Under the pieces are notes generated by a model that was not told where the DNA came from, did no database searches, and saw nothing but the letters and a program-made list of their open reading frames with translations. The translations under genes and the position numbers were made by a program. Positions 1 to 64,000 of a DNA stretch of 64,000 nt are shown here, piece by piece (position 1 is the stretch's first letter; each line of letters starts with the position of its first letter). Source of the stretch: Deroplatys truncata (Eukaryota > Arthropoda > Insecta > Mantodea > Mantidae); assembly GCA_030765065.1 (NCBI GenBank), contig CM060990.1, forward strand, positions 414,789,198-414,853,197. The letters run 5' to 3'.

Positions 1-261
1 CATCATAAACAAATTAGGTCAAACGAAATATTCTAGTATTCACATTTTAATCATGTAGTTCTGTTAATTATAACTATTTCATTAATTACATACAAATTCA
101 AGTAGCATAAAATGGATTCATAGGGGTAGGAGTACAACTGCTGGTTAGTTAGCACAGGGAATGTTTAAGTTGAGTGAGATACGCGTCTAGGTAGGTCGAG
201 GCGAAAACTCGTGCATCCTCATTTGGCGAAATTGGTGTACATATATCAGAGCTTTTAGAGA

Positions 262-840
262 CAGCGGGTTACCTTTTAGCGTGAGCGGGTTATCTTTTTA
301 ACGTGAGTGGGTTACGTTTCTGCGTGAGCAAGTCATCCTTTAGCGTGAGTGGGTTACCTTTTAGTATGAGTGGGTTACCTTTTTGCGTGAGTGGGTTACC
401 CTTTAACGTGATTGGGTTAGCTTTTTGCATGAGTGGGTTACCTTTTTGGGTGAATGGGTTACCTTTTTCGTGAGTGGGTTACCTTTTAGCGTGAGTGGGT
501 CACTTTTTTGCGTGACTGGGTTACCTTTTTAGTGTGTGTGGGTTCCCTCTTTGCGTGAGTGGGTTATGTTTTTGCGTGAGTGGGTTACCTTTTAGCATGA
601 GTGGGATACCTTTTAGCGTGATTAGGTTACCTATTTGCGTGCGCAGGTTACCTTTTAGCGTGAGTGGGTTACCTTTTTGCATGAATGAGTTACCTTTCAG
701 CGTGAGTGGGTTACATTTTCGCGAGAGTGGGTTACCTTATTAGCGTGAGTGGGTTACCTTTTGCGTCAGTGGGATACCTTTTAGAATGAGTTGGTTACCT
801 TTAACGAGAGTGGGCTACATTTTAAGCGAGAGAGGATTAC
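262..840 (+). repeat. 21-bp minisatellite, about 27 units
   Basis: The core GTGAGTGGGTTACCTTTTWGC recurs every 21 bases with point differences and a few one-base indels. Because the unit is seven codons long, a 69-codon frame (534-743) stays open across it, but that frame is only the repeat translated. The flanks (1-261 and 841-1,074) show nothing I recognise. Unit length and the partial string GTTAC...GCGTGA resemble the 21-bp satellite at 39-47 kb; that may be chance. Confidence 0.9.
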
Positions 841-1074
841 GTGCTGGAGCTGTCTAGAATTACTGTTCTAATATTGACAGGAAACAGCGCTCCATGAAGC
901 TCGCGTCTAAAGTCGCTTTCAAGGTTTAGCACCTGAATAGGAAGCGAGCAATCTTGCTTTACCAGCTCCATCATATCAACTAAAATAAATCACACTTAAT
1001 GTATATATGCTAATGAATATAAGTAATAACAGAGTATAAAAGAACTATGCGGCAATAAAATCAATTAGTATGCC

Positions 1075-1394
1075 ATGGGAGCTAAGGAGGTTAAGGTCGC
1101 AAGAGGTCCAGGTTTACTTAACTCTCTCATTAAACGGATTCCATTTGAGGCACATTTGCCAGGTTACAGATACAGCGGACCTGTGACAAAGCTAGAAAAA
1201 GATTAGGGAGGAAACTCCGGAATCAACCCATTAGACGAAGCATGCAAACTTCACCACATTGATTACGCCCCACATAAGGATTATGGTTCGAGAAACATTG
1301 CAGACAAGCTCTTGGCTGAAATGGTGAGGAAAGGGGGCAATCATCTGATGCTACATTAGGCGAAAAGCTGCAAGCGCGGATACTATCAACAATT
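1075..1394 (+). pseudogene. Phospholipase A2-like domain of a DNA-virus-like structural protein, broken
   Basis: From the ATG at 1,075 the frame shows a glycine-rich calcium-loop-like stretch (LPGYRYSGP), then NPLDEAC followed by LHHIDYA. This is the layout of the phospholipase A2 domain found in parvovirus/densovirus VP1 and in similar proteins of insect virus-like elements, where it helps particles leave endosomes. The catalytic position that is normally His-Asp reads His-His. The frame has a TAG at 1,204-1,206 and another near 1,345, and the next segment is in a different frame, so it is dead. It lies directly upstream of a pX-like segment and a capsid-like segment, which supports one viral origin. 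Virus family is uncertain: Polinton/adintovirus-type and densovirus-related sources are both possible. Confidence 0.55.
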
Positions 1395-1905
1395 ATGAAG
1401 GGAAAGGTAGCTGTTGGTGCTGGATCCAAGAAGAAGAAACGAGGAGGATTTCTATCTCTTATACCAATTATTGCAGCCCTAGGTGCCGCCGCTGGAGGTG
1501 TAGCACAAATTGCCACAGCCGTAAATAAAAGAAAGACGGCAGATAAACAACTGAACGAAATTATGAGACATATCAGAGAAATTGAGGGGAAGGTATCTGT
1601 TGGTGCTGGATCCGAAAAGAAGAAACGGGGAGGATTTCTACCTCTCCTACCAATTATTGCAGCACTAGGTGCTATCGCTGGAGGTGCATCATAAATTGCT
1701 ACAGTCGTAAATAAGAAAAATGCTGCAGATAAACATCTTGCTGAAATGATGAGATATGACAGAGAAATTGAAGCAACAGGGAGGGGCCTTTCAGTGAAGA
1801 AGAATAAGGCGAGGAACAACGAAACGAAGAGGGGTCAGAGCAAGAAAAGGAATTCAAAAAACTCCGGCAGAGGGCTATACTTGTCTCGGAAAAGCATAGA
1901 GTAAC
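1395..1905 (+). pseudogene. Adenovirus pX-like basic/hydrophobic protein, internally duplicated, broken
   Basis: The open frame 1,395-1,694 carries a basic run (SKKKKRGGFL), a hydrophobic helix (IPIIAALGAAAGG) and a polar helix with ADKQLNEIMRHIREIE. After about 189 bases the same block repeats (EKKKRGGFLPLLPIIAALG). A stop at 1,692 interrupts the second copy, which can still be followed to a basic tail ending near 1,900. The basic motif plus glycine/alanine-rich hydrophobic segment resembles the core/membrane-active pX proteins of adenoviruses and related Polinton/adintovirus elements. The in-frame tandem duplication is visible directly; the family name is my recognition and was not searched. 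It sits between the phospholipase-like and capsid-like fragments in the same orientation. Confidence 0.5.
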
Positions 1906-2021
1906 ATCTATCTCGACTTGTATTCAGGGCGTTTAATGATTCCTCATTTCAGACCTGTATGTATTCTTTATTAGATGCATTAATAATAATACCATGAAGC
2001 CTTAAATTAAATGTCCTTTCA

Positions 2022-2273
2022 ATGTTGATTTTTTCCAATGATTGTTCTATAGGAACCCTCTGGGGCATCAGTGACAATAAAGTTATTCCAGATAATCAGC
2101 TGACTGAATCTGATTTCCTAGTGAAGTTGAGCATCATACGAATCCAGCGGAGTATTGCATTAGTCTCTTTCATCGACGGTAAAAGTGGATACTGGATCTA
2201 TGAGTTTTCCCATCTGTTGCGGGTGGATATTATGTTTCACAACCATCAAATCCAATTTACCTGCCGTTCATAA
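2022..2273 (+). other. Possible F5/8 type C (discoidin-like) fragment
   Basis: The frame 2,022-2,273 contains GISDNKVIPDNQLTES followed later by a G-Y-W-I and an LRVDI string. This recalls the N-terminal pattern of coagulation factor 5/8 C domains (G...IPD.QITAS, a GAW-type turn and a QVDLG-like strand). The match is partial and lacks a clear N-terminal cysteine context. It could be a decayed exon or part of the viral fossil around it. Weak call. Confidence 0.2.
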
Positions 2274-2414
2274 ACACACGCTTCATAGAGCAAGTCAATT
2301 TTCGAGATTAGAATCGCTTGTCTAGCAGAGGATTTATATACTTTACACAACTGAAGTTATCTATACATCAATGGAAGTATTACTAAACCTAGTGGTGCAG
2401 TTACTGCTGCAAAG

Positions 2415-3000
2415 CTTGCCAATAACCCCATTGCATGCATGTTTGAGGAGATTCGACTAGAGATGAACGGGGTAACTATTGATCGAACCAGAAACCCCAG
2501 GATCTCATCAACTTTACGCAACTATGCTGCTCTCAACCCAATGGAATCTGAACGTCTGCCGAATGCTGGATGGTGCTATCCTCGAATAGACATTGACATT
2601 GTACATGCAGCAAATGGAGCCTTCAATGCAAAAATCCCGCTTTCGATGCTTCTGGGATTTTTCTGGCAATCACAAGGAGCTCACACTCAATAGCAAGTTT
2701 GAGTTGGTGGTGAATCGACTCTATGACTCAAAAAAATGTATTATAGTACCTCAGGGTGAAAAGAATGCTGCTGCTGTTAAACGTGCACGAATCGAGTGGA
2801 GAATGCCTTTGATTCTACCTTCTCATGCTAAAATGCTTGAAACCCTCAAGACTGCCAAGCCTGATAAGACTCTGTTTCACCCATTTAGGATCATGGAACT
2901 GCATACTCAGCCTGCTGTTCTGCAAGCATTTAACTGGAATGTCGCCAGCATATCAAAAATGGAGAAGTCGAGATTTGTCATTTTAGGCGCTCAGACTTAA
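2415..3000 (+). pseudogene. Double-jelly-roll-type viral capsid protein fragment, frameshifted
   Basis: Two overlapping frames (2,439-2,693 and 2,593-3,000) together look like the C-terminal half of a virus-like structural protein that I have seen widely scattered in insect genomes. Visible pieces are FEEIRLEMNGVTIDRTRN at the start, IPLSMLLGF in the middle, and EKSRFVILGAQT at the end. The frame changes between about 2,600 and 2,690. The N-terminal part is missing. Membership of the Polinton/adintovirus-like double-jelly-roll group is my inference from the neighbouring pX-like segment. A densovirus-like or other origin remains possible. Confidence 0.45.
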
Positions 3001-4845
3001 AGATCAAGTAATGCATCTAAAGACTGTTCCGTTTTTGATCGTTACAACATAATTAATTTGAGACTTTATCTTAATAGTGAATGTTATCTCTATCACGATA
3101 TGAGCTTGGACTTTGGAAACTCGTGATTTGCATTATTGTATGACATGTACTCAAGCTCTTATCATGAAAAAGAGAATTACCCTTTATTGAAGAAAAAAGA
3201 TTTTTTAAAAATGCCCCTATATTTGTTATAGATTGCTCGCCTCAGCAGAGGAATTTGTAAATGAAGCTGTCAACATCAGAATAGAAATTCAAGCTAGTGC
3301 AAATATCCCTGCACAGATCTCATTGTATTGTTTAATACTTCATGATAAAGTATTGAAATACAAGCCTCTGACTCATGTGATGCAGCTTATACTTTAAACT
3401 AATCATTGTAATGTGAGAATTTCTTTTTCATTAGAAACCTAAGGACTTTTTAATGAATAAAACATGATGTAGAAGCATACCTTCATTCTTTTTTTATTAT
3501 TTCTTGTCATACAATTCAAGTAACTTGCTACTCCAAGTTCTCGTTCCTGAATATGTTAATTCACTTGCAATGGATAGGTTATGCAAATTTGCTTTATGGT
3601 TTAAATGAAAGTCTCTTTATTTTCATCATTTTTCCCTACAGCAAATAGTCTTAATATTGTTAATACATACAGGATTCAAGTGTTTTTAAAATTATAAGTC
3701 TCATAAACACTTAAAGAGTATTTTCACAATTACTTAAATTACTGTCCCCAATTCTCATTTTCACCGAATATAGGCAGATTCGCTCAAGCTAACTCTCAGC
3801 TATGCCTTGGATTGTATACGAAATTGTCCGTGTTTTTCACCGTATATCCTGGAATGCTATATATGGATCCTATCTTAACGTTGTGCCTTCTAGAGATGTA
3901 GACGTCTCTGCGCACGCTTATTGCATGTTTCGGTGATGTAGTGAGGCTGGTTATTCTATCCTCCAAAGGCGCCAGCATCCTTTCCTGAGCTGCAAATCCG
4001 TTTTTCTTCTTCCCCCTATTTCATCTGAAGCATTACACAATGAAAGTCTTAGAAAACATGGTTTTGGAAGTGAAGGTAACCTGAAAATTATTACATTTTT
4101 CGTTAGGATACATTGAAAATTAAACACAAAACTTTTTATAAAGATTCGCATATCAGGCGTCATTTGAATGTGATAGATACAACTGAATTCACAATATGTG
4201 ACATTGTGATTAATTTAAGAAATTATTACTTAATTCTGTTGCATGTATCTTTTATATGTAATATTTTATATATTGCATGTATTATGTGTAATATCAATGA
4301 GCTGACTGTTTTGTATATGAATTTTTATAGCAAAATAAGAAAACTTTGAATATTTAAGTTTGACATTTCTAGATACCTTCACTGCGGGTACAAAACAATA
4401 TACATGTCTTAAATTTCCCCATCTCTGCCATGCCCTTATATATCAAATATATTTTTTCCAGGCATTTCTGCAACTAGTCATCGGTTAAGTAATTATAACG
4501 TTCAGGCAAGAACACTTGGAAATCCTCCAGCGAAGATATTATCGCGATATCGTATCTTGTTTGAGCTCTCTTTAAGACCTTTATCTCGTATTTAAGAACC
4601 TATTTCAATATCTTGAACTCGCGGAGTCTGTAAGAAGCTGCGTTCTACAGCCATCTTGTTAAGTCTATCTGCTAAACATTCTGTAACAGACATTGATCAT
4701 GAATTATTTTTCAATGTATTATTTAAATGGAAGGACAAGTTATGCAATTCTTTATATTAAAACTAAATTATGTATTGCGCTACAAGACAACAGTTTTTTG
4801 AAAGTATGTTTATGAATAAGAACTGAAGCTTTCCTGCCAGCGAAC
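3001..4845. other. AT-rich stretch without recognisable genes
   Basis: Only short chance frames occur here. I see no transposon ends, RNA genes or tandem repeats. Confidence 0.6.
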
Positions 4846-4955
4846 ATGTACTAGACGATCTCGGGCTTCAAGCCAGGTGAGGTGATGTTGGTACATTGAC
4901 GTTTCGGGAGCGTGCATCTCACCCATCTTCAGGATGCTAAATGGCTAGATGTTTT
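4846..4955 (-). mobile_element. Penelope-like element end with hammerhead-like motif
   Basis: Read on the minus strand, this segment has CTGAAGA, a short GGG/CCC-capable stem, then CGAAACGTC, and then a run ending CACCTCACCTGGCTTGAAGC. Penelope-like elements are known to carry minimal hammerhead ribozymes in their terminal repeats with core CUGANGA...GAAA, which this fits. The same sequence recurs in the opposite orientation at 15,176-15,290. It directly abuts the poly(A) end of the minus-strand Jockey element. Folding and cleavage are not shown. Confidence 0.55.
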
Positions 4956-5940
4956 TTTTCCTCGGGGGGAAAATGCATTATTGCATTCGACCCCCAGCCG
5001 GTGTGCAACGGCTGTGGGAGTATGTGGGGCTCGCCGCTCAAAGCACGGAATATCCACTAAAAAAACCCTACCACGTGTTAATTGCGTATTGCTGTTTAAG
5101 AACGTTCATTCATGATTGCATTCTTTAGTCGGGTCCCGCATAGCACCCCGGTTAGTACATGAATGGCTACTTGGCTGGCATGCATTGCATGCGAGCGCGT
5201 CAAATGTTAGTTGCTGGTATTTCCCATGAAACCTGAACAACACCAGTGGTTTATATGCGTATTTCCTTATGTTGTTAATATATGGTTAATTTAATGCTTA
5301 AGATCTAATTTGTGTGTTGTTTGTAGGGAGTGCCTGCGTGTCATATGACTTAATGTTATATTACTGCTAAGTTAGATAAGTATTGTAGTATATTATTCTA
5401 TGAGTAATTGAAAAATTGTTGGGATTGCGTCCTTTGCTCTTCTTTGCAGGGGTTCCTCTTCGTCAAGTGGGCACAGGCGTCTGTCGTATAATCTGGCCTT
5501 CTAGGTCCTTCATTGTGCTCGTTGTCCTGATGGTCGCCATTGTCGTCTGTGTGAACGACTCCATAATGCATCGGCCCATCTTTCGTTGCCCACATCGTTC
5601 ACGGTGGGAGGCCCCTTCTCCCGAGCCGCCTCAGCGGTAGCTGAGGACTTGAGAGCTCTGCGACGGGCGTGGACTGAAACAAGGGTAGAAAGTAAGAAAA
5701 AGATTAGTTTTGGGATATAGAGATTAGAAGTCCTGTGTCACTGTCCTTGGCACGTTTGGAGTAGATTATTTAGAAGCTGTTGGATTTGTTCTTCCGTGTT
5801 GTCTTGGGATAGCGTTCTTTAGAATAGAGAAAGTGGTCTATTATGTTTGTAGTTTTCGGAATCGTAGTTGCCTAATGCTTGAAATAAATAAATGTGATGT
5901 AGGCGTAAGCTTTTATAAATGTCGTAAGTTAGCTTTTCAA
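4956..5940 (-). other. 3' UTR of the minus-strand Jockey element
   Basis: This is the reference copy of a 3'-end module that recurs at 8,866-9,393, 12,480-13,067 and 14,930-15,175 (all plus strand). Shared landmarks are GCTATGCGGGACCCG, GGTAGGGTTTTTAGTGGGTATTCCG, CCAGCCGGTGTGCAA and GCATTTTCCCCCC before the A-run. Part of it (5,398-5,595, minus) can be read as an open frame, but no protein is recognised. Confidence 0.75.
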
Positions 5941-5952
5941 TGAATTCTTCTA

Positions 5953-7194
5953 CTATAGTAAATCAGATGGCGCTGCGTATGGTACCTTAGCTACCATGCG
6001 CAAAATTCTATTTTGAAATGCTTCTAGTCTTTTGATGTATGTTTTGGCTGCATTCCCCCAGACAGGTGCGGCATAAGTGAATATTGGTCGTAACAGTGTT
6101 TTATATAACGTGAAACCCATGTTGAGATTGAGCTGGGTGTCCATGTTGATGAGAGGGCAGCGCTTGCCTAATTAGGCGTTTGCTTTTCCCCGTATTTGTG
6201 TGATGTGTTTCTTCCACGTTAGGCCTTGATCCATTTTGAGGACAAGCCAGGATACCGCGTCCTTCCACTTTATGTTTTCACCAAATGTGGTAAGCGGCGG
6301 CAGCTGGTGTTTCGGGAAGCTGTGGTTGTTGCGTTTTGTGAATATTATCGCTTGCGTTTTTGGAGCGTTTTAATGCGCCATTTTGCAAACCTGTCCTCCA
6401 ATTCATTGAGGATGTTTTGGAGCCTACTGTGGATAACTTCGATTTTACCTGATTGTATCATGATTGCTGTATCGTCCGCGTAAATGTATAAGTTTGTGTT
6501 AGCGGTTTTTGGAATATTGTTGATATATATATTGAATTGTGTCGGCCCGAGCAAACTCCCTTGTGGGACTCCTGCTCTGATTGGTCGCTTTGTAGAAAGA
6601 TGGTTGTTAAATTTGGATTGAAATTTTCTGTTGTTTAAATAATTTGCTACATGTTTGATTAGCGAGTCATGTTTTTTTAGTGTTTTGAGTTTCTTTAAAT
6701 TCCGGCGTGCCAAACTCTGTCGAACGCACGTTCAACGTCAAGAAAGAGTGCGCCTGTGGATTTTCTTGTATGGAGTCCGTACGTGATATTTTCTGTTGCC
6801 CTGAGTAATTGTGGGATCGTTGAATGTTTGGTGCGGAATCCAAACTTTTCTGGAATTAGTGTATTTGTTTAATTAACTGAACGTTGAGGCGTTTGAGTAT
6901 TACCTTTTCTAAACGTTTGCCTATTCTGCTGAGTAGACTAACTGGTCTGTCGCTGTGCGGGTTGGACAAATCTTTCCCTTTCTTAGGGAAGTAGGCCACA
7001 GTGGCCAGCTTCCATTTGTCTGGAATGTGCCCGCTTAATAGCACGAAGTTGAATATTTTCGAAAATAGTTTTATTGCATCCTCCGGCAAATTCCTGAGCA
7101 CTGAGGTAGGAATGCTGTCTGGTCCTGGGGCTTTTCTCTTCTTGAGATGCCTGATTAGCCATTTAATTTCGCTTGGGCATGTTTTACGTACCAT
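5953..7194 (-). pseudogene. Jockey-type reverse transcriptase, broken
   Basis: This polymerase would copy element RNA at the nicked target. The minus-strand pieces show the finger/palm motifs in order: KKRKAPGPDSIP (7,194-6,856), a YFPKKGKD..NPHSDRPVSLL stretch, AGVPQGSLLGPTQFNIYIN and the catalytic YADDT (6,713-6,345). A C-terminal block with YAAPVWGNAAKTYIKRLE follows (6,144-5,953), typical of the region after the RT in Jockey-clade ORF2. At least two frame breaks separate the pieces. No RNase H domain is seen, as expected for Jockey. Confidence 0.85.
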
Positions 7195-7468
7195 GCTGTG
7201 TGTTTCTGGTTCTTTGTAGTTTTCTGTTTCCGCCTCGGTGACTGCCGTGAAAAGTGGGCAAAAATGGAGTGGGATTTGGAGCTAATGTTTCTTGTAACGC
7301 ATCTGCTAACGTGTTTGCTTTTTATTGGTCCGTTGACGCAAGCTTTTGGTTGTGATGTAATGGTGGGATGTGAACCCGGTCTTCAGTTAGTAGCGGGCTA
7401 TTCGCCACACCGTGTCTCTCTCATAGTTGAGGTTATCGAGTGTGCTTTGCCATTGCTGGGATATGAAC

Positions 7469-8270
7469 TTAGACCAGTGCGTTGAGGTGTCTGAAGTATT
7501 CTTGATCCACCAGATGCCTCGATTTATGCCCCTTTCGCCTGGCTCGATTTATTTCTTGCGCTAACATGTGTATGTCTTGCGGAAGTTGTGTGTAATTTGT
7601 TTTCGGTTTACTTAACGGCACCGCTTCTGTGGTTGCGGTTTGGATAGCTTTTTCTAGTTGTTCAACCGCTGTGTTCAAACTTTCAACAGTGTTTGGTTCT
7701 GTTGTAGGTACGTTCCCTCACAGTCATTGCGAACATGTCCCAGTCCGCTTTGTTGTAGTTGCGGCGCTGGGCTGGAGGTTCTTGAGCTACAGAATCCTCC
7801 AGAGTTATCATGACCGCTAAGTGGCCAGAGGATAGCTCGTTTTTGACCTGGAGGTTTATTCTACGTGTTAAGTTACTACTGATTCCTGTGTCCAGGATTT
7901 CTGAGCGCTGGTTTCTGCTGTAAGGAATATATGTTTGTTCGGCTGGTGTGTGAATTATATAGTCCGAGTTGTTTTCTAGGTTAAAGAGGGCCGACCTTTC
8001 GCGGTTGGTCTCGTTGCAATCCCATATTTGGGGTTTTGCGTTTAGATCACCTGCAATTATTACCCTGTTGTTTAGCTGCATGAGTGCATCTATGTCTGCT
8101 GTGTTTAGTGTGCCTGGTGGGGCGTACGCCGCCGTCATTAATACGCGATATTGACCTATGGTGGTGTATATACTTGTGGCTTCAAGAGTTCTGAGCTGAG
8201 GTTGAGGTGCTAAATCGTGGGCAATGTGGAATTTTTTCCGCCAATACGGCTACTCTAATTACGGCGTCAA
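7469..8270 (-). pseudogene. AP-type endonuclease domain of Jockey ORF2, broken
   Basis: This domain nicks target DNA to start target-primed reverse transcription. Frame 8,138-7,683 shows TAAYAPPG, then AGDLNAKPQIWDC (the Mg-binding GDxN motif), and a C-terminal SSGHLAVM in place of the usual S-D-H-x-x-V, so the catalytic Asp of SDH reads Gly. Frame 7,678-7,469 continues as the linker to the RT. Upstream of 8,138 the same protein can be followed in broken frame to about 8,270. The N-terminal half of the endonuclease and the gag ORF are missing. Confidence 0.8.
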
Positions 8271-8275
8271 AGTGG

Positions 8276-8865
8276 CACTTACTAGAGGCAAAAAAGGAAG
8301 TCTCTCAAACAGCAAACCTCTGAAAAGCATACCGGCACAGCCTACATCTCATACACCGGCAACCTTTCCGGCAGAATCAGCAGAATGTTGACGAAACACA
8401 ACATCAGGACAATTCACAAACCGCCTCCGTAAATTAAAAGCTTATTGATAACAGTGAAAGACCAGCTTGGGCTCAATGTACCGGGAGTGTACCGCATTCC
8501 CTGTGAGTGCGGGGCTCCATATATTGGACGAACCGGCAGGACCAGGGTCAAGGAGCATGACAGAACCATGCGTTGTTGCAGCCTGAGAAGTCTGGTTTGG
8601 CAGAACACTATTTTGAAATGGACCACAGAGCTAACTTCCGCGACACACCCATCTTGGCCAAATGTGACGGTTACTGGGAGCTCAGAATCAAGGAGGCACT
8701 GGCTATTTCCTCACGAGAAGAGCACACCGAACCGCGATGATGGGCTACAGTTCAGTCCCGCATGGAAACCGGTAATCAAGATTGAAATAAGGAGACCCAA
8801 AATCACAAAACCAGACTCCAAAAGCAACATCCAGAGCAGTGGGTTCTCTACGAGGTCCGTCCATG
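8276..8865 (+). pseudogene. Penelope-like element GIY-YIG endonuclease end
   Basis: The plus strand reads ISYTGNLSGRIS-like linker sequence, then VPGVYRIPCECGAPYIGRTG, then TRVKEHDR. GVYRIPC-x-C...YIGRT is the GIY-YIG endonuclease signature with the cysteine pair typical of Penelope-like retroelements, where it follows the RT and cuts DNA for integration. An open frame runs 8,445-9,086, but the family reading changes frame near 8,625 (…EMDHRANFRDTPILA… continues in another frame). There is a stop before 8,445. The reverse transcriptase upstream is not present; minus-strand Jockey sequence replaces it. Confidence 0.75.
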
Positions 8866-9393
8866 CCAACCAAGCGCGATCACCTCGTGTTTTCTACGAT
8901 GACTGCACAGGACACAATACAAAATTGTTCAATTTATCTAAATCTAATATAACAATAATAGTACAACCTAGCAGTAAGTTAATGCTAAGTCATGTGACAC
9001 GCAGGCACTCCCTGCAAACAACACACATTTTAGATCTTAGGCATTATTTAACACATACTAGCAATATAAGAAACATACGCAAATAACCCACTGGTATTGC
9101 TCAGGTTCCATGGGCAATACCAGCAAGTAACATTTGACGCGCTCGCATGCAATGCATGCCAGCTAAGTAGCTATTCACATACTAACCGGGGTGCTATGCG
9201 GGACCCGATTAAAAGCATGCAAACAAATGCACGTTTAAACAGCAATATACAATTAACTCGTGGTAGGGTTTTTTAGTGGGTATTCCGCTCCCGTGCGGCG
9301 AGCCCCACATATCCCCCCAGCCATTGCACACCGGCTGGGGGTCGAATGCAATAATGCATTTTTCCCCCCAAGGAAAAAAAAAAAAAAAAAAAA
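8866..9393 (+). mobile_element. 5'-truncated Jockey 3' end inserted in Penelope sequence
   Basis: This is a copy of the Jockey 3'-UTR module ending in a run of about 22 A at 9,370-9,392. The host string CTACGAGGTCCGT just before it (about 8,853) is nearly repeated after the A-run as CTACGAGGTACGT (9,397-9,409). That is the target-site duplication and poly(A) signature of target-primed retrotransposition of a truncated copy. Confidence 0.75.
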
Positions 9394-10890
9394 ATTTCTA
9401 CGAGGTACGTGCTAGCCGTCGAGGCAAATAAGTATATATAAGTATAGAGACATCATCGCGCTGGAATCAGCTCAGAGATGGCGAGGAAGAAGGGTCGCTC
9501 TGTCGCCGCTCCTGCTAAGGCAGGAACCTCTTCATCTCCTCCGGCATCCGCCGAGGAGATTTCGCCGCAGCCGCCGCAGCCTAGGGCAACCTATGCCGCA
9601 ACCGCCGCTTCGCCGCCAGCCAGGGCAGCTTCGCCGCGACTGCCTCCGCAGTCGCCGCATCACTCACCGGCATCCACGCTGCCGATTCTGGGCACTTCCC
9701 AGCCACCGCAGAGTCAGCCTGTGCCTCATGGGAGGTACAGCGCCATCGTCCGTGGGGTCCCGAGGGACCTGCCAGCCAGGTTCCTCGTCACCGCAGCCCA
9801 CCAGCAGTGGCCTTCAGCCTTGAAGGCCACCAGGATTCACGGAGCTCAGGTACCCACATCGCTCGTCAGGTTGGAGTTTGCAGATCCTGGCGACTACGAA
9901 GCTGCCTTGAGGGCAGGCCTGCCCTTGTTAGGGCGGTGCTTACGCATCGAGGCCAGCCGAGTGGAACGCCAGGCTCCCTGCAGACGCTGCTGTGCCTACG
10001 GGCACAATGAGACGACCTGCGCAGCTCAACCCAGGTGCCACTACTGTGGAGCAGCCTGCACCACCGCATCGTGCACCCAGCACGACCTTCGCCGCCGACG
10101 CCGCTACTGTGCGACCTGTGGAGGGTCATCCCACTACACCGCGAGGAAATCCAGGGTTTGCGCGACGCCGTTCAGGATCTCCACGCGGAGGTCCTGGACA
10201 TAGGTGTGCCCATCGCGGCTCTGGACGACTTCATCACCACCACCACCGAGAAGCTCCAGGATTTGCAGACCGCCATCACTGCTGGCACTTCCCAGCAACA
10301 AACCACCGCCGCTGACCTGTTGACAAAACTGCACCTCATCTCTACACGGCTACAAAACCTGGAGACCAGCTTCGAGGAAAGAAGACCATCAGCATCATCA
10401 TCACACATTCCACAACCACCAGAGAAGTCAACGCTGGTCATCTCCGAGAGCCAGCAGCGAATTCTTGCACAATGCCGTGCGCTTGTGTAGGACCAGTCCA
10501 AACGACGACGGCCTCCAGCGCCAGAGTAAGTCCACCTTCATCACCATCCCTTCGTATTATCTCTTATTGAACCCCATTTTCTATTACCACTTCCTAACCC
10601 CTAGGCTGCAGTCAGGGTAATTTGTCATGGCTGTAGGCTAGGACCGCACTTCACGCCGCTCCCGCCCATTGGGCGGCAGCATAGAATCTTTCGTTCGACT
10701 AACACGGGTGCTATGCGGGACCGTGCTACCTTTCCCTTGAACTTCCTTTCAAACCCACGACCTAACCGGTGGAGGAGTTTTTAGTGGGTATGCCGACGCT
10801 CGGAGATTCCCACACTCTCAGTCCTGACTCCAATCGGGGCTGGGGTTAGTGATTAAATCATTTTCTCCTCCACTCGAAAAAAAAGTATAC
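9394..10890 (+). mobile_element. Gag-only Jockey derivative, unit 1
   Basis: The unit consists of a short leader, one gag ORF and a 3' UTR (10,491-10,880) ending CTCCTCCACTCG plus an A-run. No endonuclease/RT lies between gag and the 3' end. AAGTATA strings occur before it (about 9,438), between it and unit 2 (about 10,884) and after unit 2 (about 12,450). The 3' UTR shares GCTATGCGGGACC and GAGTTTTTAGTGGGTATGCCG with the Jockey module but is a separate subfamily. Confidence 0.65.
9478..10490 (+). pseudogene. Jockey gag (ORF1) with CCHC zinc knuckles, frameshifted
   Basis: The ATG at 9,478 follows CAGCTCAGAG and matches the start of unit 2. The N-terminus is basic, then proline/alanine-rich (residues about 10-75), then a folded RNA-binding core (YSAIVRGVPRDLPARF…). 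A cysteine cluster follows: PCRRCCAYGHNETTC and RCHYCGAACTTASCTQH, i.e. CCHC-type knuckles. The open frame ends at 10,203, but the family sequence continues in another frame (10,035-10,490) with a coiled-coil-like EEIQGLRDAVQDLHAEVL. Compared with unit 2, a Pro-rich segment between the knuckles and the coil is missing, which explains the frameshift. The protein would coat element RNA. Confidence 0.8.
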
Positions 10891-12456
10891 ACTCACACAC
10901 TCAGCTCCGAGATGGCGAAGAAGAAGGGTCGCTCCGTCGTCACTCCTGCTAAGGCAGGAACCTCTTCTTCTCCTCCGGCACCCGCCGAGGAGATCTCGTC
11001 GCAGCCGCCGCAGCCTAGGGCTACCTACGCCTCCACCACCGCTTCGCCGCCGGCCAACGCAGCTTCGCCGCAACTGCCTCCGCAGTTGCCGACAGCTTTA
11101 CCGGTGCCAACGCCACCGACACTGGGTTCTACCCAGTCACCGCAGACTCGACCTGTGTCTTATGGGAGGTACACTGCCGTCGTCAGAGGGGTCTGGAGGG
11201 ACCTGCCAGCCAGGTTCTTCATCGCCGCAGCCCATCAGCAGTGGCCTTCAGCTCTGAAGGCCACTAGGATCATCGGAGCACAGGGACCCACGTCACTCGT
11301 CAGGATGGAGTTTGCAGACCCTGGCGACTACGAAGCTGCCTTGAGGGCGGGCTTGCTCTTGTTAGGGCGGTGCTTACGCATCGAGGCCAGCCGAGTAGAA
11401 CGCCAGGCTCCTTGCAGGCGCTGCTCTGCCTACGGGCACATCGAAACGTCCTGCGCAGCTCAACCCAGGTGCCACTACTGTGGATCAGCCTGCATCACCT
11501 CATCGTGCACTCAGCACGACCTTCGCCGCCGACGCCACTACTGCGCGACCTGTGGAGGGTCAACACATTTCACCGTCCAAGCGCTCTGCCACCTGCATCC
11601 TCGCAGGAAGGCAACGCCGAAGCCGCCAGCATCTTCATCGCAGCCAGCAGCACCTCCACAGACGCCGACACCATCACCAGCGCCGACACCAACATTTTCA
11701 GCACCGATCATCGAGGAAGTCCAGGGCCTACGCGACGGCGTTCAGGATCTCCACGTGGAGTTCCTGAACATGACGACGAAGCTGACAGCGCTGGAGGAAC
11801 TCATCAGGGACCTTCAAGACACCTCAGCTGCTCAGCAAGTTTTTCTAGCTGGGCAGTTCGAGACTATCACTTCTAGACTCAGCACCATCGACAACGCCAT
11901 CCAAACCTCATCTTCAGCAACGGATACCATTACTCAACACCTAGATACCATCGACATGACCATCAGATCTCTGGAAGCGCAGCAGCACGAACTCCGGGCC
12001 CACTTCCAGCAGCCAGCCAAACCGGAGGCCCCAAGCAACCGCCGAAGGCCTCCGCATCATACGAAGAGGAATTCAGAAGCCGAGCACTACATCTTCAACA
12101 GAAGTAAGTTCTGCACCAATCCATTTCCACAATCACCATTCAAATTCCTTCCTAAACCCTCGCCATTTTCAATAGTGTTGCAGTTAGGTTTCATGGCTGC
12201 AACCTAGTAGCTACCTTTACCCGTTCCAGCCCATAGGGCAGAAGCTTCCATCTCTCACATACTAACGCGGGAGCTATGCGGGACCGCAAAAAGACACGCC
12301 ATTTCACTTTTTCCTCCTTCTTCCATTTTCCACCCGGTGGAGGAGTTTTTAATTGGTATGCCGACTATTGGTGAGTCCCACACTCTCAGTCCCGACTCCC
12401 ATCGGGGCTGGGGATCGTGATTAAATCATTTTCTCCTCCACTCGAATAAAAGTATA
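10884..12456 (+). mobile_element. Gag-only Jockey derivative, unit 2
   Basis: This is a head-to-tail neighbour of unit 1 with the same architecture: leader, gag, and 3' UTR (12,208-12,450) ending CTCCTCCACTCGAATAAA. AGTATAC stands on both sides (10,885 and 12,451). The element is about 1.55 kb and has no ORF2. It could be an RNA-mobilised half-element comparable to mammalian HAL1, or an ORF2 deletion product that was then duplicated. Confidence 0.65.
10912..12207 (+). CDS. Jockey-type gag (ORF1) protein, uninterrupted
   Basis: The open frame extends upstream to 10,849, but the ATG at 10,912 (CCGAGATGGCGAAG) is chosen because it matches the unit 1 start. It gives about 431 residues. Order: basic N-terminus (MAKKKGRS), Pro/Ala-rich region, RNA-binding core (YTAVVRGVWRDLPARF), zinc knuckles (PCRRCSAYGHIETSC, RCHYCGSACITSSC, YCATCGGSTHF), Pro/Thr-rich linker, then a coiled-coil-like tail (EEVQGLRDGVQDLHVEFL…). 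Presumed role: RNA-binding, particle-forming protein of a non-LTR element. It is the most complete retroelement protein in the window. No reverse transcriptase follows it within the unit. Confidence 0.8.
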   Translation: MAKKKGRSVVTPAKAGTSSSPPAPAEEISSQPPQPRATYASTTASPPANAASPQLPPQLPTALPVPTPPTLGSTQSPQTRPVSYGRYTAVVRGVWRDLPARFFIAAAHQQWPSALKATRIIGAQGPTSLVRMEFADPGDYEAALRAGLLLLGRCLRIEASRVERQAPCRRCSAYGHIETSCAAQPRCHYCGSACITSSCTQHDLRRRRHYCATCGGSTHFTVQALCHLHPRRKATPKPPASSSQPAAPPQTPTPSPAPTPTFSAPIIEEVQGLRDGVQDLHVEFLNMTTKLTALEELIRDLQDTSAAQQVFLAGQFETITSRLSTIDNAIQTSSSATDTITQHLDTIDMTIRSLEAQQHELRAHFQQPAKPEAPSNRRRPPHHTKRNSEAEHYIFNRSKFCTNPFPQSPFKFLPKPSPFSIVLQLGFMAAT

Positions 12457-12479
12457 CCTAATATAGCTACTATAGTGTA

Positions 12480-13067
12480 CCTTATATGGCGACCATCAGG
12501 ACAACGAGCACAACGAACAACCTAGAAGGCCGGATCACACGACTGAAGCCTGTGCCCACTTGACGAACAGGAACCGCTGGGAAGAACAGCACAGGCCTCA
12601 ATCACAGCAATTTCTCAATTATTTATAAAATGATACACTATAATACTTATCTAAGTTAGCAGTAAATTAACGTTAAGTCACATGACACGCAGGCACTCCC
12701 TGCAATCAACGCACAAATTAGATTTTAAGTTAAACTAACCATATATTAACAACATAAGAGACAACGCATATAACCCAATGGTATTGTTCAGGTTTCATGA
12801 GCAATACCAGCAAGTAACACTTGACGCGCTCGCATGCAATGCATGCCAGCTAAGTAGCCATTCACATACTAACCAATGTGCTATGCGGGACCCGACTAAA
12901 TGCATGCAAGCATGAATGCGCGATATGACACAGCAATATACAACTAACATGTGGTAGGGTTTTTAGTGGGTATTCCGTGCTTTGAGCGGCGAACCCCACA
13001 TATCCCCCCAACCACTGCACTCCGGCTGGGGGTCGAATGCAGTAATGCATTTTCCCCCACGAAAAAA
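12480..13067 (+). mobile_element. Detached Jockey 3' end (second truncated copy)
   Basis: Colinear with the minus-strand reference 3' UTR (about 5,600 to 4,960), with the same landmarks and a short A-run at 13,062-13,067. It is followed at once by RT coding sequence of another Jockey copy, so it is either inserted at, or joined to, the 5' end of that truncated copy. Confidence 0.7.
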
Positions 13068-13069
13068 TA

Positions 13070-14439
13070 GCTCTTAAACACCTACTAGATGACGCGATAC
13101 ATCTATTAGCAATATTTTTCTACTTCCCATTAACAAATGGGCTGTTCCCCGAAAGATGGAAAACTGCCCACGTACTACACTTCCCGAAAAAGCAGAAGAA
13201 CCTCTCCAATCCCAACAACTATCGCCCTATTAGCTTACCGAATACGTTAGGCAAGCTTTTAGAAAGAGTAATACTAAAAAGACTCAACGCAGGCATCAAT
13301 AAGCGCGATATCCTCATTCCGGAACAGTTCTGTTTCCGAGCGAAAAACTCTACGTACTTGCAACTCTTAAGGGCAACAGAGAACATCACATACGGTTCCA
13401 ACATTCGAAAGTCCACAGGAGCATTACTACTCGACGTGGAGCGGGCTTTCAACAAAGCTTGGCATGCGGGAATACTGAAAAAGTTACCCTCATTAGGCAT
13501 TCAGGATTCGCTAATAAAACTAATGGCTAACTACTTGGACAGAAAGTTCCAATCTTCAGTGAACAACAGTCGATCCTCCATTAGCTCCATCAAAGCGGGC
13601 CTCCCTCAAGGAACCATACTCGGGCCTACACTGTTCAACTTATACATAAACGACATCCCCAAAACTGTAAACAGCACCCTCTACATATACGCTGACGATA
13701 CAACAATAATGACGCAATCTTTCCAAACACAAGTTATACACACCCAGCTCTTCGAGAGCTGGAGAGTTGGCTAACGAACTGGCGGATCAAAGCAAACGCC
13801 CCAAAGACCAAAGCAATAATCTTCACAAAACGAACAAATTACAGATTCCCAAGACACAGTTTACAGCCGCTCACACTCTTCGGTGAGAACATAAACTGGA
13901 CAGCGAATGTAACATGGCTAGGGCTGAAAATGGACCAAGGTCTGACTTGGAAACCCCACATAAACCAAGTCAGGGGAAAAGCAAATGCCAAATTGGGCAA
14001 ATTATACCTTCTGATAAACCTAAATAATCAATTAAACCTTAAATTAGCCCTAACCCTCTACAAAACAGTAATTTGCCCCATTCTAACCTATGCGGCACCT
14101 GTGTGGGGATACGCCTCTAAAACACACATCAAAAGACTACAAACTTGCCAAAATAAAATCTTACGCTTAGTATCAAAAGTGGCAACAATAGCTTCCGCTG
14201 ACATACTACATGACGAACTAAAAATGCATACCATCGAAGAATTTATTAAAAAGCTTACGTTTGACACATACAAAAAGCTTCCTACACATCACAACGCTCA
14301 TATTTACAACATAGGTAACCATAGAACAGAAGCGAATAAACATAAGCGTCCTCTCTCAATTTTCGACCGAACACTATTCCACAACGCGAGAGAGCCTAAC
14401 ATCCAAGAATTCCTAGAAAACCTCCTAAGACACCCCTAA
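13070..14439 (+). pseudogene. Jockey-type reverse transcriptase, 5'-truncated
   Basis: The frame is open from 13,070, where it begins inside the RT fingers, to the stop at 13,774. Visible are FPKKQKNLSNPNNYRPISL, a LLLDVERAFNKAWHAGIL block (the first catalytic-Asp motif), AGLPQGTILGPTLFNLYIND and YADDT. After a frame break, the C-terminal region (13,930-14,439) has a HINQVRGKANAKLGKLY segment and YAAPVWGYASKTHIKRLQ and ends at a TAA at 14,437-14,439. The protein agrees closely with the minus-strand copy at 5.95-7.19 kb but is better preserved. Endonuclease and gag are missing. Confidence 0.85.
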
Positions 14440-15175
14440 AACACCAAATTACCTAGAACACGAACAAAAACTAATCTCACTTCATCACCTTCTCACTGTT
14501 ACATAGTTCCGGTCCATGCAGCAGCCTTCAAGTCCTTGCGCTACCCAGCCAAGGCGGCTCCGGGAGAAGAAGGCCTCCCCGCGTGACACACTCGTGCAGC
14601 TGCGCCGAGATGGGTTGGCTGCTTATCTGTGTGGGCATAACGACGAACGGCTTCAGCTAAGGACCACGAGAAGACGAGTAAGACAGCCTTGCATCACGGA
14701 CGTCACAGGATATCCTCCTGGCTGAAATATTTGACACTCTTCCCAAGGGAAGCAACTCGGAAGAACTCAAGACGACTGGTATCATAGCCTAAGAGTATTT
14801 CCACAAACTTTTTGCTCTAACATAGGTTAGATATACAATAATGACAATTGCACTAATCTGCAAGAAAGCAAACCTCAGTAATTTCATAGAATGTAACCAA
14901 GTATCACAATTACCTAGTGTAATGAACGACTAATCACCCTGGATTACTCAGGGCACCAGTCATGTGTAATTCCGGGTAACTAACTATTGACGCGCTCGCA
15001 TGCATCGCATGCCAGCTACACACCTTTCCTTGACTAACCGGAGTGATATGCGGGACCCGACTACAATGCACGATATTATTAATAGTGGGGAGCCCCACAT
15101 GTCCCCCCAGCCATTGCACACCGGCTGGGGATTGAATGCAGCAATGAATTTTCCCCCCACGGAAAAAAGAAACCC
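14440..15175 (+). other. 3' UTR and short A-run of the plus-strand Jockey element
   Basis: The distal part (14,930-15,165) carries the shared landmarks: GCATGCCAGCTA, GATATGCGGGACCCGA, CCAGCCATTGCACACCGGCTGGGG and TTTTCCCCCCACGG. A short A-rich end and Penelope sequence follow. The proximal part differs from the other copies. Confidence 0.7.
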
Positions 15176-15290
15176 GATCTAGTCATTCAGCATCCTAAAG
15201 ATGAGAGATGCGCGCTTCCGAAACGTCGATGTACCAACATCACCTCACCTGGCCTGAAGCCCGAGAACGTCTATAACATGTTTATGAATG
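15176..15290 (+). mobile_element. Penelope-like element end, hammerhead-like motif with mutated core
   Basis: This is the plus-strand counterpart of 4,846-4,955: CCTAAAGATG…CCGAAACGTCGATG and CACCTCACCTGGCCTGAAGCCCGAGAACG. The core reads CTAAAGA where the other copy has CTGAAGA, a change expected to kill ribozyme activity. It has the same orientation as the GIY-YIG segment at 8.3-8.9 kb, so it may be the far end of that interrupted element. Confidence 0.55.
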
Positions 15291-15359
15291 TTTGTGTTCG
15301 GGGATATCCGTAGGTCTTCGCACAGGTTCGGGTGCTTGGTAGAAGTGTTAGTTTGTGAC

Positions 15360-15680
15360 AATCATGTAGGTGATGAAATCTGTGTGATTGTGATAGAAGA
15401 AGAGTGTGTGTAGAAATGCCTGTGATGGTGAAACAAAGAGCGGGTAGAGATAAGCGTGTGAATTAGAATGGAAGTAGAATGTGTAGAGAAAATCGTATGA
15501 ATGTTAATGGAAGAAGAATAGCTGTAGACATCCATGTGATGGTAAAACAATGACGGGGATAGAGAAAATCGTGTGAATATTACTGCAAGAAAGTGGTGTA
15601 GAGAAAATCGCATGAATGTGAATTGAAGAAGAGCGTGCCGAGAGAACCATGTGAGTGTAAAATTCAGATTAAAAATATGA
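15360..15680 (+). repeat. Degenerate minisatellite, about 36-40 bp unit
   Basis: The phrase GTAGAGAAAATCGTGTGAATG with GAAGAAGAG recurs six to eight times with variation. The 117-codon minus-strand frame across it is a translation of the repeat. Confidence 0.65.
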
Positions 15681-16064
15681 TACTCATGCAACGATTCGTC
15701 TTTCATGCACTGCATCGTTTAAACAAAATTAAATGCATCGTAAAAAGCCGACACTGATTTGTATAGTTATGTAAAAACTCACTCACTTTGCATTGTAGCG
15801 TGTTGATGAATGCTGTGTGTGTAGAAATCGACGACTCACACCTCTTCTTAAATTAAATAAAAACCTCGTGTTGCTATTCTTGAAGTTCTTTAAAAAATTT
15901 AAATTGTAGATTTAATAAGCTCGCGATGGTTCTAGCCAGCGTCGTTAGCTGTTTATATAGAGATCTAACTCCCCCCTGGATGTCAGCACATGGTCCTTGC
16001 AGGGGTGTTTACGTCACGTGATTATTGCACCTAGTGGAATTATCACCTGTTGCACAAGCGCAGA

Positions 16065-16580
16065 GGCTCTCAGCACTTCTATCCCCGCTTGGTTCAATTT
16101 CCCGCTCTCTCTCTCCTTCTCTCACCGACTCGCTCTCTCTCTCCCTCTGTCAGAGAGTACCTTCATAATGTCTTTAACACGAGCTATAATAAATGCGTGG
16201 GGAATGGAAGTCATATAATTGTTGTAATCCGAAGAGAATTACATTTTGCTACGTTACAGGGAAATGAAACAAAGGTTTTTTAATTCTGTAAAGACAATTA
16301 TTCCCAATGATATCGTGCGTGTGTGTATGTGTGTGTGTGCGCGAGCAGTTCTGTAGATGTGTATGTTTGTAGGCGTATGTGTGTGCACGTGTGTAAGTGT
16401 ACTGTGTATGTCTACGTATGTATCTGTACGTGTGTGTGGGGGTGTGCGTGTGTGTGCGTACGCTGGTATATGGGTGTATGTTTGTAGCCTGTTGTGTGTG
16501 CACTGGGGTATGTATGTGCACTGGTGTATGTATGTGTATTGCGTATATGTATGTGTAATGGTTCTATGTATGTGCTCGTG
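16065..16580. repeat. CT-rich block and GT-rich degenerate microsatellite
   Basis: 16,098-16,155 is rich in CTCTCT. 16,310-16,580 consists of imperfect GTGTAT/GTATGT runs that produce open frames on both strands with no recognisable protein. Confidence 0.85.
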
Positions 16581-16659
16581 TATATGCAAGTAAAGAAGAA
16601 AGAAAGAGATACATAGAGAAAAAAGAGAGAAGAAGAAAGGAAATAAGGAATCGTGTCCA

Positions 16660-17150
16660 GGCATCAGGATACATAAGAATACACAAGGGTTTAATATAAA
16701 TAATTATATTTATTAAATATATTTTAATCTGGCCACGCATACTCCCATAGTTTAATATTTATTATGCATTAGAGTTTCGCAGGGTAAGATTCGAACTAGG
16801 ACCTTCAGGGTACCTAAGAATACCCTGCATTAAGCATAGTAATGGTGTATAAACACTAACATGTTTTACCCCATTCATCTATGCTCCTAAATTTTATTTG
16901 CCTATAAGCATTAACGTTTCACTACATTAAGACTCGAACTCGAACCTCTGTATAGCCGAGAACGCCTCTCATTAATCAGGGTAATGATATAATAATGTTT
17001 TACACTATCAAAGTATCAATTTTTCATTAGCAATTAAAACATTTAAAGTTTTGCCAGCAGTAAGATTAAAACACAGACCTAAGGATATCTAAGTATACAC
17101 AGAGGTTTAATATAGGTAATGATATGTGTTAAACTTGTTTTTGATATCGC
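16660..17150. repeat. Degenerate ~150-bp tandem repeat with tRNA B-box-like strings
   Basis: Three to four units share a string like AAGAATACACAAGGGTTTAATATA followed by GTAATGATAT, and contain GATTCGAACTAGG- or GACTCGAACTCGAACC-like strings. Possibly decayed tRNA-related repeats. Unit borders are approximate. Confidence 0.45.
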
Positions 17151-17204
17151 TGTTTGAAAGATACAATATGCGCAAAAGCAGAGAGTTGAACATGTATAAC
17201 TATT

Positions 17205-17330
17205 TTCGGTGATGCCCGCAGGTCGTCGTGCAGGTTCATGTGCTTGGAGGAAGTGTTAGGGATGCTTTGATCGTGTATATCAATGTTCGGAGATGTCCGT
17301 AGGTCTTCGTGAAGGTTCGGCTGCTCTCAG
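17205..17330 (+). repeat. Short dispersed repeat, two copies here and one at 15,293-15,355
   Basis: The phrase GATRTCCGTAGGTCTTCG followed by CAGGTTCGGGTGCTTGG and GAAGTGTTAG occurs at 15,293-15,355, 17,205-17,265 and, shorter, 17,285-17,330. Nature unknown. Confidence 0.5.
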
Positions 17331-17524
17331 AGAGAACTCTCCGCGGGGACAGAGTCGGTTCCAAGACATCGAGTTTGAGCGAGGCGAATTTATTGCCTAG
17401 CAGGTAAATGAAGCTTGCCCCTCGTGTGAAAGGGGTCCCTCTCTCTCTCTCTCTTTTATACGGTCAAACAAAGATACGGCATGTATAATAGCACAGAGTC
17501 CTAGAGTTACTGTGTTATTGCTGC

Positions 17525-17895
17525 ACCAGACTCTCTCTTTGTTATATTGCACGTTTTTGGAGAGAATGGAAGGCAGCGGTAAAGGGGGCTGTTGCATGTG
17601 TGTCCTTCCTAAGAAACACCTGTGCAGGACAATGTAATGGAGACAATAGCGCTTGTTCTCTTGTAACAAAGCATACTTTACTACACCGTTGTTTATTTTG
17701 ACAGGAAAAGGTACGGTCTTTGTTATATTGCCAGGTGAGCGTGTTTGGAGAGAGAATAGAATACAGCTGGGGGAGGAGGTTGCCACAGATGTGGCCCTCA
17801 GAAATCGCACGTGTACGGAAACGGAAAGGAGGAGAATAGCATCTGCTCCTTTGTTACAAAGCATAATGTATTACACCTTTGTTCATTTTGACAGG
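17525..17895 (+). repeat. Tandem duplication of a ~190-bp unit
   Basis: CTTTGTTATATTGC…GGAGAGA…GTTACAAAGCATA…TTGTTYATTTTGACAGG occurs twice in succession with moderate divergence. The 155-codon minus and 81-codon plus frames here have no recognisable domain. 17,900-19,140 shows nothing I recognise. Confidence 0.65.
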
Positions 17896-19145
17896 TAATG
17901 GGCGACCTTAATTGCATGCCTGTCAATCTTTCCATTATACTTCACAAAATTTATGACCTCAGCTGAAAGAAAAGGGTACCAGGAGGGCGTGTCAGGTGGA
18001 GGGGAGATCGGATTAGCATATTAGCTGCACATTCCTGCATATTATGTGCGCTGGCGCCCGCAATTCCCTACTATTCATATTGTTAATTATCTTGTTTACA
18101 CCTTGTTAATTAGTGTTTTTATAGATTTATTATATAGGTTTTCAAACCTGTAAGCAACCTTTTGGTCTGAGTGTTTCATTACTACTGACATGTCTATCCT
18201 GGCCAGTTAAAGATTGGCATCGAACATGAGTGGGTAAAGAGAGCATGCGCAAAGCATTATGAGTGATGCTGATGGTAAACACAGTCCAATGTGTCAATCC
18301 AAGAGGTGCTAGATCCCGCCTTCGGAAAGAAAGTGAAGGTAGCAGCGCAACCACATATTATTCTGCTTCTTTACATTTGCAGTAGCAGAGCAGACGCATA
18401 TGGAAATGTCGAGAGGGACAACTTTGTACAAGAGAGGAAAACGTATCTTTGGAAATATACATATAATGAAGATTCGTAAGTTATTTATGTGCAATATAAT
18501 ACGCTAATTATATTTTAATTACGATGGAAGTCTTAAAACCAAAAACCGATAAAACAATGTTTGTCTTAAAATTGTGAGTAGACACTGTCTACCTTTCTCT
18601 TTTGATGATATGCCGCTGCATCTAATCGTTTTGCATGTAGAAATAAATTTTATATCTTTATTTATTTTGAACATGCCATTAAGCTTATCGCAATCGTCAC
18701 AAAACTTGTTAAAAGGTTCTAATGCTGAATTTGATTTCGCAGACTTTGCACAAAGTTAATGAATATGCCATAAGAAGAGGAGACCGGTGTGAAGTAACAT
18801 TAAAATTCTCAAGTTATAGACTGTGGATTTAGTGCACCTTGAGCGGCACTTTCATGTATAAGCAACAGGCGGGTTAAGGAGAAAGTAGCTAATATTTCTC
18901 GCAAAATTACTAATTAATCCCTAGGTTTCCTATCCAAGGCTATTGCAACAGGAGACGAGCGGAGGAAAATACCCTCATACCGTCTTTTCTGGTAACTAAT
19001 ATGTAAATACATACACCACGTGAGTCTTCTCATCCTGCTGATTGGTAACTAGGCAACCCTTCATTTTACTATGTGTAATGCAGGTACTGACACCGCAGTC
19101 ACCAGCCCACTGATTAGGGCTACCGTGGTGCTAGTTGTTAACTTA

Positions 19146-19225
19146 CTCTGGTAGCGCAATGGTTAACATGCTGAAAAGAAATGGCGAAGGTTGCAAGTTC
19201 AAATCACGCCTGCGAAAAATTTAGT
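19146..19225 (+). mobile_element. tRNA-like SINE head, weak
   Basis: An A-box-like TGGTAGCGCAATGG is followed after about 40 bases by a B-box-like AGTTCAAATCA. The cloverleaf does not pair, so it is not a working tRNA. The body after it is not matched to the other SINEs here. Confidence 0.4.
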
Positions 19226-19339
19226 TTTTTATTCATTTCTGTTCATGTTTCGAGAAAGTTCCAGCAAATCGTGATTTTTTCCAAATGTACTAGAAAGTGA
19301 ATTTGACTATATAATCGAAGTTCCAGCCGTTCGTGCTCA

Positions 19340-20420
19340 CTGATGAACGATGTTTTCAAATAGAGAGTATCTGGAGATGCTGTTAGTATACGGGGAAGCG
19401 CAGCAGAATGCAACGGAGGCACGTCGCCTATGCTAACAGAGGTTTCCACAGAGAACACTTCCTACGGATCACACGTTTTTGCGAGTTGCGAACCGCCTTC
19501 TGGAATCAGGAACAGTGCACAAGACACCACATCCTTGAAGAGATCACGCTGTCTGTGGCCAAGCAAAGACGGATCGTGTGACTGGCCATATCATTCAGCA
19601 TCCGCATTGTAGTACGATGGGCATTCACAGGCATTTCAATATTAGCCAATCTTCCGCTTGGAGAATACCACATGACGCAAGGTTTCACGCTTATCCTCTT
19701 AAAGTACACCAGCAGCTACTGTAGCGGGACCATGGAATAAGAGTGCGGTTTGCTAGATGGATCGTACGACAAATTCAGCAAGATCCACATTTTTTGGCAA
19801 CTGTGTTATTTACAGACGAATCAGGGTTCCACAACACAGGCCATTTAAGTCACCACAACATGCATTACTGCAGCACTGTAAACCCACATTGGATGCGAGA
19901 GGCGGCCTTACAAGTCAACGTATGCGCTGGGATATTCGGTGATCGCCTAATAGGCCCGTATATTTATGATGGGCAACTCACTGGAAATCACTATCTCCAC
20001 TTCCTACAACACCAGCTGCCTACTCTACTGGATGAAGTGCCGTTGCAGAACCAACTAACTATGTGCTACCAACGTGATGGGGCGCCAGCTCATTCGGCCC
20101 GTCGTGTAACGGCTTATCTCGATGCCACCTACCCTGAGCAATGGATCGGACGGCATGTACCAATATATTGGCCAGCACGCTCACCAGATCTAATCCCATT
20201 AGATTTCTTCTAATGGGATTATCTTAAAAATATCGTGTACCAGGAGCGGCCAATGAGTCCTCAACAGCTCAGGCAATGCATCATCTTAGTTTGCCGTAAC
20301 ATCACACCGGTCGTGTTGCATCGGGTTAGGCTGGCGATGATGGTTAGACTGAGATCTGGCATCCGCCGGCATGGCGACAAGGCCGAATTCCTATTACAAA
20401 CACATGGAGGAAACGGGTAA
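19340..20420 (+). pseudogene. DUF4817/DDE transposase (Tc1/mariner-like superfamily), broken
   Basis: The N-terminal helix-turn-helix region (DUF4817) reads EMLLVYGEAQQNATEARR from about 19,370, then breaks. The catalytic part lies in frame 19,743-20,213: FTDESGFHNTGHLSHHNMHY (first Asp), YQRDGAPAHSARRV (second Asp) and ARSPDLIPLDFF. A TAA at 20,211 replaces the residue after DFF; family text goes on to about 20,420. I count 41 residues between the second Asp and the Asp of PLDFF, if that is the third acidic residue. Such enzymes cut and paste at TA. Terminal repeats were not found for this copy. Confidence 0.75.
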
Positions 20421-20429
20421 ATTGTAAAG

Positions 20430-21790
20430 GTTTATCTGTATGATGGTCCGGCGTGATGTCATAGTCACTTTTAAATACACTACTTTGGAAACCAGAGAGA
20501 TTCATAACGATCATAATATGGGCTTGCAAACGTTTAGATTGTTTGCACGTACTGCATTTTGTAAACCCTCAGAACAATGTATTGGCTTTCTTTGGTGTGA
20601 AAGAATATCTTTAAATAGTAAAATATTATTTAATGGTGCCTTATGTTTGTAAGTTAAAACTACCATGTTATATGCACTTAATTATGATGTTCATTAAAGC
20701 AGATTCTAACAACTGACAACTTGTGTTTTAATAAAATGCACATAATTAAACTAATTAAGTGAAATGACACTTCCATGCCAAACTATCAGTTCTCGTTAAA
20801 TTTACTAAACGTAAAAAGTACCTTCGAGTGGCAGCATTTGAACATGGGATGTTCACCACTGCAGGCCAAAGCACACACTATTGAGTTACAAGTGCAAGTC
20901 AATGCACGCACAGCGGTGCAAAGCAGTAATTTCGGCCGAAATTGAAACGACACGATGCAGTGGACAGTGTTTACGGCATAGCCTGTGCAGTGCCAGGACT
21001 GCATAACTTCCCAATTGTAGACTGAAAAGACTTATCCGGTACGTATCATTAGCTACTATTGGCAACTGAAGATAACAGAGAGAAGCCAATATCTAAAGAG
21101 GAATACCAATTAGTTAATTTATAAGCTTAATGGCTTTTAATGGGTGTCGGTAGAGTGGTTCTAAAGATAATGGATAATAAATTAATTGAATTGGGTCATA
21201 CATTCAGTTAATAAGACTATAAAGTCCGATAAGCATGACATTTATTAAGGTCAGGGACTGTAAATAATAATTAGGGTGATATTAATTACTGCCTAAGTCC
21301 CCCCACGCCCTGAGAATTCAAAATTGCCAAGAAAAATGCCGACAGCCACGCCCCTCATTTGCATGAAGTATAGATCAACTTTTCCTCCCTCTGCCAGTTT
21401 AAAATAATAGAGAGATTCTGGCAGCCGATAAGTATGCTAAAGACGTTATTAATTTCCATGACAAAGAGTTGTGATAGCAACGCCGCTTTTTTGAGATTAC
21501 AAACACGCCGATAGATTATTGGCATATCCTATCTTGATTTGCATATAATATGTGGCAGAAATTTGCATATTGGCCGTCTTGCTCCGACTCCAATCCATTA
21601 TATTCCATTTTGCATAATTAATCATAATTTTGAATAATTCAACAATAATAATATTTAGTAATATATAAAAGCAATACGATTTCCTTTAGTGAGTTAAACA
21701 ACGGGATATGTTGACATCTATCTCTAACTATAAACAAAAAAATACAAATTTTATAATTAACCCCTTAGCTTAAAAATTGTAGGAATACAA
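20430..21790. other. AT-rich stretch without recognisable genes
   Basis: No domain, transposon end or RNA gene was recognised. Short frames at 20,440-21,089 look like chance. Confidence 0.5.
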
Positions 21791-21799
21791 CACCCTACA

Positions 21800-21800
<1 letters not shown>

Positions 21801-21842
<42 letters not shown>
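21801..21842. repeat. (TA)n microsatellite
   Basis: About 20 consecutive TA dinucleotides. Confidence 0.98.
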
Positions 21843-21846
<4 letters not shown>

Positions 21847-21990
21847 GTAATAAATACGCTGGCGATTGCATAGCAATTCACAAGTATTTGCATGACAGTT
21901 GCAATGTTAATTAAATCAGCGCAGTGAGAAAGAGAGAGGGAGAAGGAGAGAGACTACGCTCATATACTCATTCAAATACTGGCGAATATA

Positions 21991-22347
21991 CAGGGTGGGC
22001 CGGTTAAGTTCAGACTGTACAACATCTCTAAAACTAGGCGTTGTAGAAAGAAATGTCTTTAATAAAAGTTGCTTGATATTGTGGGGGAAAGTAAATGCTA
22101 TTATTCGGGTTTCAATTTGAGGACCTTGTGATGTTCATTTTAGAGTTAATTTAAACTGACCCAAAATATAGGTTACCATTTAAAAATTAAATTTACTCTA
22201 AAGTGATCATCATAGCGTCCCTCAGACAAAACACGTCTAATGACACTTAGTTTCCCCCATAACATCAAACAACCTTTATTAAGGACATTTGTTTCTACAA
22301 CGCTTAGTCTTGGATATAGCACAGTCTCAATTTAAATTTTTCCCCAG
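21991..22347. mobile_element. ~360-bp MITE, copy 1 (divergent)
   Basis: Starts CAGGGTGGGCCGGTTAAGTT after TA and ends with a decayed inverted copy (TTTAAATTTTTCCCCAG, then TA). Internal strings (TCTAAAACTAGGCGTTGTAG, GCTTGATATTGTGGGGGAAAG) and the near-palindromic middle match the copies at 29,455-29,814 and 44,736-45,096. TA flanks and CAGGG ends suggest mobilisation by a Tc1/mariner-type or the local DUF4817 transposase. 22,350-23,540 downstream shows nothing recognised. Confidence 0.75.
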
Positions 22348-23544
22348 TATAGCGATGTATTACGAATGTTATATGAAACTCGTATGGACGTTAAGGCGTA
22401 CCCACATGAAGACGAACGTCTCGTAACTCATCTAGATATATGTGAGCCTGTTCACTAACACATTCCTCCCCCTCTTCCAAGAATTTCAGAAAATCTGCTC
22501 TTTCACGGCTCCAGTCTGACTGTATGTTATCCAATATGTTCTAACTTCCATGTCATTTCCCTCGCACATTCGTTTGATATAAAATAATGAAATAAAGTAA
22601 TGTAATGGTAAATCATAATAAATATTTTCATAAGTACTCCAAGTACACACAACCTTCCATCCCTTTTAATCTTAACAAATAACCCTGAAAGGGAGGAACA
22701 TGTATATAACTATATACCCAAATAATTAAAATTGCTACCTCTTAGTATACGCAGTCGATGCTTCTATGATCTGTCCCTATCCTCACTTGTTCACCGCCCG
22801 TTCTTAATGTAATGTTCTTAGCTCTAATAAGAATTTTAAATCCAGGGGCTACTACATTGCATAATAAAAACAATAATTATCCTATTCCTTATGCAAAAAT
22901 AGGCATAAGAAATCTAGGCATGTTATGTACCGCATTTTGCGAAAAGTGCTGAATTGCACATCCCACGAGAATGGAAATAAAAGTACGTAGTTTGTCACAG
23001 CATAATCCATTTAAAACACGTTACCCTTTTCTAATAATTAATTTAAAATCCAGAGCCTTTTAAGCCTTTATAATGAGTTTCCTCTCAAAAGCAAAATAAA
23101 AACTTTAAATAAATGTATCATCAAACCATAAAGGTTTCCTAAGTGTATCACCGATATGTTAATTATTTTAGCAATGTTGTAAAAGCATTCCCAGAGAATG
23201 TCTCACACAATATATATCCTTAGCTATAAGTTTCACTAATGATAATAATAATTATGATGATAATAATAGCAACAATAAACTAGCATTTAAGGATTTTGGT
23301 TTACATGAAAAATCGTGTTTTGAAGTAATTTCCTTTTGAGAATACATTTAACTTAAAGTCTACATGTCTGAATAGGTCTCGCGAGAAAGCAAACCGTTTT
23401 TCACCCAGCGCATTCTATTAGCCTATAGATACACACTAAACTTTCGCCAATCAACTCACTGCTTACAAACCATTGAAGACAGGATAGCAGCCTTCCTTCA
23501 CCGAATCAATACATTCCTTACAAAAACTCAAAGAGGGAAAAATG

Positions 23545-23815
23545 AAATTGAGTTTTATTTATGGACGCTCTTTAACTGCTGTGGTTCTTAGTGTCCCATT
23601 CTATACTGGGCGTGTAATTTTCCTCAGCGGCCTCTTTATTAGGCTTGAGGTTCTTTTACGTGCCGTAAATACACGACCCGGGACCACCGACCCTACTTCC
23701 CTTCCGAGGGAAGCAATACTAAGAATTTTTAGGCCCGAAAAAAATCCATTGCCCTCCGCCGGGCTTGAAACCCGCAACCTTCGGAACTGAAGGCTAGTTA
23801 GTATAATGCCTACGC
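23545..23815 (-). mobile_element. tRNA-derived SINE (family A)
   Basis: The minus strand reads an A-box-like region, GAAGGTTGCGGGTTTCAAGCCCGGCGGAGGGCAATGG (B box inside), then a TTTTTTCGGGCCTAAA body. The head and the GGCGGAGGGC/TTTCGGGC body match the element at 63,887-64,000. 23,816-24,963 shows nothing recognised. Confidence 0.6.
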
Positions 23816-26103
23816 TTTTAAGGTGAAGTATTTTAAATATTTTTACTAAATTATGTGATTAGTGTGATTATTATGAAGTTAAAAATATAAACTAGGATAG
23901 GATACTCTATTATTTTTGTTCTGAATTTGTAAGCTAGGGTATTAATAGTTATGATCTTAAAAGCTTACTCATAGATACGGGACATATAAAAGCAGAGCAT
24001 TTAGTAAAGAAGAATCACTAGTGACAGCTCGTATATTGCTGACGCAATTTTGAATTTCACATGTTCAGCTCCTCGGAGATCACCTCGTCTTTAACTTCAC
24101 TCTACAGCTTGGAAATTTTAGCCATGGACGTATTTATTTGAAATGTACATTCTTATTCGTTTATACCTTATTTTAAACTTTTAGTATGCACTTTATTTGA
24201 GAAGTGAAATAACGGCACGACTATAGCTAATTTATATTTTAAAAATCACAGAGTTATACGTTAAATATCATGATAGGTATTAAAAGTGCTACTTGAAATG
24301 ACCGCCTCATCATAGGGAAAACATCTGTTTAAAATATGTTTTACTTTTATATAATGTTATTAAAAAACTGTATATCTGAATTTAAGTGTTGTGCCTTTCT
24401 AATAATACAGTGAATACTGAATTTATTTCCTTTAATGTGGGTTGAATATTCGAAACTTATTTGTTTTTCTTTAAGCGAAATACACGCATTTTCTAAATAT
24501 CCAGGCTTCCTAACTTCTTTAAAGATCACATAACACAACTGTTTAAGCGAATCAGAAAAATACTGTCGCCGCGATAGTAAAAAACTCTGTTGCTGTAAAA
24601 CTAAAATATATATTCCAACATTACAAACGCACTGAATTTAAATGAAACACGTATAGAAAATGCGTTTAAATATAACCTTGTGAAATATAGCAGATCCAGG
24701 TAGTATCAAGTATTTTAAAATAACAGGCATTTAGCCAGGCACAAGTGATTAAATTAAGATACAAAGACAGGCCGAACTGACGAAACGTTTAACAAGACAT
24801 ATGCTCATTCGGAATCCTACTTGTTTAAAAGATACATTCATTCAGAATCGTGATAGTTCAAAGGTCTCTGGTAATAAACAGTACTTTAATAGGTATACAT
24901 TCTTTGTTAAAGTGTTTTCATAAATTAATACAGTGCAGCTATTTAACTGAAGTAAATACGCTATACAGGGTGAATCAGCTAAAACTTGCACCGCAAATAT
25001 TTAGGAAATGGAAAGTGGTATAATATTGATATGCAGTTTTCACAGCATTGATTGGTAGTCAGAGGCTCGTACATTTAGCCTATAAACAGATTTTAATGAT
25101 ACGGATAGAGTGTATTTGTTGAGCTAACACGCAATTTTTAAATGGAACAATGCCTAGTTACGTCAATAGAATAAAGGTAGGGTAAATTAGAATGTCAGTG
25201 GCGTTTATTGCAAGATTCTAGTGCAAGTGGTTTACGAGAAATCTTATTTTGAAACTTTTACGCACAGACACTTGTACAACCTTTGGTAGCACAAGCTAAA
25301 GAAAAAACAAAAGGGAATTATAATACTTCTGTGTAGTGTTACAACTAAAGAGAACATAGCCCTTCAAAGGTTGTGTTCAAAATGACCACCGGCAGCTTGA
25401 ATACACGCTTCAAGTCCGCTATGGAAAGACTGCTGCACACGTTCTAGCATTTCAGCGGAAATTTTAGAGCAGGCAGCAGGAATACGTCGTTTCATATCGT
25501 CTGGTGCAATTGGTACATCCCTGTAGACAGTGTCTTTCAGCCTTCCCCACAGAAAAAGTCTAAAGGAGTCAGATCCGGTGAATGAGCCGGCCAAGGTACA
25601 GGTCCTCTTCGTCCAATCCAACGATCCGTTAAGACAAACTGTAGTACTTCGTGCACTATGGACTGGACAGCCATCATGTTGGTACCACAGGTTCCTCCTA
25701 GTCTGCAAAGGAACGTCTTCTAGCACCTGTGGCTGATGGTCTGTCAGGAGGCTACGATACTTGTGCGAGTTTACTGTTCCTTCTATGAACAAAGGGCCTA
25801 TGAGCTGATGGTTCACTGTCCCACACCACACGTTTTAACTCATGGACGCTGACGTTCCACCTGACGAAGCCAACGGGAATTGTCAACAGACCATTAGTGC
25901 ATGTTTCTGCGGTTTACCTGGCCATGATTAGTAAATGTTGCCTCATCACTAGGGCCCGGATTTTTAGGTGGAATAAATTTTAATTTCAGGTGTCTTATAT
26001 GCTTAAAATAGGTTATTTTGGGGTTTTTCTTGATTAAAATAGTTTTTTTTATGTTTTGCTTCGTGGATCAATACCGGCAACAATAATTTTGTTTTTCTGG
26101 CAC

Positions 26104-26594
26104 TTATTTGTGAGATTTATTTTTTGGCATGTCATCAGATACATACATTCCCAAATTTTCTGATATAAACCATTTCCTATTATCACGTAACACATTCTTA
26201 TATGAAGAAAAAGTTCTTTCAACGGAACATGACGACATTGGAGTGTAGAGAATAGATGCCCGTGGAGGAGGTTCTAAGGGTAGTCTTCCTGTGTACTTTT
26301 CTCCCTGCAATACTGAATTTATGATTTTCACATCTTCAAAACCAGGATTTCGTTGAAGGATCTTCTCCAACTTCGAAGAACATGCAACTCCCACTGCCCA
26401 GGTATTTCTTTACTGGAAACATTGCCAATGATATCTAGAGCATCTTTTAATGGCAAAGTTTTACTTTCCAACCGGAGAATAGCCCCTGGTATAAAACAAA
26501 AATTTGTCTTAATGTATGCAAGCGAAGCGGCAAGAGTGGAACACTCCAGTGATTTCTTAGCCTTGGCAATGCAGGAAGCTTCTGTTTCATACAA
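26104..26594 (-). pseudogene. hAT transposase C-terminal (hATC dimerisation) part
   Basis: Two overlapping minus frames. 26,394-26,104 shows SSCSVERTFSSYKNVLRDNR followed by NLGMYV, the conserved end of hAT transposases (an S-x-E-R-x-F-S core). 26,594-26,328 shows upstream helical sequence (ILRLESKTLPLKDALDII). A frame break separates them. The N-terminal BED finger and catalytic residues were not located. Confidence 0.7.
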
Positions 26595-27088
26595 TTCGTT
26601 GACGGAATTTTTAACGTCTTTTAAGTGCTAGGCATAGTAAATGGTCGCAGACAGCCAAGTTCCCCAGCGGGTAAGTATTGGCTCAGATGGAAGAGGGGTT
26701 GCTGGTACTTTCTCTTTGAACAATTGGAAATGGGAAACGCTGTATGTCCCAAAAATAAACATTCAAGAAAGTGGAAAAAACTTATAAAATCTATATTACA
26801 AACAATTGCCTTTAATTAAACATAAATTCTGATACTTAACATCACTGTTAACTTTTCATTCAAATATTTTTAAAAAGGACATTTGATATTGAGCACAGGC
26901 TCCTATAAAACTGTACATTTCGGTAAAGCTGTATATACCGTGCGACTAAACCAAGAGAATGCTCAATGTCCACCCAAGTTCTTGTAGTCTGATATCACTG
27001 ACACAAAGATTCATAAAATACCCTGTATTTCACATAAAGAAATTTAATCAAAGTAATTCCTTCTTTTCCTCTGCATTATCTTCGTTTG

Positions 27089-27445
27089 TCAGTGGAAGTT
27101 GAGGCACATTTTATAAGGATGGCAGATCATTGAATTCCCACCCTTTCTTGAAGACAGAGATCTTATTCCAGTCTCCTTCATCAAAAGAAGTTTCATTAGA
27201 AGCTTGCCTTTCTTGTCCGAACTGAAACATATAACTGAAGCTTCCGTTATCTTCAATTTGCTCATGTTCAGATATGTGTCACCTAAGGAAGCCAGAGCCA
27301 AGAAATCACCTTCACCCATGTTTACCACCTTAAAGGGATTTTTTACTCTAGCTGTAGCCACCATATTTACCAGTTCTTCAGACAGTATGCATTTAACATT
27401 CTTCTTCCTTTTTTCTATGATACCAAAGTCTCGATCAGAAGGCAT
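27089..27445 (-). pseudogene. SDRDFG-type fragment (possibly DUF7869-like) within the hAT element
   Basis: The minus frame begins MPSDRDFGIIEKRKKN and continues NPFKVVNMGEGDFL. I associate SDRDFG..IEK...NPF.VV with a poorly characterised insect family often found as multiple copies (possibly DUF7869). This is recall, not a search. A further minus segment at 27,950-27,759 (LCNVRFC…CAKATNMGK…RHPVD) may belong to the same gene, upstream in the same orientation. It is unclear whether it is a captured gene or an older insertion. Confidence 0.3.
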
Positions 27446-29454
27446 GTAACTATGACCGGATACTAAAAATTTGATTTCACACCAATGATTATAGATTACA
27501 GCACGTGCTGGTGGCTGCTTCGCAGCAACAGCTGTTCCTTTGTAAGTTTAATATGGCTTTCATTGAATTCTTAGTTCTGAACATCTTTTTAATTCAGTAA
27601 CTTTTCCCTTCCTTTCTATTATAACAAAGTATTGAGGAACACAGTATGGAAATGAATGCACAATATGCAAAGCACTACAATAGTAGGAGCTCACAACAGA
27701 GACGGGATCCAACAAGTACAGCTGTTGGCGCATGGCACATACAGCGTTCACCATGCCACTACCGATGGAACATACTTCCTGGTACATCTACCGGATGTCT
27801 TATGAACAGCAAGGAAACCTGTATGGTACCGCCAACTTTTCCCATGTTAGTCGCCTTGGCACATTCAGTGGTTTCCATGCAAAATCTGACATTACACAAT
27901 TTTGGCACTTTCAGCGTTTCCCACTTCCAGTCTTCAATGAGTGTTTGCATTATATATGTGTTGGGGTTTTTAAGAAAACCTTTTCGACCGAAGATATCAG
28001 GCTGTTCACGTCATCGAAGTGGCTTCTAATCTTCAAGGCGGTGCAGGCCGTGGGCCAGGCACGTAACATCTAGCATAGTTGGGTGGAAGGAGTGTAGAAC
28101 CCTCCAACCCCCCAGCCTTCAACATGTAGGCAGCAAAAGTGAAGTGTGAATCTGCAGCAATCCACTTTTTCAATAAATTTGATTCAGGCATTGTTTTACT
28201 ATACAACAATTACAAACGATTGGAGGCGATCCGTTACGCTCCTCCTGACCTTCTATCAGCAGCATCCACACTACAGTGCCGCGTAACTGTAGTAACTTGA
28301 ACTATCTGCTGGCTATAAGTGGTGGAAATAATTTTACAATGAGTTTCAATTCGAAAATAACATTCTTCATTTCGAAAAAGAAAAAACAGCTATTTAGGTT
28401 ATTTTAGGTGCCAACTCCTCATTTAGTTTTTTTTAGGTGTAATGAAATTCGCATATTCTGCTCCAGGAAATGTGAAACGAATATATATCTTGAAATGTGT
28501 TAATTAAATAGCCAGGAAAAATATAGGTTAAAACCTAGAAATCCGGGCCCTACGTCATCACTAAACAAAATACATGATGAATCTGGAGTATCATGTCTTA
28601 ATGCCCATGTACAAATGTTAACACGATTCTCAAAATCGTTTCCATGCAGCTCTTGATGAAGAGAAATGTGATAGGGATGGAACCTATGTCGATGGAGAAT
28701 GCGCAGTATACTTGCCTGACTTATGCCACTTCCACGTGCGATTGTATGGGAACTAATTTGCGGATCTACTGCAACGGCAGCCAAAATATTAATTTCTGTC
28801 TATTCTCCAGTCACTTGTTTATTTCTGTTACGTTTTCTAGGTGTTACAACACCACTTTCACGTATTTGGTTGAAGAGGTTGATAAATAATTGCCGAGATG
28901 GTTGACATCTATTGGGATACGTTTCCGCATACACGGTACAGGAACGAACTGCATTCTTCCTACACTCTCCATACACCATGAGCATGTCGGCTTTTTCTGC
29001 ATTAGTAAACACCATTTTCCACTCACAACCTTCTACTTGAACTGTCACAAACTAACTGACCAGAAAGTCGCAATGCAATCAGTGAACAGAAAACACAATG
29101 CAAGCAAACATTACAACATTGTATACCTAGCAACTAAGCAGGTTGAATGGGACAAACAATAGTCGGGGCGGAAACCACGATTTCTCGTAAACCACTTGCA
29201 CTAGAATCCTGCAACAAAGACCGTTGACATTCTAATTTACCCTACCTTTATTCTGTTGATGTAACTAGGCATTGTTCCATTTAAAAATTGTATGTTTGCT
29301 CAAAAAATATACTTTCTCAGTATTAATCAAATCTGTTTATAGGCTAAATATACGAGCCCTGACTACCAATCAATGCTGTGAAAACTGCACATCAATAGCA
29401 CTTTCCATTTCCGAAATATTTGCGGTGCAAGTTTTAGTTGATTCATCCTGTATA

Positions 29455-29814
29455 CAGGGTGGACCATTTAAGTTGATACCGTAAAGTACCTACAAAACTA
29501 AGCTTTGTAGAAAGAAGTGTCTTGAGTAAAAGCTGCTTGATATTATAGGGGCAAGTAAATGCCATCAGTCGTGTTTTGTTTGGAGGACGTTATAATGGTC
29601 ATTTAGGGTCAATTTAAATTTTAAAATGGGAACCTACAATTAGGGTGAATTTAAATTTCCTCTAAAATGACCATTGCAATGTTTTCCAAATAAAATACGA
29701 CTAATGGCATTTACTGTCCCCCATAATGTCATGCAAATTTTATTCAATACATTTCTTTCTACAAAGCTTAGTTTTGGAGATATTGTACAGTTTTAACTTA
29801 AATGGTCTACCCTG
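29455..29814. mobile_element. ~360-bp MITE, copy 2
   Basis: Ends CAGGGTGGACCATTTAAGTT and (inverted) CAGGGTAGACCATTTAAGTT with TA on both sides. It directly abuts the right end of the DUF4817 transposon, with only TATA between them. The two halves are near mirror images around 29,635. Confidence 0.9.
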
Positions 29815-31600
29815 TATGTATACAGTGAAATCAAGGAATCGTGAGGGCCATAGTTCCTTACTGATTATTACCCGATCTTCAAAAATTCCTAACTAAATTT
29901 AAAGTCTTGTTGGTAGCAAAGTCTTGTTGGAAAAATACACACTGACATTCAACGTCGGCCAAGCTGTTCAAAATAGCGTGAGTAAGAAATTTCTGTACCT
30001 CTTAGCAATTGTTGTTAGTTAGAAAGGTATAGATCCTATTATTCTGTATGCATTTACTGCGCACTAATTTGTGCGTCATGCAAGAGAACATCATGTGTAA
30101 AATCAGGTTTCTTTGTGTCCCAACATCTATTATTTTGGTACAAAAGGTAGACATATAAATGTAACCATACTTTGCCAGAAAAGAAATTAAGCGTGGGTCA
30201 GTTTATCATTTTATAAAATCCAATTATATAAATTTAACTAACTTTGATGATTACATGAAAAATAATTTGCTTACAATAAACTCCATACATAATAAGAAAG
30301 ATAAGAAAACATCAAGCGAGAAAATCACTCAATTTCGGATATAAAGTTCTCAAGTGTAAATCAACATTTTAGATGGTGCTAGAAATATGGGGATAGAGAA
30401 GGACGTTTCCCACATCTCTTATGCTAAGGTGTGTGCTTATTATCGTTGTGAGGCTACTTAGATGAGAGTCTCAACTTTGGTGGCCGGCACGCGAGCCACC
30501 GTGCGGTGGCCACAGTGTGAAAGCAAAGTACTATATACAGAAATATATGCGTAAAATACATATACCTCTAAATATGTACATACACTCATAAGGGCATGCA
30601 TACATGTACATGCACATGCATACGTCCAAGTGTACATGCATTTATAAATATACACAAGCTTAGGGGCATCCATGCATACCACACACACACACACACACAC
30701 GCACACACACACGTAGAGGTAACTGAAGTTTTACCTGACTGATTGTCTTTTCATTATTTTGAGAGATTTAAATTATTACAGGCATACCATACACACACAC
30801 ACTCTCTCCCTCCCTTTCTTTCTCTGTCTCTAAAATGCAAAGGATTCGAACTGTTTTTTAGATTCGACTATGACATTGACATGGGACTGGAATCCTTCAA
30901 CACCATCTTAGTATGTAATCCAGATGGAGATTTTCTGCAGGTCAAAACTAGGGCATGCTCTTATTTCAAATATTCATCAAGGAAAATATATAATTTTTAA
31001 TGTAGGCATGTTTCTTTTGTGAGGAAATGAAGCAAAGTGAAGTGATGAGAGACAATGTATTAGTTTCTTAAATGTGCTGCGTTATCTATTTCATGTCTTT
31101 TATAAGTTTCGTATATTACAGGAATGAAGCTGTCACGGTACACCAAGCCACACTAATGTTAAATTTTATAAAAGTTGTTAGGAGTATGAGTACGCAGACT
31201 TTAACGGCAACTTCCTGACGTTAAGCTAAAGCATAACTTCCTGTACCATTTTCCTTTACAGTGCATAGTTGCATTATTAGAAAATAAAATTAGTCAAACG
31301 TCTGATTGCGAATATGTCACCACTCCTTTGTCCTTTACTTCTGCAATTAGAATAGGGAAGTAGAGCTACAAAGGATGAGTTGTTCGTGTTTTTACCATTT
31401 CTTGGTAAAATGAGTCGTTTAGTCACAAAATGATATTCCAGGTTTGGATTCCAGCGTGTCCATGGGAATAAATTCTTGGGCATACGCTTGGTACCTGCAC
31501 AACATTGGCGTTTGTGTAGCCCGGAAGATCAGGAATGTTGTCAGTAAAACTACCTGCCTAGACACCTTGCACAACAGCCGATTCTGTCAGTGCTTCAAAT
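29815..31600. other. Non-coding stretch with (AC)n and (CT)n microsatellites
   Basis: (AC)n runs lie at 30,680-30,710 and 30,791-30,803, with a CT-rich run next to the latter. Short frames (e.g. 30,743-31,000) show no recognised domain. Confidence 0.6.
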
Positions 31601-31609
31601 GCGTTAAAT

Positions 31610-32672
31610 GCATTCAGAACTATGGCAGTCTTTACAAATCAAGGGTATTTAGATATGCTACTTGCGTATGGCAAATCCGAATGCAACACACGTGAAGCGC
31701 AACGCTTGTATAGGGATAAGTTTCCCAATAAGAGAATTCCAACCCCAAGGTCATTTGATGCAGTAGCTCAGCGAGTACGAGAATCGAGAAGTGTGATTCC
31801 CCAACCTGAAAACCGAGGACCACAGCGCTCGAACGTGGTACTGCAGGTAGAGGAAGCAATCTTTCAGTTGGCGGAAGACGATCCAGTGCAAGTACACGAG
31901 GTGTGGCACGTACTGTTGGTGTATCAAATTGGGCAGTTCATATAAGAGAACAGTTAGTTCGCCCATATCATATTCAGTGAGTGCAGCACCTCGAAATAAA
32001 TGATTACGCGCCTAGAGTAGCATTCTGTCAATGGCTAAAGGAACAGCGTGTGCGCAATCCTAATTTTTCGTCACAGGTGCTATACCATTACGTGAATATT
32101 TTACACGTAATGGTGAGTGAATTTTCATAATCATCGTATGTGGACCTTTGCAAATCCTTACACAGTGCGACAAGCTTATTTCAGCACCAGTTTTCACTCA
32201 ACATCTGGGCTGGGATAATTCCAGGTAAGTTGATAGGCCCTTTGTATTACCCACAAGATTGACTGGAACAACTTATCAGCAGTTTCTTAAAAAAAATCTG
32301 CCCTCTCTTTTGGAGGATGTTCCTCTTCAAACGAGGCAAAGCATGTGATTATGCATGAGGGAGCGTCCTCTCACATCATACAGTTGTTGGACGACATTTT
32401 AATCGCACATTTCCTGATCGTTGGATAGGCGATTTGTACCAGTACCTTGGCCTGCAACATCTCCAGATCTCAATGCCTTAGATTCTTATTTCTGGGGACG
32501 TTTGAAGATTAAGGTGCAACATGTCGAGGTTGCTATCATTGATAATCTTCGCACACGCGTGTTTGAAGCAGCCCTCGACATTGGACATAACGCAGAAGCT
32601 GTAACGTGTGTAGGGCAAAATTGGCTAAGAAGATGCGATGGCTGCGTAGATGCTAACGGAGCACATTTTTAG
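31610..32672 (+). pseudogene. DUF4817/DDE transposase, broken copy
   Basis: Frame 31,622-31,945 is a good DUF4817 region (YLDMLLAYGKSECNTREAQR, FPNKRIPTPRSFDAVAQRVRESRSV). The catalytic core is heavily decayed between 32,000 and 32,420. The C-terminal part (32,421-32,672) shows ATSPDLNALDSYFWGRLK, the third catalytic region. Terminal repeats were not identified. 32,673-33,720 downstream shows nothing recognised. Confidence 0.75.
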
Positions 32673-33723
32673 CATATACTGTAAATAAACATATCGTGTT
32701 ATTAATATTGCAGGTATTGACTAATAATAAACTTCCTGTTTAGCAAAGATCTGGCTTTGATTTAATTATCCACGATGCGCCTGAATGAAGTATTTTTATA
32801 AATCACATTTTAATTTGCATTATCTTTGATCATCAGACTAAATCTTATACTTAGCCTCTTACACAGCTTTTAGTTCAGGTCTCATGAATACGATCGGATA
32901 CCTTGAAAGAAAACCACCTCTCCCTAGTTACTGGCAGTAGCTGATAATGAACACACAGGCACGTGACCAACCTGATTTCAAGCGCTGGCCTTGTTTAGAC
33001 TTTCACTCGTTGCAGGTGCGAACGCATGCCTGGCCGCAAATCAAAACAAAACATTCGGCTCTTAAGTCCTGCCAGACTGTGCAGATGATGCATTCAATAA
33101 TGTTCAATGTTCCCTTTAGCCTTCAAGATAGATGAAGTTGTTATTGGACTTTATTATCGTAATATTTGGATACCCCAGCATGCGAAATCTGCGCACTCAT
33201 ACCCCCAACACCCTGTATATGCGTAGGTTAAAGTCATAACCCACATGGGCCAAAAACACAATTTCTGTTATGCAACCGAAAACCAGTATGTACTAGTTCA
33301 AGTTATTTCGTTTTGACACAAAATGAAGGCTTTTAACATGTAAGTGAAGGCTTTTAACATTATTTCGACTCATAATTAAAATCAATTTGTCAATTTCACT
33401 GTTAATACTGTCCCAATTGCAACTACATTACAAAATGGGATGTTTGTCGCCTATTTTACCATGGACAAAATGATAAATGAAGACAAATCTCTGCCTATTC
33501 TATGTAGAAAACAAAATATAATATATTGTTACCTCAATTTTTAATATTTTGGATCATGTGAGCTATGATTCTAATCTACTTATATCTTCTTAGGCACTCA
33601 TAGGGCTTATCTGGCACCTAAACAAGATCATGAAAACGCCAACAGCTGTGACTAATCTTTGCTAGCTGAGTTGAATGGTGTCATTGAATTCGGGAGAATA
33701 TACTATTCTAGTCCAGATAATGT

Positions 33724-34260
33724 ATGCCACAACACAAGCCTCTTGCCTCCTTCATCATCATCTTCATCATTGCTATCACCATCATCACCATCACAATCCA
33801 CATAAGCTTCGCCGCCATCACAGTCAACATTTCCACCATTATTAAAGGCGTCAAAATAATCCCTGTTGATGTCGCTGATTCATCATCTTCACAATCAACG
33901 CACTCAATCGTTAACATACCGGTTTCACCTATACAAAAAGAATCATTAAAATTATCATCAACAGCAACACTTCAATCAATGAAATTGATTGTGCTAATCG
34001 CAGAACTGACACCCCCTTTATCATTAACAGAGTCACCGTCAATCCCAACATCAACACATTGGACAATTGACTTGCCAGATTCATCGACGATAACAGCTTC
34101 TTTGCAGCATCTAGCGTCACAGCATGCATCCCCCAATCATCAGTGATAACAGACGATTTCCTCCACCCATTCATGCGCTCGCAAAATGCATGGCCCTTAT
34201 CATGCATTGAAACATTGCCAAAATCACCCATATCAACCATCATAAGCACACATAATCATA
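33724..34260. repeat. CAT/ATC-rich low-complexity region
   Basis: Dense TCATCA/CATCAT strings keep frames open on both strands (140 and 106 codons). Composition rather than a protein family explains them. The palindromic element begins 280 bases further on, and its other flank (52,424-52,500) is similarly CAT-rich. Confidence 0.6.
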
Positions 34261-34937
34261 ATAATTGCAATTACCAACCCATAGACGTGCAGGACGACGC
34301 CTTAGTTTTGACAACATGTTTCCAATATTAGTATCTCAACCTCCGTTAATCCCAATATCAGTCATGACATTAAGACGTTATTTAAGGGCTTAGGAATAAG
34401 CATACACTCATCTATACTAATCATGGAACAGCACACATACACACACAGGATATAAATATTGTTAAAACAGAAATTTCTAATAAAAACATAATCAGTTCGG
34501 AAAAACACACACATACATAAGCATCATTCCCTAACCGTCATCAGTAGGAACAAAAAGCCGGTTCTGGCCCACAAAGGCAGATGCCGACAGCTGATAAGGG
34601 TAATTACATGTGTTTTAACATATGTAAACATATGTAAACACGTGTAACCAGCTAATGACCGCCGCTAATGTCAAGTCTAATGGATATGTGTGGTAATACA
34701 TATGTAAACATATGTAACCCTCTAATGATCGCCGGAGATGCCGACAGGTCCTACCCCCTCCCCCAAGCGGTCTAGTCGCGTGCCATGGCGTCCTGACTTG
34801 AGTGATTTGTTTTCTCGAGGCCTGCCGCCCCTCGACAAATTAATTAGGTAATGTTCGTCAAACTTTTTTTATGACTACTAATGCCCTTGATTAATTAATT
34901 GTATATGAATTGAATCGAGCGCTAGTGTTAGCTTGTG

Positions 34938-35365
34938 TATAAGTAGCGCGCTCACGGGAACAGTCTGTCATGTAATGAAAACACTGCAACCTTCTTCTGA
35001 CTGAGGAAAGCTGTTGTCCATTAGCTGACAATGTTAGACGCTTTCACCACAGTAATAGACTTTTAAGTTTGCATTCCGGATCTGTTTACATACATTAGCG
35101 AACAACAACCTACTTCTGCTGATGGTAACGGTGACCACCATTAGCTGACAACGTTAGACGATTTCACCACATTAGCGAACAACAGCCCGGCATGTAATGA
35201 AAAAACCCGCAACCTACTTCTGCCTGATGGTAACGGTGACCTCCATTAGCTGACAACGTTAGACACTTTCACCACATTAGCGTACAATGTCAGTAATTGT
35301 TTACCTAAAGTCCTCTGCACAACTCTCACCACTTCAGGTTTTAGCGAGGAAATGATATAAAAAGC
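34938..35365 (+). promoter_or_regulatory. TATA-like motifs in left arm (inward-facing)
   Basis: TATAAG at 34,938 is followed 22 bases later by ACAGTC, an initiator-like string. TATAAAAAG at 35,357-35,365 is the stronger match. Both are conserved in the right arm (mirror at 52,020-52,026 and 51,605-51,613). No ORF follows, so any transcript would be non-coding. Confidence 0.25.
35018..35300 (+). repeat. Three 105-120-bp repeats, left arm
   Basis: CCATTAGCTGACAAYGTTAGACG..TTTCACCACATTAGCG recurs at 35,018, 35,138 and 35,243. Mirror copies are at about 51,680-51,960. Confidence 0.8.
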
Positions 35366-35544
35366 AGCAGCTTCTCCAATGAGTTCCAAGTTGACCGAGA
35401 TGGCTGGGGTCGAATCCTAGGAGTGATTACAGATTCAGCTTCTAATAACTCAGAGAGTAATTACGATAAAGACGTCAAATAGAGTTTATTACATTAATGT
35501 CATTAGGTAGTTTCTTGTGAATGTATACTTGGGTACATGGTGTC

Positions 35545-37260
35545 CAAGGTTCGAATACCGATAAAATGTAATTTAATTATAAATTTAATAACTCCTAAAC
35601 TAATTAAGATAAAGACGCCAAATAAACTTTATTACGTTTATGTTATCAGATAGTATCTTGTGGATGTATATTTGGGTACCCGGTGTTCTGGGTTCAATCC
35701 TTAATTTTTTAAATCGTCATTATCTCAGAAACTAAGAGAGGTAGAGGAGTGTACCAAAGCATGATTGATAGCTCCTATGATGGGTAATTAATACTGTATA
35801 TATTTTCAATCAGTTGTCCTTATTTCGAATCCCGATCTTTCAATCGCTTACTTATTTTTTTCTCTATACTCTAGAATATATCACTTAGATTGATGCTGTA
35901 ACTGCATACAGCACCTTTAAACATATCAAACTAATATTGTAAATAATTTTGTTTCTGGTGTCCAGGTTCGAATACCGATAAAATGTAATTTAATTATAAA
36001 TCTAATAACTCCTAAACTAATTAAGATAAAGAAGCCAAATAAACTTTATTGCGTTTACGTTATTAGGTAGTATCCTGTGGATGTATATTTGGGTACAGGG
36101 TGTTCTGGGTTCAATCCTTAATTTTTTAAATCGTTACTATCTAGGAAATTAAGAAAGCTAGGGGGATGGACCAAAGCATGATTGATAGCTTCTGTGATGG
36201 GTAATTAATACTGTATATAATTTTCAATCAGTTGTCCTTATTTCGAATCCCGATCTTTCAATCACTTACTTATTTTTTCTCTATACTCTAGAATATATCA
36301 CTTAGATTGATGCTGTAACTGTATACAGCACCTTTAAAGATATCAAACTAATATTGTAAATAATTTTGTTTCTGGTGTCCAGGGTAAGAATACCGATAAA
36401 ATGTAATTTAATTATAAATTTAATAACTCCTAAACTAATTAAGATAAAGTCGCCAAATAAACTTTATTGCGTTTACGTTATTAGATAGTATCTTGTGGAT
36501 GTGTAATTAGATACCTGACGTTCTGGGTTCGATCCTGTTTTTTTAAATCACCATTATCTCGGAAACTAAGAAAGCTAGAGGCATGGACCAAAGCATGATT
36601 GATAGCTCCTATGATGGGTAATTAATACTGTATATAATTTTCAATCAGTTTTTCTTATTTCAAATCCCGATCTTTCAATCACTTACTTATTTTATTCTCT
36701 ATACTCTAGAATATATCACTTAGATTGATGCTGTAACTGCATACAGCACCTTTAAACATATCAAACTAATATTGTAAATAATTTTGTTTCTGGTATCCAG
36801 GGTTCGAATTCCGATAAAATGTAATTTAATTATAAATTTAATAACTCCTAAACTAATTAAGATAAAGAAGCCAAATAAACTTTATTGCGTTTAAGTTATT
36901 AGGTAGTATCTTGTGAATGTGTAATTAGATACCTGACGTTTTGGGTTCGATCATAATGTTTAAATCACCATTATCTCAGAAACTAAGAGAGGTAGAGGAG
37001 TGGACTAAAGCATGATTGATAAGTTATATACTGGGTGATTAACACTGCATATAATTGCCAATCAGTTGTGCTTGATTCGATTCCCCATCTTTTAATGACT
37101 TCCTTAATTTTCCTCTGTACACTAGAATATATTACTTAGATAGATCATGTACCTGCATACAGCTTTGTTTAACATGTTGAGCTAATATCATAAATTATTT
37201 TGTTCTTGGTGTTCTGGGTTCGAATACCGATTCAATGAAATTTATTTAGAAATTTAATAA
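35545..37260 (+). repeat. 418-bp higher-order repeat, four units, left arm
   Basis: TTCGAATACCGATAAAATG recurs near 35,550, 35,968, 36,386, 36,804 and 37,220. Each unit contains three related subunits of about 139 bp, each starting with a TTCGAAT.CC- or GGTTC.ATCC-like string followed by a shared ..TAACTC..AAACTAA..AAGATA.. pattern. Confidence 0.85.
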
Positions 37261-38089
37261 CGCGTAATCTAATTTAGATAGACATGTCAAGGTAAACGCA
37301 AACAGAGTATCTATTCCTTAAATATCGTTATCATGACAAATATTACTTTAAAGTACTCAGATCGAATCCCAAAGGGATGATTTCATATATCTTCAAGCCT
37401 AGGGATCATATCAGATTCTAATAAAGATTAAATGCTTGATGCTGATGCGGGGGAGCTAAAATACATTTATTAAAAGTATTACCCGGTTCGATTTAGAAGC
37501 TAAGAATCTGTGTAACAATAGAAAAATTGCTTTTCTCGTGATTGTAGTGAAATGTAATGGGCTTTCTGTGAGAAGGTGGAAAGGAAGAATTGAAAAGGGA
37601 ATGAAAACATGAGATAATGTAGTATATACATACATTTAACTAAATAAGGAGGAAAATCTTCTCGTTACCTTTTAAGCTTTTACTTTAAGTATTGTGATAA
37701 TACAGATGGAATTAACCTTTATACAATAGGTGGTGGTGGTGGTCGTTGTAGGCTTTGAATTTGAAATATATGTCTGAATGAGCGTGGGAGAATGCTTCCA
37801 TTGCTGGTGTGACAGCATAAGCAGGTAGTTATGAGACGAGTTTAAACGTGTTTGATGCTGTCAGACATCATGTCTCTAGGTGTGACGTCATAAACATCCT
37901 GCTTCTGGGCGTGAGATTATATGGCTGAGATTAATACACGTTGAGTGATCATATACAGCTGGTTATGGACCGAGTTTATGATTGATCTAAAAGGTTCGTG
38001 CTCCCTCAAAAATTATGTTATAAGGGAAAGGATGCTCTCCTGAAACATTAGGTCTCTAGACAGAAATTTTTCACAGAGACGGAGACGTC

Positions 38090-38690
38090 AGGATAGATGA
38101 GTGCATCTTATACATGAGAGAGGTAGAGGAATATGAGGAGAAGTGCTAGGCTAGTCAGGGTTTGAGGTGTGGAATATGCGTTTATATGGGAAAGATAGGG
38201 GAAACGTGTACAGATAATAGGCCAGACAGATGCTGAAGGACGGTAATATAGGCTTATACGGGAGAGATAGGGAAATACAAGGAGGGGTGCTAGACTAGAC
38301 CGATGCAGAAGGAGGAGAGGATACGCTTTATACGGAAGAGATAGGGAATACGAAGAGAGGTACTAGAAGGGTAGAATATAGCGTTTTTATATAGGAGAGC
38401 TAGCAAACCGAGGAGAGGTATTAGGCGGGAAGGCTTGAATGACAGAGTATGCGTTTATATGGAGAGACGAGGAAAACGAAGGTAGGTGCTAGGTTGAGAG
38501 AGTCTTCAAGGAGGAAAATGCATTTATATGAGAGCGTTAGGGAATACGATTAGAGGTGCTAGTCTAGAGAGGGTTGAGGAGTAGAGTATATGTTTATATG
38601 GGAGAAATATGGAAAACGGTAGAGATACAAGGGTAGACAGTGGTTGAAGGAGTAGGAATGTAGGTTTATACGGTAATGTAGAGAGTAATT
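38090..38690 (+). repeat. ~70-bp minisatellite, about eight units, left arm
   Basis: GCGTTTATATGGGAGAGATAG..AATACG.AGAGAGGTGCTAG recurs with 58-79-base spacing. Mirrored at 47,900-48,480 in the right arm. Confidence 0.75.
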
Positions 38691-39119
38691 CGATTATAAA
38701 ACTTTCCTCATCCAGCATTACAACACTTTTATATACTTATTTTCTAAACCTTACAAACTTTATATATATGTTAAACACTAGTGCGCGAAACGGGGAGGGA
38801 CAAACTGTATATCAGGACGACGGAGGGAATTGCGATCAATGCATAGCAGGGGGAAAGAATACTCTCTTGAAACATTAGTCATCTAGACACCTATTGTTCA
38901 CGGAGCCCGTAGACGTCAGGTTGAATGGGATAGACCACAAGTTCAAATCCTTAAGGGTATGGACCACCGCCTTTTGCCCGTCATGTATACTAAACCATCC
39001 TAACAGCGCAACATTACGTTACAACGACACGTAACCAGAACATGGCGAGTGCGAGCATGGAAAAAAGGATGCTCTCTGGGAACATTCGTGAAAAAGGATG
39101 CTCTCTGGAAACACTAGTC

Positions 39120-39395
39120 ATCCACACAACGGATTGTCCCTAACATTTCCAGATTTCGGACCGTTCAACATCGTGACGCGCTCCTGTCATCTACATTTCA
39201 ACGAAATTTTACCTCCTGAATTAAAGTTTGGTGCTTTGTATAGAACTGCACAACTTGCATTACGCTGCGTGTCCCTAGCGTTTCCAGCTCCTGAATCGTT
39301 CCAGCCAGTGGAATGCTTCTACCATCTTCATGTCAACGATCTGTTACTCTGAATTAAAGTTTGGTGATCTGTATAGACCTGTACAACATGCATTA
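39120..39395 (+). repeat. Two 135-bp repeats, left arm
   Basis: Strings such as CATTTCCAGATTTCGGACCGTTC and CTGAATTAAAGTTTGGTG recur after 135 bases. The 84-codon frame here is a translation of this repeat. The same repeat forms the long array at 61.2-62.5 kb. Confidence 0.8.
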
Positions 39396-42300
39396 CGCTA
39401 TGTAACAGACTCATCACGCTATGTAACAACATGATCACGCTATGTAACAACCTGATCACGCTATGTAACAACATGATCACGCTATGTAACAACATGATCA
39501 CGCAATGTAACAACATGATCACGCTATGTAACAACATGATCACGCTATGTAACAACCTGATCACACTATGTAACAACATGATCACGCTATGTAACAACCT
39601 GATCATGCTATGTAACAACCTGATCACGCTATGTAACAACATGATCACGCTATGTAACAACCTGATCACGCTATGTAACAACCTGATCACGCTATGTAAC
39701 AACATGATCGCGCTATGTAACAACCTGATCACGCTATGTAACAACATGTTCACGCTATGTAACAACCTGATCACGCAATGTAACAACCTTATCACGCTAT
39801 GTAACAACCTGATCACGCAATGTAACAACCTGATCACGCTATGTAACAACCTGATCACGATATGTAACAACATGATCACGCTATGTAACAACCTGAGCAC
39901 GCTATGTAACAACATGATCACGCTATGTAACAACATGATCACGCTATGTAACAACCTTATCACGCTATGTAACAAGATGCTCACGCTATGTAACAACCTG
40001 ATCACACTACGTAACAACATGATCACACTATGTAACAACCTGATCACGCTATGTAACAACATGATCACGCTATGTAACAACCTGTTCACCCAATGTAACA
40101 ACATGATCACGCTATGTAACAACATGATAACGCTATGTATCAACATGAACACGCTATGTAACAACCTGATCACGTTATGTAACAACATCATCACGCTATG
40201 TAACAACCCGATCACATTATGTAACAACATGATCACGTTATGTAACAGCCTGATCACGCTATGTAGCAACATGATCACGCCATGTAACAACATGATCACG
40301 CTATGTAACAACATGATCACGCTATGTAACAACATGATCACGCTTTGTAACAACCTGATCACGTTATGTAACAACATCATCACGCTATGTAACAACCCGA
40401 TCACATTATGTAACAACATGATCACGTTATGTAACAGCCTGATCACGCTATGTAGCAACATGATCACGCCATGTAACAACATGATCACGCTATGTAACAA
40501 CATGATCACGCTATGTAACAACATGATCACGCTTTGTAACAACCTGATCACGCTATGTAACAACATGATCACGCTATGTAACAACATGAATGCGCTATGT
40601 AACAACCTGATTACGCTATGTGACAACATGATCACGCTATGTAACAACATGATCACATTATGTAACAACCTGATCACGCTATGTAACAACCTGATCACGC
40701 AATGTAACAACATGATCACGCTATGTAACAACATGATCACGCTATATAACAGCATAATCACGCTATGTAACAACATGATCACGCTATGTAACAACCTGAT
40801 CACGCTATGTAACAACATGATCACGCTATGTAACAACATGATCACGCTATGTAACAACATGAACACGCTATGTAACAACCCGATCACGCAATGTAACAAC
40901 ATGATCACGCTATGTAAAAACCTGATCACGCTATGTAGCAACATGATCACGCCATGTAACAACCTGATCACGCTATAAAACAACCTGATCACGCTATGTA
41001 ACAACCTGATTACGCTATGTAACAACCTGATCACGCTATGTAACAACATGATCACGCTATGTAATAACATGATCACGCTATGTAACAACTTGATCACGCT
41101 ATGTAACAACATGATCGCGCTATGTAATAACCTGATCACGCTATGTAACAACATGATCACGCTATGTAACAACATGATCACGCTATGTAAAACCTGATCA
41201 CGCTATGTATCAAGATGATCACGCTATGTAGCAAACCTGATCACACTATGTAACAACATGACCACACTATGTAACAAAATGATCACGCTATGTAACAACA
41301 TGATCGCGCTATGTAACAACCTGATCACGCTATGTAACAACCTGATCATACTATGTAACAACATGATCACGCTATGTAACAACCTGATCACACTATGTAA
41401 CAACATGATCACGCTATGTAACAACCTGATCACGCTATGTAATAACCTGATCACGCTATGTAACAACTTGATCACGCTATGTAACAACATGAGCACGCTA
41501 TGTAACAACATGATTACGCTATGTAACAACCTGATCAAGCTATGTAACAACCTGATCACGCTATGTAACAACCTGATTACGCTATGTAACAACCTCATCA
41601 CGCTATGTAACAACCTGATCACGCTATGTAACAACATGATCACGCTATGTAACAACCTGATCACGCTATGTAACAACATGATCACGCTATGTAACAACAT
41701 GATCACATTATGTAACAACCTGATCACGCTATGTAACAACCTGATCACGCAATGTAACAACATGATCACGCTATGTAACAACGTGATCACGAAATGTAAC
41801 AACATGATCACGCTATGTAACAACCAGAGCACGCTATGTAACAACATGATCACGCTATGTAACAACATGATCACGCTATGTAACAACCTGATCACGCTAT
41901 GTAACAAGATGATCACGCTATGTAACAACCTGATCACACTATGTAACAAAATGATCACACTATGTAACAACATGATCACGCTATGTAACAACATGATCGC
42001 GCTATGTAACAACCTGATCACGCTATGTAACAACATGATCACGCTATGTAACAACATGATCTCGCTATGTAACAACCTGATCACGCTATGTAACAACATG
42101 ATCACGCTATGTAACATCCTGATCACGCTATGTAACAACCTGATCACGCTATGTAACAACATGATCACTCCATGTAACAAGATGATCACGCCATGTAACA
42201 ACCTGATCACGCCATGTAACAACATGATCACTCTATGTAACAATATGATCACGCCATGTAAACATCTGATCACTCTATGTAACAACATGATCACGCTATG

Positions 42301-44735
42301 TAACAACCCGATCAAGCTATGTAACAACATGATCACGCTATGTAACAACCTGATCACGCTATGTAACAACATGATCACGCTATGTAACAACATGATCACG
42401 CTATGTAACAACATGAACACGCTATGTAACAACCTGATCACGCTATGTAACAATATGATCACGATATGTAGAAACCTGATCACGCTATGTAACAACCTGA
42501 TCACTCTATGTAACAACAAGTTCACGCTATGGAACAACCTGATCACGTTATGTAACAACCTGATCACGCTATGTAACAACCCGATCACGCAATGTAACAA
42601 CATGATCATTCTATGTTTCAACCTGATCACGCTATGTAGCAACATGATCACGCCATGTAACAACATGATCACGCTATGTAACAACATGATCACGCTATGT
42701 AACAACCTGATCACGCTATGTAATAACTTGATCACGCTATGTAACAACATGATCGCGCTATGTAATAATCTGATCACGCTATGTGACAACATGATCTCGC
42801 TATGTAGCAACATGATCACGCCATGTAACAACATGATCACGCTATGTAACAACATGATCACGCTATGTAACATGATCACGCTATGTAACAACATGATCAC
42901 GCTATGTAACAACCTGAGAACGCTATGTAACAACATGATCACGCTATGTAACAACATGATCACGCTATGTAACAACCTGAGCACGCTATGTAACAACATG
43001 ATCGCGCTATGTAACAACCTGATCACGCTATGTAACAACATGATCACGCTATGTAACAACATGATCTCGCTATGTAACAACCTGATCACGCTATGTAACA
43101 ACATGATCACGCTATGTAACAAACTGATCACGCTATGTAACAAATTGATCACGATATGTAACAACATGATCACGCTATGTAACAACCTGATCACGCTATG
43201 TAACAACATGATCACGCCATGTAACAAGATGATCACGCCATGTAACAACCTGATCACGCCATGTAACAACATGATCACTCTATGTAACAATATGATCACG
43301 CCATGTAAACATCTCATCACTCTATGTAACAACCTGATCACGCTATGTAACAACATGATCACGCTATGTATCAACATGATCACGCTATGTAACAACATGA
43401 ACACGCTATGTAACAACCTGATCACGCTGTGTAACAATATGATCACGATATGTAAAAACCTGATCACGCTATGTAACAACCTGATCACGCTATGTAACAA
43501 CATGTTCACGCTATGGAACAACCTGATCACGCTATGTAACAACCTGATCACGCTATGTAACAACCCGATCACGCAATGTAACAACATGATCACGCTATGT
43601 TTCAACCTGATCACGCTATGTAGCAACATGATCACGCCATGTAACATGATCACGCTATGTAACAACATGATCACGCTATGTAACAACATGATCACGCTAT
43701 GTAACAACATGATCACGCTATGTAACAACCTGATCACGCTATGTAACAACTTGATCACGCTATGTAACAACATGATCGCGCTATGTAATAATCTGATCAC
43801 GCTATGTAACAACATGATCACGCTATGTAGCAACATGATCACAATATGTAACAACCTGATCACGATATGTAACAACCTGATCTCGCAATGTAACAACATG
43901 ATAACGCTATGTAACAACATGATCACGCTATGTAACAACATGATCACGCTATGTAACAACCTGAGAACGCTATGTAACAACATGAACACGCTATGTAACA
44001 GCATGATCACGCTATGTAACAACCTGATCACGATATGTAACAAAATGATCACGCTATGTGGCAACCTGATCACACTATGTAACAACATGACCACATTATG
44101 TAACAACATGACCACGCTATGTAACAACCTGATCACGCTATGTAACAACATGATCACGCTATGTAACAACATAAACATGCTATGTAACAACCTGATCACG
44201 CTATGTAACAACATGATCACGCTATGTAACAACCTGAGCACGCTATGTAACCACCTGATCACGCTATGTAACAACATGTTCACGCTATGTAACAACCTGA
44301 TCACGCTATGTAACAACCTGATCACGCTTTGTAACAACATGATCACGCTATGTAACAAGCCGATCACGCTATGTAACAACATGATCACGCTATGTAACAA
44401 CCTGATCACGCTATGTAGCAACATGACCACGCCATGTAACAACATGATCACGCTATGTAACAACATGATCACGCTATGTAACAACAGGATCGCGCTATGT
44501 AACAACACTATCACGCTATGTAACAACATGATAACGCTATGTAACAACCTGATCACGATATATAACAACATGATCACGCTATGTAACAACATGATCACGC
44601 TATGTAACAACCTGATCTCGCTATGTAGCAACATGATCACGCTATGTAACAACACGATCACTCTATGTAACAACATGATCACGCTATGTAACAAACTGAT
44701 CACGCTATGTAACAACATGATCACGCTATGTAAAT
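39396..44735 (+). repeat. 21-bp satellite, left array, about 254 units
   Basis: Unit ATGATCACGCTATGTAACAAC or its CTG variant, repeated for 5.3 kb with scattered substitutions. 21 is divisible by three and the unit lacks stops in one frame on each strand. Hence the very long frames: plus 39,431-40,978 and 41,258-44,737; minus 41,181-39,328 and 44,775-41,224. Blocks are duplicated: a 168-bp shift around 40,171/40,339, and a ~1.05-kb shift around 42,160/43,205. I judge it non-coding. Confidence 0.95.
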
Positions 44736-45096
44736 AGGGAGGACCATTTAAGTTGAGGCTATACAATATATCCAAAACTAAGCGTTGCAGAAAGAACTGT
44801 CTTTAATAAAACTGGCTTGATATTATGGCGAAAGTAGATGCAGCTAGTCGTGTTTTGTTTGGAGGACGTTGTGATGGTCATTTCAGGGTCTTTTGTAAAT
44901 GGAACCCTAATTGTAGGTTACCATTTAAAAAAAAATAAGTTCACCCAAAATGACCCTCATAACGTCCTCCAAACAAAACACGACTAGCGGCATTTACTTT
45001 CGTCATAATATCAAGCAAGTTTTGTTAAAGACATTTCATTTTACAACGCTTAGTGTTGGATATATTGTATAGCCTCAACTTAAATGGTCGTCCCTA
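44736..45096. mobile_element. ~360-bp MITE on the axis of the palindrome, copy 3
   Basis: Ends AGGGAGGACCATTTAAGTTGAGGC and (inverted) AGGGACGACCATTTAAGTTGAGGC match the MITE copies at 21,991 and 29,455, as do TCCAAAACTAAGCGTTG and CTTGATATTATGGCG inside. Outside both ends the sequence is GCTATGTAAAT, the same edited satellite unit mirrored. Confidence 0.9.
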
Positions 45097-47182
45097 TTTA
45101 CATAGCGTGATCATGTTGTTACATAGCGTGATCAGTTTGTTACATAGCGTTATCATGTTGCTACATAGCGTGATCATGTTGCTACATAGCGTGATCAGGT
45201 TGTTACATACCGTGATCATGTTGTTACATAGCGTGATCATGTTGTTACATAGCGTGATCATGTTACATACGTGATCAGGTTGTTACATAGCGTGATCATG
45301 TTGTTACATAGCTTGATCATGTGGTTACATAGCGTGATCGTTTGTTACATAGCGTGATCATGTTGTTACATAGCGTGTTAATGTTGTTACATGGCGTGAT
45401 CATGTTGTTACATAGCGTGATCATGTTGTTACATAGCGTGATCAGGTTGTTTCATAGCGTGAACATGTTGTTACATAGCGTGATCAGGTTGTTACATAGC
45501 GTGATCAGGTTGTTACATAGCGTGATCATGTTGTTACATAGCGTGATCAGGTTGTTACATAGCGTGTTCATGTTGTTACATAGCGTGATCGTGTTGTTAC
45601 ATAGCGTGAGCATGTTGTTACATAGCGTGATCAGGTTTTTACATAGCGTGATCATGTTGTTACATAGCGTGATCAGGTTGTTACATAGCGTGATCATGTT
45701 GTTACATAGAGTGATCAGATTGTTACATGGCGTGACCATGTTGTTACATAGAGTGATCATGTTGTTACATGGCGTGATCATGTTGTTACATAGAGTGATC
45801 AGGTTGTTACATGGCGTGATCATGTTGTTACATTGCGTGATCATGTTGTTACATAGCGTGATCAGGTTGTTACATAGCGTGATCATGTTGTTACATAGCG
45901 TGATCATGTTGTTACATAGCGTGATCAGGTTGTTACATAGCGCGATCATGTTGTTACATAGCGTGATCATGTTGTTACATAGCGTGATCATGTTGGTACA
46001 TAGCGTGATCATGTTGTTACATAGCGTGATCAGGTTGTTACATAGCGTGATCAGGTTGTTACATAGCGTGATCAGGTTGTTACATAGCGTGATCATGTTG
46101 TTACATAGCGTGATCAGGTTGTTACATAGCGTGATCATGTTGTTACATAGCGTTATCATGTTGTTACATAGCGTGATCATGTTGTTACATAGCGTGATCA
46201 TGTTGTTACATTGCGTGATCAGGTTGTTACATTGCGTGATCAAGTTGTTACATAGCGTGATCAGGTTGTTACATAGCGTGATCATCTTGTTACATAGCGT
46301 GATCATGTTGTTACATAGCGTGCTCATGTTTTTATATAGCGTGATCATGTTGTTACATAGCGTGCTCAAGTTGTTACATAGCGTGATCATGTTGTTACAT
46401 AGCGTGATCATGTTGTTACATAGCGTGATCAGGTTGTTACATAGCGTGATCAGGTTGTTACATAGCGTTATCATGTTGTTACATAGCGTGATCATGTTGT
46501 TACATAGCGTGATCATGTGGTTACATAGCATGATCATGTGGTTACATAGCGTGATCAGGTTGTTACATAGCGTAATAATTTTTTTACATAGCGTGATCAG
46601 GTTGTTACATAGCGTGATCAGGTTGTTACATAGCGTGATCAGGTTGTTACATAGCGTGATCAGGTTGTTACATAGCGTAATCATGTTGTTACATAGCGTG
46701 ATCATGTTGTCACATAGCGTGATCAGGTTGTTACATAGCGTGATCATGTTGTTACATAGCGTGATCATGTTGTTACATAGCGTGATCAGGTTGTTACATA
46801 GCGTGATCAGGTTGTTACATAGCGTGATCATGTTGTTACATAGCGTGATCAGGTTGTTACATAGCGTGTTCATGATGTTACATAGCGTGATCATCTTGTT
46901 ACATAGCGTGATCATGTTGTTACATAGCGTGCTCATGTTTTTATATAGCGTGATCATGTTGTTACATAGCGTGCTCAGGTTGTTACATAGCGTGATCATG
47001 TTGTTACATAGCGTGATCATGTTGTTACATTGCGTGATCATGTTGTTACATAGCGTGATCAGGTTGTTACATAATGTGATCATGTTGTTACATAGCGTGA
47101 TCATGTTGTTACATAGCGTGATCAGTTTGTTACATAGCGTGATCATGTTGTTACATAGCGTGATGAGTCTGTTACATAGCGT
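45097..47182 (-). repeat. 21-bp satellite, right array, about 99 units
   Basis: Same unit as the left array, inverted, 2.1 kb. Its outer edge carries the same variant (AACAGACTCATCACG) as the left outer edge, and its inner edge carries the same AACAAACTG…GTAAAT variant. A ~609-bp internal shift (29 units) repeats a TGCTCATGTTTTTATATAGCG variant (46,321 and 46,930). The 635- and 564-codon frames are repeat translations. Confidence 0.95.
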
Positions 47183-50100
47183 AATGCATGTTGCACAGGT
47201 CTATACAGATCACCAAACTTTAATTCAGAGTAACAGATCGTTGACATGAAGATGGTAGAGGCATTCCACTAGCTGGAACGATTCAGGAGCTGGAAACGCT
47301 AGGGACACGCAGCGTAATGCAAGTTGTGCAGTTCTATACAGAGCACCAAGCTTTAATTCAGGAGGTAAAATTTCGTTGAAATGTAGATGACAGGAGCGTG
47401 TCATGATGTTGAACGGTCCGAAATCTGGAAATGTTAGGGACAATCCGTTGTGTGGATGACTAGTGTTTCCAGAGAGCATCCTTTTTCACGAATGTTCCCA
47501 GAGAGCATCCTTTTTTCCATGCTCGCACTCGCCATGTTCTGGTTACGTGTCGTTGTAACGTAATGTTACGCTGTTAGGATGGTTTAGTATACATGACGGG
47601 CAAAAGGCGTGGGTCCGTACCCTTAAAGATTTGAACCTGAGGTCTATCCCATTCAACCTGATGTCTACGGGCATCGTGAACAATAGTTGTCTAGATGACT
47701 AATGTTTCAAGAGAGTATCCTTTCCCCCTGCTATGCATTGATCGCAGTTCCCTCCGTCGTCCTGATATACAGATTGTCCCTCTCCGTTTCGCGCACTAGT
47801 GTTTAACATATATATAGAGTTTGTAACGTTTAGAAAATAAGTATATAAAAGTGTTGTAATACTGAATGAGGAAAGTTTTATAATCGAATTACTCTCTACA
47901 TTACCGTATAAACCTACATTCCTACTCCTTCAACCACTGTCTACGCTTGTATCTCTACCGTTTTCCATATTTCTTCCATATAAACGTATACTCTACTCCT
48001 CAACCCTCTCTAGACTAGCACCTCTCATCGTATTCCCTAACGCTCTCATATAAATGCATTTTCCTCCTTGAAGACTCTCTCAACCTAGCACCTACCTTCG
48101 TTTTCCTCGTCTCTCCATATAAACGCTACTCTGTCATTCAAACCTTCCTGCCTAATACCTCTCCTCGGTTTGCTAGCTCTCCTATATAAAAACGCTATAT
48201 TCTACCCTTCTAGTACCTCTCCTCGTATTCCCTATCTCTTCCGTATAAAGCGTATCCTCTCCTCCTTCTGCATCAGTCTAGTCTAGCACCCCTCCTTGTA
48301 TTTCCCTATCTCTCCCGTATAAGCCTATATTCCCGTCCTTCAGCATCTGTCTGGCCTATTATCTGTACACGTTTCCCCTATCTTTCCCATATAAACGCAT
48401 ATTCCACACCTCAAACCCTGACTAGCCTAGCACTTCTCCTCATATTCCTCTACCTCTCTCATATATAAGATGCACTCATCTATCCTGACGTCTCCGTCTC
48501 TGTGAACAATTTCTGTCTAGAGACCTAATGTTTCAGGAGAGCATCCTTTCCCTTATAACATAATTTTTGAGGGAGCACGAACCTTTTAGATCAATCATAA
48601 ACTCGCTCCATAACCCGCTGTATATGATCCCTCAACGTGTATTAATCTCAGCCATATAATCTCACGCCCAGAAGCAGGATGTTTATGACGTCACACCTAG
48701 AGACATGATTTCTGACAGCATCAATCATAACTACCTGCTTATGCTGTCACACCAGCAAGAGAAGCATTCTCCCACGCTCATTCAGACATATATTTCAAAT
48801 TCAAATCCTACAACGACCACCACCACCACCTATTGTACCAAGGTTAATTCCATCTGTATTATCACAATACTTAAAGTAAAAGCTTAAAAGGTAACGAGAA
48901 GATTTTCCTCCTTATTTAGTTAAATGTATGTATATACTACATTATGTCATGTTTTCATTCCCTTTTCAATTCTTCCTTTCCACCTTCTCACAGAAAGCCC
49001 ATTACATTTCACTACAATCACGAGAAAAGCAATTTTTCCATTGTTACACAGATTCTAAGCTTCTAAATCGAACCGGGTAATACTTTTAATAAATGTATTT
49101 TAGCTCCCTCGCATCAGCGTCAAGCATTTAATCTTTATTAGAACCTGATATGATCCCTAGGCTTGAAGATATATGAAATCATCCCTTTGGGATTCGATCT
49201 GAGTACTTTAAAGTAATATTTGTCATGGTAACGATATTTAAGGACAAGATACTCTGTTTGCGATTACCTTGACATGTCTATCTAAATTGGATTACGCGTT
49301 ATTAAATTTGTAAATAAATTTCATTGAATCGGTATTCGAACCCAGAAAACCAGGAACAAAATAATTTATGATATTAGCTCAACATGTTAAACAAAGCTGT
49401 ATGCAGGTACATCATCGATCTAAGTGATATATTCTAGTGTACAGAGGAAAATTAAGGAAGTAATTAAAAGATGGGGAATCGAATCAAGCACAACTGATTG
49501 GCAATTATATACAACATTAATCACCCAGTATAGAACTTATCAATCATACGTTGGTCCACTCTTCTACCTCTCTTAGTTTCTGAGATAATGGTGATTTATA
49601 AATTATGATCGAGCCCAGAAAGTCAGGTATCTAATTACACATCCACAAGATACTACCTAATAACATAAACGCAATAAAGTTTATTTGGCGTCTTTATCTT
49701 AATTAGTTTAGGAGTTGTTAAATTTATAATTAAATTACATTTTATCGGTATTCGAACCTAGGAAACCAGAAACGAAATTATTTACAACATTAGTTTGATA
49801 TGTTTAAAGGTGCTGTATGCAGTTACAGCATCAATCTAAGTGATATATTCTAGAGTATGGAGAAAAATAAGTAAGTGATGGAAAGATCGGGATTCGAAAT
49901 AAGGACAATTGATTGAAAATTATATACAGTATTAATTACCCATAATAGGAGCTATCAATCATGCTTTGGTCCACTCCTCTACCTCTCTTAGTTTCTGAGA
50001 TAATGACGATTTAAAAAATTCAGGATTGAACCCAGAACATCAGGTACCCAAATATACATCCACGAGATACTACCTAATAACATAAACGCAATAAAGTTTA

Positions 50101-52423
50101 TTTGGCGTCTTTATCTTAATTAGTTTAGGATATTAAATGTATAATTAAATTACATTTTATCGGTATTCGAACCCTGGACACCAGAAACAAAATTATTTAC
50201 AATATTAGTTTGATATGTTTAAAGGTGCTGTATGCATTTACAGCATCAATCTAAGTGATATATTCTAGAGTATAGAGAATAAAATAAGTGATACAAAAAT
50301 CGGGATTCGAAATAAGAAAAACTGATTGAAAATTATATACAGTATTAATTACCCATCATAGGAGCTATCAATTATGCTTTGGTCCATCCCTCTAGCTTTC
50401 TTAGTTTCCGAGATAATGGTGATTTAAAAATTAGGATCGAACCCAGAAGGTCAGGTATCTAATTACACATCCACAAGTAAGTACCTAATAACATAAACGC
50501 AATAAAGTTTATTTGGCAACTTTATCTTAATTAGTTTAGGAGTTATTAAATTTATAATTAAATTACATTTTATCGGTATTCGAACCCTTAACACCAGAAA
50601 CAAAATTATTTACAATATTAGTTTGATATGCTTAAAGGTGCTGTATGCAGTTACAGCATCAATCTAAGTGATATCTTCTAGAGTATAGAGAAAAATAAGT
50701 AAGTGATTGAAAGATCGGGATTCGAAATAAAAAAACCTGATTGAAAATTATATACAGTATTAATTACCCATCATAGGAGCTATCAATTATGCTTTGGTTC
50801 ATTCCTCTAGCTTTCTTAGTTTCCTAGATAATGACGATTTAAAAAATTAAGGATTAACCCAGAACACCCGGTACCCAAGTATACATTCACGAGCTACTAG
50901 CTAATAACATAAACGCAATAAAGTTTATTTGGCGTCTTTATCTTAATTAGTTTAGGAGTTATAAAATTTATAATTAAATTACATTTTATCGGTATTCGAA
51001 CCCTGGACACCAGAAACAAAATTATTTACAATATTAGTTTGATATGTTTAAGGGTGCTGTATGCAGTTACGGCATCAATCAAAGTGATATATTCTAGAGT
51101 ATAGAGAAAAAAATAAGTAAGTGATTGAAAGATCGGGATTCGAAATAAGGACAACTGATTGAAAATTATATACAGTATTAATTATTCATCATAGGGGCTA
51201 TCAATCATGCTTTGGTCCACTCCTCTGCCTCTCTTAGTTTCTGAGATAATGACGATTTAAGAAATTAAGGATTGAACTCAGAACACCTGGTACCCAAATA
51301 TACATCCACAAGATACTATCTAATAACATAAACGCAATAAAGTTTATTTGGCGTCTTTATCTTAATTAGTTTAGGATTTATTAAATTTATAATTAAATTA
51401 TATTTTATCGGTATTCGAACCCTGGACACCATGTACCCAAATATACATTCACAAGAAACTACCTAATGACATTAATGTAATAAACTTTATTTGACGTCTT
51501 TATCGTAATTAGTGTCTGAGTTATTAGAAGCTGAATTTGTAATCACTCCTAGGATTCGACCCCAGCCATCCCGGTCAACTTGGAACTCACTGGAGAAGTT
51601 GCTGCTTTTTATATCATTTCCTCGCTAAAACCTGAAGTGGTGAGAGTCGTGCAGAGCACTTAGGAAAACAATTACTGACATTGTACGCTAATGTGGTGAA
51701 AGCGTCTAACGTTGTCAGCTAATGGAGGTCACCGTTACCATCAGGCAGAAGTAGGTTGCGGGTTTTTTCATTACATGCCGGGCTGTTGTTCGCTAATGTG
51801 GTGAAAGCGTCTAACGTTGTCAGCTAATGGAGGTCACCGTTACCATCAGGCAGAAGTAGGTTGTTGTTCGCTAATGTATGTAAACAGATCCGGAATGCAA
51901 ACTTAAAAGTCTATTAATGTGGTGAAAGCCACATTGTCAGCTAATGGACAACAGCTTTCCTCAGACAGAAGAAGGTTGCAGTGTTTTCATTACATGACAG
52001 ACTGTTCCCGTGAGCGCGCTACTTATACACAAGCTAACACTAGCGCTCGATTCAATTCATATACAATTAATTAATCAAGGGCATTAGTAGTCATAAAAAA
52101 TGTTTGACGAGCATTACCTAATTAATTTGTCGAGGGGCGGCAGGCCGCGAGAAAACAAATCACTCAAGTCAGGACGCCACGGCACGCGACTAGACCGCTT
52201 GGGGGAGGGGGTAGGACCTGTCGGCATCTCCGGCGATCATTAGAGGGTTACATATGTCTACATATGTATTACCACACATATCCATTAGACTTGACATTAG
52301 CGGCGGTCATTAGCTGGTTACACTTGTTTACATATGTTTACATATGTTAAAACACATGTAATTACCCTTATCAGCTGTCGGCATCTGCCTTTGTGGGCCA
52401 GAACCGGATTTTTGTTCCTACTG
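47183..52423 (-). repeat. Right arm of the palindrome
   Basis: Mirror image of the left arm: 135-bp repeats (47,190-47,460), box (47,460-47,740), ~70-bp repeats (47,900-48,480), unique part, five 418-bp units, 105-120-bp repeats (51,680-51,990), TATA-like sites and terminal sequence. It is about 0.4 kb longer than the left arm, mainly because of one extra 418-bp unit. Confidence 0.85.
49320..51420 (-). repeat. 418-bp higher-order repeat, five units, right arm
   Basis: CGGTATTCGAAC recurs near 49,331, 49,750, 50,160, 50,576, 50,992 and 51,412. One more unit than the left arm, which shows independent copy-number change after the arms formed. Confidence 0.85.
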
Positions 52424-53580
52424 TCATCATTAACATCATAATCACCATCATAATCACCTATTCTAAGCCACCACCATCATTCATTATCTTCATATCCTAG
52501 ACTTAATGTACAATAAGAACAAGAAGAAGATAAGAAGTTTCTTCAAGAGCATAAAAGCTTCCAAATTCGTATAATTGCGGTACAGTGTCGACGTTCACGT
52601 ATACTAATTAAGAAGAGAGAGGTCAGAGCAGTGCTAAAGTATATGACATCGTCGTAATGAGTAGTGTTCATGTGAATCCATATACAAATATTTTATATCA
52701 TGTGCGTTTAGAGTTTCGCGGTATTGTAGGTATTCATTCAATGTTTCTCAACCATAGTCATTAAACAGTGCTTCTAGATTGATGGTAACTGATACTGCTG
52801 TAATTGTTGCAAGGAATAGTGATTACGTGAAATACATATACACATAGTCTAAATGAAATCATCGTTTATAGTTTTCTGAATTTATTGAACTTCTTTGCTT
52901 CTATACGTGTTGCAATTTATGGAATATCAAATCATATAGGTTTACAGAACATAACATAAATGCATCTTTTATTGCTTCACTTGCATTCTTTGCACCACAA
53001 TTATTATACTAATGGTATTGCCTAACCTTAATGTTCTTTTCAGATGCAAAGTTTTACTTTATTTGCTTTTATTGTGTCTATTTAACCAAATCCTTTAAAA
53101 GTCCTTTTTAATTGGAATTCCCCCCTCAAACTAGAACCAGAGATTACTGTTACAATTGCATATTATTGCACAAAGCTCATATTTGTAATACACTACGATG
53201 TGAAAGAGCCTAAAAGGCTAATATCACATAAAATACATATTTCAGCACGTAAAGTAAGGGAGAGGACAGAATATGCATGCCAATCTGAACAGTTACGAAA
53301 GATATTGAATGCAGTGAATTAATTATTTTCCTTTTACACACCCATTTCATGGAATCGTCGAGAAGATAGCTAATAGTAATTACAAAACACTATCTGTGGA
53401 TGGATTAGGTATAATAATTAGAGAAGAGAGTAAGATAATATTATGTTAATTGAACCGGGTCACACTATAAGACGGCTTTCAGACAGAGCATCTAAATAGC
53501 TCATGAAGCTCTGGAAAGTAAGCTAGCGAGAGGTTGCTTTAGAAACCGGAATCACCTAATAAATGTAATTAGGATTATTA
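52424..53580. other. AT-rich stretch, no gene recognised
   Basis: The first ~80 bases are CAT-rich. The remainder has no domain, repeat or RNA gene that I recognise. Confidence 0.5.
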
Positions 53581-53585
53581 TTAGT

Positions 53586-54085
53586 AGACGGAGGGGACAC
53601 CAGCACCTCGACCCACACAGAGGTCTTTTGTACATACAACCCCGGGAGGAACGGATGAGATGAAGGAACTGCAGGTAACATAATTATGGTCTACAGAACC
53701 GGCCGACTCAGACGACAAAGACTACAGTTTCCTAATAGCTACTGGCTTGATCACTCGGCCGGAGTGAGCTCGGCAGCTAAACCTAGCAGTGGTGGCTCGA
53801 ACGGTTGTCATCTGACGGGGCCCAGACGAAGTTCCAAGGATCAAGCCCCTGCGGCATCGGCCCGCCGGCGTCCGACACACAACCCGGGAGTCAACCTGTA
53901 ACGTGAAAGCGGGAGATGAAATGGGGAGAGAGGAGAGCCGTGATAGATGACACTACTCCAGCATTCCCCATGTAATAAGAGAAAACCAAAAACCCACGAA
54001 CAGAGTGGGCGGTCACCACGGATCGAACCCGCAGCCTCCATAATACGGCCTACAGACGTTGCCACCTGAGCCATCCGGTTCGGTT
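53586..54085 (-). mobile_element. tRNA-derived SINE (family B), about 0.5 kb
   Basis: On the minus strand the head reads GGATGGCTCAGGTGGCAACG (A box) and GCGGGTTCGATCCGTGG (B box), 30-40 bases apart, followed by a GGTTTTCTCTTATTACATGG body. The head at 63,735-63,845 is related. The distal limit near 53,586 is a guess. Confidence 0.6.
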
Positions 54086-54344
54086 AATGCTTGTAGCTTG
54101 TGAACAAGGTCATTCAATCACCCAATCGGGAATTTGCAAGAAACTGGATCTAATTTATATATATATACACAAAACAGAAGATATCATGACCATTCCAAAA
54201 GACCTAATTAATGAAAACTCAATGAATCTGTAAAAAAGGTGCATTAGAGAAATTTTACTAATTAAAGCTATTTTTACATAAAGCAACACACATGCACACA
54301 CGCGTGTATAAGCACACCCACACCCAAGCATTTTGCAGCCAGTC

Positions 54345-54545
54345 ACAAGACGCATATCTGCACACAATGGGGTCCGCATTCGGGAGGTCCCGGGTTCAAA
54401 CTCCAGGGGCTGACCAATCTGACCGAAGATTCTTTTTTGTGGTTTTTGTCGGTCGCTAAGCGAATGCTGGGTTGGATAATTTTATCCGCGAATTTTCCTA
54501 TCATACCTTTCATCCTACACTGGAACAAGCAAATACTACACATTA
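54345..54545 (+). mobile_element. SINE fragment (tRNA-like B box and body)
   Basis: GGTCCCGGGTTCAAACTCCAGGGG carries a B-box. The body has TTTTTTGTGGTTTTTGTCGGTCGCTAAGCG and GGTTGGATAATTTTATCCGCG. The A-box half is missing. 54,546-55,080 shows nothing recognised. Confidence 0.5.
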
Positions 54546-55084
54546 TGCTAAATTGAGTGTCGACTTATCAGGTTTATAGTTAGCTAGCTCAGTTGGAACG
54601 ATCATGTGGTTTGTAAATAATCAGTCTGGAATAGAGGTGGCTTGAATCAGCTGCGTGTTTTAAGTTTTTACTGTGTTGTAATATTCATAAATAACCTTGG
54701 TTTAAACTAATATTGTGTTTATAATTTTAGTTATCCTCATAATGTCTAATTTTTAGTTTTATTTGCATTCAATGTTGCTACAGTTTAGTGCTTTATTCGT
54801 AAACTACAGGTAGGTAACTGTTTAAACGCAACATAGATAAATTTGATTTACATGAAATAAGGATGCACAATTTGATCTAAGACAATAACGAAATCAGATA
54901 TCACAGTTTAGCATCGAAATTGTAGTACCTTCACAATATTGGTTCTTGGATGCAGCGTATAGAAATGTATTCTGTTATTATTATAATCTCGTGTTGATAT
55001 GCTACTGTGGTCCTTATATGACGCTTTTTATTTAACAGAATACTAATCCTCAAACAAGACTCTTCTAATAATCAAGTGTTCGAA

Positions 55085-56130
55085 CTGATGACCTTCTGAG
55101 CTAATGAACAGTTGGGCACGACGTTGAATGGAGCTTCTTCCTCGGTATATCATGGTAGGTGTAATGGATATACCGTAATACGTTGACAAAGGCCTTCTGT
55201 ATGATCTAGCTCCTTTGCATGAACGCGTTGCTTTAAATGACTCCGAGGAAGAAGTCAGGAGGTGTTAGATCAGGTTATCCGGTTGGCCAGGAGACTGGTC
55301 CTTATTTTTCTACCCAGGGACCAGGATGTGTTGCATTTAGGTGATTACAGACGAACTTAGACCTATGCGGAGGAGCACCATCGTGCTGAAACCACGTCGT
55401 CATTCGCTCCTGCAGTGGCACATACAGTAGTAATAAGGGGAGCTCGTTATGGAGAAGTTCCAGGTAGCATGCTTTGTTAGATGCCCCTCGAAGCACAATG
55501 GTTCAACAAGGTGGCCACCCGGAAGTTAAAACCAGATATTCACTCCCCACTGCTCTTAGAATGCTGCCTCCCTTATCCAGTGAGGATTATCAACACTGCA
55601 ATAGTGCATGTTGTGGTGATTTACGATCCCATTATTGTTGAATCTTGATTCGTCAGAAAAGGGGATTCTGGATACGAACCCCACATCGTTTGCTACAAAC
55701 CTCAACATCCATTCAAAGAAGTTCATTTCAGCTGCGAAATTTCTCCCTTGAAGTGTTTGGTGTAGGTGCAAAATATACGGATGAAACTTGTTAGCATTCA
55801 ATATTCACAGTACAGATTGCCTAATGGTTATCTGAGCAATTGAACGTGTACTGGTGTGCGGATTATTCAGGATGGCATTCAAAACAGATTCTACATTAAC
55901 ACCAGATGTCGCTGGTGTGTGTCTAACAGGAGGCATTCTTCCAAATGACGCTTTTGTACGCAGACGTCTTTTAACATTACGGAAAGTGTCTGCTGTTAGG
56001 TGTTGTCTATTTGGATATCTCTCCTGGTATAGATGCTGAGCTCGTTGTGCATCCATTCTCAACTCTACGTAGATAACGAGCACATCATCGTACTCGTATG
56101 TCGGATATGTGGTGAAGGACTGGCACACAT
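55085..56130 (-). pseudogene. DUF4817/DDE transposase, broken copy
   Basis: Minus-strand pieces in order: a DUF4817 region (56,128-55,805; YDDVLVIYVELRMDAQRAQH, YPNRQHLTADTFRNVKRRLR), a catalytic block (55,801-55,556; PFSDESRFNNNGIVNHHNMHY) and a block with WFQHDGAPPHRSKFVCNHL (55,496-55,302). Frame shifts separate them. The region of the third catalytic residue (55,300-55,085) is present but garbled. No terminal repeats recognised. 56,131-57,295 downstream has no recognised gene. Confidence 0.8.
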
Positions 56131-57299
56131 TTTGTGTAACAGCTTACATGTGAAGAGAGTCGACATTCAAGACAACACTTAACAGTATAAAACCAGTCAA
56201 ATGGAACAGAAATGTGAAATATTGGGCATATCTATGTATAAGTAACCAGAGCGTTAACGTAAAGTTTATGTTTAGGTTACTACACATATTCTTTCACAAA
56301 GTGTAGACAACCAAGAACCTTTAGATTAAAATTACGTTAAAACTAGGGGACTTGAAACCTTTATTCTTATAATATCTATTCCTAAGCTTAAATGAGATTA
56401 AAAGGCACATATACAACACTGAGGCGGAACCCGTGTTACCAGTTGTTAGCATGCAGCATACAGCCAGAATTCCACGTTGCTACTTGGACAGTTGTTTGAA
56501 ATCACCTTGCGGTTTCAAGCAAGGTGTTGCATTTTTATCGTGTATATTATAGCCTTTTAAAACAGCCTTGATTCTTTGTTGGACGTGTTAACATTACTAT
56601 TAAAATGGCATCAGATTTGTTTATGCTATTTGACGAAATTTAAGCAAACTGTTATTTAATAACGTGAGTGCCTTGATTGTACTGCAACCATTGTGGTTTA
56701 CCTCTAATTTGTTGCAACCAATCCCGTCTCTAGTTACAAAATTCCACCATTACCTATTTTAGATGATTTCGATAGTGGACACATATGATAGGTCCATTTT
56801 ATCAGAGGCGTTTACTGAATTGCGTGGTTATGTATACCGTAATGTAAAAGTTGGCAAAATTGCCTGGTAATCCAGAGACTGCTCTCAGTATACGAGTCAT
56901 ATGCTTTTGAGTTAAACTTTAGTGCTGAGTAGTTTTTGCCCTTAAACGACCTTTTCTCTAATTTTTTAGCTTTCGCTACCTAAAAACATCAGATAATAGA
57001 TGTTAGTAAGCGAATAAAATGGACTTAAAGCGCAAATGCATATTGAAGGGTGGCATATCTTCCAAAAAGGAAGGGGCGGCTGACTCACCTGGTATGTTTA
57101 TGAGTGTATTTATACCTAGATGTATGCATGTACAAGTGGATGCATGCATGCTCCTATGACTGTATGTATTCAGAGGTGCACTATTTTGCCGCATAGATTT
57201 GCATATACGTCAGAATGGCGTATTTGCTTCAGTTAAGCATGTACAGTAGTAGAATAAAAAGGCGGGTACGGGCCTCGAAGAGATACCGCCGACTCCGCC

Positions 57300-57960
57300 C
57301 CATTGCTTTGTGACCTTACCCTTAAAGCCGCCGACTCCGCCCCCTTGCTTTGTGGCTTTACCCTTAAAGCCGCTGACCACGCCCCCTCTGTACTTTACTC
57401 TCAGGTCGCTCGGCTGAGGTGTAGAACAAAGGACCTATTGTCCCTTTGTGGCCTCACCCTCAGAAGCCGCTGGCCACACCCCCTCTTTGTGGCCTGACCT
57501 AATGTCGCCTGGCTCTGTGCCGGTGGCCACACCCACTCCTTTGTGTGCTACTAGTATGCCGCCCAGCTCGGTGCCGCTGGCCACATCCTCTCTTTGTGAC
57601 CTAACCTCTTACGCAGCTGACCACACCCCTCCCCTCCCCTTTGTGGCCTAACCCTTACACAGCTGACCACACCCCTCCCCTCCCCTTTGAAGTCTAACCC
57701 CGTACGCTGTCTACGCCTCCCTCTTTGAGTGTGCTGGTTTGAATTTTTCCCTGTAGAGGGGTGGGAGAATGGGTATTGTTCCCGTACGCTCGCCACGCCT
57801 CCCTCTTTGCGGACTGTTCTAAATGGTTCCCTGTAGAGGAGTGGAGGTAATAGGGTATTGTTCCCGTACGAAGGCCACTTCCGTCCCTCTGTTGTGGCTT
57901 GACCTAATGCCGCCTGGGTATAGGAGAACAATGGGTTATTGTTATCGTCGCGTGTCGCCG
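57300..57960 (+). repeat. GC-rich minisatellites (42-54-bp and ~76-bp units)
   Basis: 57,300-57,710 repeats CTTTGTGGCCTNACCCTTAAAGCCGCTGACCACGCCCC-like units about nine times. 57,710-57,900 repeats a ~76-bp unit with CCTCCCTCTTTG and TTCCCTGTAGAGG two to three times. The frames here (e.g. 126 codons, minus) are repeat translations. It is much more GC-rich than its surroundings. Confidence 0.8.
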
Positions 57961-58084
57961 CCCACGCAAATCGATGTAGGTGATAAAAAAGAATCAGGGT
58001 TTATACTGCTAACGGCCTGCAATCGCGCCTCTGAAGGATTGGACGCAAACCTCTCCCCACCGCATGTATCTTGTTTGATTCATG

Positions 58085-59260
58085 TAATGAAACGCTGTTC
58101 GTCGATCGATGAATACGATTGAGTATTTTTGATTGCTTAATGTAATTAAGTGTATATGAATTGAGTCGCGCACCTGGTCACCATCGTATATGTGTGCCTG
58201 ATAAGGTGATTATTATGCGTGTATAATTATTACCACTAATAATATTTGTTTAATTCTACTTTTGAAGGAGTTTATAAGAATATTGCACCGCTTAGATGAA
58301 TCCGTGGCTGAAAGGACAGAGTTGTCGTAACTAGACGTTAACGATGATAATTTCGCTGAAAACCCGCAGGCGGCCCCTCCCCTGTGCGCTACACCACTCG
58401 ACTGAACCCTCTCACAACTACAAACAGGTTAGCCGGCATCCCCTTCCTTCCCTCTCGTTGCAGCTCACGACCTGCAGCGCGCGCACTCTAGCCGACAGAG
58501 TCGAAAGCTCGCTCTCCCACTCAAAGATGAAGATGCCGGAAATAGCCATTTTAAGAGTTTAAAGAACGCATGGAGGCCATGCTGACTCCGGGGAAAAGGC
58601 TAGCATAAATCATTTGAGATGGCCGATAAGGAACTTCACGCTTCAAGATATTTTTTCCAAGGTTTGTCTACACATAGGACTGTGGCTGAAAAATAAATTC
58701 GGTTAACATTATATCTGAATATAACATATGTTATTAATAAATAAATGAATAATGGACTGGTCTATTGATGAATACAATTAAGCATTTTGATTGATTAATG
58801 TAAATAAGCGTATATTAATTGACTTGGGCACCTGGTTGCTATCGTATGTGTGTTAAGGTGATTATTACGCGTGTATAACTATTACGACTAATAACAATTG
58901 TTTAATTCTACATTTAATAGAAAATATTTCTTGGGTTTATAGGAATATTACATCACTTGGATGAATTAAGAATGCATGATTGAAAGGACGGAGTTAACGT
59001 AAATACATAACACGAGACGTTAACGCGTGATTCTTTCACTGAAAACACGAGCGCGAGGTCCATCTCCTGTAGGGCCTGTAGCGCTAATGATCTCTTGGAT
59101 CTGCAGGCATGGGCCTCATCCCTTTCCCAAACACCCCTTCCCTTTCCATGCTAGGCACTGCCTTCCGCGCACCTCTTTTACGCTCTCTAGCAGACAGCGA
59201 CGAAGGTTCAAGTTATATATTACATACGTTATTAATAAATAAATAATGAACTAAATAAAT
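58085..59260 (+). repeat. Tandem duplication of a ~0.6-kb unit
   Basis: GATGAATACRATTRAGYATTTT…GGTGATTATTAYGCGTGTATAA…TTTAATTCTAC occurs at 58,108-58,260 and 58,772-58,920. Each copy is followed by a related GAAAACNCG…CCTTCC…CTCTAGC(A/C)GACAG stretch (58,358-58,500; 59,037-59,200). No coding content recognised. Confidence 0.65.
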
Positions 59261-59369
59261 AATGGAATATGGAGAGTACCCTAAACAAAACGCCTTCCCT
59301 GTTACTCTTTACCAAACAGCTAAAAACAAGCACAAATATATCAAGACAGTCAATATAGCACTCCACGCG

Positions 59370-59800
59370 CATAGCCATGAACTTTAAAACAGACATTGTC
59401 GATAATGTACCACACGCGCAAACGCAAACACGTTCATAGGCATGGGCTTTAAAACAGACATCGCCAATAAAGTACCCCAGCCCGCTCACACAAGCAAGCG
59501 CATAGGTAGGGACTTTAAAGCAGACATCGCCAATAAAGTACCCAGCCAGCTCACGCAATCACGCGCATAGCCATGGCCTTTAAAACAGACATTTTGGATA
59601 AAGTACCCCACGCGCCAATGCAATCACGCGCATATGCATGGACTTTAAAACAGACATTGTCAATAAAGTACCGCACTGCCAGCGCAATCACCTGCATAGA
59701 TATGAACTTTAAAACAGACATTGTCGATAAAGTACCACACTTATAGCGCAAGCACACGCATAGGCATGGTCTTTGAAACAGTCATTACCGATAAAAAACG
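59370..59800 (+). repeat. ~65-bp minisatellite, about seven units
   Basis: CGCATAGNCATGGACTTTAAA followed by ACAGACATTGTCGATAAAGTACC recurs at about 59,383, 59,448, 59,513, 59,577, 59,643, 59,707 and 59,771. The minus frames across it are repeat translations. 59,800-60,600 has no recognised gene; a B-box-like GGTTCGAATCTCGG at 60,211 stands alone. Confidence 0.85.
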
Positions 59801-60754
59801 CATCCATCACGCAAGCACTCTCTCTCACTCTCTACGTTACGCCAACGATTTATATAGCGGTTTACACACCTTTGCAAAAATATGTTGTTAACCCTTGAAG
59901 AGGGTAAATCTTTCCGCTACCTGGGTTTCTACACAGGCTTAATGGACGGGATTCCTGAGAAGAGATAGGGTCTAAAGCGGGTGAATAGATTTTCCCCAAG
60001 ACGCCGGAAATTACATCGAGTGAAACAAGGATAATATATTTGCATTACTATCGCTAAAATTATATTATCGTCAAGAAAGCTTATTTGTTTATTCCATTTA
60101 AACAGACTGGTGTTTCAGCATCCATATCTAAAATTAGTTGATCCAGCAACACTCCAATTGAATAAATATCAGAATTCTCTGAGAGATAACGTGACTTTTC
60201 AGATTCGAGATGTCACTGGTTCGAATCTCGGTTAGGTGATTTACCGCGCATGGCAAGCCCACTCATTAACGATCTTTATAAGCGTGAGTGTAAAATATTT
60301 TCCTACGGGGTATGGTGTATAGATCCGGTACCTAAACATTCGTTACTTGCACAATTATTGTTCCCATAACAACAATAAAAAGACGACTGTGGCAGACCCT
60401 TGCTTGTTTAGATATGCAGAGTCTAAAGCGGTATTGAATACCAGAGGGAAATCGAACTCTGAACTCAAATTAAAAATACACGGACTTTCAAAACGTGCAT
60501 TCTTCTCTTAGTAAGTATATAACATAGGAGGAGAAATCTTTTTAAACAGCCCTCCCTGCGAAAGATATTTTGAATATTCTCGATCTATGAATAGCAGTGG
60601 ATGCTGTCTGTAACCATTCGTCATTCGCACAACGATTGTTCACGGAGGCAGTAGATGTCAGGTTGGATGGAACAGACTCCAAGTTCAAATATTTAAAGGG
60701 TAGCGACCCTACCCTTTGACTGTCACGTCTCCTGGACCATCCTAAACACGTAAC

Positions 60755-61195
60755 GTAACACAGCCTAATCACGGTATGTAACAGCCTAATCACGGTATGT
60801 AACAGCCCAATCACGGTATGTAACAGCCTTAATCACGGTATGTAACAGCCCAATCACGATATGTAACAGCCTAATCACGTTATATCACAGCCTAAACACG
60901 TTATGTAACAGCCTAATCACGTTATGTGACAGCCTATTCACGGTATGTAACAACTTAATCACGGTATGCAACTGTCTAATAACTGTATGTAAGAGCCTAA
61001 TCACGGTATGTAACAGCCTAATCATGGTATGTAACAGCCCAATCGCGGTATGTAGCAGCCCATATTTAGCAGCCTAATCACTGTATGTAACAGCCTAATC
61101 ACGATATGTAACAGCCTATTCAGGGTATGTAACAGCCCAATCACGGTATGTAACAGCCTAACCACGATATGTAACAGCCTATTCAGAAATTGTAA
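60755..61195 (+). repeat. 21-bp satellite in the small foldback element, about 21 units
   Basis: Unit CCTAATCACGGTATGTAACAG, a diverged version of the giant element's CCTGATCACGCTATGTAACAA with the same length and orientation as its left array. Confidence 0.9.
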
Positions 61196-61199
61196 CAAC

Positions 61200-62480
61200 A
61201 TTCAGAAGACCACAGAACATCAACATACAGGTGACAGAGACGCGGCACGAGCTGGAACGATCCGAGATCTGGATACGTTAGGGACACCTCAGCGCAATGC
61301 ATGCTGTACAGATCTAAACCAACCACCAAACTTTCATTCAGAAGGTAACAATTCGAAGACATGAAGACGGTGGAGACGCGCAACTAGCTGGAACGATTCA
61401 GGAGATGGAAATGTTAGGGACATCCAGCGCCATGCAGGCTGTAGAGATCTATACAGACCACCAAAGTTTAATTCAGAAGGTAACAGTTCATCGAAGTGTA
61501 GATGTCAGAGACGCGCGACTGGCTGCAACGGTCCGAGAGCGGAAATGTTAGCGAGACCCAGTGCATCGTAAGCTGTTCAGATCTATACCGATCACCAAAC
61601 TTTACTTCAGAATGCCACAGATCCTCGACATACAGGTGACACAGACGAGCGACGAGCTGGAATGGTCCAGGAGCTGGAAATGTTAGGGCCACCTCAGCGC
61701 AATGCAGACTAAAAATCTAAACCAACTGCCAGACTTTACTTCAGAAGGTTACAAATCGGCGACATGAAGATGGCAGAAATGTGCGACGAGCTGGAGCGGT
61801 ACGAGATCTGGAAAAGTTAGGGAAATCCAGCGCAATAAGCTGTTCAGATCTATACAGACCACCAAACTTTAATTCAGGGGGTAACAGATCGTTGACATGA
61901 AGATGGTAGAGACGCGCGACTAGCTGGAACGGTCGAGATCTGGAAACTTTAGGAACACCCAGCCCAATGCAGACTGCAAAGATCTATACAGACCACCAAA
62001 CTTTAATTCAGAAGGTAACAGTTCATCGAAGTGTAGATGTCAGAGACGCGCGACTGGCTGCAACGGTCCGAGAGCGGAAATGTTAGCGAGACCCAGTGCA
62101 TCGTAAGCTGTTCAGATCTATACCGATCACCAAACTTTACTTCAGAATGCCACAGATCCTCGACATACAGGTGACACAGACGAGCGACGAGCTGGAATGG
62201 TCCAGGAGCTGGAAATGTTAGGGCCACCTCAGCGCAATGCAGACTAAAAATCTAAACCAACTGCCAGACTTTACTTCAGAAGGTAACAAATCGGCGACAT
62301 GAAGATGGCAGAAATGTGCGACGAGCTGGAGCGGTACGAGATCTGGAAATGTTAGGGACATCCAGTGCAATGCAAGTTGTTCAGATCTACAAAGACCATC
62401 AAACTTTAATTCAGAAGATAACAGTTCATCGAAATGTGTATGACAGAGACGCGGGACGAGCTGGAACGGTCCGAATGACT
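61200..62480 (+). repeat. 135-bp satellite, about nine units, with an exact 535-bp duplication
   Basis: GGAAATGTTAGGGACATCCAG…GATCTATACAGACCACCAAACTTTAATTCAGAAGG recurs every ~135 bases. The segment around 61,445-61,810 is repeated at 61,980-62,345, with at least 225 bases identical. 135 is 45 codons, so minus frames of 74-101 codons result; I regard these as repeat translations. Confidence 0.85.
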
Positions 62481-62866
62481 CTTGTTCCAGAGAGTATCCT
62501 TTTTCCCTGCTCGCACCCGCCATCTTCTGGTTACGTGGCGTTGTAACGTGATGTTATGCTGTTAGGACGGACCAGGAGACGTGACAGTGAAAGGGCGGGG
62601 CCCCTACCCTTTAAAGATTTGAACATGGAGTCTGTTCCATCCAACCTGACATTTACTGCCTCCGTGAACAATCGTTGCGCGGAGGACGAATGTTTCCAGA
62701 GAGCATCCTTTCACGTTGCTGTGCATAGATAGAGGTTCTCTCCGCTGTTCTCATCTAAAATATATACATAGTTGCGTGATATGAATTTATTCATTCGCTT
62801 TTAACTCCTTCGAGCGTTAGCACTCACGTATTCATTTAATTTCTTTACAGTTTTAGCATGAAGTAA

Positions 62867-63258
62867 TTCCGGAGAAAATCTGTGCAACCAGCGTATGAGA
62901 AACTCAATTTTTCATACATTACACATGGAGGAAAACGACTCATTAATTGTTGTATATGCGGTCGGATTTTTAAGAATCGTTCTTTGTCAAGACTTAAGCT
63001 TCATAGAGCAAGATCTCATACTGAATCGAGCCTCTCTCCCACACTCAGGTCTCCTGTAGGCGAGGAGTTAGAATACATCGGAAGTCGCGTGAATTTGAAT
63101 TCTCCATTGATGATAATTCAGTGATATCTACGCTTGAAAATCAGGATAGACTGGTAAATATATTGAGGTTACTAACTGCATCGAAAGAAGCTGGTATTAG
63201 TGATCATACGGTGGAGATTGAAGACATTATAAGTAAGCTGAAAGCATCTAAAGTTTGA
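62867..63258 (+). pseudogene. C2H2/BED-like zinc-finger fragment
   Basis: The frame open from 62,867 to 63,122 shows RLINCCICGRIFKNRSLSRL then KLHRARSH, a C-x2-C…H-x4-H finger. The sequence continues in a second frame (about 63,091-63,258; EFEFSIDDNSVISTLENQD … ISKLKAS, stop TGA). A splice-acceptor-like TTTCTTTACAG ends at 62,850, but a TAA at 62,864 follows in the finger frame. Possibly a decayed exon of a transposon-derived or host finger protein. Not identified further. Confidence 0.4.
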
Positions 63259-63359
63259 GCATGACAGGATCTGGAAATTGTGTTAATCAATTTCGACAAT
63301 GGTTAATACGAACTTTGAAATATAAAGAACTTATAGCTATAAAATACATTATCCGGACA

Positions 63360-63640
63360 TTTCCGGGGTGTTTAATTTCACGGTTGGGAGAGGCGAGTTG
63401 TGTGTGAAGAGAGGTAACATCTATAGGGTAGAGGGCGGGGACCCTATCTTTCACGGATTAAAAAATTCCCTGGTGGTAGCTGGCGCAATCTATTGCTCCT
63501 CTCGAGGACTACCGACTTACACATCTCCTGAGAGATCCAGGATTCGGGGACCACCCTCATTCCGTGGATGAAAGTTACAGAGAGCATCCTTTTTCCAGCT
63601 GTGCTTATGCCGAGACTCCCCATCCGACACTTGAAACAAC
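63360..63640. repeat. Fragment sharing the foldback box
   Basis: Contains AGGGTAGAGGGCGGGGACCCTA and ACAGAGAGCATCCTTTTTCC. These match the hairpin-like AAAGGGTA…GGGGCCCCTACCCTTT and GAGAGCATCC strings of the 60.6-62.7 kb element. No satellite array is attached. Confidence 0.4.
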
Positions 63641-63734
63641 CAAGAAGATGAAACAATTAGAATGAGGATGGAGGTGAAACGTGAGAGGAAAACTTCAGAG
63701 GTGGAACGAACCTTCACAGCATTCGCCTAGCAAT

Positions 63735-63845
63735 CAGGGAAACCCGAAAAACCTCTGGGGGTCAGGAGGTGTAGGTTGCTGGGAATGAACCCTCGATCCG
63801 AATTCAAGTCACGGACGTTACCACCTGAGCTATTCCACTCGATTA
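63735..63845 (-). mobile_element. tRNA-derived SINE head (family B)
   Basis: The minus strand reads GGAATAGCTCAGGTGGTAACG (A box), and 35-40 bases later GAGGGTTCATTCCCAGCAACC (B box). Similar to the head at 53,586-54,085. Confidence 0.55.
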
Positions 63846-63886
63846 GTTAGTGTGTAACACGCAAATGACCTTAGTTGGGTGTCGTC

Positions 63887-64000
63887 CTCCGTAGTGTAGT
63901 GGTTACCATGCTAGCCTCTATTTCCCGACGTCGCGGGTTCAAACCCGGCGGAGGGCGATGCAATTTTCGGGCGTAAATTTCGTAGCATGGCTACCTTCGG
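63887..64000 (+). mobile_element. tRNA-derived SINE (family A), cut by the window end
   Basis: The A box lies in CCGTAGTGTAGTGGTTACC and the B box in GCGGGTTCAAACCCGGC. The acceptor-like ends CCTCCG/CGGAGG pair, but the anticodon arm does not. The body GGGCGATGCAATTTTCGGGC matches the SINE at 23,545-23,815. A SINE is therefore preferred over a functional tRNA. Confidence 0.65.

What the first reader, a model, noticed from the sequence alone, without database searches (positions are those of the whole stretch)
34542..52423. A 17.9-kb palindromic element made of satellites, with no genes
Seen: inverted arms of about 5 kb from CAGTAGGAACAAAAA at each end, TCAT directly outside both ends, arms about 98% alike over the outermost ~370 bp, and five nested repeat families (105-120, 418, ~70, 135 and 21 bp). 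Known: Foldback-type elements have long repeat-filled inverted termini, but I recognise no sequence kinship and the size and layered structure are unusual. Inference: a non-autonomous element moved as a unit by a transposase encoded elsewhere, or a dispersed palindromic satellite domain.
Basis: partly seen in the sequence, partly recalled or inferred. Interest (0 to 1): 0.92.

Follow-up and report, generated by a model that had tools for sequence, protein, structure and literature searches.

The report
Palindromic satellite of a virus-like transposon
This 17.9-kb mirror-image DNA element belongs to a family that has the same ends as virus-like transposons called Mavericks (Polintons); it appears to have lost their genes, doubled one of their ends into a palindrome, and in several copies kept one small gene of its own, which makes it an unusual kind of genomic hitch-hiker.

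Summary
The element W (34543-52422) is one full palindrome, not just two 5-kb arms. Its ends are 5'-AGTAG...CTACT-3' and the flanking repeat is 6 bp (GTCATC), not 4. Ten more copies sharing this end were fetched; with W, 11 of 11 have these ends and 6-bp duplications (9 exact, 2 with one mismatch). Two of the ten are Mavericks/Polintons with polymerase, integrase, capsid and ATPase genes; eight are palindromes like W. The 17 palindrome arms tested all carry sequence that Mavericks have only inside their polymerase-side end, so the palindrome is an inverted duplication of that end. In the inner single-copy blocks the two arms of a copy are sisters and 36 of 47 copy-private gaps are mirrored in both arms, so arms were alike at insertion. 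Six of the eight relatives carry an intact 155-aa gene sharing its C-terminus with a Maverick protein; variants older than insertion show purifying selection, variants in one arm only do not. W lost that gene by a mirrored deletion. Best reading: a non-autonomous Maverick satellite, probably born by snap-back replication at a central hairpin and mobilised by Mavericks. Mobilisation and snap-back are inferred, not shown.

The parts
34537..34542 (.). left target-site duplication GTCATC
34543..52422 (.). whole palindromic element W, 17,880 bp, 5'-AGTAG...CTACT-3'
34543..35391 (+). left Maverick-type terminal region: element positions 1-849 match the polymerase-side end of Maverick A (93.6%) and F (87.9%); holds imperfect ~105-bp repeats
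35538..37280 (+). 417-bp repeat array, left arm, about 4.2 units
38813..38814 (.). left junction of the mirrored ~2.3-kb absence of the block that holds the small gene (Z) in relatives
39102..39380 (+). ~135-bp repeats, left arm (extent read by eye)
39383..44733 (+). 21-bp repeat array, left arm, about 255 units
44734..45097 (.). centre: imperfect hairpin (366-base span folded, -154 kcal/mol against a shuffle mean of -31.5), related to hairpin repeats elsewhere in the window
45098..47193 (-). 21-bp repeat array, right arm, about 100 units
47763..47764 (.). right junction of the mirrored absence
49279..51431 (-). 417-bp repeat array, right arm, about 5.2 units
51578..52422 (-). right Maverick-type terminal region, again the polymerase-side type
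52423..52428 (.). right target-site duplication GTCATC

Best explanation
[not shown]
Against: No transposition, replication intermediate or virion was observed. The empty-site search did not complete. Two of eight palindromic relatives (E, H) and W lack Z. Of 37 flank-sampled loci only 20 have the full Z frame without gap or stop; L054, L060 and L062 carry a Maverick-type C-terminus instead. Variants seen in two or more copies are 8 S/8 N (P 0.074), and variants in copies with one arm sampled are 9 S/29 N, no excess. 417-bp and 21-bp array lengths differ between arms, so arms are not perfect mirrors; two gap runs of 10 or more columns are unmirrored (KR 131, WR 17). In terminal block T1 arms are sisters in 6 of 9 copies, not in C, H and J. 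The central hairpin is absent from E, H and J and partial in B and K. PF03175 was found in A's polymerase ORF but not listed for F's 1332-aa ORF, although the two are 94% identical over 741 aa.
Confidence: 0.82

Rival explanations
1. Same Maverick-derived element, but arms are kept alike by gene conversion between the two arms after insertion, not by copying during replication.
For: Sister arms and mirrored gaps would also follow from arm-to-arm conversion.
Against: Variants found in both arms of one copy only show selection (14 S/9 N, P 0.001), as expected if they predate insertion; converted post-insertion variants should look neutral, as the one-arm variants do (7 S/21 N). W stays diverged in all four blocks measured (1.8-3.6%).
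Confidence: 0.13
2. A Foldback-family transposon (FB, Galileo or Tetris type) with satellite-filled inverted termini.
For: Long inverted termini with tandem repeats; in Galileo the repeat number differs between the two ends (PMC3573991 passages), and Tetris is a foldback element with internal tandem repeats (PMC4079207 passages).
Against: 6-bp duplication instead of Galileo's 7 bp or FB's 9 bp (recalled); two partners with the same ends encode Maverick genes.
Confidence: 0.02
3. A Maverick end duplicated by chromosomal rearrangement or ectopic recombination between two Mavericks in opposite orientation, then spread.
For: Maverick-type ends are numerous in this genome (229 exact matches of one end pattern).
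Against: It would explain the origin once, not copy-private mirrored gaps (36 of 47). A hairpin at the centre of six of nine palindromes (W, C, D, G whole; B, K partial) fits a fold-back point better.
Confidence: 0.12
4. Assembly artefact (inverted duplication of one read) or a satellite block with no mobility.
For: Long palindromes are hard to assemble (general knowledge).
Against: Nine palindromes in different flanks, each bounded by an exact 6-bp duplication, with arms that differ in most copies and unequal array lengths.
Confidence: 0.01

Closest known systems
Maverick/Polinton elements
   Same: 6-bp duplication, AGT...ACT ends, TIRs of hundreds of bp, similar overall length; terminal region and a C-terminal protein segment shared with Mavericks of the same genome (published features from PMC8097293 passages).
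   Different: None of the Maverick proteins matches W; whole element palindromic; both arms from the polymerase-side end; filled with satellite arrays; own small gene Z in six of eight palindromic relatives.
Foldback-type elements (FB, Galileo, Tetris)
   Same: Long inverted termini made of tandem repeats, unequal arms.
   Different: Other duplication length, no P- or Mutator-type partner found in the two partners scanned, palindrome reaches the centre, partner is a virus-like transposon.
Snap-back defective genomes of AAV (PMC8235507, passages seen)
   Same: Self-complementary genomes made of one end of the parent, dependent on the parent's proteins.
   Different: Those are packaged by-products of a parvovirus; here the palindrome is a chromosomal lineage with a selected gene, and snap-back is inferred.
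Tlr elements of Tetrahymena
   Same: Maverick relatives, once suggested to be non-autonomous Polinton derivatives (PMC4028283 passages); inverted repeats with short tandem repeats (recalled).
   Different: Tlr carries integrase, ATPase and capsid genes.
Transpovirons and virophages
   Same: Satellites of a larger DNA virus system (listing and abstract starts only).
   Different: No homology tested; they encode several genes and are not palindromic (recalled).

Membership tests
Maverick/Polinton (autonomous) | 6-bp target-site duplication | tested here: met
   W exact; 11 of 11 copies fit, 9 exact and 2 with one mismatch; published feature (PMC8097293 passages)
Maverick/Polinton (autonomous) | AG- or AGT-type termini with long TIRs | tested here: met
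   AGTAG...CTACT in 11 of 11; the full published (AGT)2 motif only in F and G, W has AGTAGG
Maverick/Polinton (autonomous) | core genes: pPolB, rve integrase, DJR capsid, ATPase, protease | tested here: not met
   none of 20 Maverick ORFs matches W at E 1e-3; relatives A and F have them, the protease recognised only by eye in an F ORF (Pfam gave only Josephin, E 0.024, below its cut-off)
Non-autonomous derivative of a Maverick | terminal region homologous to gene-bearing Mavericks of the same genome | tested here: met
   element positions 1-849, 88-94% to A and F
Non-autonomous derivative of a Maverick | moved in trans by Maverick enzymes | not testable with these tools
   needs an experiment
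Foldback/Galileo | long inverted termini with tandem repeats | tested here: met
Foldback/Galileo | 7-bp (Galileo) or 9-bp (FB, recalled) duplication | tested here: not met
   6 bp
Foldback/Galileo | partner encodes a P- or Mutator-type transposase | tested here: not met
   no such family among the Pfam hits of 20 ORFs of partners A and F; several ORFs had no hit

The most novel reading that the evidence does not exclude
A snap-back 'defective' genome of a virus-like transposon has become a lasting lineage of its own: a palindromic satellite that is re-copied from one half in each cycle, carries its own selected gene (Z) that presumably diverts the Maverick machinery, and has spread through the genome on a scale like that of its host transposon (first-look candidates 7,141 for Z, 11,143 for the integrase).
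Probability: 0.5. Interest if true: 0.92.

Novelty: new variant of a known kind. Interest (0 to 1): 0.82.

Why it matters
That Mavericks/Polintons replicate by a protein-primed, virus-like route in animals rests, to my knowledge, on their gene content. A palindromic satellite that keeps only one end, is made alike in both arms before insertion and carries no replication genes would be indirect evidence of that route, written in a genome. It would also be a satellite parasite of a transposon with a gene of its own, and it shows how a mobile element can seed satellite arrays at many sites. In the held library of openly licensed papers no paper carries the phrases non-autonomous or nonautonomous Polinton or Maverick (its three hits hold only 'Polinton-derived'). 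Searches listed no such palindromic element by title or abstract start (20 of 48, 20 of 36, 4 of 4, 8 of 8, 12 of 34 and 12 of 15 papers shown). [quoted passage not shown] Subscription papers and Repbase were not searchable.

Tried and rejected

Rows dropped: of 48 Z sequences (11 arms plus 37 fetched of the 40 rows; the three not fetched are copies B and K, already held), 14 were left out of the selection count because of a gap or partial alignment (L029, L043, L045, L048, L049, L050, L053, L054, L058, L060, L061, L062, L063, L064); three with one stop each (L032, L040, L057) were kept. L050, L053 and L063 have in-frame 3-base losses. Of 13 end pairs among the 40 rows, W plus ten were read in full; two (C16:266115967, C16:375056291) and 14 unpaired rows were not fetched. 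In one search the left arm of J was not tested, and the capsid-side probe of A matched the arms over 41-59 bp; this is still TIR sequence in A, so only F gives a clean capsid-side negative.

Full report
WHERE. The window is C16:414789198-414853197 of a 4.29-Gb genome in 818 contigs. The mobile-element proteins in it suggest an arthropod (recalled, not tested).

ANATOMY. The element runs from 34543 to 52422 (17,880 bp) with GTCATC on both sides. From the outside in, each arm has a terminal region of about 0.85 kb with imperfect ~105-bp repeats, a 417-bp array (4.2 units left, 5.2 right), a single-copy stretch with ~70-bp sub-repeats, ~135-bp repeats, and a 21-bp array (255 units left, 100 right). 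The centre, 44734-45097, folds as one hairpin (-154 kcal/mol for the 366-base span; 100 shuffles average -31.5) and has relatives at 22004-22318 and 29449-29807 of the window (75-78% over the long alignments). Their ends look like TATACAGGGTG, a mariner-type MITE by recall.

A FAMILY. The 359-bp end gave 1,821 first-look candidates in the genome, of which 40 were scored; 26 of the 40 rows form 13 facing pairs 9-25 kb apart, W included. I fetched ten further pairs (A-H, J, K). With W, 11 of 11 have AGTAG...CTACT ends and 6-bp duplications, 9 exact. A degenerate 20-base end pattern has 229 exact matches genome-wide and none for the reversed control.

TWO CLASSES WITH THE SAME ENDS. A (17,498 bp) and F (16,795 bp) have 737-779-bp TIRs at 98.6 and 99.9% identity and encode Maverick proteins: DJR capsid (PF21738, E 3.8e-108 in F), PLA2-like/PX, A32-like ATPase, rve integrase, pPolB (PF03175, E 5.6e-14 in A). 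In A the polymerase is split over three ORFs and the capsid ORF scanned covers only the second half; F has a 1332-aa polymerase ORF, 94% identical to A's first ORF over 741 aa, though PF03175 is not listed for it at E 5. The F integrase has 11,143 first-look candidates; the 150 scored are 97-100% identical and 147 have no stop. The other eight copies (B, C, D, E, G, H, J, K; 9.2-20.7 kb) are palindromes like W. Listed end pairs that enclose a listed integrase are C3:54220982-54237680, C6:19856419-19871867 and C4:205756058-205772758; the last starts with the very 20-mer of W's left end. Both lists are cut off, so no census is possible.

ONE END, TWICE. Inside the TIR the two ends of a Maverick differ. 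The 67-70 bp next to the TIR on the polymerase side of A and F is in 17 of 17 palindrome arms tested (81-94% identical), always ending at the same point; the capsid-side sequence of F is in 0 of 17. So the palindrome is two inverted copies of the polymerase-side end.

ARMS WERE ALIKE AT INSERTION. In the single-copy region 6 of 6 left/right pairs (W, B, C, D, G, K) are sisters, support 0.986-1; in blocks Q and U 6 of 6 and 7 of 7, in terminal block T1 6 of 9 (not C, H, J). Of 78 inner gap runs among these 12 arms 61 are mirrored; of 47 confined to one copy 36 are in both its arms; of the 21 runs of 10 or more columns 19 are mirrored, the exceptions being KR (131) and WR (17). Among the mirrored ones are the absence of the whole ~2.3-kb block in W and a ~0.7-kb loss in G. 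Arm divergence by block: G 0-0.6%, B 0.2-1.2%, C 0-1.3%, D 0.5-1.6%, K 0.5-2.5%, H 1.3-2.9%, W 1.8-3.6%.

A GENE IN THE ARMS. B, C, D, G, J and K carry in every arm that keeps the region (11 of 11) a 155-aa ORF, Z, with no indel or stop. W, E and H have none. Z has a CCxCGRxF...H....C motif (by eye), and its last 41 residues match the C-terminus of a Maverick protein whose open frame abuts that of the integrase (38 of 41; 12 codons differ silently, 3 not). In the genome Z has 7,141 first-look candidates; the 150 scored are 98-100% identical and 148 lack stops; 49 facing pairs among them lie 1.5-11 kb apart, median 7.3 kb. Sampled by its noncoding flank, 20 of 37 loci have the full frame without gap or stop; with the 11 arms above, 34 of 48 sequences align without gaps and were counted. 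Variants older than insertion (both arms or two or more copies): 22 silent, 17 changing, against 11.2 silent expected (0 of 5000 shuffles as extreme). Variants in one arm only: 7 and 21, against 5.9 expected; Fisher P 0.013. Variants in copies with one arm sampled: 9 and 29, against 7.8 expected. Splitting the older class: both arms of one copy only 14 and 9, P 0.001; two or more copies 8 and 8, P 0.074. The first of these speaks against conversion after insertion. Three of 37 flank-sampled loci (L054, L060, L062) have the Maverick-type C-terminus joined to the 135- and 21-bp repeats instead, perhaps relics of how the arm was built.

MECHANISM. Shown on the sample: shared ends, one-end duplication, arms alike at insertion, selected gene, many copies. 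Inferred: replication and insertion by Maverick enzymes in trans; origin by fold-back at the central hairpin (whole in W, C, D, G, partial in B and K, absent in E, H, J); renewed copying of one half in later cycles; Z as an aid to exploit the Maverick. AAV snap-back genomes are the nearest described analogue of which I saw passages (PMC8235507); palindromic defective adenovirus genomes are recalled only.

COMPARISON. Published intact vertebrate Mavericks have 6-bp duplications, TIRs of 46-1,447 bp and lengths of 12,723-24,620 bp, mean 16,862 (PMC8097293, passages). W, B, C, D, G and K fall in that length range, H (12,716) at its edge, E and J (9.2 and 9.6 kb) below it; E, H and J lack the centre. 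Galileo has 7-bp duplications and different repeat numbers in its two ends (PMC3573991, passages); Tetris is a foldback element that seeded a satellite (PMC4079207, passages).

LIMITS. Host identity, empty sites, expression and movement are untested. Copy numbers are first-look candidates or scored lower bounds. The ten relatives were picked by similarity of their ends. Selection tests treat variants as independent.

Noticed in passing
window 855-3394: Broken relic of a different, more distant Maverick (ATPase, PLA2-like/PX, penton-like by eye, and capsid pieces, 43-71% to A/F), 31 kb from the element.
   Followed up: partly
window 60635-63261: Older, decayed copy of the same palindrome near the window's right edge: 21-bp array, 134-bp repeats, and Z at 73% DNA identity with a frameshift and a 60-base gap.
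   Followed up: partly
window 22004-22318 and 29449-29807: Dispersed hairpin repeats related to the palindrome's centre.
   Followed up: partly
element ends, L009-L028: The outermost ~28 bp differ between copies (at least four types by eye) while positions 31-344 stay about 96% alike in the rows that start there; possibly exchange of ends with different Maverick lineages.
   Followed up: no
G000:C5:170599036-170619963: Four same-strand ends spaced 6,967-6,971 bases: perhaps a tandem array of ~7-kb units that each contain a Maverick-type end.
   Followed up: no
G000:C6:136709054-136709158: Two facing ends within 105 bases: a minimal element or a rearranged one.
   Followed up: no
L054, L060, L062: Loci with the palindrome's flank in which a Maverick-type C-terminus is fused to 135-/21-bp repeats instead of Z.
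   Followed up: partly
window 252-840: A separate 21-bp tandem array (CTTTTAGCGTGAGTGGGTTAC) beside the Maverick relic.
   Followed up: no
window 35538-37280: The 417-bp repeat contains several GGTTCGAATCC-like motifs that resemble tRNA B boxes (by eye); no tRNA gene was found.
   Followed up: partly
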